A program made the position numbers and the translations under genes. DNA of 64,000 nucleotides, from assembly GCA_949710005.1 (NCBI GenBank), contig OX453274.1, forward strand, positions 9,509,717 to 9,573,716, in the 5' to 3' direction. The notes under the pieces were generated by a model. It was given only the letters and a program-made list of their open reading frames with translations, ran no database searches and was not told the origin of the DNA. Origin of the DNA: Ricordea florida (taxonomy: Eukaryota > Cnidaria > Anthozoa > Corallimorpharia > Ricordeidae). Of this stretch, positions 1-64,000 are shown one piece after another (position 1 is the first letter of the stretch; each line of letters opens with the position of its first letter).

Positions 1-41
1 ATATGCATGCATGTGGACTCAATGCACGCACTTTTCACATG

Positions 42-244
42 TAGTCTCCTGCACCCATCACAATGGTGCTGGAGACTATATGGCATAGTGGGAGGGTTTT
101 TACTTCATGCCAGTATGCCATGTAGTCTCCTGTGCCAATCACAATGGTGCAGGAGACTATTTGGTATAATGGGAGGGTGACTGTATACTTCATGTCAGTA
201 TGCCATATAGTCTCCCACACCATTGTGATGGGCACGGGAGACTA
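42..244. repeat. Three related fold-back units
   Basis: Three 37-38 bp hairpin units lie at 42-79, 123-159 and 208-244. Each starts TAGTCTCC and ends GGAGACTA. The centre of the third is inverted relative to the first two. The spacers share the words CAGTATGCCAT and ACTTCATG. This is a small fold-back repeat cluster with no coding sense. Confidence 0.7.
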
Positions 245-476
245 TGTGGCATACTGACATGAAGTATAAACCATAAACCCATGGAAAAAGGCTCATCCTT
301 GGTGCAAAAACCTGTTACATTCACAAGTGATGCACGCATAGAACAAAGAAAACAAAGGAGACAAAACAATAGAGACTAGGAAAATAATAGTGGAAAAAAA
401 GAAAAACTTTACAGTTTTTGCACTGAGGTAAAACCTGAAAAAGAGAAACATTAGTTAAAGTCAGTTTATAAAAGCA

Positions 477-651
477 ACGAACTGCAGTTTCTATTGTTAA
501 CCTGCGTAATAAACTACTTGGATGTTGGGAGAACACCCAAAGAGCTTAAATCATGACCTTGCAGCTCATGATTTACATTAGCTCTTCTTGTGTTCTCCCA
601 ACATACCTCGTGGTTTATTATGCCGGGAAACCCATAGAAACTGCGGTTTAT
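477..651. repeat. MITE-like inverted repeat
   Basis: The outer arms (from CTGCAGTTTCTAT on the left, ATAGAAACTGCGG on the right) and the inner arms (GATGTTGGGAGAACAC and its complement) pair across a short centre with its own small hairpin. The length and lack of an ORF fit a non-autonomous fold-back element. Confidence 0.65.
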
Positions 652-921
652 TGCTTGAACAAATGTACTTTTAACTCTTACTTAATGTATAGCAAGTTGA
701 AAGAATTTGTGCAATTTGTCTCATAGGTTGCCTTTTCTTTTGTTTTGTTTCCTCTTCAACAATTCATTTTCAGTGTCCTTATCAATCAGTCTTTTATTCA
801 TTCTCATGTCATTAAACATGTAATAACATATAGATCTTAAATAGTTATTGTTCAAGCAAATGGCATTTGTATATATGTATGTATTTTATTAGTAATGATA
901 ATCATACGGTTTCGAGTTCAG

Positions 922-1039
922 TTTGTGATTTATTTGCACTTGTAAGTGAGTTTTTGAAAAAGCTGAAATAGTGCGAGCTGCTTTGGTGAGTGCAATTTGA
1001 GCTTTCTGAAAAACTCATGAGTTGCAAATAAATCACAAA
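922..1039. repeat. MITE-like inverted repeat
   Basis: The arms TTTGTGATTTATTTGCA and TGCAAATAAATCACAAA are exact complements. Weaker pairing continues inward through the ACTCATGAG area. There is no coding capacity. Confidence 0.6.
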
Positions 1040-2478
1040 TTTAAGAAAACAGTACAATTACTTGTTAAGAAAAAAGTTTTGATTTGTAATTTGCACTGGT
1101 ATTACACTTTTTTAACTGGTGTTACATTTTTGCACTTGTGTTACACTTGAGCCGCACTGCTCTCAGCCAATCACAATAATTTTCTTATGTATATAATTAC
1201 CTATATACCGTAGTGGAAGGTTAATTATTATCATGAATGAAAATATCAATGGGCAGCATTGTATTAATATTAATTGTTACCTATGTTTTAATTCCCTAGG
1301 TGGCCTATACCAGGGAACTCAAGCACCTCAAGGTGCAGGGGGCTCAGCGTATGATGCCATGTGTAGTGCAAAAGTGAATATATTAAGAGATGGTTAGTTG
1401 ATCTTTTGGATTTGGACCTGGTTCAGTTTAAAGTATTCTTGTCAGTGATCATACCAGAACCACCCACCATTATTCTTTCTCTCTTAATATCCTCTAGTAC
1501 CACATACTGTATGATGTAGGGTGATGTTGTATGCAACTGCTTAAGTTTCTCTTGGGATCTTTTAAATCAAGCGTTTGCTTCCAAAAGTGATTACACTGTG
1601 CTTCATCTGTTCATTTTACTGTATTGATACAACATGAACAAGACACCTGAAAAGAATTGAAGACATTTGATCTATAAACATATTGAATAGATTTGATAGC
1701 ACATTATCAAGCTATAATCTACATGGAATTGGATTATGAAAAATAAAATTATTATCTGAAACAAATCAAACTACATGTAGTTTGGAACCATTTTGACCAG
1801 AGTTCATTTTAACCTACAACGTATACAATGCAAACTTCTGTAATGATCACTAAGTTATTACTTAATTACTCAGAAAGGGAGTGTAGTAGCAATTAAGAGG
1901 ACTTTAATACACCCTTAATTCTGAACAGTGTTAGGTTTGGGGTTCTGGCCAGCTCATTTCGCAAAAGGCGTGTTAACTTAAAGCACCCAGTAAGCTATTT
2001 TATGATTTCAATATCTGTGGCAGGAATAACAATTTTGTCGGTTTCCAGGCTTAAGCATTACCTTTTTAATTTATAACTGCCAGATCAGACTGGTTTTTAT
2101 GCTGAGAACTACAACAGAATTCTGTAGATTCCAACCTTAAAATGTAGCTTTCGGCTCATAAAGTTAACAGGACTATTGAGAAATGGACCCATAGAATTCA
2201 GGATAATCTTGAAACTGCCCAATTTACTTCCTGATAAAATATTAGAATATCTCACAAAAACAGGTGTCAGTTGAATTAAATGGTTGCAGATTTTCGGTGG
2301 TAATTTTTGTTCTTCCCAGAATATGGGCTAAGGTTTCTATCTTGATTCCAATTTTACTCTAAATACTTCTTGTATGTGAAAGTAGTCACAATTTACTGTA
2401 AGGTAATTGTACATATTTTGATGGTAGATTTGAAAAGAATAATGTATCATCTTGGTATAGAAGGTACAACTCCTGCAG
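1040..2478. other. Non-coding, probably intron
   Basis: No exon could be supported here. The missing N-terminal part of the first DsbA-like domain should lie in or upstream of this stretch. I tested short candidates near 1300-1342 and 2326-2340 and neither kept a usable frame. Confidence 0.4.
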
Positions 2479-5400
2479 AACACCCAATCAAAACCCTGAG
2501 TCCAATGCGTCTCCTGGCTGCTGCAGCTCACCTTAATGAGGATGTCTGTGTGTCTCTAACACATAAACTCTATGGTGCTTACTGGATATACAATAAAGGT
2601 GTGAACTATGAAGACCTCAAGTCTTGTCAGATTGTGTTCTTTTTCAATGCCCAGCTTAAAAAACTATCTCCCTTAACCCTTTCACTCCCGAGAGTAACTT
2701 TATAGATTTTCCTTTGTCTAACGCCAGACAATTTTACTCATCAAATGGAGACCCCTCGGGAGTGAAAGGGTTAAGGTGTAACTGTTTTTTTTTTTTACTT
2801 GAGGGTCATGTTCATAGAATGTTGTCTTGTGCTGCCAAGTAATCTAGAGTTACGAGACTTAAGCTTGAGTTTCTATATTTTTCTTGGATTAGTGTAATGC
2901 AGTAGTCTTAATTGGCATTCTAGGAAACTAGAACGTAAATAAAATATATATATCGCAGTTTCATACATGTAGTGGCTGGATTTCCAACACAATACCAAAC
3001 CAGTAGTACATGTAACACAGACAGTTGAGAATTGCTTTATGTAATGAAAAATACCTAACAATGGAAATGTAGCCGGGGGAATACATATCAGTATTTTTAA
3101 AATTGTATTTATAAAACCAGAGGTTTATTTGACAGCTTGTTTCTTATTGCCTTAATACAAGTTAAAAATGAATCCACCATTGTCAGTCCAAAGACCACTT
3201 GGAAAGAACCAAGAACATTGTCCTGGGAATGTATAAAACAGTCATTTTCTTGTTCTTTTAGTAGTCAACATGTATTTATTGTACAATATTATGTTCAGCT
3301 TTGTTTTCTTAAAATTTCTGTTGTCGTGCCTCCTTAACTCTCTTTGAGCCAGTCATCTCTTAAAGACAGACAGCTAGGTCCCATCTTAATGCCATCTGTC
3401 TTTAAGAGAGTTAGTTGTCTGTACTTGATACTTAATTGATGTTCTATAGATGTTAGGATGAATAGTGTTCTACAAGAAAGTGCTTCATCAGTTGGGTGGA
3501 AAGTCAATGTTGAGGAAATGATGAGTGGCATTGGGAAAGAAAAGTTACTCCAAAATACTCAAGAGGCTTTAGATAAGGGAGCATTTGGAGTACCAAGGTA
3601 CTGACTTTGTTGCTTGCATGTTCTTTTACCAAGAACTACATTGCAATTCTTGTTTATGAGTGCCAATTTTCACACATTCAGTCTCTCATTCTCTCACTTA
3701 GTCATTGCTATCAGGTGAAGTATTGTGGGGATAGTTTCTAAAGAAACTGGTGCTGCATTGGAATTGAAGCACAATAAATTGGGATAATCAAGCAAATTGA
3801 TAAAGTAAATTATACTACCATAAGGTAATTAGGGAGTGACATTTTGAGCGTTTGCTCCGATGAAGGGCTTACGCTCAGAACGTCAGCACTTCCCTTTTAC
3901 CTTATGGTGGTATAACTTACTTTATCAATTTGTTTGATTATCCCAATTTCTTGTGCTATCAGGTGAAGCTTTTCTTATTGTCATATATCTTGCATTTTGT
4001 ACGTAAACAGGATGATAGTTTTTTTTTTTTTCATACTGTGATGCCATGTGACATTTATTTATCAAAGACTCATAATTCGTTTGGGTTTTCATATCAGATC
4101 AATGTCAATCCATGCTATCTGAAAAGATAAAACATCTGCACCTGTGGAAGTTAACCTGCAAAAAATGACATTTATTGCTAGCAGAGGAAACAAATTCGTT
4201 GCTACATGCATATACATGTATTCTTCCTGTTGACTCAATCAGTGGAGTACTAAAGTTTATCAATGCATACACACAACTGAAGCTTCCAAAACAAGTACAG
4301 TTGTTCTTATAGCAAAAACCCCATAATACTGCCAGGTAGTCAAGGCACTCAACAAAGCTCGGCTGGTGAATGAATAATCTGGGTGTCGGTTTGGTGAATT
4401 GAAAACCAACAAAGTGATTTTTTTCTCTAATTATTATTATCCGCTGAAGCTTCTGGGTGAATGAGAGACTGTTCTTTGGCACAGACCACCTTCATTTTGT
4501 TGAAAGAGCCCTGGGAAACAGCTCTGCTGCCCCTCCAAGATTTTATCCTGCACCGGCACATCCTACCAAGACTAAACTAACCATTTACCATGATTTTGCC
4601 AGTCCATGGAGCTATATTGGATCAACGCAGGTACTACCAAAAAAAAGTAGCTGGCCTGGAAGCTGCTCTTCCGTTGAAAATGGTGCACAGTTGAAATGTT
4701 CACCAAGCCCTTATATTTCGACCATTTTCAGTGGGAGAGGATATTCCTGTTGTGCGCCATTTTCAACGGACGATTCTGCTTGCAGGCCACAACTGAGCTA
4801 CCTATCACCCTGAATGCCTCATCGTACCATTAAAACTTAATGTCTTATGTTGATTTGCTTACAATTAACCTTTCCTGGCATAAGTAATGATGACATCTTC
4901 CCTTTCAGGGCCGTAGGTAGAAAAAAAATCTGACTGAGACAATGTACATGATTAATTTTTGTTTCTATGATGTATTTAGGGCTTCATGATGACTGCAACT
5001 TAGATCATGTATTATTTGAATTTCTGTCTCAAAATGCATGAGATGCATGCCTCCTACTGGCTACAGCCCTGCCTTGTTACATAAACAACAAGCTAAGATA
5101 CCTAAACTACTTTCATTTAGTTTTTTTTTCCACCATGGTTTCTTTGTACACTGTATCTTGTTTTCTTTTTTTTCATAGTATCAGTGAACCCCTGGGTAGT
5201 ATTCAACCGTTTTACTCCCAAGATCTGAGGGGCAATTTTCTTAAGCAGCTGCCATAGATTTGGTTTAAGTTAGTTTCGAAAATTTGGTGTCACATCAGTT
5301 CATGATATCTGAATTGATCATTTGTGTGATTCTCGTTAACAGTTAGTCATGCATTGCACTTGTATGGAGAAGTTCCTTGCTGATCTCTTCTTGGAGCTAA

Positions 5401-8400
5401 TGACAGCGTTAAGTCTCTGTTGAGCTGTACTTTTGAAAATGTCGTTACCCACTGATAATTTGTCTCGTATCTCAGATCCCAAAGTTGCTTTCAGAAGTGG
5501 ACCCTGTTGCAGTGGACATAGAATGGGTCCCAATTGTTGTTGGTTCATTGTTCAAGCAAATAGGAACACCAGTAGTAAGTGTGATTTAACTGACTTAATT
5601 CTACTGGTATATTACATTCTGATCCACATATGAAAACAATAGAACCACGCTGTATGGTAAAATCGATTAACTGCAGAATACGCTGCCACATCGTGCCCTT
5701 TGCTGAAAAAGGGTGACTACGCGGTACGCAATGAGTAATATATATATATATAAAGGAGGAAGTTGTCCAAGATAAAACTGGATATGAAAATGTGTTCTTC
5801 AAAGGGCGTAATTTCCATCTTCAAGTTTATAGAACGAGGCATACTCACATTCCTTTGATGCTTGCTGGGCACATTAACATTGTTCACGCCTTTGGGCATT
5901 ATTCTCGTTTCAGACCGACAACTAAGTAAGTTGATGCGTAGTCAGAGGTCATTTATTCGTTTCAGTCGAGAAGTAGTCAGTCACAATCGATCAGCGCTTA
6001 GTTTGCGAGTCACATTTAGATCAAGAAACACTACACATTTTCCATTACGAGAAATGCTACATGTTTCTCACTGCGTACCGCATACCGCGTAGCCAACATA
6101 ACGGAAAACGCTACATATTATTGTATTTCTCACTGCGTACTGCGTAGCCAATATGAAACATAAATGACACCATTTTGAATTCACAATTTAACCTTTTACA
6201 TGAATAAATTACATACTTCAGCTTGAATTAATACATTTCTGCGTACCGCGAAGCCGACTACGAGAAGTTAGTTCGAGTGGCAGGGTATTCTGCAGTAAAG
6301 CCAGGATAAAATAAACAGCACTACAATGCAGTGCTGTTCAGAAGAATCATCACACTGCATGGTTTGATCCACAGTTCAAAACTGGGTGCAAGCACCTTGC
6401 TGTATAGTTAAATCAGTAGTACCAAAATATTGTGCTGTTCAGTGGATTTTACCGAGCACGGACATGCACTCTATGGATTTTTTCCTTTGACTGTATAATT
6501 TACACCAATATTACCAGATTCTGCTGTTGTGATTTTAGGTTCCAATGCAGGCAATTAGTGAAGCAAAGCGCAAATACGTTGCTCAAGATTTGGAAGACTG
6601 GGCAGCTTATCTTGGGATTCCACTCCAGTTCACCTCACATTTTCCTATCCGCTCTCTACTTCCACTCAGAATCTCATTGGTTAAGACCGATGACAAATTA
6701 CGTCAAGCAATGTGTAAGTGATAGAGGTGCACGCTAGCCAAGTCAGGGGGTGGGGGTCCGGGGGGGGGGGCGCGGACCCAAGCTAGTGGCATGTTACCCT
6801 TTCCCTGATAGAATGCTAATCCATCTTAGGGTTCTCCTAGAATTACCACTGAATAGAGAGAACTCCTGTCCTGTCTAAGGGCGTAACTCAAGGCCATCAG
6901 TTGGCTCAAAGCACGATCCCGACCGGCTAGCTCAGTTGCTTGAGCCCTGGACTATCGTGCGAGGTCGTAGATTCGAATCTCGGCCGGACCATTACTCAGG
7001 GTCTTTGAATTACTGAGGAGAAAGTGCTGTCTTTGTAGTGACATCTGTAAATGGTTAGACTTTCTAGTCTTCTCGGATAAGGATGATAAACCGTAGGACC
7101 CATCTCACAACCCTTTTTCGTATAACTTTGTGGGACGTTAAGAACCCACACGCTGTTCGTAAAGGGTCAGGGACGTAGATCCCGGTGTTGTGGTCTGGCT
7201 CTAGCGAATGTAAATCTTCACGCGTCCGATGGGTTCTTGCATAAAGTCACTGAAAATCCCCATCAGGGTAGTGTGAGTGGTATACCGTGGAATATCCCAC
7301 GAGTCACTTAAAAACTCGAAAGCGTGGAAGAGTGGATAATAGCACTATCGAGTTGATCACTATCCAGTGAAAGAGATAGACAGAAACTATACATGTACTT
7401 AGATTGAATGGCGTTTTTGCTTTATGGTTAATTAAGTGGTTGGCAATTTTGTTCATTAGCTTGCAGTTTGTTTGTCAGTTGATTGGTTAGAAATTTAAAG
7501 TTGACTGGTTTGTTTGTCTCTTGGTGAATTTTGTTTTTTATTTGTCATTTTGTTGGTTGGTCGTTTGATTTGTAAGTTAATAGATTAGTTGGAAATTGAA
7601 AGTTGATTGGTCTGTTTGTTTGTCTTTAAAATTATTGTTTTCACGTATTATTTATTTTTTTATTATTATTTCCTTGCCGTTTAGTTGGTTGGTTGTTGGA
7701 TTAATTTGATTTTGTCTTTTTCTCCAAACAAAAACTCACGGCCACAAGGATTACCCAGAAGCCCCCAACATTATTCACCTCCTAGGTGGTGGATAGTGTT
7801 GAATATCCCGAGGTGGAGAGCCAATCAGATTGCTCAAAATGCTAAGGTTGCTAAGTTGGTTTGTATTAAATACATAATTTTATCTTTGGCATTTTTCTCA
7901 GATGAAGCTGGCTGGAGATATGACAAGAACATTGGGGACCCCCAGGTAGCAGATCATTTTCTGTGATTGTTTGTATTGAATTTGACATCAATAACATTTT
8001 TTGCAAGTGGGTTTAATGTGATGAACTTGTCATTAAAGGATTTCCACTTTTCCCTTCAGGTTTTGTCAACCATTATCTCTGAAGCCGGCTTTGATGGTGA
8101 TGCTTTAATATCAGCAAGTCAAGATCAAGCAGTGAAGGATCAGCTGCGAAAAAACACTGACAGGTAAATGGGCTGTAGACCATAGGATTAAATAGGTAAT
8201 TAAACTCGAATAGCAAACGTTCATTTCCTGTCTGCAGTTGTACAGAAAGAGAAACAAAGCCATCAGTTTGCGGTGAAATTGTTTAATGACGCTTTGTACA
8301 TTGGTGCTGACTTAAATACTGTATTTGAGTGATTAGATTGTGCGATTTTAAAGTAGGTGTTTTAAAGCGCCCATCGGACTTCGTGTAGTCCAATTTTGGA

Positions 8401-9867
8401 CTGAAATCATCACACGCGTGAGATTTCAGACCTAATAATATACATGCAAAAATTTCAGCATGCTCATTGGCTGAGAGCACGTCAATTAATCCCAAACAGT
8501 GCAGAAAATTGAAATTGAGTGCAAAAAGTTGAAATTGAGTGTAGAAAGTTGAAATTAAATTTTTGCATGTATATTATTAACAAGTAATCACATGATTTGT
8601 CTCGTGCAATTTGGGATAAATCAGCACTCGTAAATTTTTCAAAGGCTACAAATTTGGTTAGCCTTTGAAAAATTTACTCGTGCTAACTTATCCCAAATTG
8701 CACTCGAAATCATGTGATTACCTATACAAATTGTCCTTCTGACAGTTCAGTTACCACTGGAGGTTTGTTTCTGTACAGTTTATCAGTTGGTAAATAAATA
8801 AATAAGAATAATAAATAAGAAGTTGATCAAAATCAAGGTATGAGCTGTTCCCCCGCAGTCCCGTAGTCGATGTATGTGTAATTGACCTGAGTGTGTAAAT
8901 GTAGGGCTACCGCGGTCTTCAGTACCATAGTCGGGATGCGACTGTGGGAGGAACATGGCGACACTGTGTTTGCTGATAATTTTCCCATAATATTCCCATA
9001 TGGCGATAAAAAAAGCTACAGCGTTATCTATTACAATTTGTAAAGGCGTTTGATGATAAGCTTGCAAAGAGAAAGTGAAGGCGATTAAACGAATGGGTCT
9101 TGTAAGACCAAATAACCTGCGAAAACAGCCGTTTCACCTCGATTGGAGAAACGGCTGTTTTGGCAGGATAGACAGCAAATCGATTAGGCTTTACGAATGA
9201 AGTATGCTCAAATGTCATGTGGAGCGCGCTTGTTTCTGCTTGTGTCTGTCTGTTTTGCTTCCGCTCATGGCTTTACGTACGAGATGTATATGTTGCAGTT
9301 AATTTTTTTCTTCAGTTAATTTTTATTCTTCCTTTGTTTTAAACTCATTTTCATACATTACCATACCCAAAAACAAAGGAAGAATAAAAATTAACTGAAG
9401 AAAAAAATTAACTGCAACATATACATGTGGAGCGCTTTTGTTCTTCACGTGGCGACATACATGAAGTGGCTTGTGGTGCATGAAGTTGTTCGTGACCCAC
9501 TGTGGACTGCGGTAGCAGAACTGTTCAACCTTTGGCGTTCGTAGAACGCGGAGGATTATTTTAGTGGAAGATTAGAGGATTATTTTAGTGGCCGGGTATT
9601 CTGAAGTTTCGCCAAGGAAAATTTGTACTGAACCTTAATTTCAACCATTGATAGTATTTATTTTTTGTCAAAGAAATTGTCTGCCATATAATTTTGACCC
9701 TAATTCTGTTTCTATTTCTCAGAGCATTGGCTGCGGGGTTGTGTGGAGTCCCTAGTTATCAGGTCAATGATGGTCCAGTGTTGTGGGGTCAGGACAGACT
9801 CAACCTTGTGGCTGAAATGTTGTGTGGCTGGAAAGACCACTTACAACAACAAGTCAGTAAACTTTGA
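2479..9867 (+). CDS. Two-domain DsbA/GST-kappa-like protein (8 exons, 5' partial)
   Basis: The exons are 2479-2620, 3457-3597, 4450-4630, 5476-5574, 6539-6713, 7902-7945, 8060-8163 and 9723-9867 (stop TGA at 9865). All have AG acceptors and GT donors, and the phases agree at every junction. The first domain ends with a cis-Pro-type GAFGVPS followed by FWVNERLFFGTDHLHFVE. The second opens with LTIYHDFASPWSYIGS, where SPWS takes the place of the CxxC of true DsbA, as in kappa-class GSTs and 2-hydroxychromene-2-carboxylate isomerases. It ends with GVPSYQVNDGPVLWGQDRL, the usual C-terminal signature. A glutathione-dependent isomerase or transferase role is inferred from the family. The tandem arrangement is seen directly. 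The donor at 2621 (GTCTTG) is weak. The start codon and N-terminal half of domain 1 were not found. Confidence 0.8.
2672..2775. repeat. MITE with CTTAACCCTTTCACTCCC termini
   Basis: The inverted arms CTTAACCCTTTCACTCCCGAG and their complement enclose about 60 bp. The element sits in the first visible intron of the DsbA/GSTK-like gene. Confidence 0.75.
3777..3949. repeat. Long fold-back MITE
   Basis: Arms of about 55 bp (from AAATTGGGATAATCAA to ACCATAAGGTAA on the left) pair with the right side ending TTGATTATCCCAATTT, around a core of about 60 bp. It is intronic and has no ORF. Confidence 0.75.
6921..7375 (+). mobile_element. tRNA-derived SINE
   Basis: A tRNA-like head carries an A box (TAGCTCAGTTGCTTGAG) and a B box (GGTCGTAGATTCGAATC, from 6963). 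About 400 bp of unrelated body follows. The pol III promoter boxes are complete, so it may have been an active source copy. It lies in an intron of the DsbA/GSTK-like gene in the sense orientation. The 3' boundary is approximate. Confidence 0.75.
8584..8721. repeat. Fold-back MITE
   Basis: The left arm (GTAATCACATGATTTGTCTC, then CAATTTGGGATAA and TTTTTCAAAGGCTA) is mirrored on the right with few mismatches around a short loop. It is intronic. Confidence 0.75.
9286..9424. repeat. Nearly perfect 50-bp inverted repeat
   Basis: The arms of about 53 bp start GTATATGTTGCAGTTAAT. They enclose a loop of about 30 bp. The near-identity suggests a young copy or maintenance by gene conversion. Confidence 0.75.
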
Positions 9868-10025
9868 GCAAACCAGTGCAGCTCGAAGAAAAAGGTGGAT
9901 TCCTAGCTACCTTCCCTATATCTGCTTGATGTTTTTTGGATTCTTATGAGGTTATTGCACAGTAGTGTGAGCATTCGAAAGCTCGAATTCTTTAGTCTGA
10001 CGTTTTTTCATGTAGAGTTCATGTA

Positions 10026-10262
10026 GTATAGAGATAACCTTTATCAGCGTTACATGTCGATGACATTCCCGGATGTACAGTAATTCCTATGAGTGAATAA
10101 GAACCACAGTGGCTAAACCAATCAAATCAAGTATAGATGTAACCTTTATCCGCGTTACATGTCAATGACATTCCCGGATGTACAGTAATTCCTATGAGTG
10201 AGTAAGGACCCAAAGTGGCTAAACCAATCAAATCGAGAACAGATATAACAATGATCAGCGTT
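10026..10262. repeat. Tandem repeat, period about 105 bp
   Basis: Two full units and part of a third begin at 10026, 10131 and about 10238. Each contains TTATC(A/C)GCGTTACATGTC and GACATTCCCGGATGTACAG. It lies downstream of the DsbA/GSTK-like stop codon. Confidence 0.7.
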
Positions 10263-10698
10263 GTTACTGTAGAAGAATATAACTCGCCTTGGATTTTTTA
10301 ACTTGTCACTGAATACATTCTCACAGGATCATAATTCCCAAGCAAGTAACGTATCACAAAAAGTCTTATCAGACAATCCTATAAGTCTCTTTGACTGTAT
10401 CCTAAATACAGCTTCAAAGATGAACCTTGATACGGTCTATTAAATAGATTTAGGCAAGCCTAAAAGCGGAGCTCCTCACACAGACCCTCAGACATTGAAA
10501 ATGCTGTCACTAAAGTTATTAAATACACCTGGTGTACGCAACTACTTAAAGAAGATTCGATAGCTGAAATAAATCGTCAAAAAAAAACATCTAGCTCGCG
10601 ACTCAACGGAAGAACCATTACCTGGTCAGCAAAATTATAATAGTTTTAAAGCAACACCAAAAGCAGCTAGGCAGCTCTTTAACAAATGAAAAATAGAC

Positions 10699-10806
10699 AC
10701 TCAGCTTTATGCTTATGTCCCTCCAAAAATGCTTGAAAACTTGTAGGAAGAACTCAGCTTTATGCTTATGTCCCTCCAAAAACGCTTCAAAACTTGTAGG
10801 AAGAAA
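10699..10806. repeat. Tandem duplication, period 53 bp
   Basis: Two copies of a 53-bp unit beginning ACTCAGCTTTATGCTTATG differ at about two positions. Confidence 0.7.
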
Positions 10807-11744
10807 ATTTTTCCTCCAAACCCGCTATGAATAATCCGTTCAGCAAAAACATTGTAGACTGCTGTAGACTGCTGGCTGTAGGTTGTGTAGCCGCGGCAAG
10901 CCGCGAAAAGCGCGCGAAAAACAAAGCCTCGTTTCGGTTTAAGATCTTCTAAATATCCCGGATGACTATGGCCGCCATGTTGGGGCAACATCGTCGTCGT
11001 CGTCGTCGCTAGGCGCACGCGCCCGCGAGCCATGCCGCTAGCCACGATAACCATGAAAACTCAATCGCATGGTTTTCTCAATTTCTATCCTCGCGCGGTA
11101 GTTATGGGGCTCCGCTCTGCGGCTCTTCGAGCCGCTGTGGAGCTCCGCTATTACTTTCCTCATTCTCAAGCACGAGAAGTGACAAATAAGTCGCCTTTTA
11201 CACCCCATAAGTCAACTTTCAGCTTCCTTTAATATCTTATTTTGTTTTGTTTCAGTACACGTTCAAAGAAAGCTGTCCTTAAGTCATATAGAACCTAATC
11301 ATTTAGTAAAATCATCAACTATAAGTCGTTGGTTACATCGCTTCAGTTTTACGTGTTTTCAATCTGAGAATCCATTAGCAAGGAGAAAGGGAATGACTTT
11401 CGAGAAATGTATCCATGGGGCCCGTTTTTCGAAAGACCCGGTAACTTATCTTATCAGGTCTGATAACTTTGTTTGAGCGTCAACTGTATCTAGCACTGAC
11501 GTACTATTATTTTGGGGACACTGTTAGGCACCAAAGAAATCAAATCATATTAATTAAAATAAATTCAAATGTTGACTATTGTGACAGAATGTGACAAACT
11601 AATAAAAATGATAATAATAGTGATAATGAACTATATTTTAGTGTTAACTGTATCTACCACTGACGTACTAATTGGGGAAACTTTAAAGCACAAATGAAAT
11701 AAAATCAAATCATATTAAATCAAATCAAATGTTTTTGTGGAGCT
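10807..11744. other. No gene recognised
   Basis: This stretch contains a short (GTC)n run near 10991 and two partial copies of a diverged sequence near 11480-11540 and 11645-11720. The open frames look like chance. Confidence 0.4.
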
Positions 11745-11868
11745 GGGAAACCGGAGTACCCGGAGAAAAAACTACTCGGAGCAGAGCAGATAATCACGAA
11801 ACTCAGCCCGCATATGTCACCGGGAATCGAACCCGGGCCACATTGGTGGAAGGGGAGCGCTTTTACCA
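11745..11868 (-). mobile_element. tRNA-derived SINE (minus strand)
   Basis: On the minus strand a B box (GGGTTCGATTCCCGG) and tRNA-like head sequence are visible. The head end is adjacent to the CAACCTCG hairpin at 11869. The element is short and truncated. Confidence 0.6.
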
Positions 11869-11942
11869 CAACCTCGTTCCCAGGGCTTTTCCCTAGAACC
11901 GCCATTTTTTCTTTCTAGGAAAAAGCCCTGGGAACGAGGTTG
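11869..11942. repeat. Palindromic pair of CAACCTCG transposon ends
   Basis: The left arm CAACCTCGTTCCCAGGGCTT and its complement at the right end form a near-perfect hairpin. The arm matches the terminal bases of the DNA transposon at 40299-47724 except at one base (GTTCCC against GTCCCC). It is probably a minimal non-autonomous derivative of that family. Confidence 0.65.
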
Positions 11943-12910
11943 CGCCAACCCTGTTGCCCTCCCCTGGGACTCTGGGGCAGGTTTAAAGACCTGGTAACGT
12001 TATGGGCCTGGAGCTGCATTTTCAAGTCAGAGTCAACCATTCAAGTTAATCGAAAATGGTATTAACTTTCAAAACCGATTAAGCTGTCCCACGAGCTCGT
12101 TCCTCAAACGCCCTGTGTAATTTGTCGGGCCTGGTGAGCTTATTTATGGTCATAATGTCTACAACGTGAATTACAGTTTTTCGGTTTTCAAGGTTAAGCA
12201 ATACCATTCAAGGTTATCTTCTACGCTAGGCTGCTTTGTACGGTAAGAACAACAAACACATTCGATATCCTCAAACCTAAACATGGAGCCTCGGGCCGGT
12301 AGAGTCGTAACTTTCGACAAGCGGGCCCCTTCGAGAAAACTCCAAACGTTTCGCTAGGACTACCCAAAACAATCTGCATGCTTAATTAAGATGTTACCTG
12401 TCGCAATGTGATTAATCCTTGAAATCACTACTCCTATTATCATCATGATTATTATTATTATTTTTACTAGTAGTAATCGCAGATTGGGAAGTGCGTTCGA
12501 GTTCTTTTAGGTTTAATGTCAAATGTGACATTATTTGCTAATAGATGAATGCTACAATACTGATACAATATTGATACGGACAGTGTTTGACAGGCGATCC
12601 GTGAAAAAGGTTGAGGAAGCATGTAGGGTCTAACACGAGAGGGGCTGGAGGAAAAGAGGAAGAGAGACCCTTCTTTCCTATTCCTTTGGTTATTTTTTTT
12701 TTATTTTTTTTTTTGCGTATCTGAATTTTCCCTTTTCTCTTCCTCTGTTTGATAGCACGTTAGGCGGACCATATGTTAATAACCATACAACATTAAATTG
12801 TTAACCTTTGCATGACTTTTTATAAAGGTTGTACTGTAGGGTAACAAAGAACTATGAAGAGTCCAGTTTCTTGTATTTAGTTCATTCAAAGAGCTCATGC
12901 TCGATGGAAT
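11943..12910. other. No gene recognised
   Basis: A/T-rich tracts lie near 12450 and 12690. No exon with convincing splice sites or family similarity was seen. Confidence 0.4.
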
Positions 12911-13114
12911 GAGTACCATCACTCGTTTCATTTTGTTGGAGACCATAATCGTTCATGCGCAATGGCAGATGAGCACACTGACTCGTTTCATTCAGGTTGC
13001 CACCACAATGGGTAATCAACAATGGAAAACGAGCACGATGACTCAGTTTATATTGTTCAGCACCACAATTGTTCACGCACAATTGCATACAAGAACAACC
13101 ACTTGATTCATTGG
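12911..13114. repeat. Minisatellite, period 60 bp
   Basis: About 3.4 units of exactly 60 bp start GAG(T/C)AC and share ACTC(G/A)(T/G)TT. The period is a multiple of three, so both strands stay open by chance. No evidence of translation was seen. Confidence 0.7.
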
Positions 13115-13639
13115 AAAAGAGACTGAAAGGTCGGTCTACTTCTGTAAGTGTGAAAACAGCGTCAGCTCAAACATTTGTGCGGCGACGAAATGCAGTAAAC
13201 TGACAAGACAGACAAGTTTCCTCCAAGGAAATCAACGCCAAAGATGTCGTTTCTACGCGTCCTGGTAGTGATGCAAAACGTTTTGGGGCTCTGACAAATA
13301 GTTGCCACGAATCCAACATCGTGCATGAAAACTTACCAGTCAACAGAAAAAGCAAACGAAATCAACAGCGAACGTAACGAAAATTGAGAAGCAGTTGACT
13401 TACTTGAAGCAGTCGAAATCAACAAGACCTCGTGGCAATGATTCAAAATGGCGACGAATACGGCACAAATATGTGTGACCAACCAAAGAAACGTGAAGAA
13501 TTTGGTATAAAGTGCCTCTGCATGCTCTAGGCGTAAACAAAATTGGTAACCGTGCCTTGAAGAATAGATTGCGTTCTCCTTCTTCGATCGCAATTACCAT
13601 TATCACTATCATTACTATTATTATTTAGAATTAAGCACA

Positions 13640-14229
13640 GGGTTTTTCCCTGAGGAGAAATATCCAGTCAAGTCTCGTCCCGAGACCTCAGACTTCCGGC
13701 ACTTTTCTGAGGATATGTGCCGATCCGAGGAGTGCCGACTTTTGCATCGTTCTTGTTCGATCCTTACTTCCTAGTTGCTCCAAGTGGCCTTCCAGCTTCT
13801 TTGACACTGAACCCAATGCACCTTCTACCACTGGCACCACTTTTATCCCTGATTTCCAGATCCTTTTAATTTCTCTTGCCAGGTCTTGGTACTTTTCATA
13901 CTTTCAGTTTCTTTGGGCAGTACGTTGCTTTCTCCGAGAAATGCTATGTCCACAATGATTGTTTCCTTTGCCTTCTTTTTCTGAATTACAATGTCTGGCC
14001 CTTTGTGATGGACTTCACGTTCTGTTTGGATGGTTAAGTCCCACAACAGTTTTACTTCCTCATTCTCTTCTACGCTTTTGGGGGATTGCTCATGCCATTT
14101 GTCACTGCACTCAACTCCATATTCCTTGCACAACTCCCAATGTATGACCCGCCAAACAATATCATGTCTCTTTTTATATTCTGTCTGCGCAAGCTTGGGG
14201 CAACTGCACAAAATATGCTGCACAGTTTC

Positions 14230-14293
<64 letters not shown>

Positions 14294-14350
14294 AACGTTT
14301 TGAGTGCTATTAAATGCTTCCTGCATTCTCCCAGAACTGTGGCCAAACCT
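13640..14350 (-). pseudogene. Retroelement ORF 3' fragment (copy 1)
   Basis: The minus strand encodes a C-terminal fragment with a partial zinc motif (HILCSCPKLAQ), then KRHD, WELCKEYG, a KLLWDLTIQT block and PDIVIQKK with IIVDIAF. This resembles the tail of non-LTR retrotransposon polyproteins found in many copies in invertebrate genomes. An (ATT)n tract interrupts the upstream side. No reverse transcriptase domain remains. Confidence 0.6.
14231..14293. repeat. (ATT)n microsatellite
   Basis: About 20 uninterrupted ATT units lie inside the retroelement fragment. They produce long poly-Ile or poly-Tyr shadow frames. Confidence 0.95.
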
Positions 14351-14399
14351 TGGTCCTGAGGTACCAGGGAAGTTTTTTTAGTTGATGAGCAGAAACCTC

Positions 14400-15310
14400 A
14401 ATATGTGCGCCGTTCCTAGGAGACTGATCTTTTGCGGCTCGTTAATGTTGCTGGCTCCAGGTATCTCTCTCTGATAAGTCCCAGCGCACCATCAATAACC
14501 GGCACTGTCTCTGTGTTATACCGACATTGCACCAAAGAAGCGAGCCGTAGCCATTGGCCAATGGTCCCTTGGGTATTTCTCCTTCAACATTCAAACACTT
14601 TCCTTAAGATTCTTGCTGTTCCTAATATGGCTGTTTTCAGCAATAAACTCATTCTGATGGTAATTCCTCGCTTCTCAAATCATGCATGCAACCTTTCACT
14701 TACTACTCCGAGTGCACCACCTACTACCGCAAATCCCTTCGATCAGTTTGATCCCCAATACTTTCCCAATTTCTCTCTTCAGCCAATGATATTTCTCAGC
14801 CTTGTCAGTTTCTTTCTCATACACCCTGAAGTCCCACGGTGAAGCAAAGTCCACAATGATTGTCTTGTTATTCTCCTTTTCTATGATAACGTCAGGTTTT
14901 CTGGCCGCAATGAGTTGGGACTACTTGATAGTCACGTCCCACAAGATCTTACATCATTCATTTTCCACAACCCTCTCTGGTCTTTCTGGTTGGTTCTCGT
15001 ACCATTTTGCACTTCTGCTCATGTCATACTTACAACACAGCTGTCAGCGTAGCAATCTGGAAATGTTGTCGTGCTTTCTGTGCCAGATCCTTACATTCAC
15101 TAATGATGTGGTTTGCTGTTCCACCCTTCTCACCACATAATCTGCATAATGAAGAATCCACTGACTTGTCGGTGTTGAACTTGACATAGTTCGTCCTCAG
15201 AGTCTGCTGTTGGGCTGCGAAAATAAGTGCTTCAGTTTCGACTTTCAAGTCGCTTTTCCTAATCCATTCCCATGTCTTACCTTTGTCAACTGTCGCAGGC
15301 ATTTCACGGC
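14400..15310 (-). pseudogene. Retroelement ORF 3' fragment (copy 2)
   Basis: The minus strand encodes TWEWIRKSDLKVETEALIFA followed by a zinc motif CRLCGEKGGTANHIISEC, then decayed sequence. It belongs to the same class as the fragment at 13640-14350 and lies beside it in the same orientation. This is either a duplicated tail or two nested insertions. Confidence 0.6.
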
Positions 15311-15439
15311 CAACTGGACTGGACCCTGGACTGGACTTTGGACTAAAAATAAAAGGGATTGGCCTTTCTTGCGGTCAAGTATCGAATATCGGATGTCACG
15401 CTTAATATTAATTAACAATTGCTCGCTGAAGGCGAAAAA

Positions 15440-16900
15440 AATTGTTTTAGTTTAAATACACAGGTGATTATTTTAAAAAAAGAAAAGAAAAAGCATTCTA
15501 CAACACGAAAAAAAATATTTCATCAAAAGCGCGCAAACGACTGGCAGCCATTTTGTTCGTCGAGATGATTATCGGCTGATAATCCGAGATAGCGAACCAA
15601 TCAGAACGCGCGATTTTGTATAATCACCTGCGTATTTGTACTAATAACTAATAATAACTTTATTGGATGACACAATCAATGATAATTCAGTAGTTTGCAG
15701 TATTTTACAGTTTACATGTGGTACGCTTCAATATTTATAGGATATTACACGGTGGCGAGCAGATAATATGAATTTTGTGTTCTAATGGCAAGAACAATAG
15801 TTCACGAGTGTGCGTACCCTCCATATAATAAAACGTAATATACGCTGAACAACAAAAACGGGAAAAACTATAAAATACCTGGCCGCCTATCAAGTTATGC
15901 GGCTTATCACTACAGGTATTTCAAACCACTACAGTCTCCGAAAGGAGCTCTTGTTCTGCACACTACAATCTAAGCTGAAGTGTATACCAAGACTTGCGCC
16001 ATATTAGGCACCTTAAGCAACAGACGTTTTCGTTGACGACGGCGACGGGACGACCGATAAGAAACTGGGGCTAGAACGGCTTCAGGTTGCGGTCGCGACA
16101 ACAAGTTACCATCCTTAAGCAAAGGGCGCGAAAACGTGACGCCGCGCCCGGCGAGCGTTCGCAGAGTTGGCGGCAATTTCATAATCCATCACAAAGTTTT
16201 CGATTACTTTGCATTTCGCCGAGATTATGTCCAGCTTAAAGGAAACGCGAGATTTACTTTTAGTTTCCTGTGTTAAAGGAATCATAAACGCAAATGAATT
16301 TGCCATTCTTTACGACGTAAATATGTCAAAAAATCCACTTTGTGTCTATACGGAGACCCGGCATACCCACTGAGAGTCCATCTCCAAGCTCCCTTCAAAA
16401 ATGCGGTTCTTACCCAGCAAATGGAAGATTTTAATAATGAGTGAATTAAGAATGAGTGCCGTTCGTTCTTCAGTGGAGTGGCTTTTCAGCGACGTTATCA
16501 AAATCGGAAAAGAAAAGTAATTATACTAAGCGGCATTACGTTGAATGAAAACAACCTCTTCGCTGAAGGCTAGTTTGACATGCGAAAAACAATTTTTCAG
16601 TAAAAAAAAATGAGTCCAAGAATACTTCCAAAACATTGTTTTAAGCATAAAGGCAATCATTGAGCATGGTTCGGCATCAACATAGCACAAAAGTAAGCTA
16701 AAAGGGATCAAAACAAAAGATTAAGTACTCACGTTTTCGTCGCGACGTGAAACCCACGTTCTCACGTTCTCGACTTCAGGACAACGTCATGTCACAACGT
16801 GCTGTACATGCGCAGTGACATCTCAAAAGAAATGTCACGTTTCCGGTTGCCGTCTATTTGCTCTTTATTTCTAAAATAACGTAGGAATTATGGTTATGAT
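15440..16900. other. Repeat-rich non-coding DNA
   Basis: The stretch holds short repeats, including a TATTACACGGTGGC word near 15742 that recurs near 39559. No gene was recognised. Confidence 0.4.
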
Positions 16901-16901
16901 A

Positions 16902-16936
<35 letters not shown>
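16902..16936. repeat. (GAT)n microsatellite
   Basis: About 11 perfect GAT units. Confidence 0.9.
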
Positions 16937-16937
<1 letters not shown>

Positions 16938-17416
16938 ACTATTATGATGAGTAGGATTACGATTAGGATTATTTTTATCGGTGCAGTTTATTGAACTTCA
17001 GCATGCCAGGGGAAGAAAGTTTCATAGTGCGCTCAGCGTAACCTATGCGATTAGAAATTGTTACACTTCTAAAAGATATAAGAACCTATAGCCAATTATT
17101 GGAAAATTATTTACAATATAGTACTAGTATGACTTATACATGTCGCTTATTTACAATTTATATTACGAGTAGAATTATGTAATGAACAACAACTGAATTA
17201 CAATCTGTGAATAAGATTTATGTAAAACACAAAATAAATACTTTGCATATATTAATTTAACTTCTAATGTATGGAACCTAACATTTAGATTTCCTTCAGT
17301 TTTTAAGAATATCCTTCTAATTGATGTTCATACGTAAGAAGAAACTTCATCTTATGTTATGTTCTTATAATGTTCAACCTTTCAAGAGTTTCTCCTATAA
17401 TTTTACAGTTCACATT

Positions 17417-17815
17417 TTGATCTTAAACATCCTAGCAATATTCAACGTGATTGACACTATCGACTTCTGCATGTTTCGTAGCACATCTTTTGTCTTTTTT
17501 CCCAGCAACTTCCGTAATCCTTCTTCCATAGTCCTTGACCAACCTCCAAACACGTCCATGATAATATTGTACTGGTGGACTGAATATCCAGGGTATCGTT
17601 CTTGTAACTCCCAACGTAATGGGCCTTACTTTATTGACTTCTCTTCATCTTTCTTTTCTCTGTTCTCGATCCGCGGCAACTCATCTCCAAAACTACTACT
17701 TCCTTACTTTTATGGCTCACTATTTTTGCATCTATTCTGATAGCTTGCAATTCATGGCTCTCCCCATAAGTTGGTGTATCCCGCAATGCTTGGACATCCT
17801 CTGAGACGTATCTGG
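17417..17815 (-). pseudogene. Retroelement C-terminal fragment next to the Polinton insertion
   Basis: The minus strand reads SEDVQALRDTP, ELQAIRIDAKIV and VVVLEMSC. In another frame it continues GPLRWELQERYPGY, IIMDVFGGWS and LNIARMFKIK, then a stop. This is the C-terminus of a repeated invertebrate retroelement protein, with at least one frameshift. The Polinton-like element begins about 50 bp beyond its upstream end. Confidence 0.55.
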
Positions 17816-17859
17816 AGTATCTGGAGTGTGATATATATATTATGCTTGATGTATACATC

Positions 17860-17864
17860 CAATG
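17860..17864. repeat. 5-bp target site duplication, left copy
   Basis: CAATG lies immediately outside the left terminal repeat and is matched by CAATG at 35407-35411. Classical Polintons usually give 6 bp, so 5 bp is slightly unusual. No sixth matching base is present. Confidence 0.8.
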
Positions 17865-18189
17865 AGTAGTTGGAAAAGGCCGGTTCTGGGACAACTTGGG
17901 CGTGGTCGATTTTTTTGGGTGTGGTCGATTTTTGATGTTACGATTTTTTTTGCGAATTCGTGGTTTTGGGTGTGGTCGATTTTGTCAGATGGGCGTGGTC
18001 AAAAGTTTGCGCATAATTAATTGGGTCGAGTCGAGTTTGACTTGTTTGATTTTCGATCGATGTCGAGTGTCGATTTTGTCGTTTGGATCATCGATGTCCT
18101 TTGGGGGGTGGGGTGGGGGTCGAGTTTTTTAAAGTGGGATTTTTGGTCGAGGGCTGTACCGGCTGGCATACGCAAACGAATGGTGAACA
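17865..18189 (+). repeat. Left terminal inverted repeat (325 bp)
   Basis: It pairs with 35083-35406. Visible differences are one T in a T-run near 17910, C versus T near 18153, and T versus C near 18184. Four copies of GGGYGTGGTC start at 17898, 17917, 17968 and 17991, most followed by GATTTT. The inner end reaches the ATG of the left terminal gene. Confidence 0.92.
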
Positions 18190-18737
18190 CACGAATTCAG
18201 TTTGAGAGTTACGATCGTATTTTTCATCACTTCCCTGCAATGGAGGTAATGATTTTTCGACCCGAAGAAGAGTTGAATGTTCATGATTTGATTAAGAGAG
18301 ATGAATGGGAGGTGCGTAGATGGATTCGTAGAAATTACAGGCAGGAAGGTTCAATTTGGTTTTATATTTGTTGCTCTAAAAACCCATGTCTAAGGCCTCT
18401 TACACAAGCGTGTTTTTTGAAGTTTGATGAGACCAAGAGTTTAAAGACGATGGATGATATGGCTAATGATGTATATATTGAAAGATTTGTTGATTTCGAT
18501 TTGGACTACATTATTAAAAGACTACATGAGATCATTATTGAAGACAATGGAGGTAAAGAGCATGTCTATTCCATGAGGGTTGTATTGGAAGACGACGAAG
18601 CCTGGAGGTCTCACAAGAAAACCTTTTACAAGGACTTGGACGATGAGTTGCTTCGTGTTGCTTGGCATCCAAGTCGGGCGGTTGATTGGTGTTTTGACGA
18701 AGATGAGAAAAGCCTCTTGAATGAATTTCTTGAGTAG
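18180..18737 (+). CDS. TIR-linked protein with C-terminal WHPSR motif, left copy
   Basis: The predicted protein has 185 residues, taking the ATG at 18180 inside the terminal repeat. The frame stays open upstream through the repeat, but that extension is repeat sequence. It is acidic and rich in aromatic residues, with no signal peptide or membrane helix. It ends LLRVAWHPSRAVDWCFDEDE. The gene at the other end of the element has the same context and the similar ending AWHPSRFVYWCLD, so the two form a diverged pair. Proteins with a C-terminal HPxR and Trp-Cys block occur in giant-virus families, from general knowledge. The function is unknown. A hairpin at 18756-18780 follows the stop. Confidence 0.75.
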   Translation: MVNTRIQFESYDRIFHHFPAMEVMIFRPEEELNVHDLIKRDEWEVRRWIRRNYRQEGSIWFYICCSKNPCLRPLTQACFLKFDETKSLKTMDDMANDVYIERFVDFDLDYIIKRLHEIIIEDNGGKEHVYSMRVVLEDDEAWRSHKKTFYKDLDDELLRVAWHPSRAVDWCFDEDEKSLLNEFLE

Positions 18738-18755
18738 GTATGTTAAGGGAACACA

Positions 18756-18780
18756 TTTGTGACATGTACCGTGTCACAAA
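18756..18780. terminator. 3' hairpin TTTGTGACA/TGTCACAAA
   Basis: A 9-bp perfect stem with a 7-base loop lies just after the left terminal gene. The same stem design recurs at 33944-33968 and 34504-34530. It is probably a transcript 3'-end signal. Confidence 0.6.
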
Positions 18781-18831
18781 AGTTGAAATATGGTGGTTTA
18801 AGAGTTACAATGTCAGTATATAATTGATGTC

Positions 18832-21800
18832 ATGGAAAACTTGACAGTGAAAGACTTGAGGTCAATAGCCAAAAGAGCTGGTGTGAGTGTTCGCGGATTC
18901 AGAAAGGCGGAAATGCTTACAGCGTTATCTGACATAGACTTCGAGAATTTGACAGTGAAGATACTACGAACCATAGCCAAGAGGTCCGGTATTCGAGGTT
19001 CTGGCAGCATGCGTAAAGAGGCTCTCATTAATGCTATTGGAGCTCCACGAGTGGTTGAAGCCAACGTTCCAGTTCCTGGTCCGGTTAGACCCATAAGAAC
19101 AAGACCCGCTCGAGCTTCGTATGGAAGGGCCGTTGCTGCTGCCCGGCGTGAAATCATCCAGACCACAGATTGGATAAGATCCAATGTTAGAGACCCAAAC
19201 AGGAGAGCCATCACCAGGAGATTAAGAAGGGCAGCTGCTGCGGTTAGGAGGGAACCCGAGTTTTTCGTCCCTGAAAGACATGAAACGGCTCTGAGAGGCT
19301 TTTTGAGGACGTACATAGTAAAGGGCAGATCTGGCTATGATCCAATTACATTTCTTGGCAAGGTTAGAACACCATTCTATGTTTTGATGCTTAGACTTAG
19401 GAAGCCATTCAAGTTGAAGTGTATTCTTTCATGTGGATTCGCGAGGAGGAACGGCCAGGATAATCGTGTTATTGAGCGGAGTCAAGGTCATTTTCATTCA
19501 CTGATGGAGACAGTGACAGCTTCAACAGACACACTCGCTTTGTTTGATAGCATCAAAGCTAAACTTGTTGAGTTGGTGCAGAAATACGAGAATGAGCACT
19601 CTGAATGGGTATTTGAAAGTGTGATCGACTTTCGTATCCATTTGAACCCGTTTCAACCGTTTTCTGGAAGTTCGTATATTAAATTACCACCCAAATTGGC
19701 TGCCAAGAAGGCAATCATCAATGTCAAGAATGAGGATCAAGAGTGCTTCAAATGGGCAGTGACATCCGCTGTATTTCCTATAGAGGTCCATCCTGAGAGA
19801 CTAAACAAAGAGATGAGAGAAAACTCAGAGAAACTCGATTGGTCGGGGATAGAGTTCCCAGTGGCAGCACTCAGTACAACTCAGATAAATAGATTTGAAA
19901 GGCAGAACCCATATGGGATAAATATCCTTGGTTACGAGAATGGTGAGCCAACCCTAATCAGGCGCAGTAAAAAGTCAGGGGGTACAAAGATAAACTTACT
20001 CTTGATATCAAACGAAGAGACAAATCATTACTGTTGGATCAAAAACATGTCAAGACTTATCGAGTATAATAAGAAAGAGCATGCACGTTTCTATTGTGAC
20101 AACTGCCTAAACTCGTTCAATTGTCAAAAGTCGTTGGACGACCATATGGAGTACTGCCTAAACAACGAATCAGTCAAAGTCCAGATGCCCATGGAAGAGG
20201 ATGGCAGCCCAAAGTACATTACTTTCACGAACCACAGACGAAAGATGCAAGTGCCATTTGTGATCTATGCGGATTTCGAGTGTTTCACGGAGAAGTTGGA
20301 CACTTGTTTACCGGATGACAGGGATAGCTTCACGAATCAATACCAGAAGCACAAGCCATCAGGTTTCTGTTACCTTATCAAGTGTTTCGATGATAGTATA
20401 TTTGAGCCCAAGTTGGTGATGCGAACAGCCAACTCACCCGAGGATGACATACCACAAATGTTCCAAGAAAGCTTGGAGGAGGATGTCAAGAAGATCTACG
20501 ATCAATTCAAGTCTGAAAGGAAGCTTGTAATGAAGAATAGCGATCATAGGAAGCATGGAAAGGCCACACACTGCCATATTTGTGAGGGTGAATTGGGAAA
20601 CGATAAGGTGGTCGACCACTGTCATTTTACAGGTAGGTACAGAGGAGCAGCCCACAAGAAATGTAACCTGGAATTCAGCACCCCAAAGTTCTTTCCAGTC
20701 ATCTTCCACAACTTGTCTGGATATGACAGTCACTTGTTTATCAAGAAGATGGGAGTGTCAGAGGGTAAGATTGATTGTATTCCACTCAACGATGAAAAGT
20801 ACATCTCGTTCACAAAGGAGATTGTGGTTGAAAAGTTCATGAAGAAGGATGACGATGGTAAGGAGAAGGAGGTTCAGATTAAACGTACCATTAGATTTGT
20901 AGACAGTTTTAGGTTCATGGCAAGTGGGTTGGCTAGTTTGGCTGACAATTTGCCGAGAGAGTCTTAGGCGAACCTCTCGAGATACTATGAAGGGGCAAAC
21001 TTTGACATTTTGGCTAGGAAGGGAGTGTTCCCATATGATTGGTTTGATGGCTTTGACAAATTACAAGTGTCCAGTCTACCACCCAAGGATGAGTTCTATT
21101 CGATACTATACGACACTGACATATCGGATGACGATTATCAACATGCCGGAAACGTGTGGGAGACCTTTGGTATGAGAAGTTTTAGGGATTAGGGATTAGG
21201 GTTTGTATGAAGAATTACGGGTTGGATCCAGCATGGCATTATACTGCGCCTGGACTGGCTTGGGATGCTACGTTGAAGATCACCAAGGTTGAGTTGGAGC
21301 TTTTGAGGGATCCCGATATGTTGATTATGGTGGAGAATGGTATCAGAGGTGGAATCTCAACGATCTCGACAAGGCACGGTAAGGCCAACAATCGATACAT
21401 GAAGAACTATAATCCCAGGTTGCCCACAAAGTTCATCACCTATTTGGATGCGAATGGGCTCTACGGCTATGCAATGACCAAGGCTTTACCAACCCACGGT
21501 TTTGAGTGGATGAGTGATCAAGAGTTGGCAGACTGGAGGAACTATCCATGCATATTAGAGGTGGACTTGGAGTACCCGTTGGAGTTACACGATCTTCACA
21601 ATGATTACCCATTGGCTCCAGAGAGGTTGGATGTTGATGGGGTTGTTAAGTTGGTCCCCAATTTGAGAGACAAGAAGAAGTACATTCTACACCACGAAGC
21701 TTTGAAACAGTATTTGTCGTTGGGGTTGAAGTTAACCAAGGTTCACAGAGGGATCAAGTTCGAGGAGTCGGAATGGCTGAGGTCCTACATTGACTTGAAT

Positions 21801-22652
21801 AACAGTTTGAGAGCTAGGGCGGAGAATGATTTCGAAAAGGACTTCTTCAAGTTGATGAACAACTCAGTGTTTGGCAAGACCATGGAGAACATTAGGAAGA
21901 GGGTGGATATCCAGTTGGTCACTGAGGAGAAGAAAGCGCGTAAGTTGATTGTGAAGCCAAACTTCCATCATAGGAACATCTTTTGCGAGGATCTGACCGC
22001 CTTCCACATGAAGAGAACGAAATTGCTCTTTGATAAGCCCATTTACTTGGGGCTGTCCATTCTGGATCTGAGCAAGACAGTCATGTACGATTTCCATTAC
22101 AAGTACATAAAGCCCAAGTATGGGGAGAAGGCCAAGTTGCTGTTCACAGACACGGATTCCTTAGCGTATGTGATAGAGACTGAGGACTTTTACAGGGACA
22201 TCAGTCCAGATGTGAGGGCTAAATTCGACACCAGCAATTACCCCAGGGAGCATCCATCCGGGATTGAGACCGGAGTGAACAAAAAGGTCGGAGGGATGTT
22301 CAAAGACGAGGCTGGTGGTGAACAGATCACGGAATTTGTGGGTCTGAGGGCCAAACTGTATGCTTTCAAGACGGATATGGAGAAGGAAGTCAAGAAGTGT
22401 AAGGGGGTTAACAAGGCAGTAGTCAGCAAAAGCATAAGTTTCCAGGATTACAAGACTTGTCTTTTCAGTGGCCAGTCCCAGAGACGGAAGATGAACACCA
22501 TAAGGAGTCATAGCCATGACATCTATACTGAAACAATTAACAAGATAGCATTATCACGCGAGGACGATAAACGTGTGATAATGGATGACGGGGTAAACAC
22601 GTATGCACATGGTCATTTCAGGACGCTAGAAGGTGGTGATTTGGTGTCTTGA
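18832..22652 (+). pseudogene. polB: Protein-primed family B DNA polymerase (Polinton PolB), broken
   Basis: Replicative polymerase of the element. Two SAP/Rho-N-like repeats lie at residues ~2-31 and 37-70 (both ENLTVK). A C2H2-like finger (YCDNCLNSF...HMEYC) precedes the exonuclease domain, whose Exo I motif ADFEC is at about residue 480. An endonuclease VII-like zinc block (HCHIC, then DHCHFTGRYRG) follows, then Exo II (FHNLSGYD). After the breaks come polymerase motif A (YLDANGLYGYAM), motif B (NNSVFGKTMENI), motif C (FTDTDSLAY) and KLY. A TAG at 20965 interrupts the first frame, which then stays open to 21192. There, a deletion removes the Exo III region and shifts the frame. The rest is open from 21207 to 22652. 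The C-terminus looks complete and overlaps the convergent integrase gene by 40 bp. A working enzyme is not expected from this copy. Confidence 0.92.
21178..21206 (+). other. Deletion junction with TTAGGG-like filler
   Basis: The polymerase frame runs into TTTAGGGATTAGGGATTAGGG and then resumes in another frame at GTTTGTATG. Compared with related polymerases, roughly 20 residues including Exo III are missing. The repeated ATTAGGG unit could be slippage or templated filler at a repaired break, or a short telomere-like insert. Confidence 0.6.
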
Positions 22653-23602
22653 GGTACAAATTGAAGCTCTTCACGAACGAATCCTCGTTTTGGACCACCA
22701 CTCAAATAATACAAGACTGGTTGACCTGGTTCGATTATGGTTCGAGCCAAATCATAGACTTCAAGACTCCATATGGGATCAGTAGCCCTTCGTTTGTCCC
22801 CACCTTCATCTTCGCCGGGGGCATATAGATATCTGACTTGAACATCTGGAGGTAACCTCTTCTCATTCAACCCCACAGGTCGCTTGTAGTCTGGAGTTTT
22901 GGTGTCAATCGAGTCCATTTTCAAAGCTTCGTCAGGCTCTTTTCCAGTAATACGGGTGGTCTCACTGTTGAGGGTTTTCATGATGGCAGGCAGTCTGTTC
23001 ACCCAAACCGTGGATCGGGTATCACTAATCATCTCTTGAGCGTATTGATGGCTGAATAGCTTCTCACCGAGAGTCCTGTTGGCCCTCTCCACAAAAGCTT
23101 GAGCTCTATGATTCCCAGCTTCACTACGCTGGATTGTGACTTGATGCTTTTTCATAAGAGTTGTTACGTCACCCTTGAATTCTGTTCCCGGATCCACCAT
23201 TAATGTTTGTGGCCACTTCAACTTACGGGAATAAATCCGTTGAAAGGCATTGGCAACTTCACCACTCTCCTTTGAGGTCAATGGTTCGGCATCCTTGTAT
23301 CTTGACGCGATATCAATCACGACTAAGGCATAGCGGTATGTTTTTCTTCTCACTGTATCGTGAGGAAGAAACAGCAAGTCCGCTTGATGAATCTGATTAG
23401 GCTTATTCACACTCCAATGTGGCCTGGGTATATACTTGGGGGCCGGGAGGTAAATTTGCCACAAGGCTTGCTTTTCCAACCACTCTTTGGCGACCTTTTC
23501 ACCAACTTTGGCTGCTTTGGCCAATTTGGGTATGGCTGAGTATCCTTTCCAGTATCCATCAGTGGAGTAATACAATCGATTTAAAACGTTAGAATCAGTC
23601 AT
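22613..23602 (-). CDS. int: Retroviral-type integrase of the Polinton
   Basis: The predicted protein has 329 residues and is intact. The rve catalytic core shows D75 (IHQADLL), D137 (MVDPGTEF) and E172 (AFVERANRTLGE), with 34 residues between the last two. The N-terminal part is short and helical, with no clear HHCC zinc site. The C-terminal ~90 residues look like an SH3-like or DNA-binding tail. It joins the element ends to target DNA, producing the 5-bp duplication seen here. It is convergent with the polymerase and divergent from the capsid candidate, with only 27 bp between the two start codons. Confidence 0.92.
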   Translation of the reverse strand: MTDSNVLNRLYYSTDGYWKGYSAIPKLAKAAKVGEKVAKEWLEKQALWQIYLPAPKYIPRPHWSVNKPNQIHQADLLFLPHDTVRRKTYRYALVVIDIASRYKDAEPLTSKESGEVANAFQRIYSRKLKWPQTLMVDPGTEFKGDVTTLMKKHQVTIQRSEAGNHRAQAFVERANRTLGEKLFSHQYAQEMISDTRSTVWVNRLPAIMKTLNSETTRITGKEPDEALKMDSIDTKTPDYKRPVGLNEKRLPPDVQVRYLYAPGEDEGGDKRRATDPIWSLEVYDLARTIIEPGQPVLYYLSGGPKRGFVREELQFVPQDTKSPPSSVLK

Positions 23603-23629
23603 TTACAAACAAGATTATAAGCATTTAAA
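23603..23629. promoter_or_regulatory. 27-bp divergent start region
   Basis: The integrase (minus) and capsid-candidate (plus) ATGs are separated by 27 A/T-rich bases. Each promoter must lie within the opposite gene, or the two share this spacer. This is inferred from spacing only. Confidence 0.4.
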
Positions 23630-24865
23630 ATGGCTTCTATACCAAGCATTCTTGATGTCAATCGCGTTCCAAGAACTCGCGAAGGGTTGAAGGCTATGAC
23701 GTCATTAAATAGAGTCACACTAAACCCATCGTCAGCCGAACCTGGTGAGACGCTGTACATTGAAATACCAAGATTGAGTGAAAATCTTGTGATTGTGCCC
23801 GGTAGCGTCTACATAACCTTTGACATGGTTGTGACCGGGCACAAAGACAACACTCTTGTTAATAATTTGGGAAGGAATCTGATTTCACAGTATAAGGTTC
23901 TATTTGGTGGTGAAGTCGTAGAGGATCTTGGTAGATTTGATTTGTTCAAGACTTACCACGACTTGTTTCTGACCACCGAAGACCGTGAGAATAGATTGAG
24001 ACAGGGCATATCTGATGTTAACATAAGGAGGATTAGGACCAATGCGGGGAACAAAGATACATCAAAAGCAAGGGACAATACTTTAGCTGTGATTCACAAC
24101 ACTAGGTACGCCATTCCATTAGATCACACAATCCTCAAAGATCATGGCGTATTTTATCCAATAGGATTACCCCATCCACTTAGATTTGAATTGACTTTGG
24201 CCAAAGTTTCTGATGTTGTGGTTTATTCAAACCGTGAAGCACCGCCTGATTATAAATTAATAAACATGGAGATGGAGTACCAGTGCATATCAAGCAATTC
24301 TTTGGCAAATCAGGCTGTTACGTCCTACAGTAATGGGAAAGGGTTCACGTATGAAAAGGTACTTCTTCACAAAACCTTCACAATCTCTGAGGCTAATGAT
24401 TCTGTGATAAATCAACATGTCAATGTGCCGAGGAGATCCATGACTGGTATACTATGTCTTTTCACCGCTCCTCATGCAGAAGGCCTCAGGGACTCTGAGA
24501 TTTTTGCAAACCCAAAGATCACGTCAGTCAAGATTGACATAGATGGAGTGCCCAACCAAGTTTATTTGAAAGGGATGATGGCGACTGATTTGTGGCAATC
24601 CGTCATTAAGCGAGTCGGTCTTAGTGATTCAATCGATGAAGCTGATTTCTATACAGATAAGTTCGCTTTGTGGATTGACCTGAGGACTTATCCAGACAAC
24701 GACATCCATGGAAGTGGTTTGTACATTCACGCTACTCGTGATGGGGTGACTTTGGAAATTAAGAGAGAAAAGGTAGGCCCTAGAGTTCTTACGTGTCACA
24801 TGTTTGTTATTGCTGACGCTGTCATGAGCATTGTTAATGGTGGTCTAAAGGAGATTAGATATTAA
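23630..24865 (+). CDS. Putative major capsid protein
   Basis: The predicted protein has 411 residues and is soluble, with many alternating hydrophobic stretches and no membrane helix or signal peptide. Recognisable blocks are NNLGRNLISQYKVLFGGE, LTTEDRENRLRQGI, LDHTILKDHGVFYPIGLPHP, NVPRRSMTGILCLF and DNDIHGSGLY. Closely similar proteins recur in cnidarian genomes next to Polinton-type genes, from memory. Its size, position beside the packaging ATPase and beta-rich look fit a double jelly-roll capsid protein. I do not see the long hexon of classical Polintons, so the call is inferred. A structure prediction showing two jelly rolls would settle it. Confidence 0.6.
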   Translation: MASIPSILDVNRVPRTREGLKAMTSLNRVTLNPSSAEPGETLYIEIPRLSENLVIVPGSVYITFDMVVTGHKDNTLVNNLGRNLISQYKVLFGGEVVEDLGRFDLFKTYHDLFLTTEDRENRLRQGISDVNIRRIRTNAGNKDTSKARDNTLAVIHNTRYAIPLDHTILKDHGVFYPIGLPHPLRFELTLAKVSDVVVYSNREAPPDYKLINMEMEYQCISSNSLANQAVTSYSNGKGFTYEKVLLHKTFTISEANDSVINQHVNVPRRSMTGILCLFTAPHAEGLRDSEIFANPKITSVKIDIDGVPNQVYLKGMMATDLWQSVIKRVGLSDSIDEADFYTDKFALWIDLRTYPDNDIHGSGLYIHATRDGVTLEIKREKVGPRVLTCHMFVIADAVMSIVNGGLKEIRY

Positions 24866-24880
24866 GCCGCTGTATGGTTT

Positions 24881-24907
24881 TCTTCTCACGGTTTCATGAG
24901 AAGAAAC
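24881..24907. terminator. Hairpin after the capsid candidate
   Basis: TTCTTCTCA and TGAGAAGAA form a stem with a short loop 20-40 bp after the stop codon. It may be a 3'-end signal. The stem sequence differs from the TTTGTNAC hairpins at the element ends. Confidence 0.45.
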
Positions 24908-24937
24908 ATCAATCTAAAGGGATTCATGTAGTGAGTA

Positions 24938-25576
24938 ATGATGAACGAACTCAAAGATTTGATTCCATTCAATTGCATCATCACTGGTCCAACGAATTGC
25001 GGAAAGACCCAATACATAGTGGAACAGCTTCGAGGTCACTATAGGCAAGTGTTTGATTATATTGTGTTGATTTGCCCAACATATGCCCATAACAAGACGT
25101 ATAGAGGCTTTGCCAAGGGGGACAAACGATTCTTTGTACTGTCGCCAGATGCGAGTGATCATGACGAAATCAACAATTTGTTGATGGACTGTGAATCGTT
25201 CTTCTCGGGTACCAGTACACTCCTAATATTGGACGACTGTGCCGTTTCCAAGGATCTGAAGAATAGGTCCAACAAATTCATCGGTTTGGCATTCTCTGGG
25301 AGACACGTAGGGATATCGGTCTGGGTTCTCACTCAGCAATTGACATCTATAGCCAAACCATTCCGTGAAAATGTAGCTTGTGTGGTCTCATTCCACAATC
25401 CATCTCAAACGGCGATGAAGATGCTTTTCGAGGATTACGGCGGGGACCTGGATGCTGAAACGTGTAAGAAACTCAAGAAGCATCTTATGAATGAAAAGTA
25501 TGCCAGGCTGTGCTTCTCCCTCAGACATCCATTCCAAAATTATTTAGAGATACCGGCCCTGACGTCACAACCATGA
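24938..25576 (+). CDS. A32-like genome-packaging ATPase
   Basis: The predicted protein has 212 residues. Walker A is GPTNCGKT at residues 17-24, Walker B is TLLILDDC at about residue 100, and a sensor-like WVLTQQ follows. This fits the FtsK/HerA-type packaging ATPases of Polintons, virophages and large DNA viruses, which pump DNA into the capsid. The second Met is also possible. The stop overlaps the next ATG as ATGA at 25573-25576. It appears intact. Confidence 0.9.
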   Translation: MMNELKDLIPFNCIITGPTNCGKTQYIVEQLRGHYRQVFDYIVLICPTYAHNKTYRGFAKGDKRFFVLSPDASDHDEINNLLMDCESFFSGTSTLLILDDCAVSKDLKNRSNKFIGLAFSGRHVGISVWVLTQQLTSIAKPFRENVACVVSFHNPSQTAMKMLFEDYGGDLDAETCKKLKKHLMNEKYARLCFSLRHPFQNYLEIPALTSQP

Positions 25577-26105
25577 CAACTCCCGAAGAAATCATGAATG
25601 GTGAAACTGTAGTGGTGGAACAATCGTTGATGATGTGAAAGCTAAAAGAGAAGAGCTGGCAATACTAGCTTCTCTCGGCTCCAGCAAGGAGTATCTTGGC
25701 GTTCAGATGGCTCTAGGTGATGTCCACAGATTGTCGGATAGGGATGTCGAGAAGTACTACAAGAGGTACAAGATGGTGTCTGGTAAGAATGTGGCTGAAG
25801 GACTAATTGATCCTCCTTTCCATCTATTGGCCAGACTAGTCAACTGGTCTCTTAGTAGTTACGGTGGAATAGATGATCCAGATGCTTTGGTAAAGGATTG
25901 GAAGAACAACCAGTTGATCAAGCAGTCGCTGTCAGAATATTCTGGTTCAATCGTAGTACATGGTGGTGCGATTGTTACGTTATTGATAATAGCCATTACC
26001 GCTCTCAAGCATTTCAGACTAAAAGAGCCTAGTCCTCCCACTAGATTGTATGACATGGCCAACACGGATGAAGATTGGGGTGAGGGCGTCGACACTGTTC
26101 GGTGA
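25573..26105 (+). pseudogene. Membrane-anchored protein, frameshifted
   Basis: The ATG at 25573 overlaps the ATPase stop and opens MTTPEEIMNGETVVVEQ, but stops at 25636-25638. A second frame beginning around 25629 (DDVKAKREELAILASLG) continues for about 155 residues with no ATG of its own. The simplest reading is one gene with a single-base indel near 25627, or a programmed frameshift. The body has a basic helical region and a membrane helix near the C-terminus (IVVHGGAIVTLLIIAITAL), then a short acidic tail. The function is unknown; a virion membrane protein is possible. Confidence 0.55.
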
Positions 26106-26167
26106 AAAAATTGAAATTGGAAGTGGAAGGGTCAGGTGTGAAGGCATACTCGAAAGAGATCGAAAAC

Positions 26168-26977
26168 ATGTCTCAGAGAACAAACTCAACTTCCTCAAAT
26201 GGTTCAATGACGTCACTGAAAACTCTTTTTGTACCCATGGACGCGGATGACTTCGATTGGGACGTTATTGAGATAGAAGCTCCAGTGAAGAAAGGCAACT
26301 ACTCATTTTCGAGACTTATTGTTCGGGATGGCGATGGTGAAGCCTGCAATCTAGCTTTCCAATTGGCTGACCAAAACATATTTGGCCTCAAATGGAACAA
26401 TGGTCCTGAGAACAAAAAGCCCAAGTCTGGTATCAAGTTCACCTATTTGCTGCGCGACGATGAAACTCGATCCAGGTTTGACACCATCATAGACAAAGTA
26501 GCTCTTGCCATTAAGAAATTCTACGCTGATGAGACTATTCGTAAGAACATGCCCAAATTAAGTAAAATCCAGCTTGACACTATGAAGAAAGGGTCTACAA
26601 TTGATTTGATCAAACCATCGTATACCACAAATGAAAACGGCAATACATGTGTATACCCTGAATTCAACACAAGTGGAAGTGGTCCCAACTTGAAAAACTA
26701 CACATCATTCAGAGGTCGAAAGAAGAGTGACCGGTGGATTGATTACATTCCGACCGATGCAGATGATGATAGTACAAGGGCATGTGCAACAGTTTCATTG
26801 AGGATCAAAGGAATAACATTTGGTGCTTGTGGGACTGGGATGAGTTGTATGGCCAATGTGAAGTATGTGGTCCAAGCCATTAAACTAAGAAAGCCTATGG
26901 AAGAAGTAAAGGTCGAAGAGGACGATGTTTTCGCAGACATGTCCGACGAAGAAGACTCTGAGGAAAATGATGAGTAG
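26168..26977 (+). CDS. Putative ssDNA-binding protein with acidic tail
   Basis: The predicted protein has 269 residues from the first ATG (MSQRTNSTSS). The frame is open further upstream but without ATG. It is a compact globular protein with beta-rich segments (NYSFSRLIVRDGDG, ACATVSLRIKGITFGACG) and aromatic and basic patches. The C-terminal ~25 residues are very acidic (DVFADMSDEEDSEENDE). An OB-fold-like body with a disordered acidic tail is typical of viral SSBs, including the DUF2738 type of large DNA viruses. This match is by layout, not a firm family hit. It would coat DNA during strand-displacement replication. Confidence 0.5.
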   Translation: MSQRTNSTSSNGSMTSLKTLFVPMDADDFDWDVIEIEAPVKKGNYSFSRLIVRDGDGEACNLAFQLADQNIFGLKWNNGPENKKPKSGIKFTYLLRDDETRSRFDTIIDKVALAIKKFYADETIRKNMPKLSKIQLDTMKKGSTIDLIKPSYTTNENGNTCVYPEFNTSGSGPNLKNYTSFRGRKKSDRWIDYIPTDADDDSTRACATVSLRIKGITFGACGTGMSCMANVKYVVQAIKLRKPMEEVKVEEDDVFADMSDEEDSEENDE

Positions 26978-27031
26978 GAATGTTGGCAGTAAAGGGTAAG
27001 AAGAAATAAGGGTTGGGTGGGATCTGACAGT

Positions 27032-27087
27032 TTCCTAGTATGCAACTTACTAGGAGACTTAAAGCTAACAATAGATTAACTCACAAC
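27032..27087 (+). promoter_or_regulatory. Duplicated leader with hairpin, copy 1
   Basis: TCCTAGTA and TACTAGGA form a stem, followed by CTTAAAGCT and GATTAACTCACAAC just before the ATG. The same ~60-bp arrangement precedes the next gene (27507-27568). It is probably a promoter or 5' leader copied with the gene. Confidence 0.55.
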
Positions 27088-27492
27088 ATGTCTGAACAAG
27101 AAGTGCAAACTAAAGAGTCTGGTGTTGAAAGAACCAACAAGAAAATCGCATATGGTGCTCTCAAGAAGCAGGATAATGGGGGTATAAGCATATACTTGTT
27201 TACGGGAGATTTTGGGGAAGTAAAGACTTGTGATTGCATGGATCTAGTGGAGGCACTAGCCAATGTAGTTGTAAAGATGAGAAATGATAGTAGATTGAAG
27301 TTTGCCTATGTGATTGTAAATGATGATGGTATATTTTTTCGCTTTGAATCGAGTGAGAATGAAGTAAAGTATATACATTTCAGAGACGGGAAGGAAGTGT
27401 TTTCAAATCTGCCAGCGCCAAAGACTAATCTAGTGAAAAGATTAGCAACTGTAGCTGTAATTGCAACCACAGTTTGGTTACTAATCTTTTAG
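27088..27492 (+). CDS. Small tail-anchored protein
   Basis: The predicted protein has 134 residues. I chose the ATG at 27088 (MSEQEVQTKE) because the next gene starts at the equivalent position after the same leader. The in-frame ATG at 27040 falls inside the hairpin. A globular N-terminal part with an alternating beta pattern is followed by a C-terminal membrane helix (LATVAVIATTVWLLIF), so it is likely tail-anchored. No family was recognised. It begins a run of single-helix membrane proteins. Confidence 0.65.
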   Translation: MSEQEVQTKESGVERTNKKIAYGALKKQDNGGISIYLFTGDFGEVKTCDCMDLVEALANVVVKMRNDSRLKFAYVIVNDDGIFFRFESSENEVKYIHFRDGKEVFSNLPAPKTNLVKRLATVAVIATTVWLLIF

Positions 27493-27506
27493 TATAAATG
27501 TTTACT

Positions 27507-27568
27507 CTCCTAGTATACAACTTACTAGGAGTCTTAAAGCTTACGGTAGATTAACTCACAACGACAGT
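27507..27568 (+). promoter_or_regulatory. Duplicated leader with hairpin, copy 2
   Basis: CTCCTAGTA and TACTAGGAG form a 9-bp stem, followed by TCTTAAAGCT and GATTAACTCACAAC, ahead of the ATG at 27569. It matches copy 1 (27032-27087) at most positions. Confidence 0.55.
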
Positions 27569-27985
27569 ATGTCTGAAGAAACAAGTCAGGTTGAGCAAAT
27601 CACTAGAGAGCCTTCTGTCAAAACCAAGGTCAAAGACCCCAAGAGAGTTCAGGCTGGTAAAACGTTATCGGAAAAGAACAAGAGAGCCAGAGAGGCTTTG
27701 AAACGTGAAGAGGAAAGGGAGAAGAAAGAGAGTGAAAAGGAAGAGGATAAGGGTAGTTCTGGTGGTGGGAGAGGTGGTTGGATGCCGTCCCAAACTATCT
27801 TTTTAGCCATAGGTGCAATTGGCCTCGCCGCCTATAGCCTATGGACCAACTATCGAGACAGGATACCTGACTTGCATTTTCCGCCCATTACATTGAAATC
27901 GAAACCATCGCAGCCCAAAGTCACAGAAAGTCCGCCCGTGGCCAGCAAAGCAGAGGAAACCGATTTAAAAGATGATGTGTTATGA
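27569..27985 (+). CDS. Single-helix membrane protein, charged N-terminus
   Basis: The predicted protein has 138 residues. A long Lys/Glu-rich helical N-terminal region and a Gly/Ser linker (SSGGGRGG) precede a membrane helix (TIFLAIGAIGLAAYSLW). A Pro-rich and then acidic C-terminal tail follows. The start MSEETSQ resembles MSEQEVQ of the preceding gene. It may be a virion membrane or scaffold protein; no family was recognised. Confidence 0.65.
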   Translation: MSEETSQVEQITREPSVKTKVKDPKRVQAGKTLSEKNKRAREALKREEEREKKESEKEEDKGSSGGGRGGWMPSQTIFLAIGAIGLAAYSLWTNYRDRIPDLHFPPITLKSKPSQPKVTESPPVASKAEETDLKDDVL

Positions 27986-27991
27986 TTCAAA

Positions 27992-28213
27992 ATGGTGGAG
28001 AATAAGCTCGTAAAGACAGTTACTGGCTCTGCAGTGCTCGTTGGTTTGTCGGCTGGGATGGGCTGGCTTGGCAAAAAGATTCTCAAGGAATCATTCATCG
28101 GTGACCCATCGACCAGTATCATGAACTATGCCAAATGGGTAGGCGTGCTCACTATAGCTATGTATGGCAAAACCTATTTAGAGGATCAGAAGATACTACC
28201 CACAAGTGTTTGA
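27992..28213 (+). CDS. Small membrane protein
   Basis: The predicted protein has 73 residues and begins 6 bp after the preceding stop. It has a glycine-rich hydrophobic stretch at residues ~7-25 (TGSAVLVGLSAGMGWLG) and a second weaker one at ~45-60. It may be a holin-sized or minor virion membrane protein. The function is unknown. Confidence 0.55.
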   Translation: MVENKLVKTVTGSAVLVGLSAGMGWLGKKILKESFIGDPSTSIMNYAKWVGVLTIAMYGKTYLEDQKILPTSV

Positions 28214-28215
28214 AC

Positions 28216-28596
28216 ATGCCTTTGAGTTTCACTGAAGCAATTAAAGATGCTCAAACTGATTACATTATTGATCTTATGAGACACATAAGACAATCATACG
28301 TTAATGCTTTACATGAAACTGAGTATCTCTCTGTTGCGAGAAATTCAGAGGTTGAAATCGACCCCATGCCAAGTAACAGAGAGCTTATCGAATGGTATTT
28401 CAAACTTGGAAATAGACAATTTAATTATGCCAATGAGCCTAGACTGGCAAGCTATCTTTTGAGAGATATGAATAAGGATCTTGATGAGACCAACAAAAAG
28501 GCCGCAGAACAACCACGACGAGGCCTACACCCATTTACGTTTGGAGTGTTGACACTGATCGCATTATACATAGGCTTGAAATTGTTTAAGAAGTAG
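28216..28596 (+). CDS. Tail-anchored protein
   Basis: The predicted protein has 126 residues. I chose the ATG at 28216 (MPLSFTEAIKDAQ), two bases after the preceding stop; the longer frame upstream overlaps that gene. The N-terminal ~95 residues are helical and charged. The C-terminus is a membrane helix (FTFGVLTLIALYIGLKLF) with a two-Lys end. The function is unknown. Confidence 0.65.
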   Translation: MPLSFTEAIKDAQTDYIIDLMRHIRQSYVNALHETEYLSVARNSEVEIDPMPSNRELIEWYFKLGNRQFNYANEPRLASYLLRDMNKDLDETNKKAAEQPRRGLHPFTFGVLTLIALYIGLKLFKK

Positions 28597-28612
28597 GACA
28601 ACAAATGGATAA

Positions 28613-29017
28613 ATGGCGACTATAGCAATCATGCTTGGAGGGGCAGTCCTCAAAGCAACAGCCTTCATTGGTGGAAACTATTTAGCAAAGGTCATTAGCG
28701 GCTCGTCTTCTACCGATCTCCAACTTGAAAGGGAGAGGCATGACAAAGCCATGGAGAAGTACCAGAAAGACTATGCTGCTTATCAAGAGAGACGAATGGC
28801 TTATATTGACTTTGAGAACCGTAGGAAGGGTGACGAGAACCAAGCCTCTGAGAACATATCAAAGACGGATGAAGCGCTAAGATTGTACAATCAAATGGGC
28901 AATCCTCCCAAATTCTCAGACTATTACCGACCCAATTCAGATCAAAAGACTGGAGAAATGGTTTATGTTTCTGTTGGGATGTTAGCCTTGGGATACATTG
29001 CCAGCAAATGGATATAG
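28613..29017 (+). CDS. Membrane protein with central coiled coil
   Basis: The predicted protein has 134 residues. It has hydrophobic segments at both ends (residues ~4-28, and VYVSVGMLALGYIASKWI at the C-terminus). Between them is a charged helical region (ERERHDKAMEKYQKDY) that could form a coiled coil. Its last 10 bases overlap the RPB6-like gene. The function is unknown; a virion-membrane role is inferred from context. Confidence 0.65.
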   Translation: MATIAIMLGGAVLKATAFIGGNYLAKVISGSSSTDLQLERERHDKAMEKYQKDYAAYQERRMAYIDFENRRKGDENQASENISKTDEALRLYNQMGNPPKFSDYYRPNSDQKTGEMVYVSVGMLALGYIASKWI

Positions 29018-29253
29018 TAACAATCCATGAATATGTTCGTTTGATAGGATCCAGAGCTGAGCAATTGAAGATGGGCAGTAAACCAGTGATAGACTGGCCA
29101 TTTCATCTCAATCCTATAGCCATTGCCAAGAGTGAACTCAAACAACGCGTTTTACCCCTTGCTATAATCAGGAAAATACCAGACTGTAATTCAAAGACTG
29201 GTTTCCGCGATGAAGTGTGGGACCCAAACGACATGCGTATACGAGACCACTAA
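29008..29253 (+). CDS. RPB6/omega-like RNA polymerase subunit
   Basis: The predicted protein has 81 residues. TIHEYVRLIGSRAEQLKMGS closely follows the RPB6/RpoK/omega signature (Thr/Ser, aromatic, Glu, Arg, hydrophobic-Gly, Arg-Ala, Gln-hydrophobic). Downstream, NPIAIAKSEL, LPLAIIRKIPD and a late Trp (DEVW) match the order of the second conserved block. It is shorter than cellular RPB6, lacking the acidic N-terminal region. RPB6 folds the largest subunit of RNA polymerases and is encoded by several large DNA viruses. No large polymerase subunit is present here, so it may act with the host enzyme or compete with host RPB6. Confidence 0.75.
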   Translation: MDIVTIHEYVRLIGSRAEQLKMGSKPVIDWPFHLNPIAIAKSELKQRVLPLAIIRKIPDCNSKTGFRDEVWDPNDMRIRDH

Positions 29254-29289
29254 AATCAATTTAGAAAGCTGCCATATTCAACTTCAAAT

Positions 29290-30228
29290 ATGGCAACTGG
29301 TTATGATGATCCCGTTTTGGATCCGACTACACTAAATGAGGCAGGTGATGGTGATGATGGGGATGATACACTTTACTTGAGCCCAATCACAAAGACATCC
29401 ACCACTCGTCTCCCTGATGATGAAGAGGAGGAAGCCTCTTTCGGTGGTATTGATGAAACTCGGCCCTTATTGATTGGGGAGATGGAAATAGAACAAGAGG
29501 AAGCCTGGGCCAAGATTAGATCAAGATTCCCCAAAGTTGATACGTCCAAGTTTACAGCCAGGCTGAATCAATTCAAACAAGTAGTCGTCAAATTGATGAG
29601 GAAAGGATCAAAACCCTACGTGTTATTCAAAGGTGATGATGAATTGAATGATGGATTGCCGGACACCATCAAAAATAGTCTAGGACCAAAAGCAGAAGAG
29701 GTTGTGGAAGCTAATGATAGTGTGATCGCTGAGAAAAAGGGATTACTCACCAAAATGAAGGAGACGCTAAGATTCCACAGGGACAAACCGCTGAAGACCC
29801 CAGAGGAAGAAAGTAACATAGAGACTCTGGAGAGGGAAATCGGCGAGCAGGAGGAAGAGATAGCCAATTTGGAGGGTGAGAATGAAGAGATACAGGAACG
29901 AATGTCGTTGCGGGATCATGTGAAGGCCATCTTCAAGAAATACGGATTCACAGTCTTTGCTGTCATGAGTGCCGTTGGAGTGGTCATTGGTGTCATAGTC
30001 TCCAACCTCTCCAAAGGGCTCTCGAAATTGGGCAAAGGTGTTGGTGATGGACTAAAAACTCTTGGGAAGAAACTTGGCGAATTGCTGCCTGGGATGGTGG
30101 GCGCTATTGTAAGCTTTCTGTTCAAGACTGCTGGAGAGGTCGTCTCATTCCTAGGGAAACATGCTTGGCTGTTAATAATGGCAGTTGTGCTTTACTTCAT
30201 AGAAGAGTTAAAAAGGAAACGTAAATGA
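29290..30228 (+). CDS. Coiled-coil membrane protein
   Basis: The predicted protein has 312 residues. The N-terminal ~70 residues are acidic and likely disordered. A helical region follows, with a strong coiled coil near residues 160-205 (EREIGEQEEEIANLEGENEE). The rest is hydrophobic: a helix (FTVFAVMSAVGVVIGVIV), a Gly/Lys-rich amphipathic segment (LSKLGKGVGDGLKTLGKKLG) and two more hydrophobic stretches to a basic end. Proteins with this layout recur in cnidarian Polinton-like copies, from memory. It could be a membrane-remodelling or penetration protein, but that is speculative. The stop overlaps the next ATG (ATGA at 30225). Confidence 0.65.
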   Translation: MATGYDDPVLDPTTLNEAGDGDDGDDTLYLSPITKTSTTRLPDDEEEEASFGGIDETRPLLIGEMEIEQEEAWAKIRSRFPKVDTSKFTARLNQFKQVVVKLMRKGSKPYVLFKGDDELNDGLPDTIKNSLGPKAEEVVEANDSVIAEKKGLLTKMKETLRFHRDKPLKTPEEESNIETLEREIGEQEEEIANLEGENEEIQERMSLRDHVKAIFKKYGFTVFAVMSAVGVVIGVIVSNLSKGLSKLGKGVGDGLKTLGKKLGELLPGMVGAIVSFLFKTAGEVVSFLGKHAWLLIMAVVLYFIEELKRKRK

Positions 30229-30413
30229 ATCAAATGAAGAGCTATTGTGTCAAAGAGAAAAAGCTGACTGATTGTGTACCTGGTAGTGAAACCTTTGCCA
30301 AAACAGCCAAAGGAAGGCCGATGATGAAGTGTAAATGTTCCAGCTGTGGCATCATCAAAACTCGATTCCTCTCAGATGCTGACTATAGAAATTTAAAGAT
30401 GACGAAGAAGTAA
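30225..30413 (+). CDS. Small zinc-ribbon-like protein (DUF5679-like)
   Basis: The predicted protein has 62 residues and is basic. An N-terminal KSYCVKEKK, a GRPMMKCKC middle and a CSSCG knuckle followed by KTRFL follow the order of the short DUF5679-type proteins of Polinton-like viruses, adintoviruses and large DNA viruses. The first knuckle has only one clear Cys (a Lys stands at the usual second site), with another Cys a few residues on. It may be a small core or DNA-binding protein. Confidence 0.65.
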   Translation: MNQMKSYCVKEKKLTDCVPGSETFAKTAKGRPMMKCKCSSCGIIKTRFLSDADYRNLKMTKK

Positions 30414-30422
30414 TCAAACAAC

Positions 30423-31055
30423 ATGTTGAGCATTACTATGAACGAGTCTGAAGCCAGGGTTTATTTGGATCCCCCATTGGAAGAGGTTCGGGAGATCCAA
30501 CTCCTCGACTGTATTGTACCCAAACGATTGGTCAACTTCAAAGATCGACAGGGCTTTCTCAAGGAGGATAATCGACCCATCTTAATAGTTCAACCCGGTA
30601 CATACTCTCTACGTGGCATACACGCAATCCTTCTGAACGATACGGATAACGCCAAGCTGTCTATCGTTGAGACTGACACCGTTGATTACCTGTACTCCAA
30701 CAAGACGTTCAACATTAAACTCACAAGAGGTCTCCAAGTTGCTCTTGGGGTGCCTGAAACCGTAACCCCTGGAAAGCTGTACCCCATAAACATACAGACT
30801 AAGGAGCCGCTGAGACTTTTGTGTAGTCTAGTGGACAATAAGTCGTCATATGTGAATGAGACTAAGTATGGAGGACTCGTGAAACTCTCGCCTTCCCACC
30901 TCCTTGCCAACATACCATCACAGGATTATCCAACCGTTCCAGTCCAAAACCATGAGAGTATCCTAACCCACTTCGATTTAAGCATCCTCGACATTGGATG
31001 GAAGAAACTTGATCTGAAGGGTTCCCCCATCACATTCAGTTTACGATTCAGATAA
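30423..31055 (+). CDS. Putative minor capsid (penton-type) protein
   Basis: The predicted protein has 210 residues, with no membrane helix. It is predominantly beta-like, with short alternating segments (EIQLLDCIVPKRL, SLRGIHAILL, FNIKLTRGLQVALGVP, and a C-terminal LKGSPITFSLRFR). The size and an ending typical of jelly-roll minor capsid proteins suggest the penton. It sits between the zinc protein and the glycine-rich membrane protein. This call rests on layout; fold prediction would confirm or reject it. Confidence 0.5.
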   Translation: MLSITMNESEARVYLDPPLEEVREIQLLDCIVPKRLVNFKDRQGFLKEDNRPILIVQPGTYSLRGIHAILLNDTDNAKLSIVETDTVDYLYSNKTFNIKLTRGLQVALGVPETVTPGKLYPINIQTKEPLRLLCSLVDNKSSYVNETKYGGLVKLSPSHLLANIPSQDYPTVPVQNHESILTHFDLSILDIGWKKLDLKGSPITFSLRFR

Positions 31056-31086
31056 CATCTTAAAAGTAAGTGATGTTCACTCCAAA

Positions 31087-31686
31087 ATGGAAGTATATAA
31101 GGCGATTTACCCCAACTTGGAAGCCACTGCACCTCCCCCTGATGGACCATCATTCAGACTTCAGCAATGTTGTGATGCCCTGAACAAGCTAAAGTCTGAA
31201 TTAAACCACTACGAGACAGTACTCAAAAAATACAACCGATCAAAGGGCACACTCATGAATGTAAGCTCGACCTGTGGTATACTGTCTTGCGTCTTGGCGG
31301 CTGGTGGATTGGGCACATCGCTTAGTGGTGTCGGAATCGTCGCATCTGTGCCATTGGGTGTGGTAAGTGGTGTATTTGTATGCGCCTCCATAGCGTGTCA
31401 ACAAATATCCAAGAGACTGTCCCAGAAAGCTGTGAAGCACCAAAACACCATCACATTGGCCAGATCCAAGATAAACACCATTGAAGACCTGGTTTCCAAA
31501 GCCCTTCGTGACAATACGATATCCGACTCAGAATTCTCGTTGATCATGGACGAACTCAAGAAATTCGAAAAGCTCAAGGCCGAGATACGAGCTAAGGCTC
31601 AAAAAAATGTGAGTGGAGAGGACCCATTGGTGTTGAGGCAGAGAGTACGCAACGAAATCCTCAAAGAACTAAAAGGAGGACCATAA
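31087..31686 (+). CDS. Helical protein with central hydrophobic region
   Basis: The predicted protein has 199 residues. The N-terminal helix (LNKLKSELNHYETVLKKY) and C-terminal helices (MDELKKFEKLKAEIRAK) flank a Gly/Ala/Val-rich hydrophobic block at residues ~58-105 (LAAGGLGTSLSGVGIVAS, VPLGVVSGVFVCASIACQ). It resembles pore or fusion-type helical hairpins in layout. Homologues are common in cnidarian repeats, from memory. The function is unknown. Confidence 0.6.
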   Translation: MEVYKAIYPNLEATAPPPDGPSFRLQQCCDALNKLKSELNHYETVLKKYNRSKGTLMNVSSTCGILSCVLAAGGLGTSLSGVGIVASVPLGVVSGVFVCASIACQQISKRLSQKAVKHQNTITLARSKINTIEDLVSKALRDNTISDSEFSLIMDELKKFEKLKAEIRAKAQKNVSGEDPLVLRQRVRNEILKELKGGP

Positions 31687-31756
31687 CTATCATATATGAG
31701 CATAACAAATACTAATGCCAATAAGCTTAAAGGGAATACATACTAATAACATAACC

Positions 31757-31939
31757 ATGGAAAACAGCCAAACTGAAAATCAATTGAAGTGTGATTTGGC
31801 AAAAGCAGAAGAAAATATTGAAATACTGGAAGAAGATATTGAAAAAATAAAATACACATTAAATTTTGGAGTAAAAATTTTGACGGTGTATGGTTTGATT
31901 AGATTTTTTCGTGTCATGTCGTCAGCCCTTCTTGATTAA
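31757..31939 (+). CDS. Small coiled-coil membrane protein
   Basis: The predicted protein has 60 residues from the ATG at 31757 (MENSQTENQL). An earlier in-frame ATG at 31715 adds 14 residues. An acidic coiled coil (CDLAKAEENIEILEEDIEKI) is followed by a membrane helix (FGVKILTVYGLIRFF). The function is unknown. Confidence 0.5.
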   Translation: MENSQTENQLKCDLAKAEENIEILEEDIEKIKYTLNFGVKILTVYGLIRFFRVMSSALLD

Positions 31940-31983
31940 TGTTTTAAAAGTTTGAACTCTTCTACCCAAATTCTGGATAGAAG

Positions 31984-33519
31984 ATGGGCTTACTCAATGA
32001 CTTCAGAAATAGGTACCAAAAGGCTGATCGTGACCAATTCGTATTTGTGGATGATCAATATGGGGGTTACATTAGATGGAAACATAACGGTATGACAATC
32101 ATGTCCTATGATGATCCCACTGGCAAGACATGGACTGATGGGATGCGACCAGGTTTGAAATCGCGACTCTGGATTGATCTTGGACTGGCCGCCCTGAACT
32201 CGTTCCCACCAAGCTTAACCATGACCAAACGATACTACCCGATACCCACCGTTGACTTTGACAGCCCCACCAGTAACACCACAAGTATGCTGACCTCGCT
32301 GGACATATACGTGTCCAATACGAAGAAATTCACCGCCAAGATGCGTAATGTTTTCACCTCCCAAGTTGTAACTTTCAAGTTTGGGAAGCAAAGTCGAAAG
32401 TGGTTGAACGCCCCCGACATGAACTACTGGCCACAACAACTGAACTTTGCAGTGTGGTGTGCGACCGCTGGCTGTGGGATTAGCCCCTTCGAGAGCCTCA
32501 ACTACCCCAAAGTCGTGAGCGGCTTCATCAAGTTTCATGTGTATTTCACCGTAAGACGAATATTGTATGAACTGAGCCTTCCGCTGCCTGATGAGCAACC
32601 CTTTGTAATCAACAACAACCCTTACAGCAAGGTCGCATATCAACGATTATGCGCTGAATTTGGCATCTCAAACAACTCTGATTTCAGATGGAAAGGTGGA
32701 CGAAACGGGGGTTTGGGTGACATATTCATCGATTATGGGGCTGGATACCATGGAGTAGGTGGAGGATACCAAAACGTCCATATGGTAAGAAATTACGACA
32801 AAGATGCTGATCAATGGCCTGGTGAAGGTGGCAAATTCGCTGATGATGGGGGTAAAAAAGAAAAGGGTGACCTCATCTCATTCATCCGTAATGATGACTT
32901 TGCTGATTACAAGTATGCTTGGTTCATACCAACGAGTGGCTATGGACTCACTAAAGCTGGACTTGGCAGGTTGAATCGATCTGCTGAAGCCTTTGTTTAC
33001 TGTGTGTTGGGGGCTCAAGTCAACACTAGAAACTCGATTGTGGGCACTGGTGGTGGAGCAATTGAGACTCAACAAGAATTCTTGGCCCTGTTTGAGAGTA
33101 GTGTGATCGAGAATGACATTTCGAGTTCGATCCAAAGGTATCAACTGGCCACTCAAGAAGCTAAATTAAGGCTTGATTTGGCCATTGTTCCTGGAGTGTG
33201 GTTGATGCCCAGTAACATGATCATAAACACAGAGAGTGTGATCGGGTATAACAACAACCTCATGAAGGCCACTGATGAGATGAAATTTGGTGTCAACACA
33301 AACATAAACCTGGAGACTAAGACTGTGGGGATCAACCATAATCTGGGGTCTTCAAAGGTCAAGTTGCCACATGCAATTGTAGAGACTAAACGTTCAACAA
33401 CAACACCAACGATTCATCCTCGTACAGAAATCAAAGAAGAAACAAATACCAATCATGAAACCAACCTGATACTGTTAATCGTTGGAGTTGGAATTGCCGC
33501 TTGGCTGCTCTTCAGATAA
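31984..33519 (+). CDS. Large conserved virion-type protein with C-terminal anchor
   Basis: The predicted protein has 511 residues. The N-terminal ~200 residues are beta-like with many aromatics (MLTSLDIYVSNTKKFTAKM, YWPQQLNFAVWCATAGCG, FHVYFTVRRILYEL). A Gly/Asp-rich middle follows (GGRNGGLGDIFIDYGAG), then a helical segment (AIETQQEFLALFESSV), a Thr-rich stalk (~450-490) and a C-terminal membrane helix (LILLIVGVGIAAWLLF). It is the largest protein after the polymerase. The likely place is the virion surface or inner membrane. An alternative capsid role cannot be excluded. No enzymatic motif was seen. Confidence 0.6.
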   Translation: MGLLNDFRNRYQKADRDQFVFVDDQYGGYIRWKHNGMTIMSYDDPTGKTWTDGMRPGLKSRLWIDLGLAALNSFPPSLTMTKRYYPIPTVDFDSPTSNTTSMLTSLDIYVSNTKKFTAKMRNVFTSQVVTFKFGKQSRKWLNAPDMNYWPQQLNFAVWCATAGCGISPFESLNYPKVVSGFIKFHVYFTVRRILYELSLPLPDEQPFVINNNPYSKVAYQRLCAEFGISNNSDFRWKGGRNGGLGDIFIDYGAGYHGVGGGYQNVHMVRNYDKDADQWPGEGGKFADDGGKKEKGDLISFIRNDDFADYKYAWFIPTSGYGLTKAGLGRLNRSAEAFVYCVLGAQVNTRNSIVGTGGGAIETQQEFLALFESSVIENDISSSIQRYQLATQEAKLRLDLAIVPGVWLMPSNMIINTESVIGYNNNLMKATDEMKFGVNTNINLETKTVGINHNLGSSKVKLPHAIVETKRSTTTPTIHPRTEIKEETNTNHETNLILLIVGVGIAAWLLFR

Positions 33520-33545
33520 AAATTGAAATTGCCAAACCATAGATC

Positions 33546-33929
33546 ATGGCCTCGCAGATCATGACATCATTGGCAATCGTTGGCAGCAGATACTTCAATG
33601 ACATGTCCTTCTTGAAAGAGCAAATACGTAAAGCCCTCAAGAAATGGAAGCTGGATCTCTCAGACATACAATTGATTGTGTCTGGGGGTGCAGAAGGAGT
33701 TGATGAACTGGCCAGAGATTTTGCAGTTGAAAAGGAGATCCCATTCGAAGCGTTTGAACCTCAATGGGACTATTATGGCAAGGCGGCTGGGCCAATTCGC
33801 AATAGGCAGATCATGGAGTGTGCAACGCATGTATTGGCCTTGCCTTCTTGTATTTACTCACCAGGTACCAAATCCGCTATTAAGTTGGCTAGGAAATACA
33901 AAAGAGAGGTTATAGTCGTTTATGTCTAA
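33546..33929 (+). CDS. SLOG-superfamily (DUF2493/YspA-like) protein
   Basis: The predicted protein has 127 residues. The Rossmann-type N-terminal AIVGSRYFND and the signature VSGGAEGVDELARDFAVE are followed by WDYYGKAAGPIRNRQI and a late GTKSAIKLA. This is the DprA-Smf/LOG-like layout of DUF2493/SLOG proteins. These bind or cleave nucleotide-derived ligands and occur in bacteria and phages, often in defence or counter-defence contexts. Its role in a eukaryotic element is unknown. It is followed by a hairpin (33944-33968) and then the convergent Cys-repeat gene. Confidence 0.8.
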   Translation: MASQIMTSLAIVGSRYFNDMSFLKEQIRKALKKWKLDLSDIQLIVSGGAEGVDELARDFAVEKEIPFEAFEPQWDYYGKAAGPIRNRQIMECATHVLALPSCIYSPGTKSAIKLARKYKREVIVVYV

Positions 33930-33943
33930 TGATTAAGTGAACT

Positions 33944-33968
33944 TTTGTAACGTGAAGCGCGTTACAAA
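33944..33968. terminator. Hairpin TTTGTAACG/CGTTACAAA
   Basis: A 9-bp perfect stem with a 7-base loop lies between the convergent SLOG and Cys-repeat genes. The same TTTGTNAC design occurs at 18756-18780 and 34504-34530. Being palindromic, it could serve both strands. Confidence 0.65.
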
Positions 33969-33982
33969 TGTCTTTGGATCCC

Positions 33983-34459
33983 TCACAAAGGCCCACACTT
34001 TTCACAATCCTTTCGTAGCTTAACATGACGACAAACATACTCTCCACTACACAAATGACACATCCATTTCTTATTATTAGTCTTAATTCTACCATGTTTA
34101 CAATAACGATGAGGGCTACACACTTTACAATGACCTCTCTGTCTATCATGTAGGCAGATACCTGCACCGAGACATTCTCTACAATAATACTTTGATCTGC
34201 CATGTTGGCAAATTCCAGCACCACCACATTCTTTACACCAATACTTTTGCTTACCATGTTGACAAATTCCAGCACCACCACATTCTTTACACGCTGATTT
34301 TTGTCGACTATGTAGGCAGATACCTGCACCAGGGCATTCTTTACAATGGTATTTATGTCTGCCATGTTGACATATACCTGCACCACCGCACTCTTTACAA
34401 TAAAACTTTTGCTTACCATATGGACATCGTTTTCTTGGTTTCGCTTGATCACAATCCAT
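33983..34459 (-). CDS. Cys/His repeat protein (CKECGGAGICQHG repeats)
   Basis: The predicted protein has 158 residues made of about seven repeats of ~19 residues. Each has C-x2-C, five residues (mostly GGAGI), C-x-H, then a basic linker, with one degenerate unit near the C-terminus. The regular Cys/His spacing implies zinc binding. Similar CKECGG-type repeats occur in algal, protist and giant-virus proteins, from memory. The fit to the EsV-1-7 motif spacing is only partial. A DNA/RNA-binding or regulatory role is inferred. Confidence 0.8.
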   Translation of the reverse strand: MDCDQAKPRKRCPYGKQKFYCKECGGAGICQHGRHKYHCKECPGAGICLHSRQKSACKECGGAGICQHGKQKYWCKECGGAGICQHGRSKYYCRECLGAGICLHDRQRGHCKVCSPHRYCKHGRIKTNNKKWMCHLCSGEYVCRHVKLRKDCEKCGPL

Positions 34460-34503
34460 TGTGTATATACCACCACACTACAACCACCGACCATCCATTA
34501 CAC

Positions 34504-34530
34504 TTTTGTAACACGCTCCATGTTACAAAA
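34504..34530. terminator. Hairpin TTTTGTAACA/TGTTACAAAA
   Basis: A 10-bp perfect stem with a 7-base loop lies between the 3' end of the right terminal gene and the 5' end of the Cys-repeat gene, both on the minus strand. It belongs to the same family as 18756-18780 and 33944-33968. Confidence 0.65.
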
Positions 34531-34543
34531 ATATCATGCATGA

Positions 34544-35092
34544 TTACCAATGAGTCCCCCAACGCTCCTTCACCTCTTGAAACTCTTCCAAATCAAGACA
34601 CCAATAAACAAATCTACTTGGATGCCATGCTACAGACATTAGTTCTACCCAAATTTCATTTCGGAAAATACGCCATTGTTCGCCCTTCCAAACCTCATGC
34701 AACAACTCGTCTTTGAAACTGATGTACACGTTAACTATAAGATCTCCGATAAGAAGGCCATCGACAGAATATGGCCGTTCGAGGTCAGCGTCCATCATAC
34801 CAAACAGAGCTAAATCTTCAGCGCCCTTACATAAGTTCTCGGCGATGTCTTTGACAGACAACTTGTCAAAGTCTTTCGAATATTCATAAACAATCTCGTT
34901 GTCGTCAATAGGAAAATGGGCCATGGTAAAAACAAGACGAACCTTCTCAACCAACCATGGGTTGAAACTAGACACTCTATATAATATGCTTGATTTGTAC
35001 TCTTCCAGAAAATCATAAACTCCTAAACAGTCCACGTTGTCATAGAGAAAGCTAAATAACGTTGGCATTCTCATATCATCCATGTTCGCCAT
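34544..35092 (-). CDS. TIR-linked protein with C-terminal WHPSR motif, right copy
   Basis: The predicted protein has 182 residues from the ATG at 35092 (MANMDDMRM), which lies inside the right terminal repeat at the position equivalent to the left gene's ATG. It is acidic and helical, with no membrane helix. It ends LMSVAWHPSRFVYWCLDLEE, matching AWHPSRAVDWCFDEDE of the left gene, while the rest is strongly diverged. The longer open frame upstream is repeat sequence. The function is unknown; both copies probably use promoters inside the repeats. Confidence 0.75.
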   Translation of the reverse strand: MANMDDMRMPTLFSFLYDNVDCLGVYDFLEEYKSSILYRVSSFNPWLVEKVRLVFTMAHFPIDDNEIVYEYSKDFDKLSVKDIAENLCKGAEDLALFGMMDADLERPYSVDGLLIGDLIVNVYISFKDELLHEVWKGEQWRIFRNEIWVELMSVAWHPSRFVYWCLDLEEFQEVKERWGTHW

Positions 35093-35406
35093 TCGTTTGC
35101 GTATGCCAGCCGGTACAACCCTCGACCAAAAATCCCACTTTAAAAAACTCGACCCCCACCCCACCCCCCAAAGGACATCGATGATCCAAACGACAAAATC
35201 GACACTCGACATCGATCGAAAATCAAACAAGTCAAACTCGACTCGACCCAATTAATTATGCGCAAACTTTTGACCACGCCCATCTGACAAAATCGACCAC
35301 ACCCAAAACCACGAATTCGCAAAAAAAATCGTAACATCAAAAATCGACCACACCCAAAAAATCGACCACGCCCAAGTTGTCCCAGAACCGGCCTTTTCCA
35401 ACTACT
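35083..35406 (-). repeat. Right terminal inverted repeat (324 bp)
   Basis: It is the reverse complement of 17865-18189 with about two substitutions and one single-base indel. It carries four GGGYGTGGTC motifs on the minus strand and ends CCAACTACT before the CAATG duplication. Confidence 0.92.
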
Positions 35407-35411
35407 CAATG
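35407..35411. repeat. 5-bp target site duplication, right copy
   Basis: CAATG matches 17860-17864. Confidence 0.8.
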
Positions 35412-36112
35412 TTACAAAGAAGAAATAAAGTTTTCCTTTTCATGCTATTAATAATTTTGTTTTTTCCTTGAATAGGGTGTCATTTTTCGGCTTAGGCCTT
35501 AAAAAGGGTATACGTTTTCGCTTTCTTGGTTCTTAAATAGGCTTAGGGTTCACGAACCTTCGTGGCACACCCCTATCCAAAATTCCCGGGAGTACCCCCC
35601 CCCCCCCCCACCGGAGACCAAATAGGAAAGAGGAATGTCCTTGTAATTGGCACCAGATTTTAGAATGTAATGTATTCCAGAGTTGATAATTTTCTAATTT
35701 AACTTCGCGCCTTTTGGCAACAAGGAATACACAAGAGCCGTGACACTGTGTCTGTCAGGGCAAGGGTTTGACAAAGCATCGCGTGAATGGAATGAAAATA
35801 AATCATGCAAACGCGACCTTTTTAATTGAAAAGGTCGGCCCGTTTACTAGGTTCACAGTGTCGCTCGACAAATAGTAACATGTCTGCGTTGCTAAATTTA
35901 AAGAGAATCGTTTGAGACACGGAAAACTTCGACACGCTCTACAGTTACTGCAAGCGAACTGTATCACTTCGAAATACATCGTTGGTCTCGTAGAAAGGAA
36001 GCAAGAATAGCTCTAAGGCAGGAGTGCATCGACAGCCGATGATTTAAAGCAGAATTGATCGTATAGGTATTAAATTACCTACTGTTATATTCAAGAAATT
36101 TAGGAAGTACAA
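35412..36112. other. Upstream region of the GTPase-kinase gene
   Basis: Contains a repeat fragment (CACCCCTATCCAAAATTCCC near 35570, then a C-run) seen in many invertebrate repeats. The promoter and 5' UTR of the gene starting at 36113 should lie in the last few hundred bases. No clear TATA box was found. Confidence 0.4.
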
Positions 36113-39100
36113 ATGGCTGTACAGAAGGTAAGTGCTAGGCGACAAGAAAGCATCATAGACCTAGTAGAGGATTTGAGACTGCTGGGATTGGATTCGGACC
36201 GGTATTTTGACAAATCAAGCATGAAGCGAGCTCGGGAACGGAAGATCAAAGACCTCAAAGAGAAAAACGGATCTTTAACAGAAGTGAGTTCATGTTGTAT
36301 TCAAATCACAAACAAACAGTTGCTGTTCTTGACAAAATTATCTTTATTTTTAAAATTGTGATGGAATTGTACCTCAGAAAGCGTTGGAATGGTGGGTCGG
36401 GTTGTTGTTGACAAGTAAGCATTGTGTTTATCTGCGTACTCAGATTACGGAGCTGCCTGACCAGATTCTATACTGCAATCTCTATCTGTATGTCTCCGTA
36501 AAACAAGCCAAGTATTTAACAACACTGCGAAGACAGGGTAGTGAAATATATACGTAGAAGTGTCGATATTAAAATGGTTATGCGAATGGACACACCTGGA
36601 TTTCTTAATCAGTGTACAATTTCAAACAACAAATTTGGCGCTTGCGTGATTTGCTAGAACATAGCTGGCTTCCTTGTGCTCAAAAATCAAAATTTCCCTC
36701 GTTTATTCCTTGCTGGGATTCTTATTTGCCCAGCGTTTAGGTATTGGTTAGATTTCTTGGTGTTCTGTCTGGAGATGTGTAAACTAGAAAATGATTGCTC
36801 ATCAACAGGGTTAAACGACTTCCTGGCGGCTAGGTATTTTAAAATACTTGCTCATGGCATGCCACGTACCTCGTATGAAAGTTGTAAGACATTTACTGAA
36901 ATCTTAGTGCATCAGAGTAAAATAAGAGAGGATGAGTGCTCTCTTGGTGCTCGGTATTCGGAAGTGAAATCTGATTCCGGAAAGTGGTCGTGAAAGGAAA
37001 CTTGATTTAGCACAGTGCTCATATATTCGCAAGTTTGTTATTCAGTCTTTCGTCTATGAAGTGTGACGTCGCTAAATTTGCCTGAGAACGTGGCAACACA
37101 GAGAAGTAGCCAGCGTTTATGGTCCAATCTGGCATTTATTTTCTCAATTTAGAAGAGACTTAATTACTAGGATTAGTCTTGGTGTACAACCTACAAACAT
37201 CAATGCGTATTGGTCAAGTTTGTTGTATCAGTTGTTTGTTGTATAATTGGGCAATCACGGTTATTCAAACATGTAATATTGTATTCGGTCTCACAATGTC
37301 AGACCTCTGTCCTCTGATGACAGAACGCAAGCAAGTGGGTTTATGACTACCCTTTTCGATTGCGCGATCATTAATTTTGCTAATAACACGTGAATTTTAA
37401 AGTTGTATCAAAACGTGCATGTGTTGTTAGTTCATTCAATCTGTTTGATTCTAAGCAGTCGCGGATACGACAGGCAATATGTTTCAAAGTTCATACTTTT
37501 CCTCACTTAAACTGTTGAAATGAACACATCTTATGTGAAATGAAATGTATTGAAATGCAGACATTTGTTATGAATAATACTTGCTCATGGCATGCCACGT
37601 ACCTCGTATGAAAGTTGTAAGACATTTACTGAAATCTTTGTGCATCAGAGTAAAATACAATTAACAACGACCATCTTCCACTCAAAATTTCGAATTTTCT
37701 TACGTTACCTTTCGTCTTCCAACCTCTAAGTAATGGTCTGGCTAAAAGGTAGGCAGGCGTACGGCAAAACTCATCAAAAAGGTGCGAACAGTCAATTTTT
37801 ACGGAATTCCATTTAAATCGCCTCATCTCATTGGCTAATACCAAAAAGCCCCGAAAAAAACAATGAAAAAATTAAAAAAAATCCGTCATTTTTAGACCTT
37901 GTTTTTGCCATACCCCTATTTTCTGTCTTTCGGCCAAATTTGACTTTTGCTCTATTCAGTCGCCAATTAGGACCACAAAATTAACTGACATATTGCCGAG
38001 CGCTATTGTTTTTATGCTTGCTTCTTAGCCGAACCATTACTTAATCATTATTCTCCCATTCTAAACCATCATTTTCATGCAGGAAAAGGGAAGTTTTCGA
38101 TAAATTCCTGAGTGAATTTCCTTTTTTTCCATAGCAACGATTCTAGCAACGGCTTGTTTACCATACCAAACTTAAGACAGTCCGAAATAGCTATTCAAAA
38201 GTGATGAAGGTCTTCTAGGCGAAAAAGCTATTAAAAGGAGACAAAGGTCCCCTGGGCTCCCCTCCCTAGATATTTTACTTTGTCATCTCGTTGATCAGCA
38301 TTTAATGTGAGCTTACATTACGAATCAGGCACCATCAATCGTCTTTCTTAACTCTCCTCCATGTTGACTAATTCATCTCATTCTGCCTCGTGTCTCCAAA
38401 CTTTCGTGCTTTCGTTTGCATAAAATGTATCTTCGTCGTAGCTGAAGGCTGGGTCACCTTACACTAAGAAGTGTATATTTCATGGAGATAAATTTTCTAC
38501 AAAGAATGTACATGAAACCAATGAAGTCGCGGATTATATTGGTTCGCGAATGAAAATTTGACAGCTTCTGCTCGGAAAACTCAATGTGGGAAAGTTGTAG
38601 AATTCTCCTATGACGCCACAGATCACAAAGATAAAAAATGAAGAGCCAATTATAAATGAATTTTTTGCTTTGTGAATCTGCCGTCTTTGACCTCGATATT
38701 TAATTGAACGCGCAAGGAGTGTTTTGCTTTACTTGTGACTTGGTGTTGCTAGCTGTTAAGCCTTCGTTAAATGTGTTGCACGTTTGGTTGAACTTAAGAG
38801 TTTTATACCTCTGTTCAAGTCGGACGTTGTTTTGATTCAGGATATGAAGCAGCCATTACAGGGTGTGAAAGCCTCGGTACGACCCCGTTGTGAATTTTGT
38901 GTTATGGCCGATTGCCAACAAGCTTTTTGAATGACAAATGCGTACTACTTCCATGCTAGCAGAGGTCTCTGTCGCTGGAGAGATCTCTGCTAGCAAGGAA
39001 GCCTACAAGAACACCAGCAAAGGAGAAAAACACTTTTCCAGGGAAAAGACAGAAAATAGGAGACAAAGGCCAAGAAAGTGAGGGAGAAACTTGTGCATTT

Positions 39101-42100
39101 GGTGCCTTTTAACGAACATAATTAAAAACTCAACTTATGTTGCTTTTAAAGACACTTATTTTTCTTGATGAGACTCTATTTTCGTCACATCGAAGTTTAA
39201 AGTGGATTTTCTTGATTGCGCAATTTCACATCAGCAGCCCTAGTGGCAAAAAGGATGTATTTGCTTAAAGTTCTGTGAAATTTCAGGGAATTTTTGTTTG
39301 GATTCAGTACTATGTGTTTAACGTAAAAACCCTAAGAATCTGAAGTTACATCACATTTATTAGATGCTTGTATTTGTTTACACTTAAGAAAATACCACGA
39401 GTTTGAAAAAGTGGTAGTTTTGTGATGGTTGGGTACAAACAATTAAGGTTTTTCGAGGTTTGTAGCACAAAACTATCTTTCTGGGTCGTTTTGACAGTAA
39501 TCTCATGTTCCTGGGACCTATAGGTATTTAGATATCCTTTTTGTAAGAAAATAGAGGATATTACACGGTGGCAAGAGCTTATTAATTTTATTTTCATTTT
39601 TATTTTTTATTTTGTTTTCTTGTTCTTGTCACGAGGACATAAAATTCATATATTTGAGCTAACTTGCAATTTTCTTTTTATTATATAGACAAACACACAT
39701 CAACTTACAGCATTCCTCGTTCTCCCAAACTTCCACTCGTGTTTCTATTAAACAATTAGATTATGAGCTCGAGATTTCTATCGCGTGATAGTTGACGAGG
39801 GCGCAGCCCGAGTCAACTATCACGCTTAGAAATCGAGTTCGCGGAATATTTGTGCTCATTTCGCGGGTTATTTGTATAATATTCAATGTAGTCGGATAAT
39901 TAGTTGCCAACATGTCAATCAAATATGTCAAAAACATGAGTTTGACATAACCTTTCCATCCGTGCATTAAGGCTTAGGTAAGGAATAACACAAAAAAGAA
40001 TTCAAATTTTGAGTGGAGGACCACCTTAATATAAGAAGTCTGTGTTGTCTTTATATTCTCCATACAAATTTCGTCAAGTTCTTACCATGCTTGTCGTGCC
40101 GAATCCCAGGTATGTTGCATATTTTTTCAGTGCAGCACGCTTAGGGAACACGTTTTCATTGTACCTTGCTAACAAATCTCAGCATGATAACACTTCATGT
40201 TAACCTTCAGGTGAACTGCAGAAGAAAATTTAATACGTGACGGATCGTCGCAGCGATGCTTGCAACTTAAGCAGTCGCAAAGATAAGACCCGAAAAAACA
40301 ACCTCGTCCCCAGGGCTTTTCCCTTTGAAATTGGGATAGGCGGGAAAAGACCCTGGCATCGGCTGGTCACGTGATCCCAAACACCCAAAAATTCTGGGTG
40401 TAATAAATTACGATGTGACGACCGTGTGAAATAATTTTCAAGTAACATGGCGGAATCGCGAGATAACTTATCGGTAATCAGTCGCCTTGGAATAGCTCTA
40501 AACCGATGTAACTTTCCTTCCTTTTGTTTAAAGCCACTTCAGGTGAAGTGCTTCGAGTATTTACTGAAAGGATATGATATTATTGCCGTTCTGCCTACTG
40601 GTTTCGGCAAATCGCTCCTGTTTCAGCTTTTGCCAAATTTTTTGCCTGTGAAGGCAGTCAAGAATATTGTCATCGTTGTTTGTCCTCTGAACTCCATTAT
40701 CGAGGACCAACTTAAAGTGTTAGAAGAGAGAGGAGTCACCGCTGATGTTCTCCAACTGACCAGTGATTATCGAGAGGGTATAGAGAGTCTCTTCAATCCA
40801 AATGACAACGACGAAACCGTGAACGTGGCAAAGCTAAATAGTCCATCCAAGAATCTCCTCAGTGGAGATGTCCAGATAGTATTTGCCCATCCAGAGTCCC
40901 TTTTGAGCAAAGAAGGACGAGAGCTGATGAAAGGCAACGTCTTCAAAAAAAATGTGGCTGCATGTGTAGTCGATGAAGCTCACTGTGTTGAAATTTGGTG
41001 AGGACTTTTCAACTGATCACGATAATTCTGATAACATTTTTGTTTAGTTCCAGGTTATCAGACACAATATTTGTTGTCCCCTGATAATATACATGGCGGT
41101 ACAGCTCTTTTCTCACATTTACATTTTTTGTTTATTTCAGGGGTGAAGAATTTAGAACTGATTTCAAGAACCTATCTGCTTTAAAGGCCTTTTTCCCTGC
41201 TGTTCCAATCATGGCCCTTACTGCAACTGCACCGCCACATTTGCTCACAAATTTGAAACAGAGTTTATCATTGCAAAACGATTGTAAAGTTGTTGCTGCA
41301 AACCCAAACCGCTCAAATATTTATTACGACAAGAAGATGAGGATGAGTAACCACCATGGGTACGAAAGCTATGACAACATTGTCATCCCAATTGCAAATG
41401 AATTGGCCCTGCAAAGGGAAAAGTATCCCATGACCATCATTTACCTGAAACTGAAGTACTGTGGTTATGTGTATGGCTTGTTTGAACAAAGCTTACAAGA
41501 TAAACAATTTGTGGGCAACACAAAAGATCCAGCTGCGAGGCTGTTTGCACAGTTTCATGCTCCTCAAACAAAACGAATGAAAAAATGCCTTATAGCAGAA
41601 CTAAAAAAAGAAAATTCAAGGATAAGGGTGTTATTTGCAACATCAGCACTTGGAATGGGAGTTAATGTACCTAATGTGGAACATGTTGTACACATCACAC
41701 CACCAAGCAACATTGAGTTCTATGTGCAGGAGACTGGACGTGCTGGCCGAACAGGAGCCCCATCTAGAGCCACACTGTATTACAATAACTCTGACATTAC
41801 CAAAAACAAGCATGTTCAAGATCCAATGAGGGAATACTGCAAATCCCAAACTACTTGTCTTCGCAAGCTCATTTTGGAGTATTTGGGATTTCCACATGCC
41901 ACTGTTAATCAGGAGAGATGTTGCTGTGTTTGTGATGCAAGATGTACCAATGTTGTGGACAAATTGCCCAGTAGAGTTAAACATAAAGTGAGAACCCTGC
42001 CAACTGAAAATAAAGCTGTGCTTGAAGAACTTATTTTCAGTGAACTAAATGAGTTTGAGGCTCAAACAAGTTTACCTGGTGAGATGCTCTTCAGTTTCTC

Positions 42101-45100
42101 TCATGAAGAAAATGCTCTTCAAAAGATCATGGAAGGAATTGACTACATTGAGACAGAGTCAGACCTTCTTGATGATTACAAAATATGGGATGAGACCTGT
42201 TCATCAAAGATTTTTTTCCTTCATAAGCAAATATGCTCCACTGATTGAAGACAATACCAGTCACACTTAACATGACTGAGCTTTGTGCCTCTTTAAGACT
42301 GTTCACATTTTATTATGGTTAGTTTTACATGTCCTTGTTGGCTGACATGTCACTGAAGATCAAATGATTCTGCAAGCATACTAAAATGTAATGGCAATGG
42401 CCAAAATTAGATAAATTAATCAGTTACTGTCATTATTTCTTTTACATCTAGTAACTTTGCCACTTGATTCTAGGCTCTAAGAAAAATTGAAGAGAGTTAC
42501 AGCTCTAGATACCTTATGTAATACAGGGTGACTAGCCACTAGTTTTGAGAAACTAAGATTTCATTGTTGCCCAAGGTCAACAGAAGTCACAGAGGCCTGC
42601 TGTGCACTTTTAATGCACAACCCTGTATATAGTCATTTTTGTGCTAACAGTATCTTGTATCTTCTTAACATCACACCAACTCACATGGAAGTTATGATAA
42701 TATTTTCTGAATCAATACAAATTATTTTCCAGTAAACCAGTGATAATAGGGAAGGTTGTTACCCAATATCCTGAGCCAGTGGCTCATGGTCAAAGAAAAA
42801 GAAGATTTGTCAATCATAAAAGAAATTCCCAGTCAATTTAATTTCTTGCTTCAGAAACCAGCTAAGTTCAACTATTGACCTATGTGATGTCTTATTAACA
42901 GCAAATCGTGCAAATCATAGTAAACTGATTCAAAATAGAAGAGATAAGAAAAAGATGTTATTTAAGAACCATGATTGTAAGGGCTCTGCTGTACATTTTG
43001 ACTTCTAACTGTTAGGCTGTGTATGCTATAAAGTACCCATAACATTACTTTTATACAAATATACACTATAGTCTAATACCAAAATTTTCTTTTAAGTTTT
43101 TTTAACATCAGGTGATATTTTAAGTAAGGGAAAAGAACCTGTTCCTCTCCTGTATCATCCTTATTGTCCAAGAATTCAAACATGCCCACAGTTTTTTTTA
43201 AAAACAAGGCAAAGCTTTTATGAGTGCCTGCATGTGAAGAACCACAGAACTTAAATATTACATCAGCTGCACATCAGTGTCAAGAGCATATTACATGCTA
43301 TGGCATCATCCTCAGTGGTATAATTTAACATTTTCTGTGACTGACAAAAGTTGTCTTGACTTACATGCAATGAAAATCACTATATTCTCCCCACCGAAAT
43401 GTTTATATTTTTTGCCATTTCAGCGAGAAATGCTATTCTACATCATCACAGGATTCAAAGTAGTACAACATAATTTTGGTTGAATCAGACAGATTTTGTC
43501 TTGCATTTCCTATCTTAAGTGTCATAGAAACAACCCCAAACTTGTTTTCATGAAGCATGGTGGCCTTGTGGTTTGTGAGCTTGACTCCAAATATACTGGA
43601 CTGGTTTTGACCCTGAGGCAAAGCCATTGGGTTGACAATCTCACAGAGCCTCTCTCCACCCAGGTGTATAAATGGGTATTGAGGGTTTTCAAGCTGCAGG
43701 GTAGCCATGTGATTGATTACCATCCCATCCTGGGGGTGAGTATAAATGTTTGCTTTTTTTTTCAGGCTATTGAAACTGGATGTAGACTCCAGCCTGATGT
43801 GCTACTTGGCTCATGTACAGACTTAACCATAATAATTGGTTATTTCCAATGGCATTTAATATTAATATATATATTTTTAGCCACTACCACAGGAATTTGA
43901 ATGGCTCTCAGTAGTTGGGAAGGAGTAAACAAGGGCGAGAAAGAGAGAAAAAAAAAAAAGAAGACTAAGGCAAAACAGGCTAAAATTTGAACCAGATTAT
44001 GACCATTAACATGCTGCTAATTACAGCCCTGTAAATATTTCTTGAAAACTTAAATTGCTAGTTTTTCTGAAAGTTGTAACTTTAGTTTCTGTATGAAAGT
44101 TCTTGCTTATGCTTATCAAGCCAGTGATGGAATTCAACAATTTTCAAGTACCTAAGGGGGCATCGTTTGATGTCAGGAAAGCTGCCATGGCATCTTCCAG
44201 GCACTTTTTGGAAAGGATCCAATTGAACAAGATCTTCAACCATCTCCTTTTCGTCTTTGAAAGAATCCCGAGTGGTATGTTGAACAGAAGACCGGTAAAT
44301 TCCAGCAGAAGCATCAAATTGTTCCTTAACCTCTGTGATGCCATTTGTAGCCTTGCAAACTTTACTGATTGACTGGAATGTCTTGTTGGGCCCCATTCTC
44401 TGGACAACAGACTTGCTCAGTCGATTGAAGATTTCCTGTGCCATGTCATCTTCCATGTTGTTTCCAGCACCACCCCTCCAGTTGACAAAGAAACCCCATT
44501 TGAATTCCTCTGACATACGTGGTGTTAACATGCATTCCATTTGAGCGATGCTTACAAACATTTCAAGGGCATACTTGCTGTAAGCACCCATTGATTTAAA
44601 AACAGACAGCAGCAACTTCTGATTTATGAGGTTTCTTTCACCATCTGCCTCTGCTGCAGTGTCTTTCAGTTGCAAAATTAGGATGGTGAGAAAGATGTAG
44701 CATAGGGCATAATTGGAGACATAATCCTCCTCCTCCCCATTTGTAGTGGCATTTTTTTGCAAAAGATACTCATCAATAAAGTTTTGAAAAACACTGTCAA
44801 AATATCTTTTCTTGTCTTCTTCAGTTTGATGCGCAATGTTTGAAGGGAACTTGTTGTGGGATGGAACATCCTCGAGACTTGCCATTCCAAAGAAACTAAG
44901 AGCTGCAGTGACAATGTAAGCTCGGCCAACACTAAGAAATAGTTCCTCACTCCCTTCAAACGAATCCAGTACTTTGGCTGGGGTGGCATTCCGGCGATTA
45001 AATTTTTCTCTAAAGTATTTCAGAGTTCCAATTTGGTTAACTGATTCTGCCTTGCACAGGAACGCATAAGAGTACTGCAGCAATGAAGCTTTTGTGTGCC

Positions 45101-48100
45101 ACATGACTGGCTTAAATGGGGAGCAATGCTCAAAACGATCTGATGGAGTGTGGGAGCCTGAAAGCAGATCTTTAGCACCAGCAAATCTAACTCGGGTCAA
45201 CTGGTCACCAGCAAAAACTACCTTCATTTCCCTCATAGGATCATCAGGTGAATCCTCCTTGTGAGCATTTGTTTGGCCAGGTGCTGCTGATCCCTCTGGT
45301 ACTTCAGGGTTGACAACATGAGGTACTTCATCAAGTAAGCCTGCTTTGACATAAATCTCTGCAATCCACTGCTCGTAAGATCTCAAAATGCTGACACAAT
45401 CTTCATATTTAGCTTCATTGGCATTAAGAAGTGGCAAGCTCACAATGGTGGATTTTTGAGCCATTTCTTCACTGTAAACATGAGGAATATGTGTAGGGAT
45501 GACTGACTTCAGCCACTTGAACTTTGGGAAAAAGTCAACAATTATCCTTCCTGTTAGAACCTTTGCACAGTTTATATACACTTTCCACTCATTAACATTT
45601 AATGAGAAATGGTGGCGTGGAAAATTTACAATGTCCCCCTTAGGATGCACATTAAGCAAGTGTGAAAAGTTGACCCGGTTTTCAATAAGGTTGGATGCAA
45701 ATAAATGAAGATCTTCATTCTGCACATCCTTTCTCATATGGCCCTTTAGGACTTTCAAGTCCCAGTTATCTCCAGTGCCACGGAAAACAGAACCACCCTT
45801 TACTTTCTGAACAACTTTGTCTGCAAAGTGCCCACCAAGAAGTTTCAATAGAATGTCCCGTCTTCCATGGGAGAGACAAACACCAAGCTTGTTCCGTCGC
45901 TCCTGCAGCTGAGTTAAAAAAAGAAACTAAAATTAGAGTATTCTCAGACTGGGAGTTTTTCCTTGAGAAATGTCATTACATGTCCTATTTATTTTTAAAA
46001 TCATTTACTCATTTTATGCAAATTTTCTATAGGCAGGTTTCCGAGCTTAGCTCTGAACCTTCAAATGTAATAAAGGTCTACCAACTTAAGACCAAAATTA
46101 CTTTGCATCAGGTACCAACACTCAGGGTTAGTTTTGAATGAGGTCATTATGATCTTTTTCAATAAAAATATTCACATAAATTTCTACTAGAAATTCTTAT
46201 TTCTACTTGAAAGCTGATGCAGCCTACTAATGCTAAAAATGTAAACTATATGTGGCTTAATAACCTCAAAAATCGATTCAAGTATGTATTTTGTTAACAA
46301 ACAAGTATCAAAATTCATAACATGTGATTCTTTCAGGCAATAGCTTGCACCTACAGTTACATGTATAATTCACTGGATTACAGATCATGAAGGGACCCAG
46401 CTCTGCAATTATTTGATCGAAATTGTCAGTCCTGTACTTCAGGTATTTTAGAAAAAAGTCAGCTAAAACTGACTTAAGCTTACGAGAGTGAAACTAGTTA
46501 GCTCATAAGAGAGATGCTCACCTTCTTGGTACATCCACCCTCTATAATTAAAACTGTGTTTACGCGCTTCAAGAGACTTAGTTCGTGCCATCTTTCGCTC
46601 ATAAGAATCGAGTAAATGAAGCCATATTTTACTCGTAAATCAGCAGATGTACAGCTTCTCCCACAGACAGCATTCAGGATATCAACGACAAAGGGAATGT
46701 TGCTTTCTATTTCATTCCAAACACTGTCAAAGTTGAAATCCTTTAAGCTATCGTAGCTGTGGCCATACAACACAGAGCCATCCAAACGTCTGCACAGCTT
46801 CTGACAGGCCGTGTTGATCTCCTCGCTGATGAGCAATCTTAGCGAAGAAAGCACTTTTGGGCAATGTTCTCTTATAATTTCTGCCACATAGGAGGCCGGC
46901 TTTGAATTCAATGTTCCAATAATTTGGTTGTCGTTTACTTGGAGCTCATGGTCACAAACAACTTTAGGTAGCGTGTTTGAATCTTCGACCTCTTCGGCAT
47001 TGTTGAACCCAAGTGCAGACGAATTTTCCTCTTCCATTGATTCCTCATTGTCACCATCGTTAGACTGGACCAGTTTATGTCCGAACATAAGTTGTTTTGC
47101 AGAGATTTTTCCGAGGATCTCGGTAGCTGCGCGCTTTGAGGGTTGTTTACAAGTTGGCGATAATTCCGTGCAACGCTTCACCGAACAGCTTTGTTCCTGT
47201 ACAAGTTCACTTTGAATATCTGCACTCTTTTGTTTGAAGTCGCTGACCTTGAAAACAAATGCTTCACACTTCCTGCAGACTAACTTTGGAAGGCAATCAG
47301 ACTCGCTTATAGTAATTCCACAGACATGATGAATTTTCGCAAGAAGGTTTTTTTCGATGCCGCTTTTGCCTAAAATCCGAAGCATGTGACGGCTTTCATA
47401 CGCACCACCACAGAGGCGACACACCGGATTTCGAGGATGTAGCTTTTTCGGAGTCGACGGCTCCATACAAGAGATTTTTAACACAGAAAACGTATTCGAT
47501 TGTACAGACTTGATTGATTACTTCCCAACACTAGCGTCACCAGCCCGCCGAAATTACTATGACTTTTTGTATTTTTGCGGGGAATTCCAACCACCAATAA
47601 CAATTGGAGAGGTTGCATAAATTAGAGCCTTGGAATATTTATGAAGGATCACGTGACCAGCCGATGCCAGGGTCTTTTCCCGCCTATCCCAATTTCAAAG
47701 GGAAAAGCCCTGGGGACGAGGTTGCCGAAAAAATTTTAGGCTTGAACGGGATTCATGAACTCGTGACCTTGCGATAGCAGTGCAATGCTGTATAACTGGT
47801 ATTTTGAATAAAGAAGGATTAAAAAACTATGTGGTTTATTGGTGTTAAAGTAGAACATGAGTCATAAGCCTTCTTCGTTGCTCGCTTTTAAATTTTCCTT
47901 CCGCCCCCCGTCAGTTACGTCATTCCTAAGAGGTGCACCCCTCCCCGCTTCTAAGAAAAATCCTGGATCCGCCTCTGCAACAAGAAGCAAGGTATGAAGA
48001 TGAAACTAATCCTGGGGACCCGTAGTCTCCCTCGCAGCCGTTTCTTGGATGTCACGCAACGTTCGGGTGAACGTTGCGTGACATCCAAGGGGAGACTAGG

Positions 48101-51100
48101 GGACCCGTCCAGTATTTCTAACTCGGACAGTTTCTGTAATCTCCATATTCTGTTGTTGACAGGCATACAACAGAATTGTCCAAGATGTAGTGAAGACACG
48201 TGACCGACGCAGTATATTAGAACGGCATTATCAGAAAGTGAAGGAAGTGTTTGAAGAAACACAAGACTTCAGTGGGACTGACGAACATGAATCACTACTG
48301 GCCCATGCTGAAGAGTGCCTTAGAGATCTTCACAACAATAAATACACGATTCTTATTGCTGGTAAGATATGTATTGCTAATCTTATTATCATTGTTGCGA
48401 TCATTTGGCTTAATCGTACAAAGTCATTTTTCAAGCAAAAGCAGTGCAGGGAAAAACAGTTTACTCAAAACAATGCTGGGTGAATCTATCCTAACAATTC
48501 ATGCAGTGACAAATATTTGTACAGAATCAGTAATTGCAATCTTTGTTTTACAGGCGAAACTAGCGCAGGAAAAAGCAGTTTGATTAACCTACTGCTCGGT
48601 GAATCCATCATGCCGACTCACACATTAGCCACAACATTCACAATCTGTGAAATTTCGTATGGTGAAAGGAAGGAAGCTGATTTATACTTTGCTGATGCTG
48701 AAAGAGGGAAAAAACATTTGTCAGAGGCGGAGTTTGGAAGGCTAAAAGAGTTTATCAGTAAAGACAACAGAGACAAAGAACACTGCGAAAGGATTCAAAT
48801 CAAACTCCCTTTGCCATTCCTTGAGGTAACACTGACTTTTTCTTAGCGCAGCCTTTGTCTCTCTAGAGTATGTTTCAGGGTTTAAGTGTGTCATTTTTAA
48901 CTCGTGGATACGCGAAGCGTATTTGCGAGTTTTTGTGGGGACTCCAATATGCAAATTGTCACTCATTCACTCACTCACTCGCTAGCTCACTCACTCACAC
49001 ACTCACTCACGCACTCCGGTGTAGACACTGTTCGTAATTAGTCGGAAAGAACTCGAGAGCACCGATATGAATACGACAATTGTCGTCACCGAAGTCTGCT
49101 GATCATAGTTCACGCTGAAAGTGCAGAAAGTGTATCGTACGGTGCCAGAGTTTGTGGTGATTTTGTAGCTTAACAGGACGATTGGCGGTCTTCCTAAAAT
49201 CAAAAGGAGTTTGAATGTCTCCAGTTAGGACAATGGCCAACTTGGAGACTGAATTTCATGAGCTTTTGGCTCGGCCAGGCCCTAAACGCGACGAGAGGAT
49301 AACCATTCGCTCTTCCGACGTCGACCGCCCCCAAGAATACAGGCAGTATATGTATTTCTCTTGGCTCAAAAGTGACCTGAAGATGGGAAAATCTCTTGCT
49401 AATGTAGTAAGCTTCGATGAGAACTCATAGAGCGAAATGAGTACTTGAATAAGAAATCATATGAGCGAAATGAGCACTTGTTATTGAACGAAACGACTAC
49501 TGAAAACAGAATAAATTGACGAATTCATGATGTGAAACCGAAGAACTTCTGTGGCCAACCAGGATAAGAAACATCGCATGGAGGACTTTTCTACTGATTT
49601 CAGTGTTAGTATTACAGGAATGGAGTTGGAGAAGTATTGGGACGGTCAAGAAGTATGTCAACGGTTACTTGTAATATTATGGAGGCGCCTGCAGTGACGG
49701 AGAACCATGAAGATTACAATGTAAGAAAGTCAAAGGGTTCGAAAAGAGTAAGTCATATAGAAAATGTATTAAGCGTTGGATTATATACAATACACCAGAA
49801 GCCTTTACCATGAGTTTTTCTATCTATTGATTTCTGCATCTACCTTGAAGTGAACTAGACTGTGTTGAAGTAGACATGTTGGAAAAGAAGGGTTACCTGT
49901 TTTGCTTACTGTTGTGTGACTCATCATATTTACATTGTAAAAACAAGAAGTTATAAGCATGAAAACACAGATGTATTGCTGTGTTAATGAGGGCAAGTGC
50001 GATTAAGTCTTTAAGTGCGACACTGAATATATATGGACTTGCTGTGATCAGTTGTGGTATAGATCATACAAAGTGTAATGATAACAAATACACTAAGTCA
50101 GTGCACCAAACATTTACTAGCTGCATGCATAACTGATAAAACTAGTGTAGAAAATATGGAACGGGTTTGGCCAACCTGCCATTCAAACCAACATGTAAGC
50201 AATGGGCAGTTACCAATCTGTTCTGAGTGTTGTCCAATACATGTGTGTGTGTCTTAAGGTTACCAAAATGTGATTTCCTATGAAACCAGAATTTTTTTTT
50301 ATAATTTTTTATTTTTTTAACTCTTAAGAATAAGTACATGGAATAACAAATAACCTAAACCATACATCTCACGATATATAATTCACGATACAAAAAAAAA
50401 AAAAAACGAAAAAGGAAAACGAGGAGACAAATGTGGAGGACGCCCACCCTAAGAGCTCATGCACAGCAAAAGCCTCTCCCACTTAGTTAAATGTTTCGTT
50501 AATTTGTTCCGCCTTCTTGCTATTTTATGTCCAACTTGGTGAACAGCCTTAACACGCAGATGGATGAACTCTATAGATATGGAATTTGGCTTCAAGCATC
50601 ATGTGATTTACAATATTAAAATCATCTCCTATATTGAAAATTCCAAACAAAATATCCATTAACGAAAAGGGTTGCAATCTAATATTACAATTTCTAAGCC
50701 AAGAACGAAACGTTTTCCAAAACATTTTTGTAATGTTGCAATTAAAAAAGAAATGTTCAATGGATTCTATTTCTGTTTCGCAAAAAGAACAGAAAGGTGA
50801 ATCAATCATTTTTAATCTATACAGCTTCTCATTTGTAAACACTATATTATTAGAATTTTATATTGGAATTCTGTTCTCTATTGTAACAGTGAAAGGTAAA
50901 GAATATATTTCTTTCCAATCAGTTTGTAGTTGATGAAATTTTTCCTGAATTCTTTTTTGTGCGGTTGGAGGGGTTTGTTTTCTACCCTTAAATGCAATGT
51001 AAAGTGATTTGGATGAGACTTTCAAAAGAGCTACCTCAGAGTTATCCATCTTCAGATAAATGACGTCACTGATCTCCGAACAAAAATGTGTTGTACTTTG

Positions 51101-54100
51101 TTTGATGATTTGTTTCCATTCACGAGGGATTGCATCGACAATACTCATTAGCTTAAAACGTTCTAATGGGCACAGATTCAATTGTAACAGGTTTGCACTT
51201 TTTAGAAAAATGCCTGATTCAGAGAGGAGATCACCAACTCTAACGATTCCTTTAAAACCAGTTTCTTTTCCAAAAGCGAGAGCTTTTGAATAACTATGTT
51301 TGTATTGTTCCATATAACGTGATGCACAACATCATCGTATGTCAGTATTGGTGAGTCATTCCAGATCGACCAAACATTCAGGCACTCCTTATAAAATGCA
51401 GGCAGATATACAGGCAATTTTCGAGTGTCAAAATTACACTTAGGAATAAATTTTCCGCCAATTGGGGAAAGGAAATATCGTGACACTGTCTTCCAAGAAC
51501 TGCCGTTTTCTTCATCTACAAATCTTTTTAACACCATTACCCTCTGTGCAAGAATCATTGATTGGATATCTAGCATCTTTAGTCCACCATCCTGGATGTC
51601 ACTGATGAGAGCGGAACGTTTAATTTTGTCATTACCTTTCCAAATGAAACGATAGATTAAACTGTTAATTTCCTTAACCAGATCCTCCGTAATAGCAAAC
51701 AATGCCGCTCTACTTAAGACCTTAGGTACAATAAAGGATTTAACAATTTGTATTCTTCCTAACAATGTGAGCCCTCTCCATTTCCATATATTCATTGTGT
51801 CCTTGATGGATATAAGGACCGAATCAAAGTTGGCTTTCATCCTTGATGGTGTATGATAATCAAACACGATACCCAGGATTTTAATTGATTTCCGTACTTT
51901 GTGAGGATACTTACTTTGATCCAATTGATATTTACCAATGGCAAAGAGTTCAGTTTTCTCATTGTTTACTTGGAGGTTGGGAGAATTTAGCAAAAAGTTG
52001 AAGGGTTGCCAGTAAGTGGTGATATGATGTAGTGTCTCTGAGAAAGCAAGTCATATCATCAGCAAATAATGACAACTTGATTTCTTCGTCATTAATTAAT
52101 ATGCCTTTAACTTCGTTATCTTCTCGAATTCTGCAAGCCAACACTTCAATAGCTAAAATGAATAACAAAGGTGACAAGGGATCACCTTGTCTAACACCAC
52201 ACCGGATGTTGAATAGATCGGTGGTAAAGCCGTTGTTTAGGACACAGCTAAATACGTTAGTATAGAAAGTCTTGATCCATTGAAGAAATTGTTTTCCAAA
52301 GTTAATTTTTTTCAAACTTTTAACAGAAAGGAGTGAAACCAGAATGCCTAAATGGAGGTGGAGAATTATCTCTAATGATAGCAATGTTCTTAATGTACCA
52401 GCTGATGTGAATTCAGTTGTTAACACTCTACCTACACCTATAAATTAACTATAAACTATTCCTACCAAATTGAAAAGAAAATTAAGTTACAAGCACCGGT
52501 ATAAGTTTCAAAGTATTAGACCAAGAAAGTGTTGAAACCAGTGAACTCTTTTAAAATGAGCAGATACTGATAAGTCGAGGAGAAGTGGCTGAATAATATA
52601 TAAATAGCACAGCTATAAGTGAACACAATGATTGGGAAGAGTTTCTAAACTCCATGACTAAACAAATAGATGCACCTTATTCCAAGGAATCTATCGAAGA
52701 ACATGCCAACAAAACTGAGCAGTTGAAGCTTTTATTACTGATTCTAAAAAAAGATGATATCGATGATGGATAGTGTGAAGTCAAGGACTGCCATTCAGGT
52801 GCCTTAGATACTTTTATTATAAGAACCAGATGTCACTGAAAATGTTGAAAAGAGTATTAGTTTTTCTCCAGTTGAAGGAAACAGACCTGGTATTTATGGA
52901 CAAAGAATCTGAATGCATATCATTTCCTACAATTTACTGTTGACAAACCAGAGCTGATAACCAAGAAAGAACAACATCTGTGCATTACAGTACAGTATGC
53001 ATATGGCTAAGGTGGAAGAGTTGCCCAGTCAGTACCTAACATCTTGTACAAATTAAGAAAAATTGCAAATTCATAAGACTGCAAGTATTTCTTTAAAGGG
53101 AAGAAATATACCACTGATGACCTAAAATCAGATTATAATGTAAGTAAACTAATTCAACTTGATGAAGGATTGAGAGTCTTAAGGATTTTAAGATCATCAC
53201 TAGCATACCTTGCAAAAATGCAAGAAAGACGTGTTTGATATGATTCGTCAGCTGGGCAATCCTACATGGGTTTGTTCATTATGAGCTGCAGAATCAAGGT
53301 GGATATTTCTGTTGAAAACATTGAATAGACTTGTAGACAACAAAAACTATAATGATGATAAAATTGACAATGTCATGGCAACAAAAGTCAGACCTTATTC
53401 AGAAGGACCCTGTTACATGTGTTAGAAACTTTGAACACACAGACAGTGAGCAGCAGGATACCAGAACTACATTTGGTTTCGGCTCCATTTACACTTATAC
53501 CCTTATGCTAAATCAATTTTTTTGACAACTGTATGCTTGCCTTCTGCCTTGTAACTGATGCCTAATGTAGTCAAATGATTGGCGTCATGTACTCACTGTA
53601 TGTTTATTCCGAAAAGCTACTCAGCTGCCTGGTCACTTTTATATTGTGATTATAGATTATTAAAATTATCTTCGAAGTTCATTCAATCACAACTATGTGA
53701 AAACACTTCGTTAATTTTAAATTCTTTTTTCTCTCCTCTAACTTCTCTATTTTGTAAACGTATCCACGCGTTCACCGTAGTCCTACTTTGATTCCCCAAT
53801 GAGCAGGGCTATTGCCACGCCCATTCTCAGTTGATATTATAAAGCTGTTTATAACGAAATTGATGGATTATACAACTGAGATAAGATTACAAGTTTCGAC
53901 TTTTGATTTAAGATAACACTAAGAAGGACAAAATTGCATAAATTTTCATCCAAATCCTGTTGTTTATGTGTAGGCTGGTATAACTATTGTTGATAGTCCT
54001 GGAATCGGTGATTCGATGTGTGACAGCAAGAAAGCGTTGGTGTATATGCCTCAAGCCTACGCCTTTGTTTATGTCATAAACAGTTCAAATGCTGGAGGTG

Positions 54101-57100
54101 TACATGAAGATAGAGTAAGTATATGCCGTATCAATCAACATAAATTCCAACACTCGTTCCGCGAAGGCACAGTAATTACGAGGTCCGGAGTTCAAGCCCT
54201 GTTGATGGCACTGTGTTGTTTCCCTAGATAAGAATCTTAACTCCACACTGTCTCTGTCCAACCAGGGGCCGGTTGTTCGAAGGCCGATTAGCGGTAACCC
54301 AGGGTTAAATTTTAACATGGGTTTCTTTTCCTCTTTTTAAAAAGCGTTTTCTCCGATAACTTTCTCTATTTTTTTTTCAGAGCATACAATCATCAAATTG
54401 TATTCAAAAAGAATTATACTGAATGTGCTTTTTTTAGCTCTCATATCTGCATTTAAATTTCGCACTAACCCTGGGTTACCTTAACCCTGCTTCGAACAAC
54501 CCGTCCCTGGTGTATAAATTGATAAACGCGATACACTTACTGAGCAACTTTTCCATGGACTCACATCCCAAAAAATAAATTAGGTTATGCTGATGCACAA
54601 TTAAAATGTAATACAATTAGAAGCTAAGGGAATATTATAAATACGTTTCACGATAAAAATATATTTTAATAACAAATAATAATAATAAATAGTTACTTTA
54701 TTTACTCATGTATCACCTAAGAGCTAGCTGAAAGCTCGTTTAAACGTGAGCGTGAAACTAATTACAAATAATAAGCTAATAGGACCAAATTTGTATATAA
54801 TATCTAATTTGTATATAATATCTAATTTGTAAACGAAGATGCATTTAAATTCGAAGAATTAAAAAAGAAAAACGTCAAGTCCAGCCTTTCCAGATACGTA
54901 ACGATCCCGCAAAGCTAAGGCCGCGCCATAAACGAATGCTACGCTCGTGTAAAAGCGGCCAAGTCCGGACACTCCCTAACTCTAGTAGGCCAGGTAAACC
55001 ATTCCACAGTTTAGTAGTTAAATGTGACCATGACTTGTGCATGCAATCTCAACTGAAAGATGGCAGCATGAAGCGTGTGCCAGACCTCCTTAAATTATAA
55101 TTTACATTTAAAACGTTACATGTAACTTTCAAGTCTTTTTTTGAAAAGGTTGCAGTCCACTACTTCTTTGGGGTCTTCGGCCAGTTTTTTTTCCAACATG
55201 TAGCGCCTCTATTGGTAAAAGATAGCTGCCTTGATTTGCATCTCTGTAGATCCAAATTTTTCTTATGACATGTGTTTCAGTCGTGAAAACCTAGTATACA
55301 TGAAAATTATTGACTAAGAAACTCATGCGCTCAAGCATTTAGGAATTTGTTGACCATAATAGAATCTTTTATAAAAAGTCTAAGGGCAATAAAAATCCAT
55401 TTAAGTGAATTCAAGCGGTCAGAAATATGATCGTATTTCCTGAGGCCCAGAGATATCCTGCCCATGATCCTTTTATAGTGACTCTTGAAATAACATTTGT
55501 TTTTTTTATAGCTCCTGCGGCTGTTACGTGAATGGAACAAGCTTTATGAGCGCAACCACCGAGGGATCTCTTTAAAATCAATCCTGTTTGTTTGCAACAA
55601 GTGGGACCAAGTGGAAGAAGGTGACAAGAAAAGAGTGAAGAAAGACATCGCAGACAAGCTGAGGAAAATGTTCCAAGATTTGGATCTAAAACTTCAGGTT
55701 ATAAAGATTTCCGTAAAAGAGGCCAGCTGTGTACTGAGCAGACACGATGTGGTGAGAGACGACTTTGGTCGCTTAATGGCTGGTCTTCGGCGTGTTATTC
55801 CACTTTGCATTGAAGGCAAAAATGAATATTTCTACGGGTGAGTTCAGTTACGTTCATTGCAGGGGCGGATCCAGGATTTCAAAAGGGGGGGGGGGGGGGG
55901 TGGATGGATGGCGGGTCGACCCGCCATATTGGAAATTACCCACAAGACCCTGGGAACGAGGTTGCCATCAAACCTGAGCATCGACTGAGCACATGGGTTG
56001 GTAAGCGCGAACGTTTCCCTGCAAATTTCGCAATAAACAACAACCAGACATGAGCGAGAGCTAATTTTTCTTTCTTTATTTATTTTCTATTTCAAATAAA
56101 GTGACATTTCGAATTATTTTTTTTACTGAAAAATGGGGGGTGGATATCCACCCTATCCACCCCCCCCCCCCCCTGTATCCGCCCCTGCATTGATATTTAG
56201 CGCATCGGATCTCTGTTCAAGAGGTCTTTGTATCATTTCCAACCTCTGACACTGGTTTTTCCTTTGACAAAAAAAAACTCAACATATTACTATCTTTTTC
56301 AACCAGCTGTACAAATTCGAACAGGGATATAATGCTTGGGTAGCCCTGCGATGGACTAAAATTTCATTCATGAGGGATTGAAGTATGGACAATAACTTTC
56401 AAAACAGTTTCATTTTCATCGTGAAAATTAATCCCTTCATTGTTTAGTTGCTAGCGCATCGCACCGGTTACGTGTAGGGCAAGAGGTGAAGGCGGGTTAA
56501 AGGCTGCTTCTTCTTAGGCTAAAATACGTTTACCAAAAATGAGGGAAAAAGTCACCGTGGTTAATCTTCAATTTCAATTTTATATTCTGCAGATGGCTAA
56601 GTGGGAAGCTGAGAACCTTGTCAGACCAAGTCAAAGCAGAAAAACGCAAGGTGAAAAGCAGCCAAGAAGAAAGAATCAAGACACGAAAAATAATCGAAGA
56701 GATGTTGGAAAAGCTGAAGCGAGGAAGTCCGATTCAGGAAATTGAGAATGCGATATCGAATCACATAAAGGAGATTACCAAGGGCTTGACCTGCCATCTG
56801 GTTTCTACTGACGTTAAGGAAAAATTTTGCATGTGGGAGGAAACTGACCTGCCTCATATAGACAAGGCAAGTGTGGAGGAACGTAAAAGTGCGTTTGACA
56901 AATGCGTTTCGAAGCGCTTCCACTTAATGATCGATGAGTGGGAAAGAAAAGAAAACCTTTTCTTCAATGCACATTCTGAGCTCGAAAAACGCTTCCGTCA
57001 AAGTTTCCTTGATTTGGAAAGAGATTTCCACGAGATTGATCGCACCCTTGTGGGTTCATCTTCTGAAAAATTCAGTTCCTTTGTGGCCCCAGGTGAGGCA

Positions 57101-60100
57101 TCTTGCGTGGTCATGACGCCAAGAACAAGGAAGTTTCTGATGGCAACCCTTGTTTTTTTTCCTGTGCTGTTCCCAGTTGGCTTGGCGGCGGGGATCCTCT
57201 CTGCGCCTGTTTTTAGCTACTTGGTGTTCCAAAAATATCTGAAAGAGAAAAAGCTTAAAAACGACGCCTGTGGATACTTAGCAGAGATATCGAGAGAGTT
57301 CCTTGAGTACTTCATCGACAACGACTTGCGGAACACAATTCACGAGGAATTCTCTGAAGAGAAAAGGCGCGTTGCCCAGATTAAAAGCTGCTATCATGGA
57401 CTGATTGACAAGTATGAGCAACGGTGCCAAGATCTGACACGCCCTGGGGATGAATCACAGGAAAAAGAGACGCTGGTAAAATGCAGTACGCTGGCTGAAA
57501 AGTTAAAGGAAATGCAACAGACACTCTTATTTGACGCAATCGAGCATGATATTCACGTAATGAATCCACCTTGTCAGATTGACAAGCAAAGTCTTCGCTA
57601 CCATAAGGACACGGTTCTAGGCGTGGGAAGTTACGGTAGGGTTTTAAAAGGAGTACTGCACCTCCCAGGCCACTATAAGGAAAAACATGTGGCAGTAAAA
57701 GAGCTGAAAGAACCTCCGCAACCATCAAACATTGCTTCATTCCTTCATGAAGCAACCATGTTAAAGTAAGTAACCTTTGGAATTATTGAATGCTGTTATT
57801 GCTTGGCTGCAGTGGGGACATGTGGGTATTTCTTTTCATTTTTCTTTATCACTATTATTGTTTCTCATTATTCATTCAAAATATTTCCCCGATTCTGATT
57901 GGCTAAAAGCACACGTTTAATTCACCATAACCAGTTACTGATGACCAAATTTGGAAGAATTAAGTGTTTGAAAATATTTTGATAAATAATAAAGCAATTA
58001 ATGAACTCGGCTCTCGTAGGATATGAAGAATTAAGCGGATCTCGGAAGGGTGTTATCCACCTCAGCCTACGGCTTCTGTGGATAACACGTTCCTCGATCC
58101 GCTTAATTCTTCATATCCTACTCAGCCTCATTCATTAATTGCTAATTAAGGGCAGAGGGGGTTGACAGGCTGGGAGGTATATTAGGATTAGAGTTAAGTG
58201 AAGTGCTAAGTGGCTTCCCGCGGCCTATACCAGGACCCCAGGGATTATGTGGCTTTGTAGCTGTCGAGTGGCACTGAACTCAGTTCACGCTTGCGGAGAG
58301 TCGAGTTTGCGCTTAAAGATAAAACGAGCCAAGATATTTTCATTATGACTCGTTTCACTATGACTAAGACAGAAACATACGCTTTTGAAATAATATTTTG
58401 TGGAGGAATCGGATGTCCTCTGATTTCAAGATTTTCACTGCGCAATCTCATTTACAACGGTTTCTTTTGGTTTTTTAATTTGTGCCGTGGGAGCAGGAGG
58501 GTTCATTTGAGTCTGCACTGGCGCTATAACTAATTTTTGTTTTGTATAGTCTTTCCGTCTCTTTATAGTTATGATTTTTGATTCACTATACAGGCTGCTT
58601 GATCACAAGAACATTGTCACCTTCTATGGTATTGTCATGGATGTGCACAAATGTCAGCTTAAATCCTTTGTGCTTGTCTTCGATCTCTGCGCCGAGAGTC
58701 TTAAAGACAGGATTTTTAAGAACGTCAAATATATTCCTTGGGAAACACCCAGTGCAGCCCCGCTGACATTTCACTGGATGAAGAAGGTTTTACACGCTCT
58801 GGAGTTTATTCATAGCAAGAACATTGCTCACCGGGATCTTAAGTTGGCCAACGTTCTAGTAAGTTCGGTTCCTTCAGTTACTTTAAAAATTTGCTGTTTA
58901 GTACTTAAAATGTTATTATGTGAAATGGTTAAGGCCAAAGAACAAGTTAGTGAAGGAACTCTATTATGGCATACCAGGTTCCTATGCGTTTTATTTGTAC
59001 ATGAAGCTATGCGGTGCAAACTTTCGTTGGAAAGCTTCTAAATAGTACTGCGGTACAGTGTTCCATTTTACTCTTGCAGCATCGCATTGTTGCGCTTTGT
59101 GGATAATTGCATTACATAGCGGGGTTCTTACTTTTAAAGTTTGGTCGTTAGCGGTGTGACATTCTTTTGCTTGTACTGGGTACAGCGTGGTTCTAATTTC
59201 TTTCATTTGTGGATCAAACCATGCTGTTTGGCCAACAACAACATTCACTTTATTTGCAAATTTCTGAGAAAAAGGCCTTTGTACCCGCAGTTAGCAGAAC
59301 TATTCTGGGCGGGCTACTTAAGCTGAGATTTTGTAATATGCTCACACGCACATACACACACACACACACACATACACACACACGCAAACACACACACACA
59401 CAAAATAAAATAAAAGAAATGAACAAATGAACGAATAAATAATATTAATAATAATTAAGTTGAAAGTTATAACAAAGCCAGTTACACATAAATTGCATTG
59501 CACGTAAGTTGCGATACACATAAATTGCGTTACACATAAATTGCCTGAGGGAGAAAATAAGGAAAGAGATTCATAACAGGTTATAGAAAGCTAAAGCTAG
59601 AAAGTATAGCGCATGTCAACATTCATCTCCTCAGTTTCAAGAATCTCTGGCCATTCTTTGGATAGGTACTGAACAGCACTGTACTGTAGTACTGTTTGTA
59701 CATGTCTTGCAATATACTGTGGTTCTAAAAGTTACATTTGTGGATCAATCCATGCAGTAAAACCATTTTTTTGGAAAACTGCTGAGCAGTACCGTGTTGG
59801 TGTATCCTGGTTAACTCATACAGTATTTACACTTGTATCTGCATCCATGCAGCGTGAATATTTTTAAAGCTCCTAATTATAAATAGTACCGTCTTGCGAC
59901 ACAGTTTCTCACACTGTATAGTGCGAATTTAACTTTTTTATCTGTGTATAAAAGCATGCAGTCTGGCCATTCAATTAGGTAAGCTCCGTCCGTGGGGGAT
60001 ACCTCCAAGGCCGCTTGCTCTGACCTTCGATTTTTTTCCCAAATTCCTTTTTTTAAATTCCACATTCGATTCGTCGCAGATCTCAGAAAGGGGTCGTATC

Positions 60101-60490
60101 AAAGTCGCAGATCTGGGTATCGCGACCTTCGAGTGCAGAATCACAGGTACGTTGTGTGGGACTCCATTGTACCTGGCTCCTGAGGTGTACGAGGGGAGAG
60201 CCTATGACAGCAAGGCCGACATTTACAGCTTTGGTTTGATGATGTGGGAAATGTGGTATGGAAAACACGTTTTCTACGGCAAGCGCCAGGTGAGCAATGA
60301 AGAATTACTCCGAAGAATCCATCGAGAGGATTATCGTCCCCAGTTCCCTCCCAAAGGCCCTCCCCCGTCACAGTGTATTGAGCTTATGAGACGATGCTGG
60401 GAACGAGATCCGAGCAGAAGGCCGACTGCGTGCGAATGCAAAGATTCCGTGGAAGCCATAAAAGAAAGTTTCACTGAGCAGAACTTGTAA
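36113..60490 (+). CDS. DSTYK-like GTPase-protein kinase (8 exons)
   Basis: The exons are 36113-36283, 48163-48361, 48554-48825, 53974-54114, 55512-55837, 56593-57765, 58594-58858 and 60080-60490. All junctions are GT-AG and in phase, giving about 985 residues. The GTPase part has a P-loop GETSAGKS (~124-131), DSPG (~221) and NKWD (~290). A helical middle contains a hydrophobic segment (~551-583: LMATLVFFPVLFPVGLAAGI). The kinase has GVGSYGRV (~713), VAVKEL, HRDLKLANVL (~840), DLG in place of DFG (~860) and LAPEVYEG (~882). Length, layout and the DLG variant fit dual Ser/Thr-Tyr kinase DSTYK relatives. Exon 1 is assigned by phase and a good donor only; it is 11.9 kb from exon 2. Cellular role is inferred. 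Confidence 0.82.
36842..37657 (+). repeat. 80-bp direct repeat pair
   Basis: AATACTTGCTCATGGCATGC through CATCAGAGTAAAAT occurs at 36842-36923 and again at 37579-37657 with very few differences. It suggests a local duplication or the ends of an insertion. Confidence 0.6.
39765..39840. repeat. Fold-back hairpin
   Basis: The left arm contains GCGTGATAGTTGAC and the right arm GTCAACTATCACGC. Flanking CGAGATTTCTA and TAGAAATCG also pair. The loop is about 16 bases. Confidence 0.65.
40290..40298. repeat. 9-bp target duplication, left copy
   Basis: CCGAAAAAA, repeated at 47725-47733 directly outside the right end. Confidence 0.8.
40447..42248 (+). CDS. RecQ-like helicase of the transposon (2 exons)
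   Basis: Exon 1 is 40447-40997 and exon 2 is 41141-42248. The 143-bp intron (GTGAGG to TTTCAG) is in phase and restores the DEAH-box region. Motifs are Walker A PTGFGKSLLFQ, DEAHCVEIW, ALTATAPP, FATSALGMGVNVP (motif V) and QETGRAGRTG (motif VI). A Cys cluster (CCCVCDARC) follows the second RecA-like lobe, as in RecQ zinc domains. The protein is about 552 residues. It probably unwinds DNA during transposition. No HRDC domain was seen. The sequence is open throughout. Confidence 0.9.
42249..44081. other. Spacer between convergent transposon genes
   Basis: The spacer is AT-rich, with no gene recognised. Open frames near 43277 and 43496 lack supporting features. Confidence 0.45.
44082..47466 (-). 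CDS. DUF6589-type transposase with N-terminal zinc domain (2 exons)
   Basis: Minus strand: exon 1 is 47466-46522 and exon 2 is 45908-44082, about 923 residues. The first in-frame ATG at 47484 is also possible. The N-terminus is a ZAD-like zinc module (CRLCGGAY ... LVCRKCEAF). An acidic linker follows. Exon 2 carries a probable catalytic block VVFAGDQLTRVRFAGAKDLL with downstream FKPVMWHTKASLLQ, characteristic of DUF6589 proteins, and a late WGFFVNWRGGAGNNMEDD. The donor at 46521 (GTGAGC) and acceptor at 45909 (TTAACTCAG) join in phase. It presumably binds the 79-bp ends and cuts the element. Confidence 0.82.
47646..47724. repeat. Right terminal inverted repeat of the AcademH-like element
   Basis: Exact reverse complement of 40299-40377. 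Confidence 0.9.
48045..48088. repeat. Perfect 20-bp palindrome stem
   Basis: TTGGATGTCACGCAACGTTC, loop GGGT, then the exact complement. Outer sequence GTAGTCTCC/GGAGACTAG also pairs. It lies about 75 bp upstream of exon 2 of the kinase gene. Confidence 0.75.
48433..48532 (+). pseudogene. Duplicate P-loop exon remnant
   Basis: SSAGKNSLLKTMLGESILTI lies 5' of the real exon 3 (SAGKSSLINLLLGESIMPT). An acceptor-like TTTTTCAAG precedes it, but the sequence diverges after ~30 residues and no full exon remains. It is probably a decayed tandem exon duplication, or less likely an alternative first half of the GTPase exon. Confidence 0.6.
48962..49016. repeat. (ACTC)n simple repeat
   Basis: An imperfect run of ACTC units in intron 3 of the GTPase-kinase gene. 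Confidence 0.8.
49017..50540. other. Intron 3, unassigned
   Basis: Contains an open frame at 49215-49430 (MSPVRTMANLETEFHELL) with no recognised family, and T-rich tracts near 50290 and an A-run near 50391 that may mark the LINE 3' end. Confidence 0.35.
50540..52430 (-). pseudogene. Truncated LINE reverse transcriptase
   Basis: The minus strand carries GVRQGDPLSPLLF and LSLFADDMTCF (RT motifs), then the thumb/connection region (KILGIVFDY, WRGLTLLGRIQIVKSF). A CCHC-like end follows (CSFCETEIESIEHFFFNC). It spans four frames with several shifts. The 5' half, including the endonuclease and the first RT aspartate block, is missing or disrupted. It is a 5'-truncated insertion typical of non-LTR elements. 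Confidence 0.88.
52640..53420 (+). pseudogene. Decayed Helitron Rep N-terminal fragment
   Basis: Broken frames on the plus strand spell ESECISFPTIY, VHYSTV, VAQSVPNILYKLRK, GKKYTTDDLKS, LIQLDEGLRVL and MIRQLGNPTW in order. This matches the Helitron_like_N region of Helitron replicases. Many stops and shifts are present and no helicase part was seen. Confidence 0.6.
54262..54510. repeat. MITE with GGTTGTTCGAA termini
   Basis: The inverted ends CCAGGGGCCGGTTGTTCGAA and TTCGAACAACCCGTCCCTGG enclose about 210 bp. A second inner pair (GTAACCCAGGGTTA / CTAACCCTGGGTTAC) is also visible. It lies in intron 4 of the GTPase-kinase gene. Confidence 0.75.
54511..55511. other. Intron 4, remaining part
   Basis: AT-rich repeat-like DNA, including a TATAATATCTAATTTG duplication near 54790-54830. 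No exon was recognised. Confidence 0.4.
55860..56187. mobile_element. hAT-like MITE with CAGGGGCGGAT ends
   Basis: Inverted ends CAGGGGCGGATCCAGG and CTGTATCCGCCCCTG, with CATTG on both sides (55855-55859 and 56188-56192). Internally, CCCTGGGAACGAGGTTG (55950-55966) is an AcademH-family-type end, so the element may be composite. The 5-bp flank is shorter than the 8 bp usual for hAT, so the class is uncertain. It lies in intron 5. Confidence 0.65.
57993..58143. repeat. Fold-back MITE
   Basis: The arms AGCAATTAATGAA... through AGGATATGAAGAATTAAGCGG and their complement surround GGTGTTATCCAC/GTGGATAACAC. Long, nearly perfect pairing in intron 6. Confidence 0.75.
58859..60079. other. Intron 7
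   Basis: Contains a (CA)n microsatellite (59350-59402), several copies of ACACATAAATTGC (59484-59550), and two diverged copies of a repeat near 59040-59330 and 59690-59960 (sharing TTTGTGGATCAA). No exon was seen. Confidence 0.45.
59350..59402. repeat. (CA)n microsatellite
   Basis: Imperfect CA repeat in intron 7. Confidence 0.85.
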
Positions 60491-61214
60491 AGTACAAAAC
60501 TATGGAGCATTTTGGTAAACAATTTGACCACCAATATCAATGAGCGGTTCCTGGAGACTAGCATTAAGACCGTAGAAAACCCACGCCAGTTATTATCCGC
60601 AGTATATTTGCGTTATTGACCAAGCGTGAGGTCAAGATTGCTACATATTATCTTTAATTTTCCGTCGAGATCAATAAAAACGCAAGGAAGAACGAAGGCA
60701 ATATCCAGTCATCTTGACCGAACAAGCTTGGCCAATGACGATTTATTTTATGTCCATTTTTGTTTTGTTTCGTGGAACAAAGCGGGCAATTCCGAGTGGG
60801 AAAGGTAGGCGAAGCAGAAAGCAGGATTCACCTCAACTGCTCGCTTGGTGAACCAGCCATATGTTAGCGTAATATCCTTGCGTAGCTTTCTGCTAAAGGG
60901 AAACATTTGTAACAGCGTAGAACATACTTCACTAAGAGGACTTAAAAAGGCAAATGAAGTCCGTCTCAAAGGAGAAGGCAGTTTTGTTCATGTTACCGTA
61001 TTGTACACTAATGAAAAGTTCTTTATTCAGCTGGAGTCGCTCCAAATTGCTTTGTTAAAGGGGAGCCTTAAACATTTGAATTGTCATAGGTACTTTTTGG
61101 CGGAATATAGGTTAACTAAAGAGGTGCTTACAGGGTAATAGTTTGGCATTGAAATAAGAGTAACAGTTAGAGCCAAACTAGTGGAATACATCTTTCTTGG
61201 GACAAATGATCGTC
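60491..61214. other. Downstream flank of the GTPase-kinase gene
   Basis: Probably its 3' UTR and intergenic DNA; an AATAAA occurs near 60673. No gene was recognised. Confidence 0.35.
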
Positions 61215-61216
61215 TA

Positions 61217-61746
61217 CCGTATTTACTCGATTAAGCGCTGCCCCCGAATAAGCGCCGTTCTCCCAATGCGGCGCTATTAATAATATTCGGGTAGTTTCGT
61301 AATACCACAGCAATGTCAAAAATGCAAGATTAACAAAGCAACGGAAATTTCTTCGCATCAAAACCAATGTTCCTCAGTTCAAAGTGATATTTCACCGCTC
61401 ACCCATTCAATTCTCTTTCCAGGATTGTTGCAATACGTAGTTCTGTTATGAAAGCTGTGTATTTTACCGGCACGACAAGCCAAAGGAGACAGCGAAATTG
61501 AAATTTATAAACAGAGAGAAGAACAATTTAAATGTGGCGCATGAGACGTACAAAATGACCAAACATATTTATATATTTAGTTGCTGCTCAATTGAAGTTT
61601 TGACTGAAAAAAGAAAGAAAACCATTTTTTCTTGATTTGGTTTTTCAATAAGCGCCGCTCTCAATTAAGCGCCGCCCTCGAATAAGAGCCGCATCTGCGA
61701 CGAAAAAAATTAATAAGCGCCGCCGCGCTTATTCTTGTAAATACGG
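61217..61746. mobile_element. TA-flanked MITE (CCGTATTTAC ends)
   Basis: Inverted ends CCGTATTTAC/GTAAATACGG with TA on both sides. Repeated AATAAGCGCCGC words lie near both ends. The TA flank fits a Tc1/mariner-pogo-type non-autonomous element. Confidence 0.75.
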
Positions 61747-61989
61747 TACGGCAGAAATATATACAGAAATATACACCCCAGGCGTAAGGTAACTGCCTGT
61801 TATCAAAAAATTGTATGATGGGGGTCTGCTTGCTGGCCTAAGAAACAGTCGAGCCAATATATTTCAAATGATTTGTAATGCAATGTTAAAGTCTACAAGC
61901 AACCATGCATTTTGACCAATAACTCACGGAAAAAAATGTGGTAATTGTGATTAGAATGTTACCTGCTTAATGTTTCGTAGGAGCCCAAT

Positions 61990-62128
61990 ATGAAAGTATT
62001 ACCATTCTCGGCATCTTCTTTTCCACTTGTGCTTGTGTTCTTCTTGTTGTTCTTCTCGGTCTTGCGTCACAACGTTTCGGCAATCCTGCCCTCCTCAGGT
62101 GATTGTCAATTGTCTATCAAAACAGTAT
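61990..62128 (+). CDS. Possible signal-peptide exon of an unidentified gene
   Basis: An acceptor-like TTTCGTAG (61973-61980) is followed 9 bp later by ATG. The exon encodes MKVLPFSASSFPLVLVFFLL with a hydrophobic core, then about 25 residues, and ends at a good donor (GTAAGT at 62129). It looks like the first coding exon of a secreted or membrane protein. No following exon was identified in the rest of the window, so this is tentative. Confidence 0.4.
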
Positions 62129-64000
62129 GTAAGTGTTTCACATTTCTCTGCTCCATATTCTTTAGTCTTTACGCATATCTGCATTAACTCGGGCTTTCTG
62201 TTTCATAAGTCGTGAATTTTATTTCTGAACGTCGTTCCTCTCCATTTCGTCCCAGTGAATTTCCGTTATAGCACATGCGCGTTAGGACCACGCATGCGCA
62301 TTGGAAGCTTGACAGCGATTTGTGACTCAAGATTGAAAACGAAGCAAAAATTTTAATGCGAGGGTTCTCTCTCGCGGAATCCCTGGTGAAACGTTTACAC
62401 AATAGCTGTGTGTGGGTGGGGAATTTTAAGCTTGCACGTCAGGCCTTCGTCATTCGATCAAACCGTCAGCTTCCCTTTAATTTTACCTTAGCCGGGTACA
62501 ATGTCGACCGAAAACCTATAGTTTGTTATACTGGTAAACTTGAAAAGTGAAACATTTTCTGCTTAGCAAAATGGCTGTTTATTGTCTAATTATCAACAAT
62601 TCTATCGCAGGCTGAATAAGTTGAAGAGGGGGTGCAATGAGCGGTCTAAATTTTGACAGCTTGATTATGAGGTTTTTATATGGAGCCTGTTTTCATTCAA
62701 TATTACACTAGAAAAACATTTTCTCAAAGGAACGTTTTGAGTAACAGAAAAGAATTATGTAATTAATATATGGAGGATATTAAGTGACCACGTGGAGATA
62801 CGACATTTCTTTTTAAGCGTTGAAAACGTTTTAAATCGTTCGTTTAACTCACTTGTGAAATATTCGTCAACTCTCGAAGTGAAATTTCGTACCTCTAAAA
62901 GGTTACGTAATGTTCTATTTATTATATGAACACCAATTTATTATGTTACCGTAGTAACGAGTTATTTTAACGTGTGAACTAACATGGTATTTTCATGTGT
63001 GAAGATATCATGTTGTTAGACGAAAACTCACCTGGTATTTCACTTTTGTTTATATCATAAAAGAGAATTCTTCGTGACTGTGATGACTCGAATGCAACCA
63101 AAAACTGTCAAAAAGTTGTTTTGTTGTTTAAGTAATTAATTAAGTAATTAGCAGTTATTAACAATGTGAAAGGTTAGTACGCTTCAGGTAAAGTAAGGCT
63201 ATACTCTCAGCAGTTACTACTCTGACTTGTGCCATTGTCCAAAACAAGAAGCCTGCGAAACTGCGTAAAGCAGTATCGTATTGACACAATTGACACGTAA
63301 AGTATCGTATTTTTAAGTTTGTTTATACAAAATGTTTCTTAGTGGCAGTAATTCATGTAAAACTCTTTAGTCTATATCATAGTAAAATTAGGGTAATTTT
63401 CTGGCTTGTAAATTTGCATTGCTTTTCTTATCATATTGTAAGTGCTGTTACTTGCTTATATTGCGAGTTTCTAACTCAGTGAAGTTTTGTCAGTTAAGAA
63501 TATTGTTTTTGTGTATCAATACGTTGCAAGTCGTTTTTCACTTGGTTGTAAATAATAAAAGAATTAGTGTATTTGTAACCTGTTACTTTATTTTTACCTA
63601 TGGTCTTAAGCGAAATAAACAAGGAAAAAACTCCTGCATTATCCCTATCTAGACCGGGGGGGGCCTTTGAGGCCCTACCGAACTTTAAGAGCTCGTATCT
63701 CCCAAACTAGGAAAGCTAGGACCACCAAACTTGATGACTTTTCCTAAAATTTATCTGGCAACATTTCTATGTTGGTTATGAATGTCTGTCATTTTTGGTG
63801 TTTCCATGGTAACCGATTGGTCACAGGTATATTTTCAAAATTTTGGAATGAGTATTTTTTTGGACATATTGTTTACAATTTCACCATTGCACTGGTCTTT
63901 TCACACTGATTCATCAATAAATCATTAATTTAATAGTAGTTTATACAATTTATGACCATTGTATGCAAATTAGATGAATTCATGAATTTATAATTAGCAA
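62129..64000. other. No gene recognised
   Basis: AT-rich DNA. A G-run and CTTTGAGGCCC repeat-like stretch lies near 63650-63680. Open frames look like chance. Confidence 0.4.

Follow-up and report, generated by a model that had tools for sequence, protein, structure and literature searches.

Why does a mobile element of 17.5 kb keep a gene for one small subunit of RNA polymerase? The question is raised by an open reading frame (ORF) for 81 amino acids at 29008-29253 (+) of the window, the whole 64-kb stretch of DNA analysed here. A sequence-only reading had given the ORF this position and size, and both hold. It had taken the product for an RPB6/omega-like subunit carried by a Polinton-like element, which might recruit or redirect the host polymerase or be a remnant of a larger viral transcription system.

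Bounds and gene content of the element

A repeat search of the 64-kb window bounds the Polinton by inverted repeats at 17865-35406 (17.5 kb). The left terminal inverted repeat lies at 17865-18189 (+), its inner limit being set by the repeat search, and the right one at 35083-35406 (-). Their arms pair over 279 nt at 17911-18189/35083-35361 (99% complementary) and over 59 nt at 17860-17918/35353-35411 (97% complementary). Read by eye, a direct repeat of 5 bp, CAATG, adjoins both outer ends at 17860-17864 and 35407-35411; the target-site duplication of Polintons is 6 bp.

An rve-type integrase is encoded at 22613-23602 (-) (PF00665, E 1.2e-7, 32.4 bits with the cut-off at 32.6; PHROGs transposase, 1e-8). 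The putative major capsid protein at 23630-24865 (+), which in Polintons is of the double-jelly-roll type, matches PF16903 (Capsid_N) at E 3.9e-5, with 23.7 bits against a cut-off of 24; it has 445 relatives, and PF16903 was found in 8 of the 120 relatives listed. The A32-type packaging ATPase at 24938-25576 (+) matches PF04665 above the cut-off (E 2.3e-11). The inverted repeats, the integrase and the ATPase support the placement of the gene inside a Polinton-like element. Since the integrase is of the RVE type, the mark of Polinton-like viruses (PLV), lack of such an integrase, is absent here.

The ORF at 18832-20967 (+) contains SAP/Rho_N and endonuclease VII-like parts according to Pfam and PHROGs, neither of which gave a significant polymerase match for it. 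The ORF at 21207-22652 (+) shows, by eye, the motifs YLDANGLYG, KLMNNSVFGKT and DTDSL; it had no Pfam or PDB match, and its PHROGs rows were insignificant. These motifs are taken to be those of a family-B DNA polymerase, and the two ORFs are presumably the 5' and 3' parts of a split DNA polymerase gene. A SLOG-family protein (YspA/DprA-like) is encoded at 33546-33929 (+) (PF10686, E 4.4e-11; PF02481, E 9.7e-8); of 20 copies, 16 gave a match to it, some of them clipped by the end of the stretch.

The RPB6 gene lies among ORFs (27569-30228) whose products resemble small membrane and coiled-coil proteins by eye. Its start is overlapped by 10 nt by orf134 (28613-29017, +), and orf312 (29290-30228, +), a coiled-coil membrane protein by eye, follows 36 nt after its end. 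The Pfam scan covered 19 element proteins, leaving aside the ORFs 27569-27985, 27992-28213 and 31715-31939. No polymerase subunit other than RPB6 was matched among the 19, in line with the earlier statement that a large subunit is absent. No maturation cysteine protease was matched in them either; short or diverged forms could escape such a scan.

Two further ORFs, 18021-18737 (+) and 34544-35251 (-), start within the two inverted repeats, one in the left and one in the right, and have their first parts in common. Their ends are alike (AWHPSR..WC), the remaining sequence is different, and neither has a significant Pfam match. The ORF at 33983-34459 (-) encodes a cysteine-rich repeat protein with CKECGGAGICQHG units and no Pfam match. 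Outside the Polinton, RecQ-like helicase fragments (PF00270, PF00271) lie at 40447-42248, with a DUF6589 protein at 44082-45848 and a zf-AD protein at 46498-47484 nearby.

Homology and predicted fold of the RPB6 protein

All the RPB6 signature motifs quoted by the sequence-only reading are present, and the start reads T-I-H-E-Y. In a phmmer search of the PDB the best E value was 3.5e-7, and each of the 27 distinct PDB sequences at E <= 1e-4 is RPB6/RPABC2, RpoK/Rpo6 or ASFV C147L. The match to ASFV C147L extends to residue 78 of 81. The Pfam family PF01192 matches at E 2.8e-4 (21.3 bits, cut-off 26) and the NCBIfam RpoK family NF002208 at E 9.4e-13 (48.1 bits, cut-off 57). PF01192 matches 27 of the 30 members of an alignment of relatives, the Polinton protein included (E <= 0.01). 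The profile of the 30 relatives, a kind of search the earlier reading had proposed as a check, gives 8.4e-16. The scores for both family models stay under the curated cut-offs, at significant E values. Together the PDB, Pfam, NCBIfam and relatives-profile matches support RPB6 homology.

The predicted structure, likewise suggested as a check, has the RPB6 fold and superposes on human RPB6 (6ted_F) with 1.0 A over 74 residues at 32% identity. In the Foldseek list for the PDB, ASFV RPB6 ranks first; by Z it ties with animal RPB6. The BFVD fold search gave 23 matches at E <= 1e-3 with identities of 24-38%; the 19 named ones belong to giant viruses, an asfa-like virus and an ascovirus, and four are unnamed. 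The Polinton gene is most likely a working viral RPB6, with a predicted core fold like that of cellular RPB6.

Copies in the genome and the place of the gene

A protein search of the 538-Mb assembly that contains the window gave 374 RPB6 candidates. Scoring the best 150 showed every one to be a match (80-100% identity), three of them with an internal stop; one genome contains at least 150 RPB6 copies. Because the scored copies are the best by protein score, elements were also picked by their capsid gene. Of 6126 capsid candidates 101 were scored, and at least 51 of these 101 are followed by a scored RPB6, that is, one among the best 150 of 374 lying on the same strand and not more than 15 kb downstream. 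Among capsid ranks 71-101, a scored RPB6 (best 150 of 374) was paired with 0 of 31.

In 20 capsid-chosen copies of ranks 2-40 RPB6 lies between orf134 and orf312 without exception. RPB6 has at least 90% of its length and no stop in 18 of the 20; orf134 is intact in all, and orf312 is present in all and intact in 17. Ten picks of capsid ranks 42-72 gave a full RPB6 in two (L104, L105) and none in six (L106, L108, L110-L113); L109 is an unrelated sequence. RPB6 is regular cargo of one Polinton set in this genome, and a related clade is without it. In L107 an insertion starting with AAT repeats breaks the gene after about residue 39.

In the six elements without RPB6, orf312 starts 37-38 nt after the end of orf134, and the junction is nearly identical. 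A tree of the short flanks places the RPB6-minus elements in one clade (support 96/81), holding five of the six minus loci. This tree has 89 rows, 81 of them different, with some places present twice; it omits 18 loci in which a flank, or both, is missing, plus several with too short a flank, including L106. Behind RPB6 in 16 plus copies outside the tree stands a diverged orf312. The position of RPB6 is thus unchanged in elements further away, and a single loss in the minus clade is the simplest reading; midpoint rooting would also allow a single gain.

Selection on RPB6 and probable exchange of its alleles

Selection was estimated from 80 RPB6 copies, made up of the 20 best by protein score plus 60 from the next 130; one of the 80 has a stop. 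Among pairs with dS > 0.1 they give a median dN/dS of 0.16; the median dS is 0.34 and the pooled pN/pS 0.20. For the window and the 20 capsid-chosen copies the median dN/dS of RPB6 is 0.17 and the pooled ratio 0.21; other element genes in the same copies have medians from 0.04 (ATPase) to 0.30 (orf73). Of the 81 positions 37 are invariant in the 80 copies, including R16, A17, G23, P26, I39, A40, E43 and P50. RPB6 evolves under purifying selection, and almost every copy examined has it intact. The low dN/dS and the invariant positions imply that the gene is in use, or was at least while the element spread. If remnant is taken to mean a relic in decay, this selection and the intact copies speak against the idea; taken to mean a remote origin, it may be right.

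In the window and the 20 capsid-chosen copies, dS of RPB6 is about twice that of the neighbouring genes (0.34 vs 0.12-0.18). Of the four 60-nt bins within RPB6, two have diversities of 0.16 and 0.15 and the other two of 0.04 and 0.07; outside RPB6 the range is 0.02-0.08. RPB6 divergence barely tracks flank divergence (r 0.14 over 2016 pairs), and nine pairs with near-identical flanks are near-identical in RPB6 too. The high dS and the weak correlation with the flanks point to recombination that swaps RPB6 alleles between elements.

Two other genes of the same elements each fall into two classes. In the 20 copies L084-L103, the product of orf291 (window 26102-26977) matches at 38-41% in nine and at 82-95% in the rest, and that of orf153 (window 28135-28596) at 35-41% in four and at 75-91% in the rest; orf150 is without a match in 10 of them and orf74 in 11. 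Several genes thus seem to be swapped as cassettes.

Relatives, tree and the N-terminal tail

For nine close RPB6 relatives (P0002-P0009 and the fragment P0032) the longest contig measures 8-29 kb; for 22 distant ones (P0010-P0031, 41-60% identity) it measures 944 to 534,407 bases. The few large contigs of the distant set, among them those of 176, 419 and 534 kb, may come from large viruses or from host chromosomes. The longest contig is 14,254 for both P0032 and the capsid relative P0082 (85%), and many capsid relatives of 53-63% identity sit on large contigs. A viral contig collection gave no relative for the RPB6 or ATPase queries, which is no evidence of absence. Contigs of prokaryotic genomes gave three archaeal RpoK loci at 36%, and a tblastn search of phage records with the capsid protein gave no match.

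An RPB6 tree, built on few columns and with a warning that long branches meet, unites P0001-P0031 (leaving out the truncated P0007) with six copies of this genome in a group of 36 rows (99/95). The group is separate from four eukaryotic RPB6, from the archaeal RPB6 and from the set P0034-P0052, of which P0041 is placed among the archaeal rows. Recent capture from the host is not favoured by this tree, which has few columns and long branches and does not include the RPB6 of the host itself.

In the clade to which the Polinton copy belongs, all eight rows have a tail of 2-10 aa before the core, with no aromatic residue in it; among these rows the Polinton context was seen for the window's own protein alone. 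Tails of 22-71 residues precede the core in 21 of the 22 distant relatives (the exception is P0013), mostly with an acidic-aromatic start by eye, for example DDFIEI. The tail of human RPB6 binds the TFIIH subunit p62, most bacterial omega and archaeal RpoK have no such tail, and in yeast the tail is largely dispensable for survival (PMC8754651).

The proposed polymerase partner

A conserved RPB6 without the recognised rest of a polymerase suggests that the element acts on a polymerase made by another party. Since no large subunit was recognised in the element, the partner would be either a host or a helper polymerase; recruiting or redirecting the host enzyme, as the sequence-only reading suggested, would be compatible with the data. 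The Polinton RPB6 would dock on a largest subunit that the element does not bring and would replace or compete with the resident RPB6. The partner would most probably be the host nuclear RNA polymerase II, which is favoured because the element is integrated in a chromosome. The tailless core should still assemble, as omega and RpoK have no tail and that of yeast is mostly dispensable. A polymerase with the Polinton RPB6 could then keep its assembly and lose the contact with TFIIH p62, and this loss might lead it to favour transcription of the element itself. In Nucleocytoviricota, polymerase subunits go with cytoplasmic replication (PMC10962738), which weakens the choice of the host enzyme. 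A working RPB6 that docks on a polymerase from outside, most probably host polymerase II, is given an even chance on balance. A bolder proposal, that a Polinton lineage with a tailless and often exchanged RPB6 reprogrammes or poisons a foreign polymerase, from either the host (polymerase II) or a rival giant virus, is put forward tentatively and is somewhat less probable.

The main rival to host polymerase II as partner is the enzyme of a large DNA virus that infects the same cell; this helper enzyme would transcribe the element as in virophages, RPB6 serving to fit or steer it. The 19 named BFVD matches, all viral, the first rank of ASFV in the Foldseek PDB list, and the grouping of Polinton RPB6 apart from cellular RPB6 are consistent with a helper. 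Virophage genes also depend on the transcription machinery of giant viruses, whose virions package polymerase subunits (PMC11464507). However, no helper is known for this element, and the best BFVD identity (E <= 1e-3) is 38%. No upstream k-mer was prominent as a common promoter motif across 20 genes, so no promoter of giant-virus type is claimed. A helper is considered unlikely.

A tailless subunit could also act as a decoy: once taken into a host polymerase, or into that of a rival virus, it would depress the activity of the enzyme, leading to superinfection exclusion or protection of the host. The retained core and short tail would suit this role, and so would the raised dS (0.34 vs 0.12-0.18) weakly tied to the flanks (r 0.14), as if alleles were exchanged with variety favoured. 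Yet dN/dS is low, the gene as a whole bears no sign of positive selection, exchange between lineages accounts for the dS without conflict, and the nine pairs with near-identical flanks also agree in RPB6. The decoy is rather improbable. Slightly less probable still is a moonlighting or virion protein that has retained the RPB6 fold and no longer meets a polymerase. The membrane and coiled-coil-like neighbours (27569-30228, by eye) would fit it, and the overlap with orf134 may allow co-expression, but the signature residues common with cellular RPB6 are retained, and constraint on these should ease under a new function. A functionless, decaying leftover of polymerase genes that were captured as a set could explain the single recognised subunit and the clade without RPB6, but it is very improbable in view of the purifying selection (dN/dS about 0.17) and the intact gene in 18 of the 20 capsid-chosen copies.

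What remains preferred is docking on the host enzyme. The analysis shows the homology, predicted fold, purifying selection, fixed position and short tail of RPB6 and its absence from one clade; that it binds a polymerase, which one, and with what effect is inferred. The element of 17.5 kb keeps one subunit under selection at no fewer than 150 places in the genome and has no recognised catalytic subunit. If RPB6 docks on a host or helper enzyme, transcription would be controlled via the exchange of one small subunit; if it replaces the resident subunit, such control would be exerted by a small virus-like element. The RPB6-plus and RPB6-minus clades in one genome are a natural experiment that makes the idea testable. 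The findings also bear on gene trade between Polintons and large DNA viruses.

Comparison with known systems

Large viruses that encode a whole enzyme are the known source of viral polymerase subunits. No report of a Polinton with RPB6 was found in the literature, as searched mostly outside subscription papers; a 2024 study reportedly covered polintoviruses of stony corals and may report an RPB6 gene.

Polinton RPB6 has its core fold and signature in common with eukaryotic RPB6/RPABC2 and archaeal RpoK (PF01192). Unlike eukaryotic RPB6 it lacks the acidic N-terminal tail, and it differs from the cellular proteins in its separate tree group and in being encoded by a mobile element that brings no further recognised subunit. 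ASFV C147L and the RPB6 of giant viruses are viral RPB6 like that of the Polinton; these viruses encode whole polymerases, as shown by the subunits of a megavirus (PMC11464507) and by the ASFV polymerase core structures among the fold matches, whereas the Polinton encodes one recognised subunit.

Polintons/Mavericks (polintoviruses, adintoviruses) share with the present element the inverted repeats, the rve integrase, the A32-type ATPase and, with a borderline PF16903 match, a putative capsid protein. Their conserved set, as given in PMC4028283, names no polymerase subunit; here RPB6 is present. In Polinton-like viruses the RVE integrase is lacking in all but one, according to PMC4642659, whereas the element described here has it. 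Mavirus-type virophages are, like this Polinton, small capsid-encoding elements able to integrate, and virophage genes rely on the giant virus for their transcription machinery (PMC11464507).
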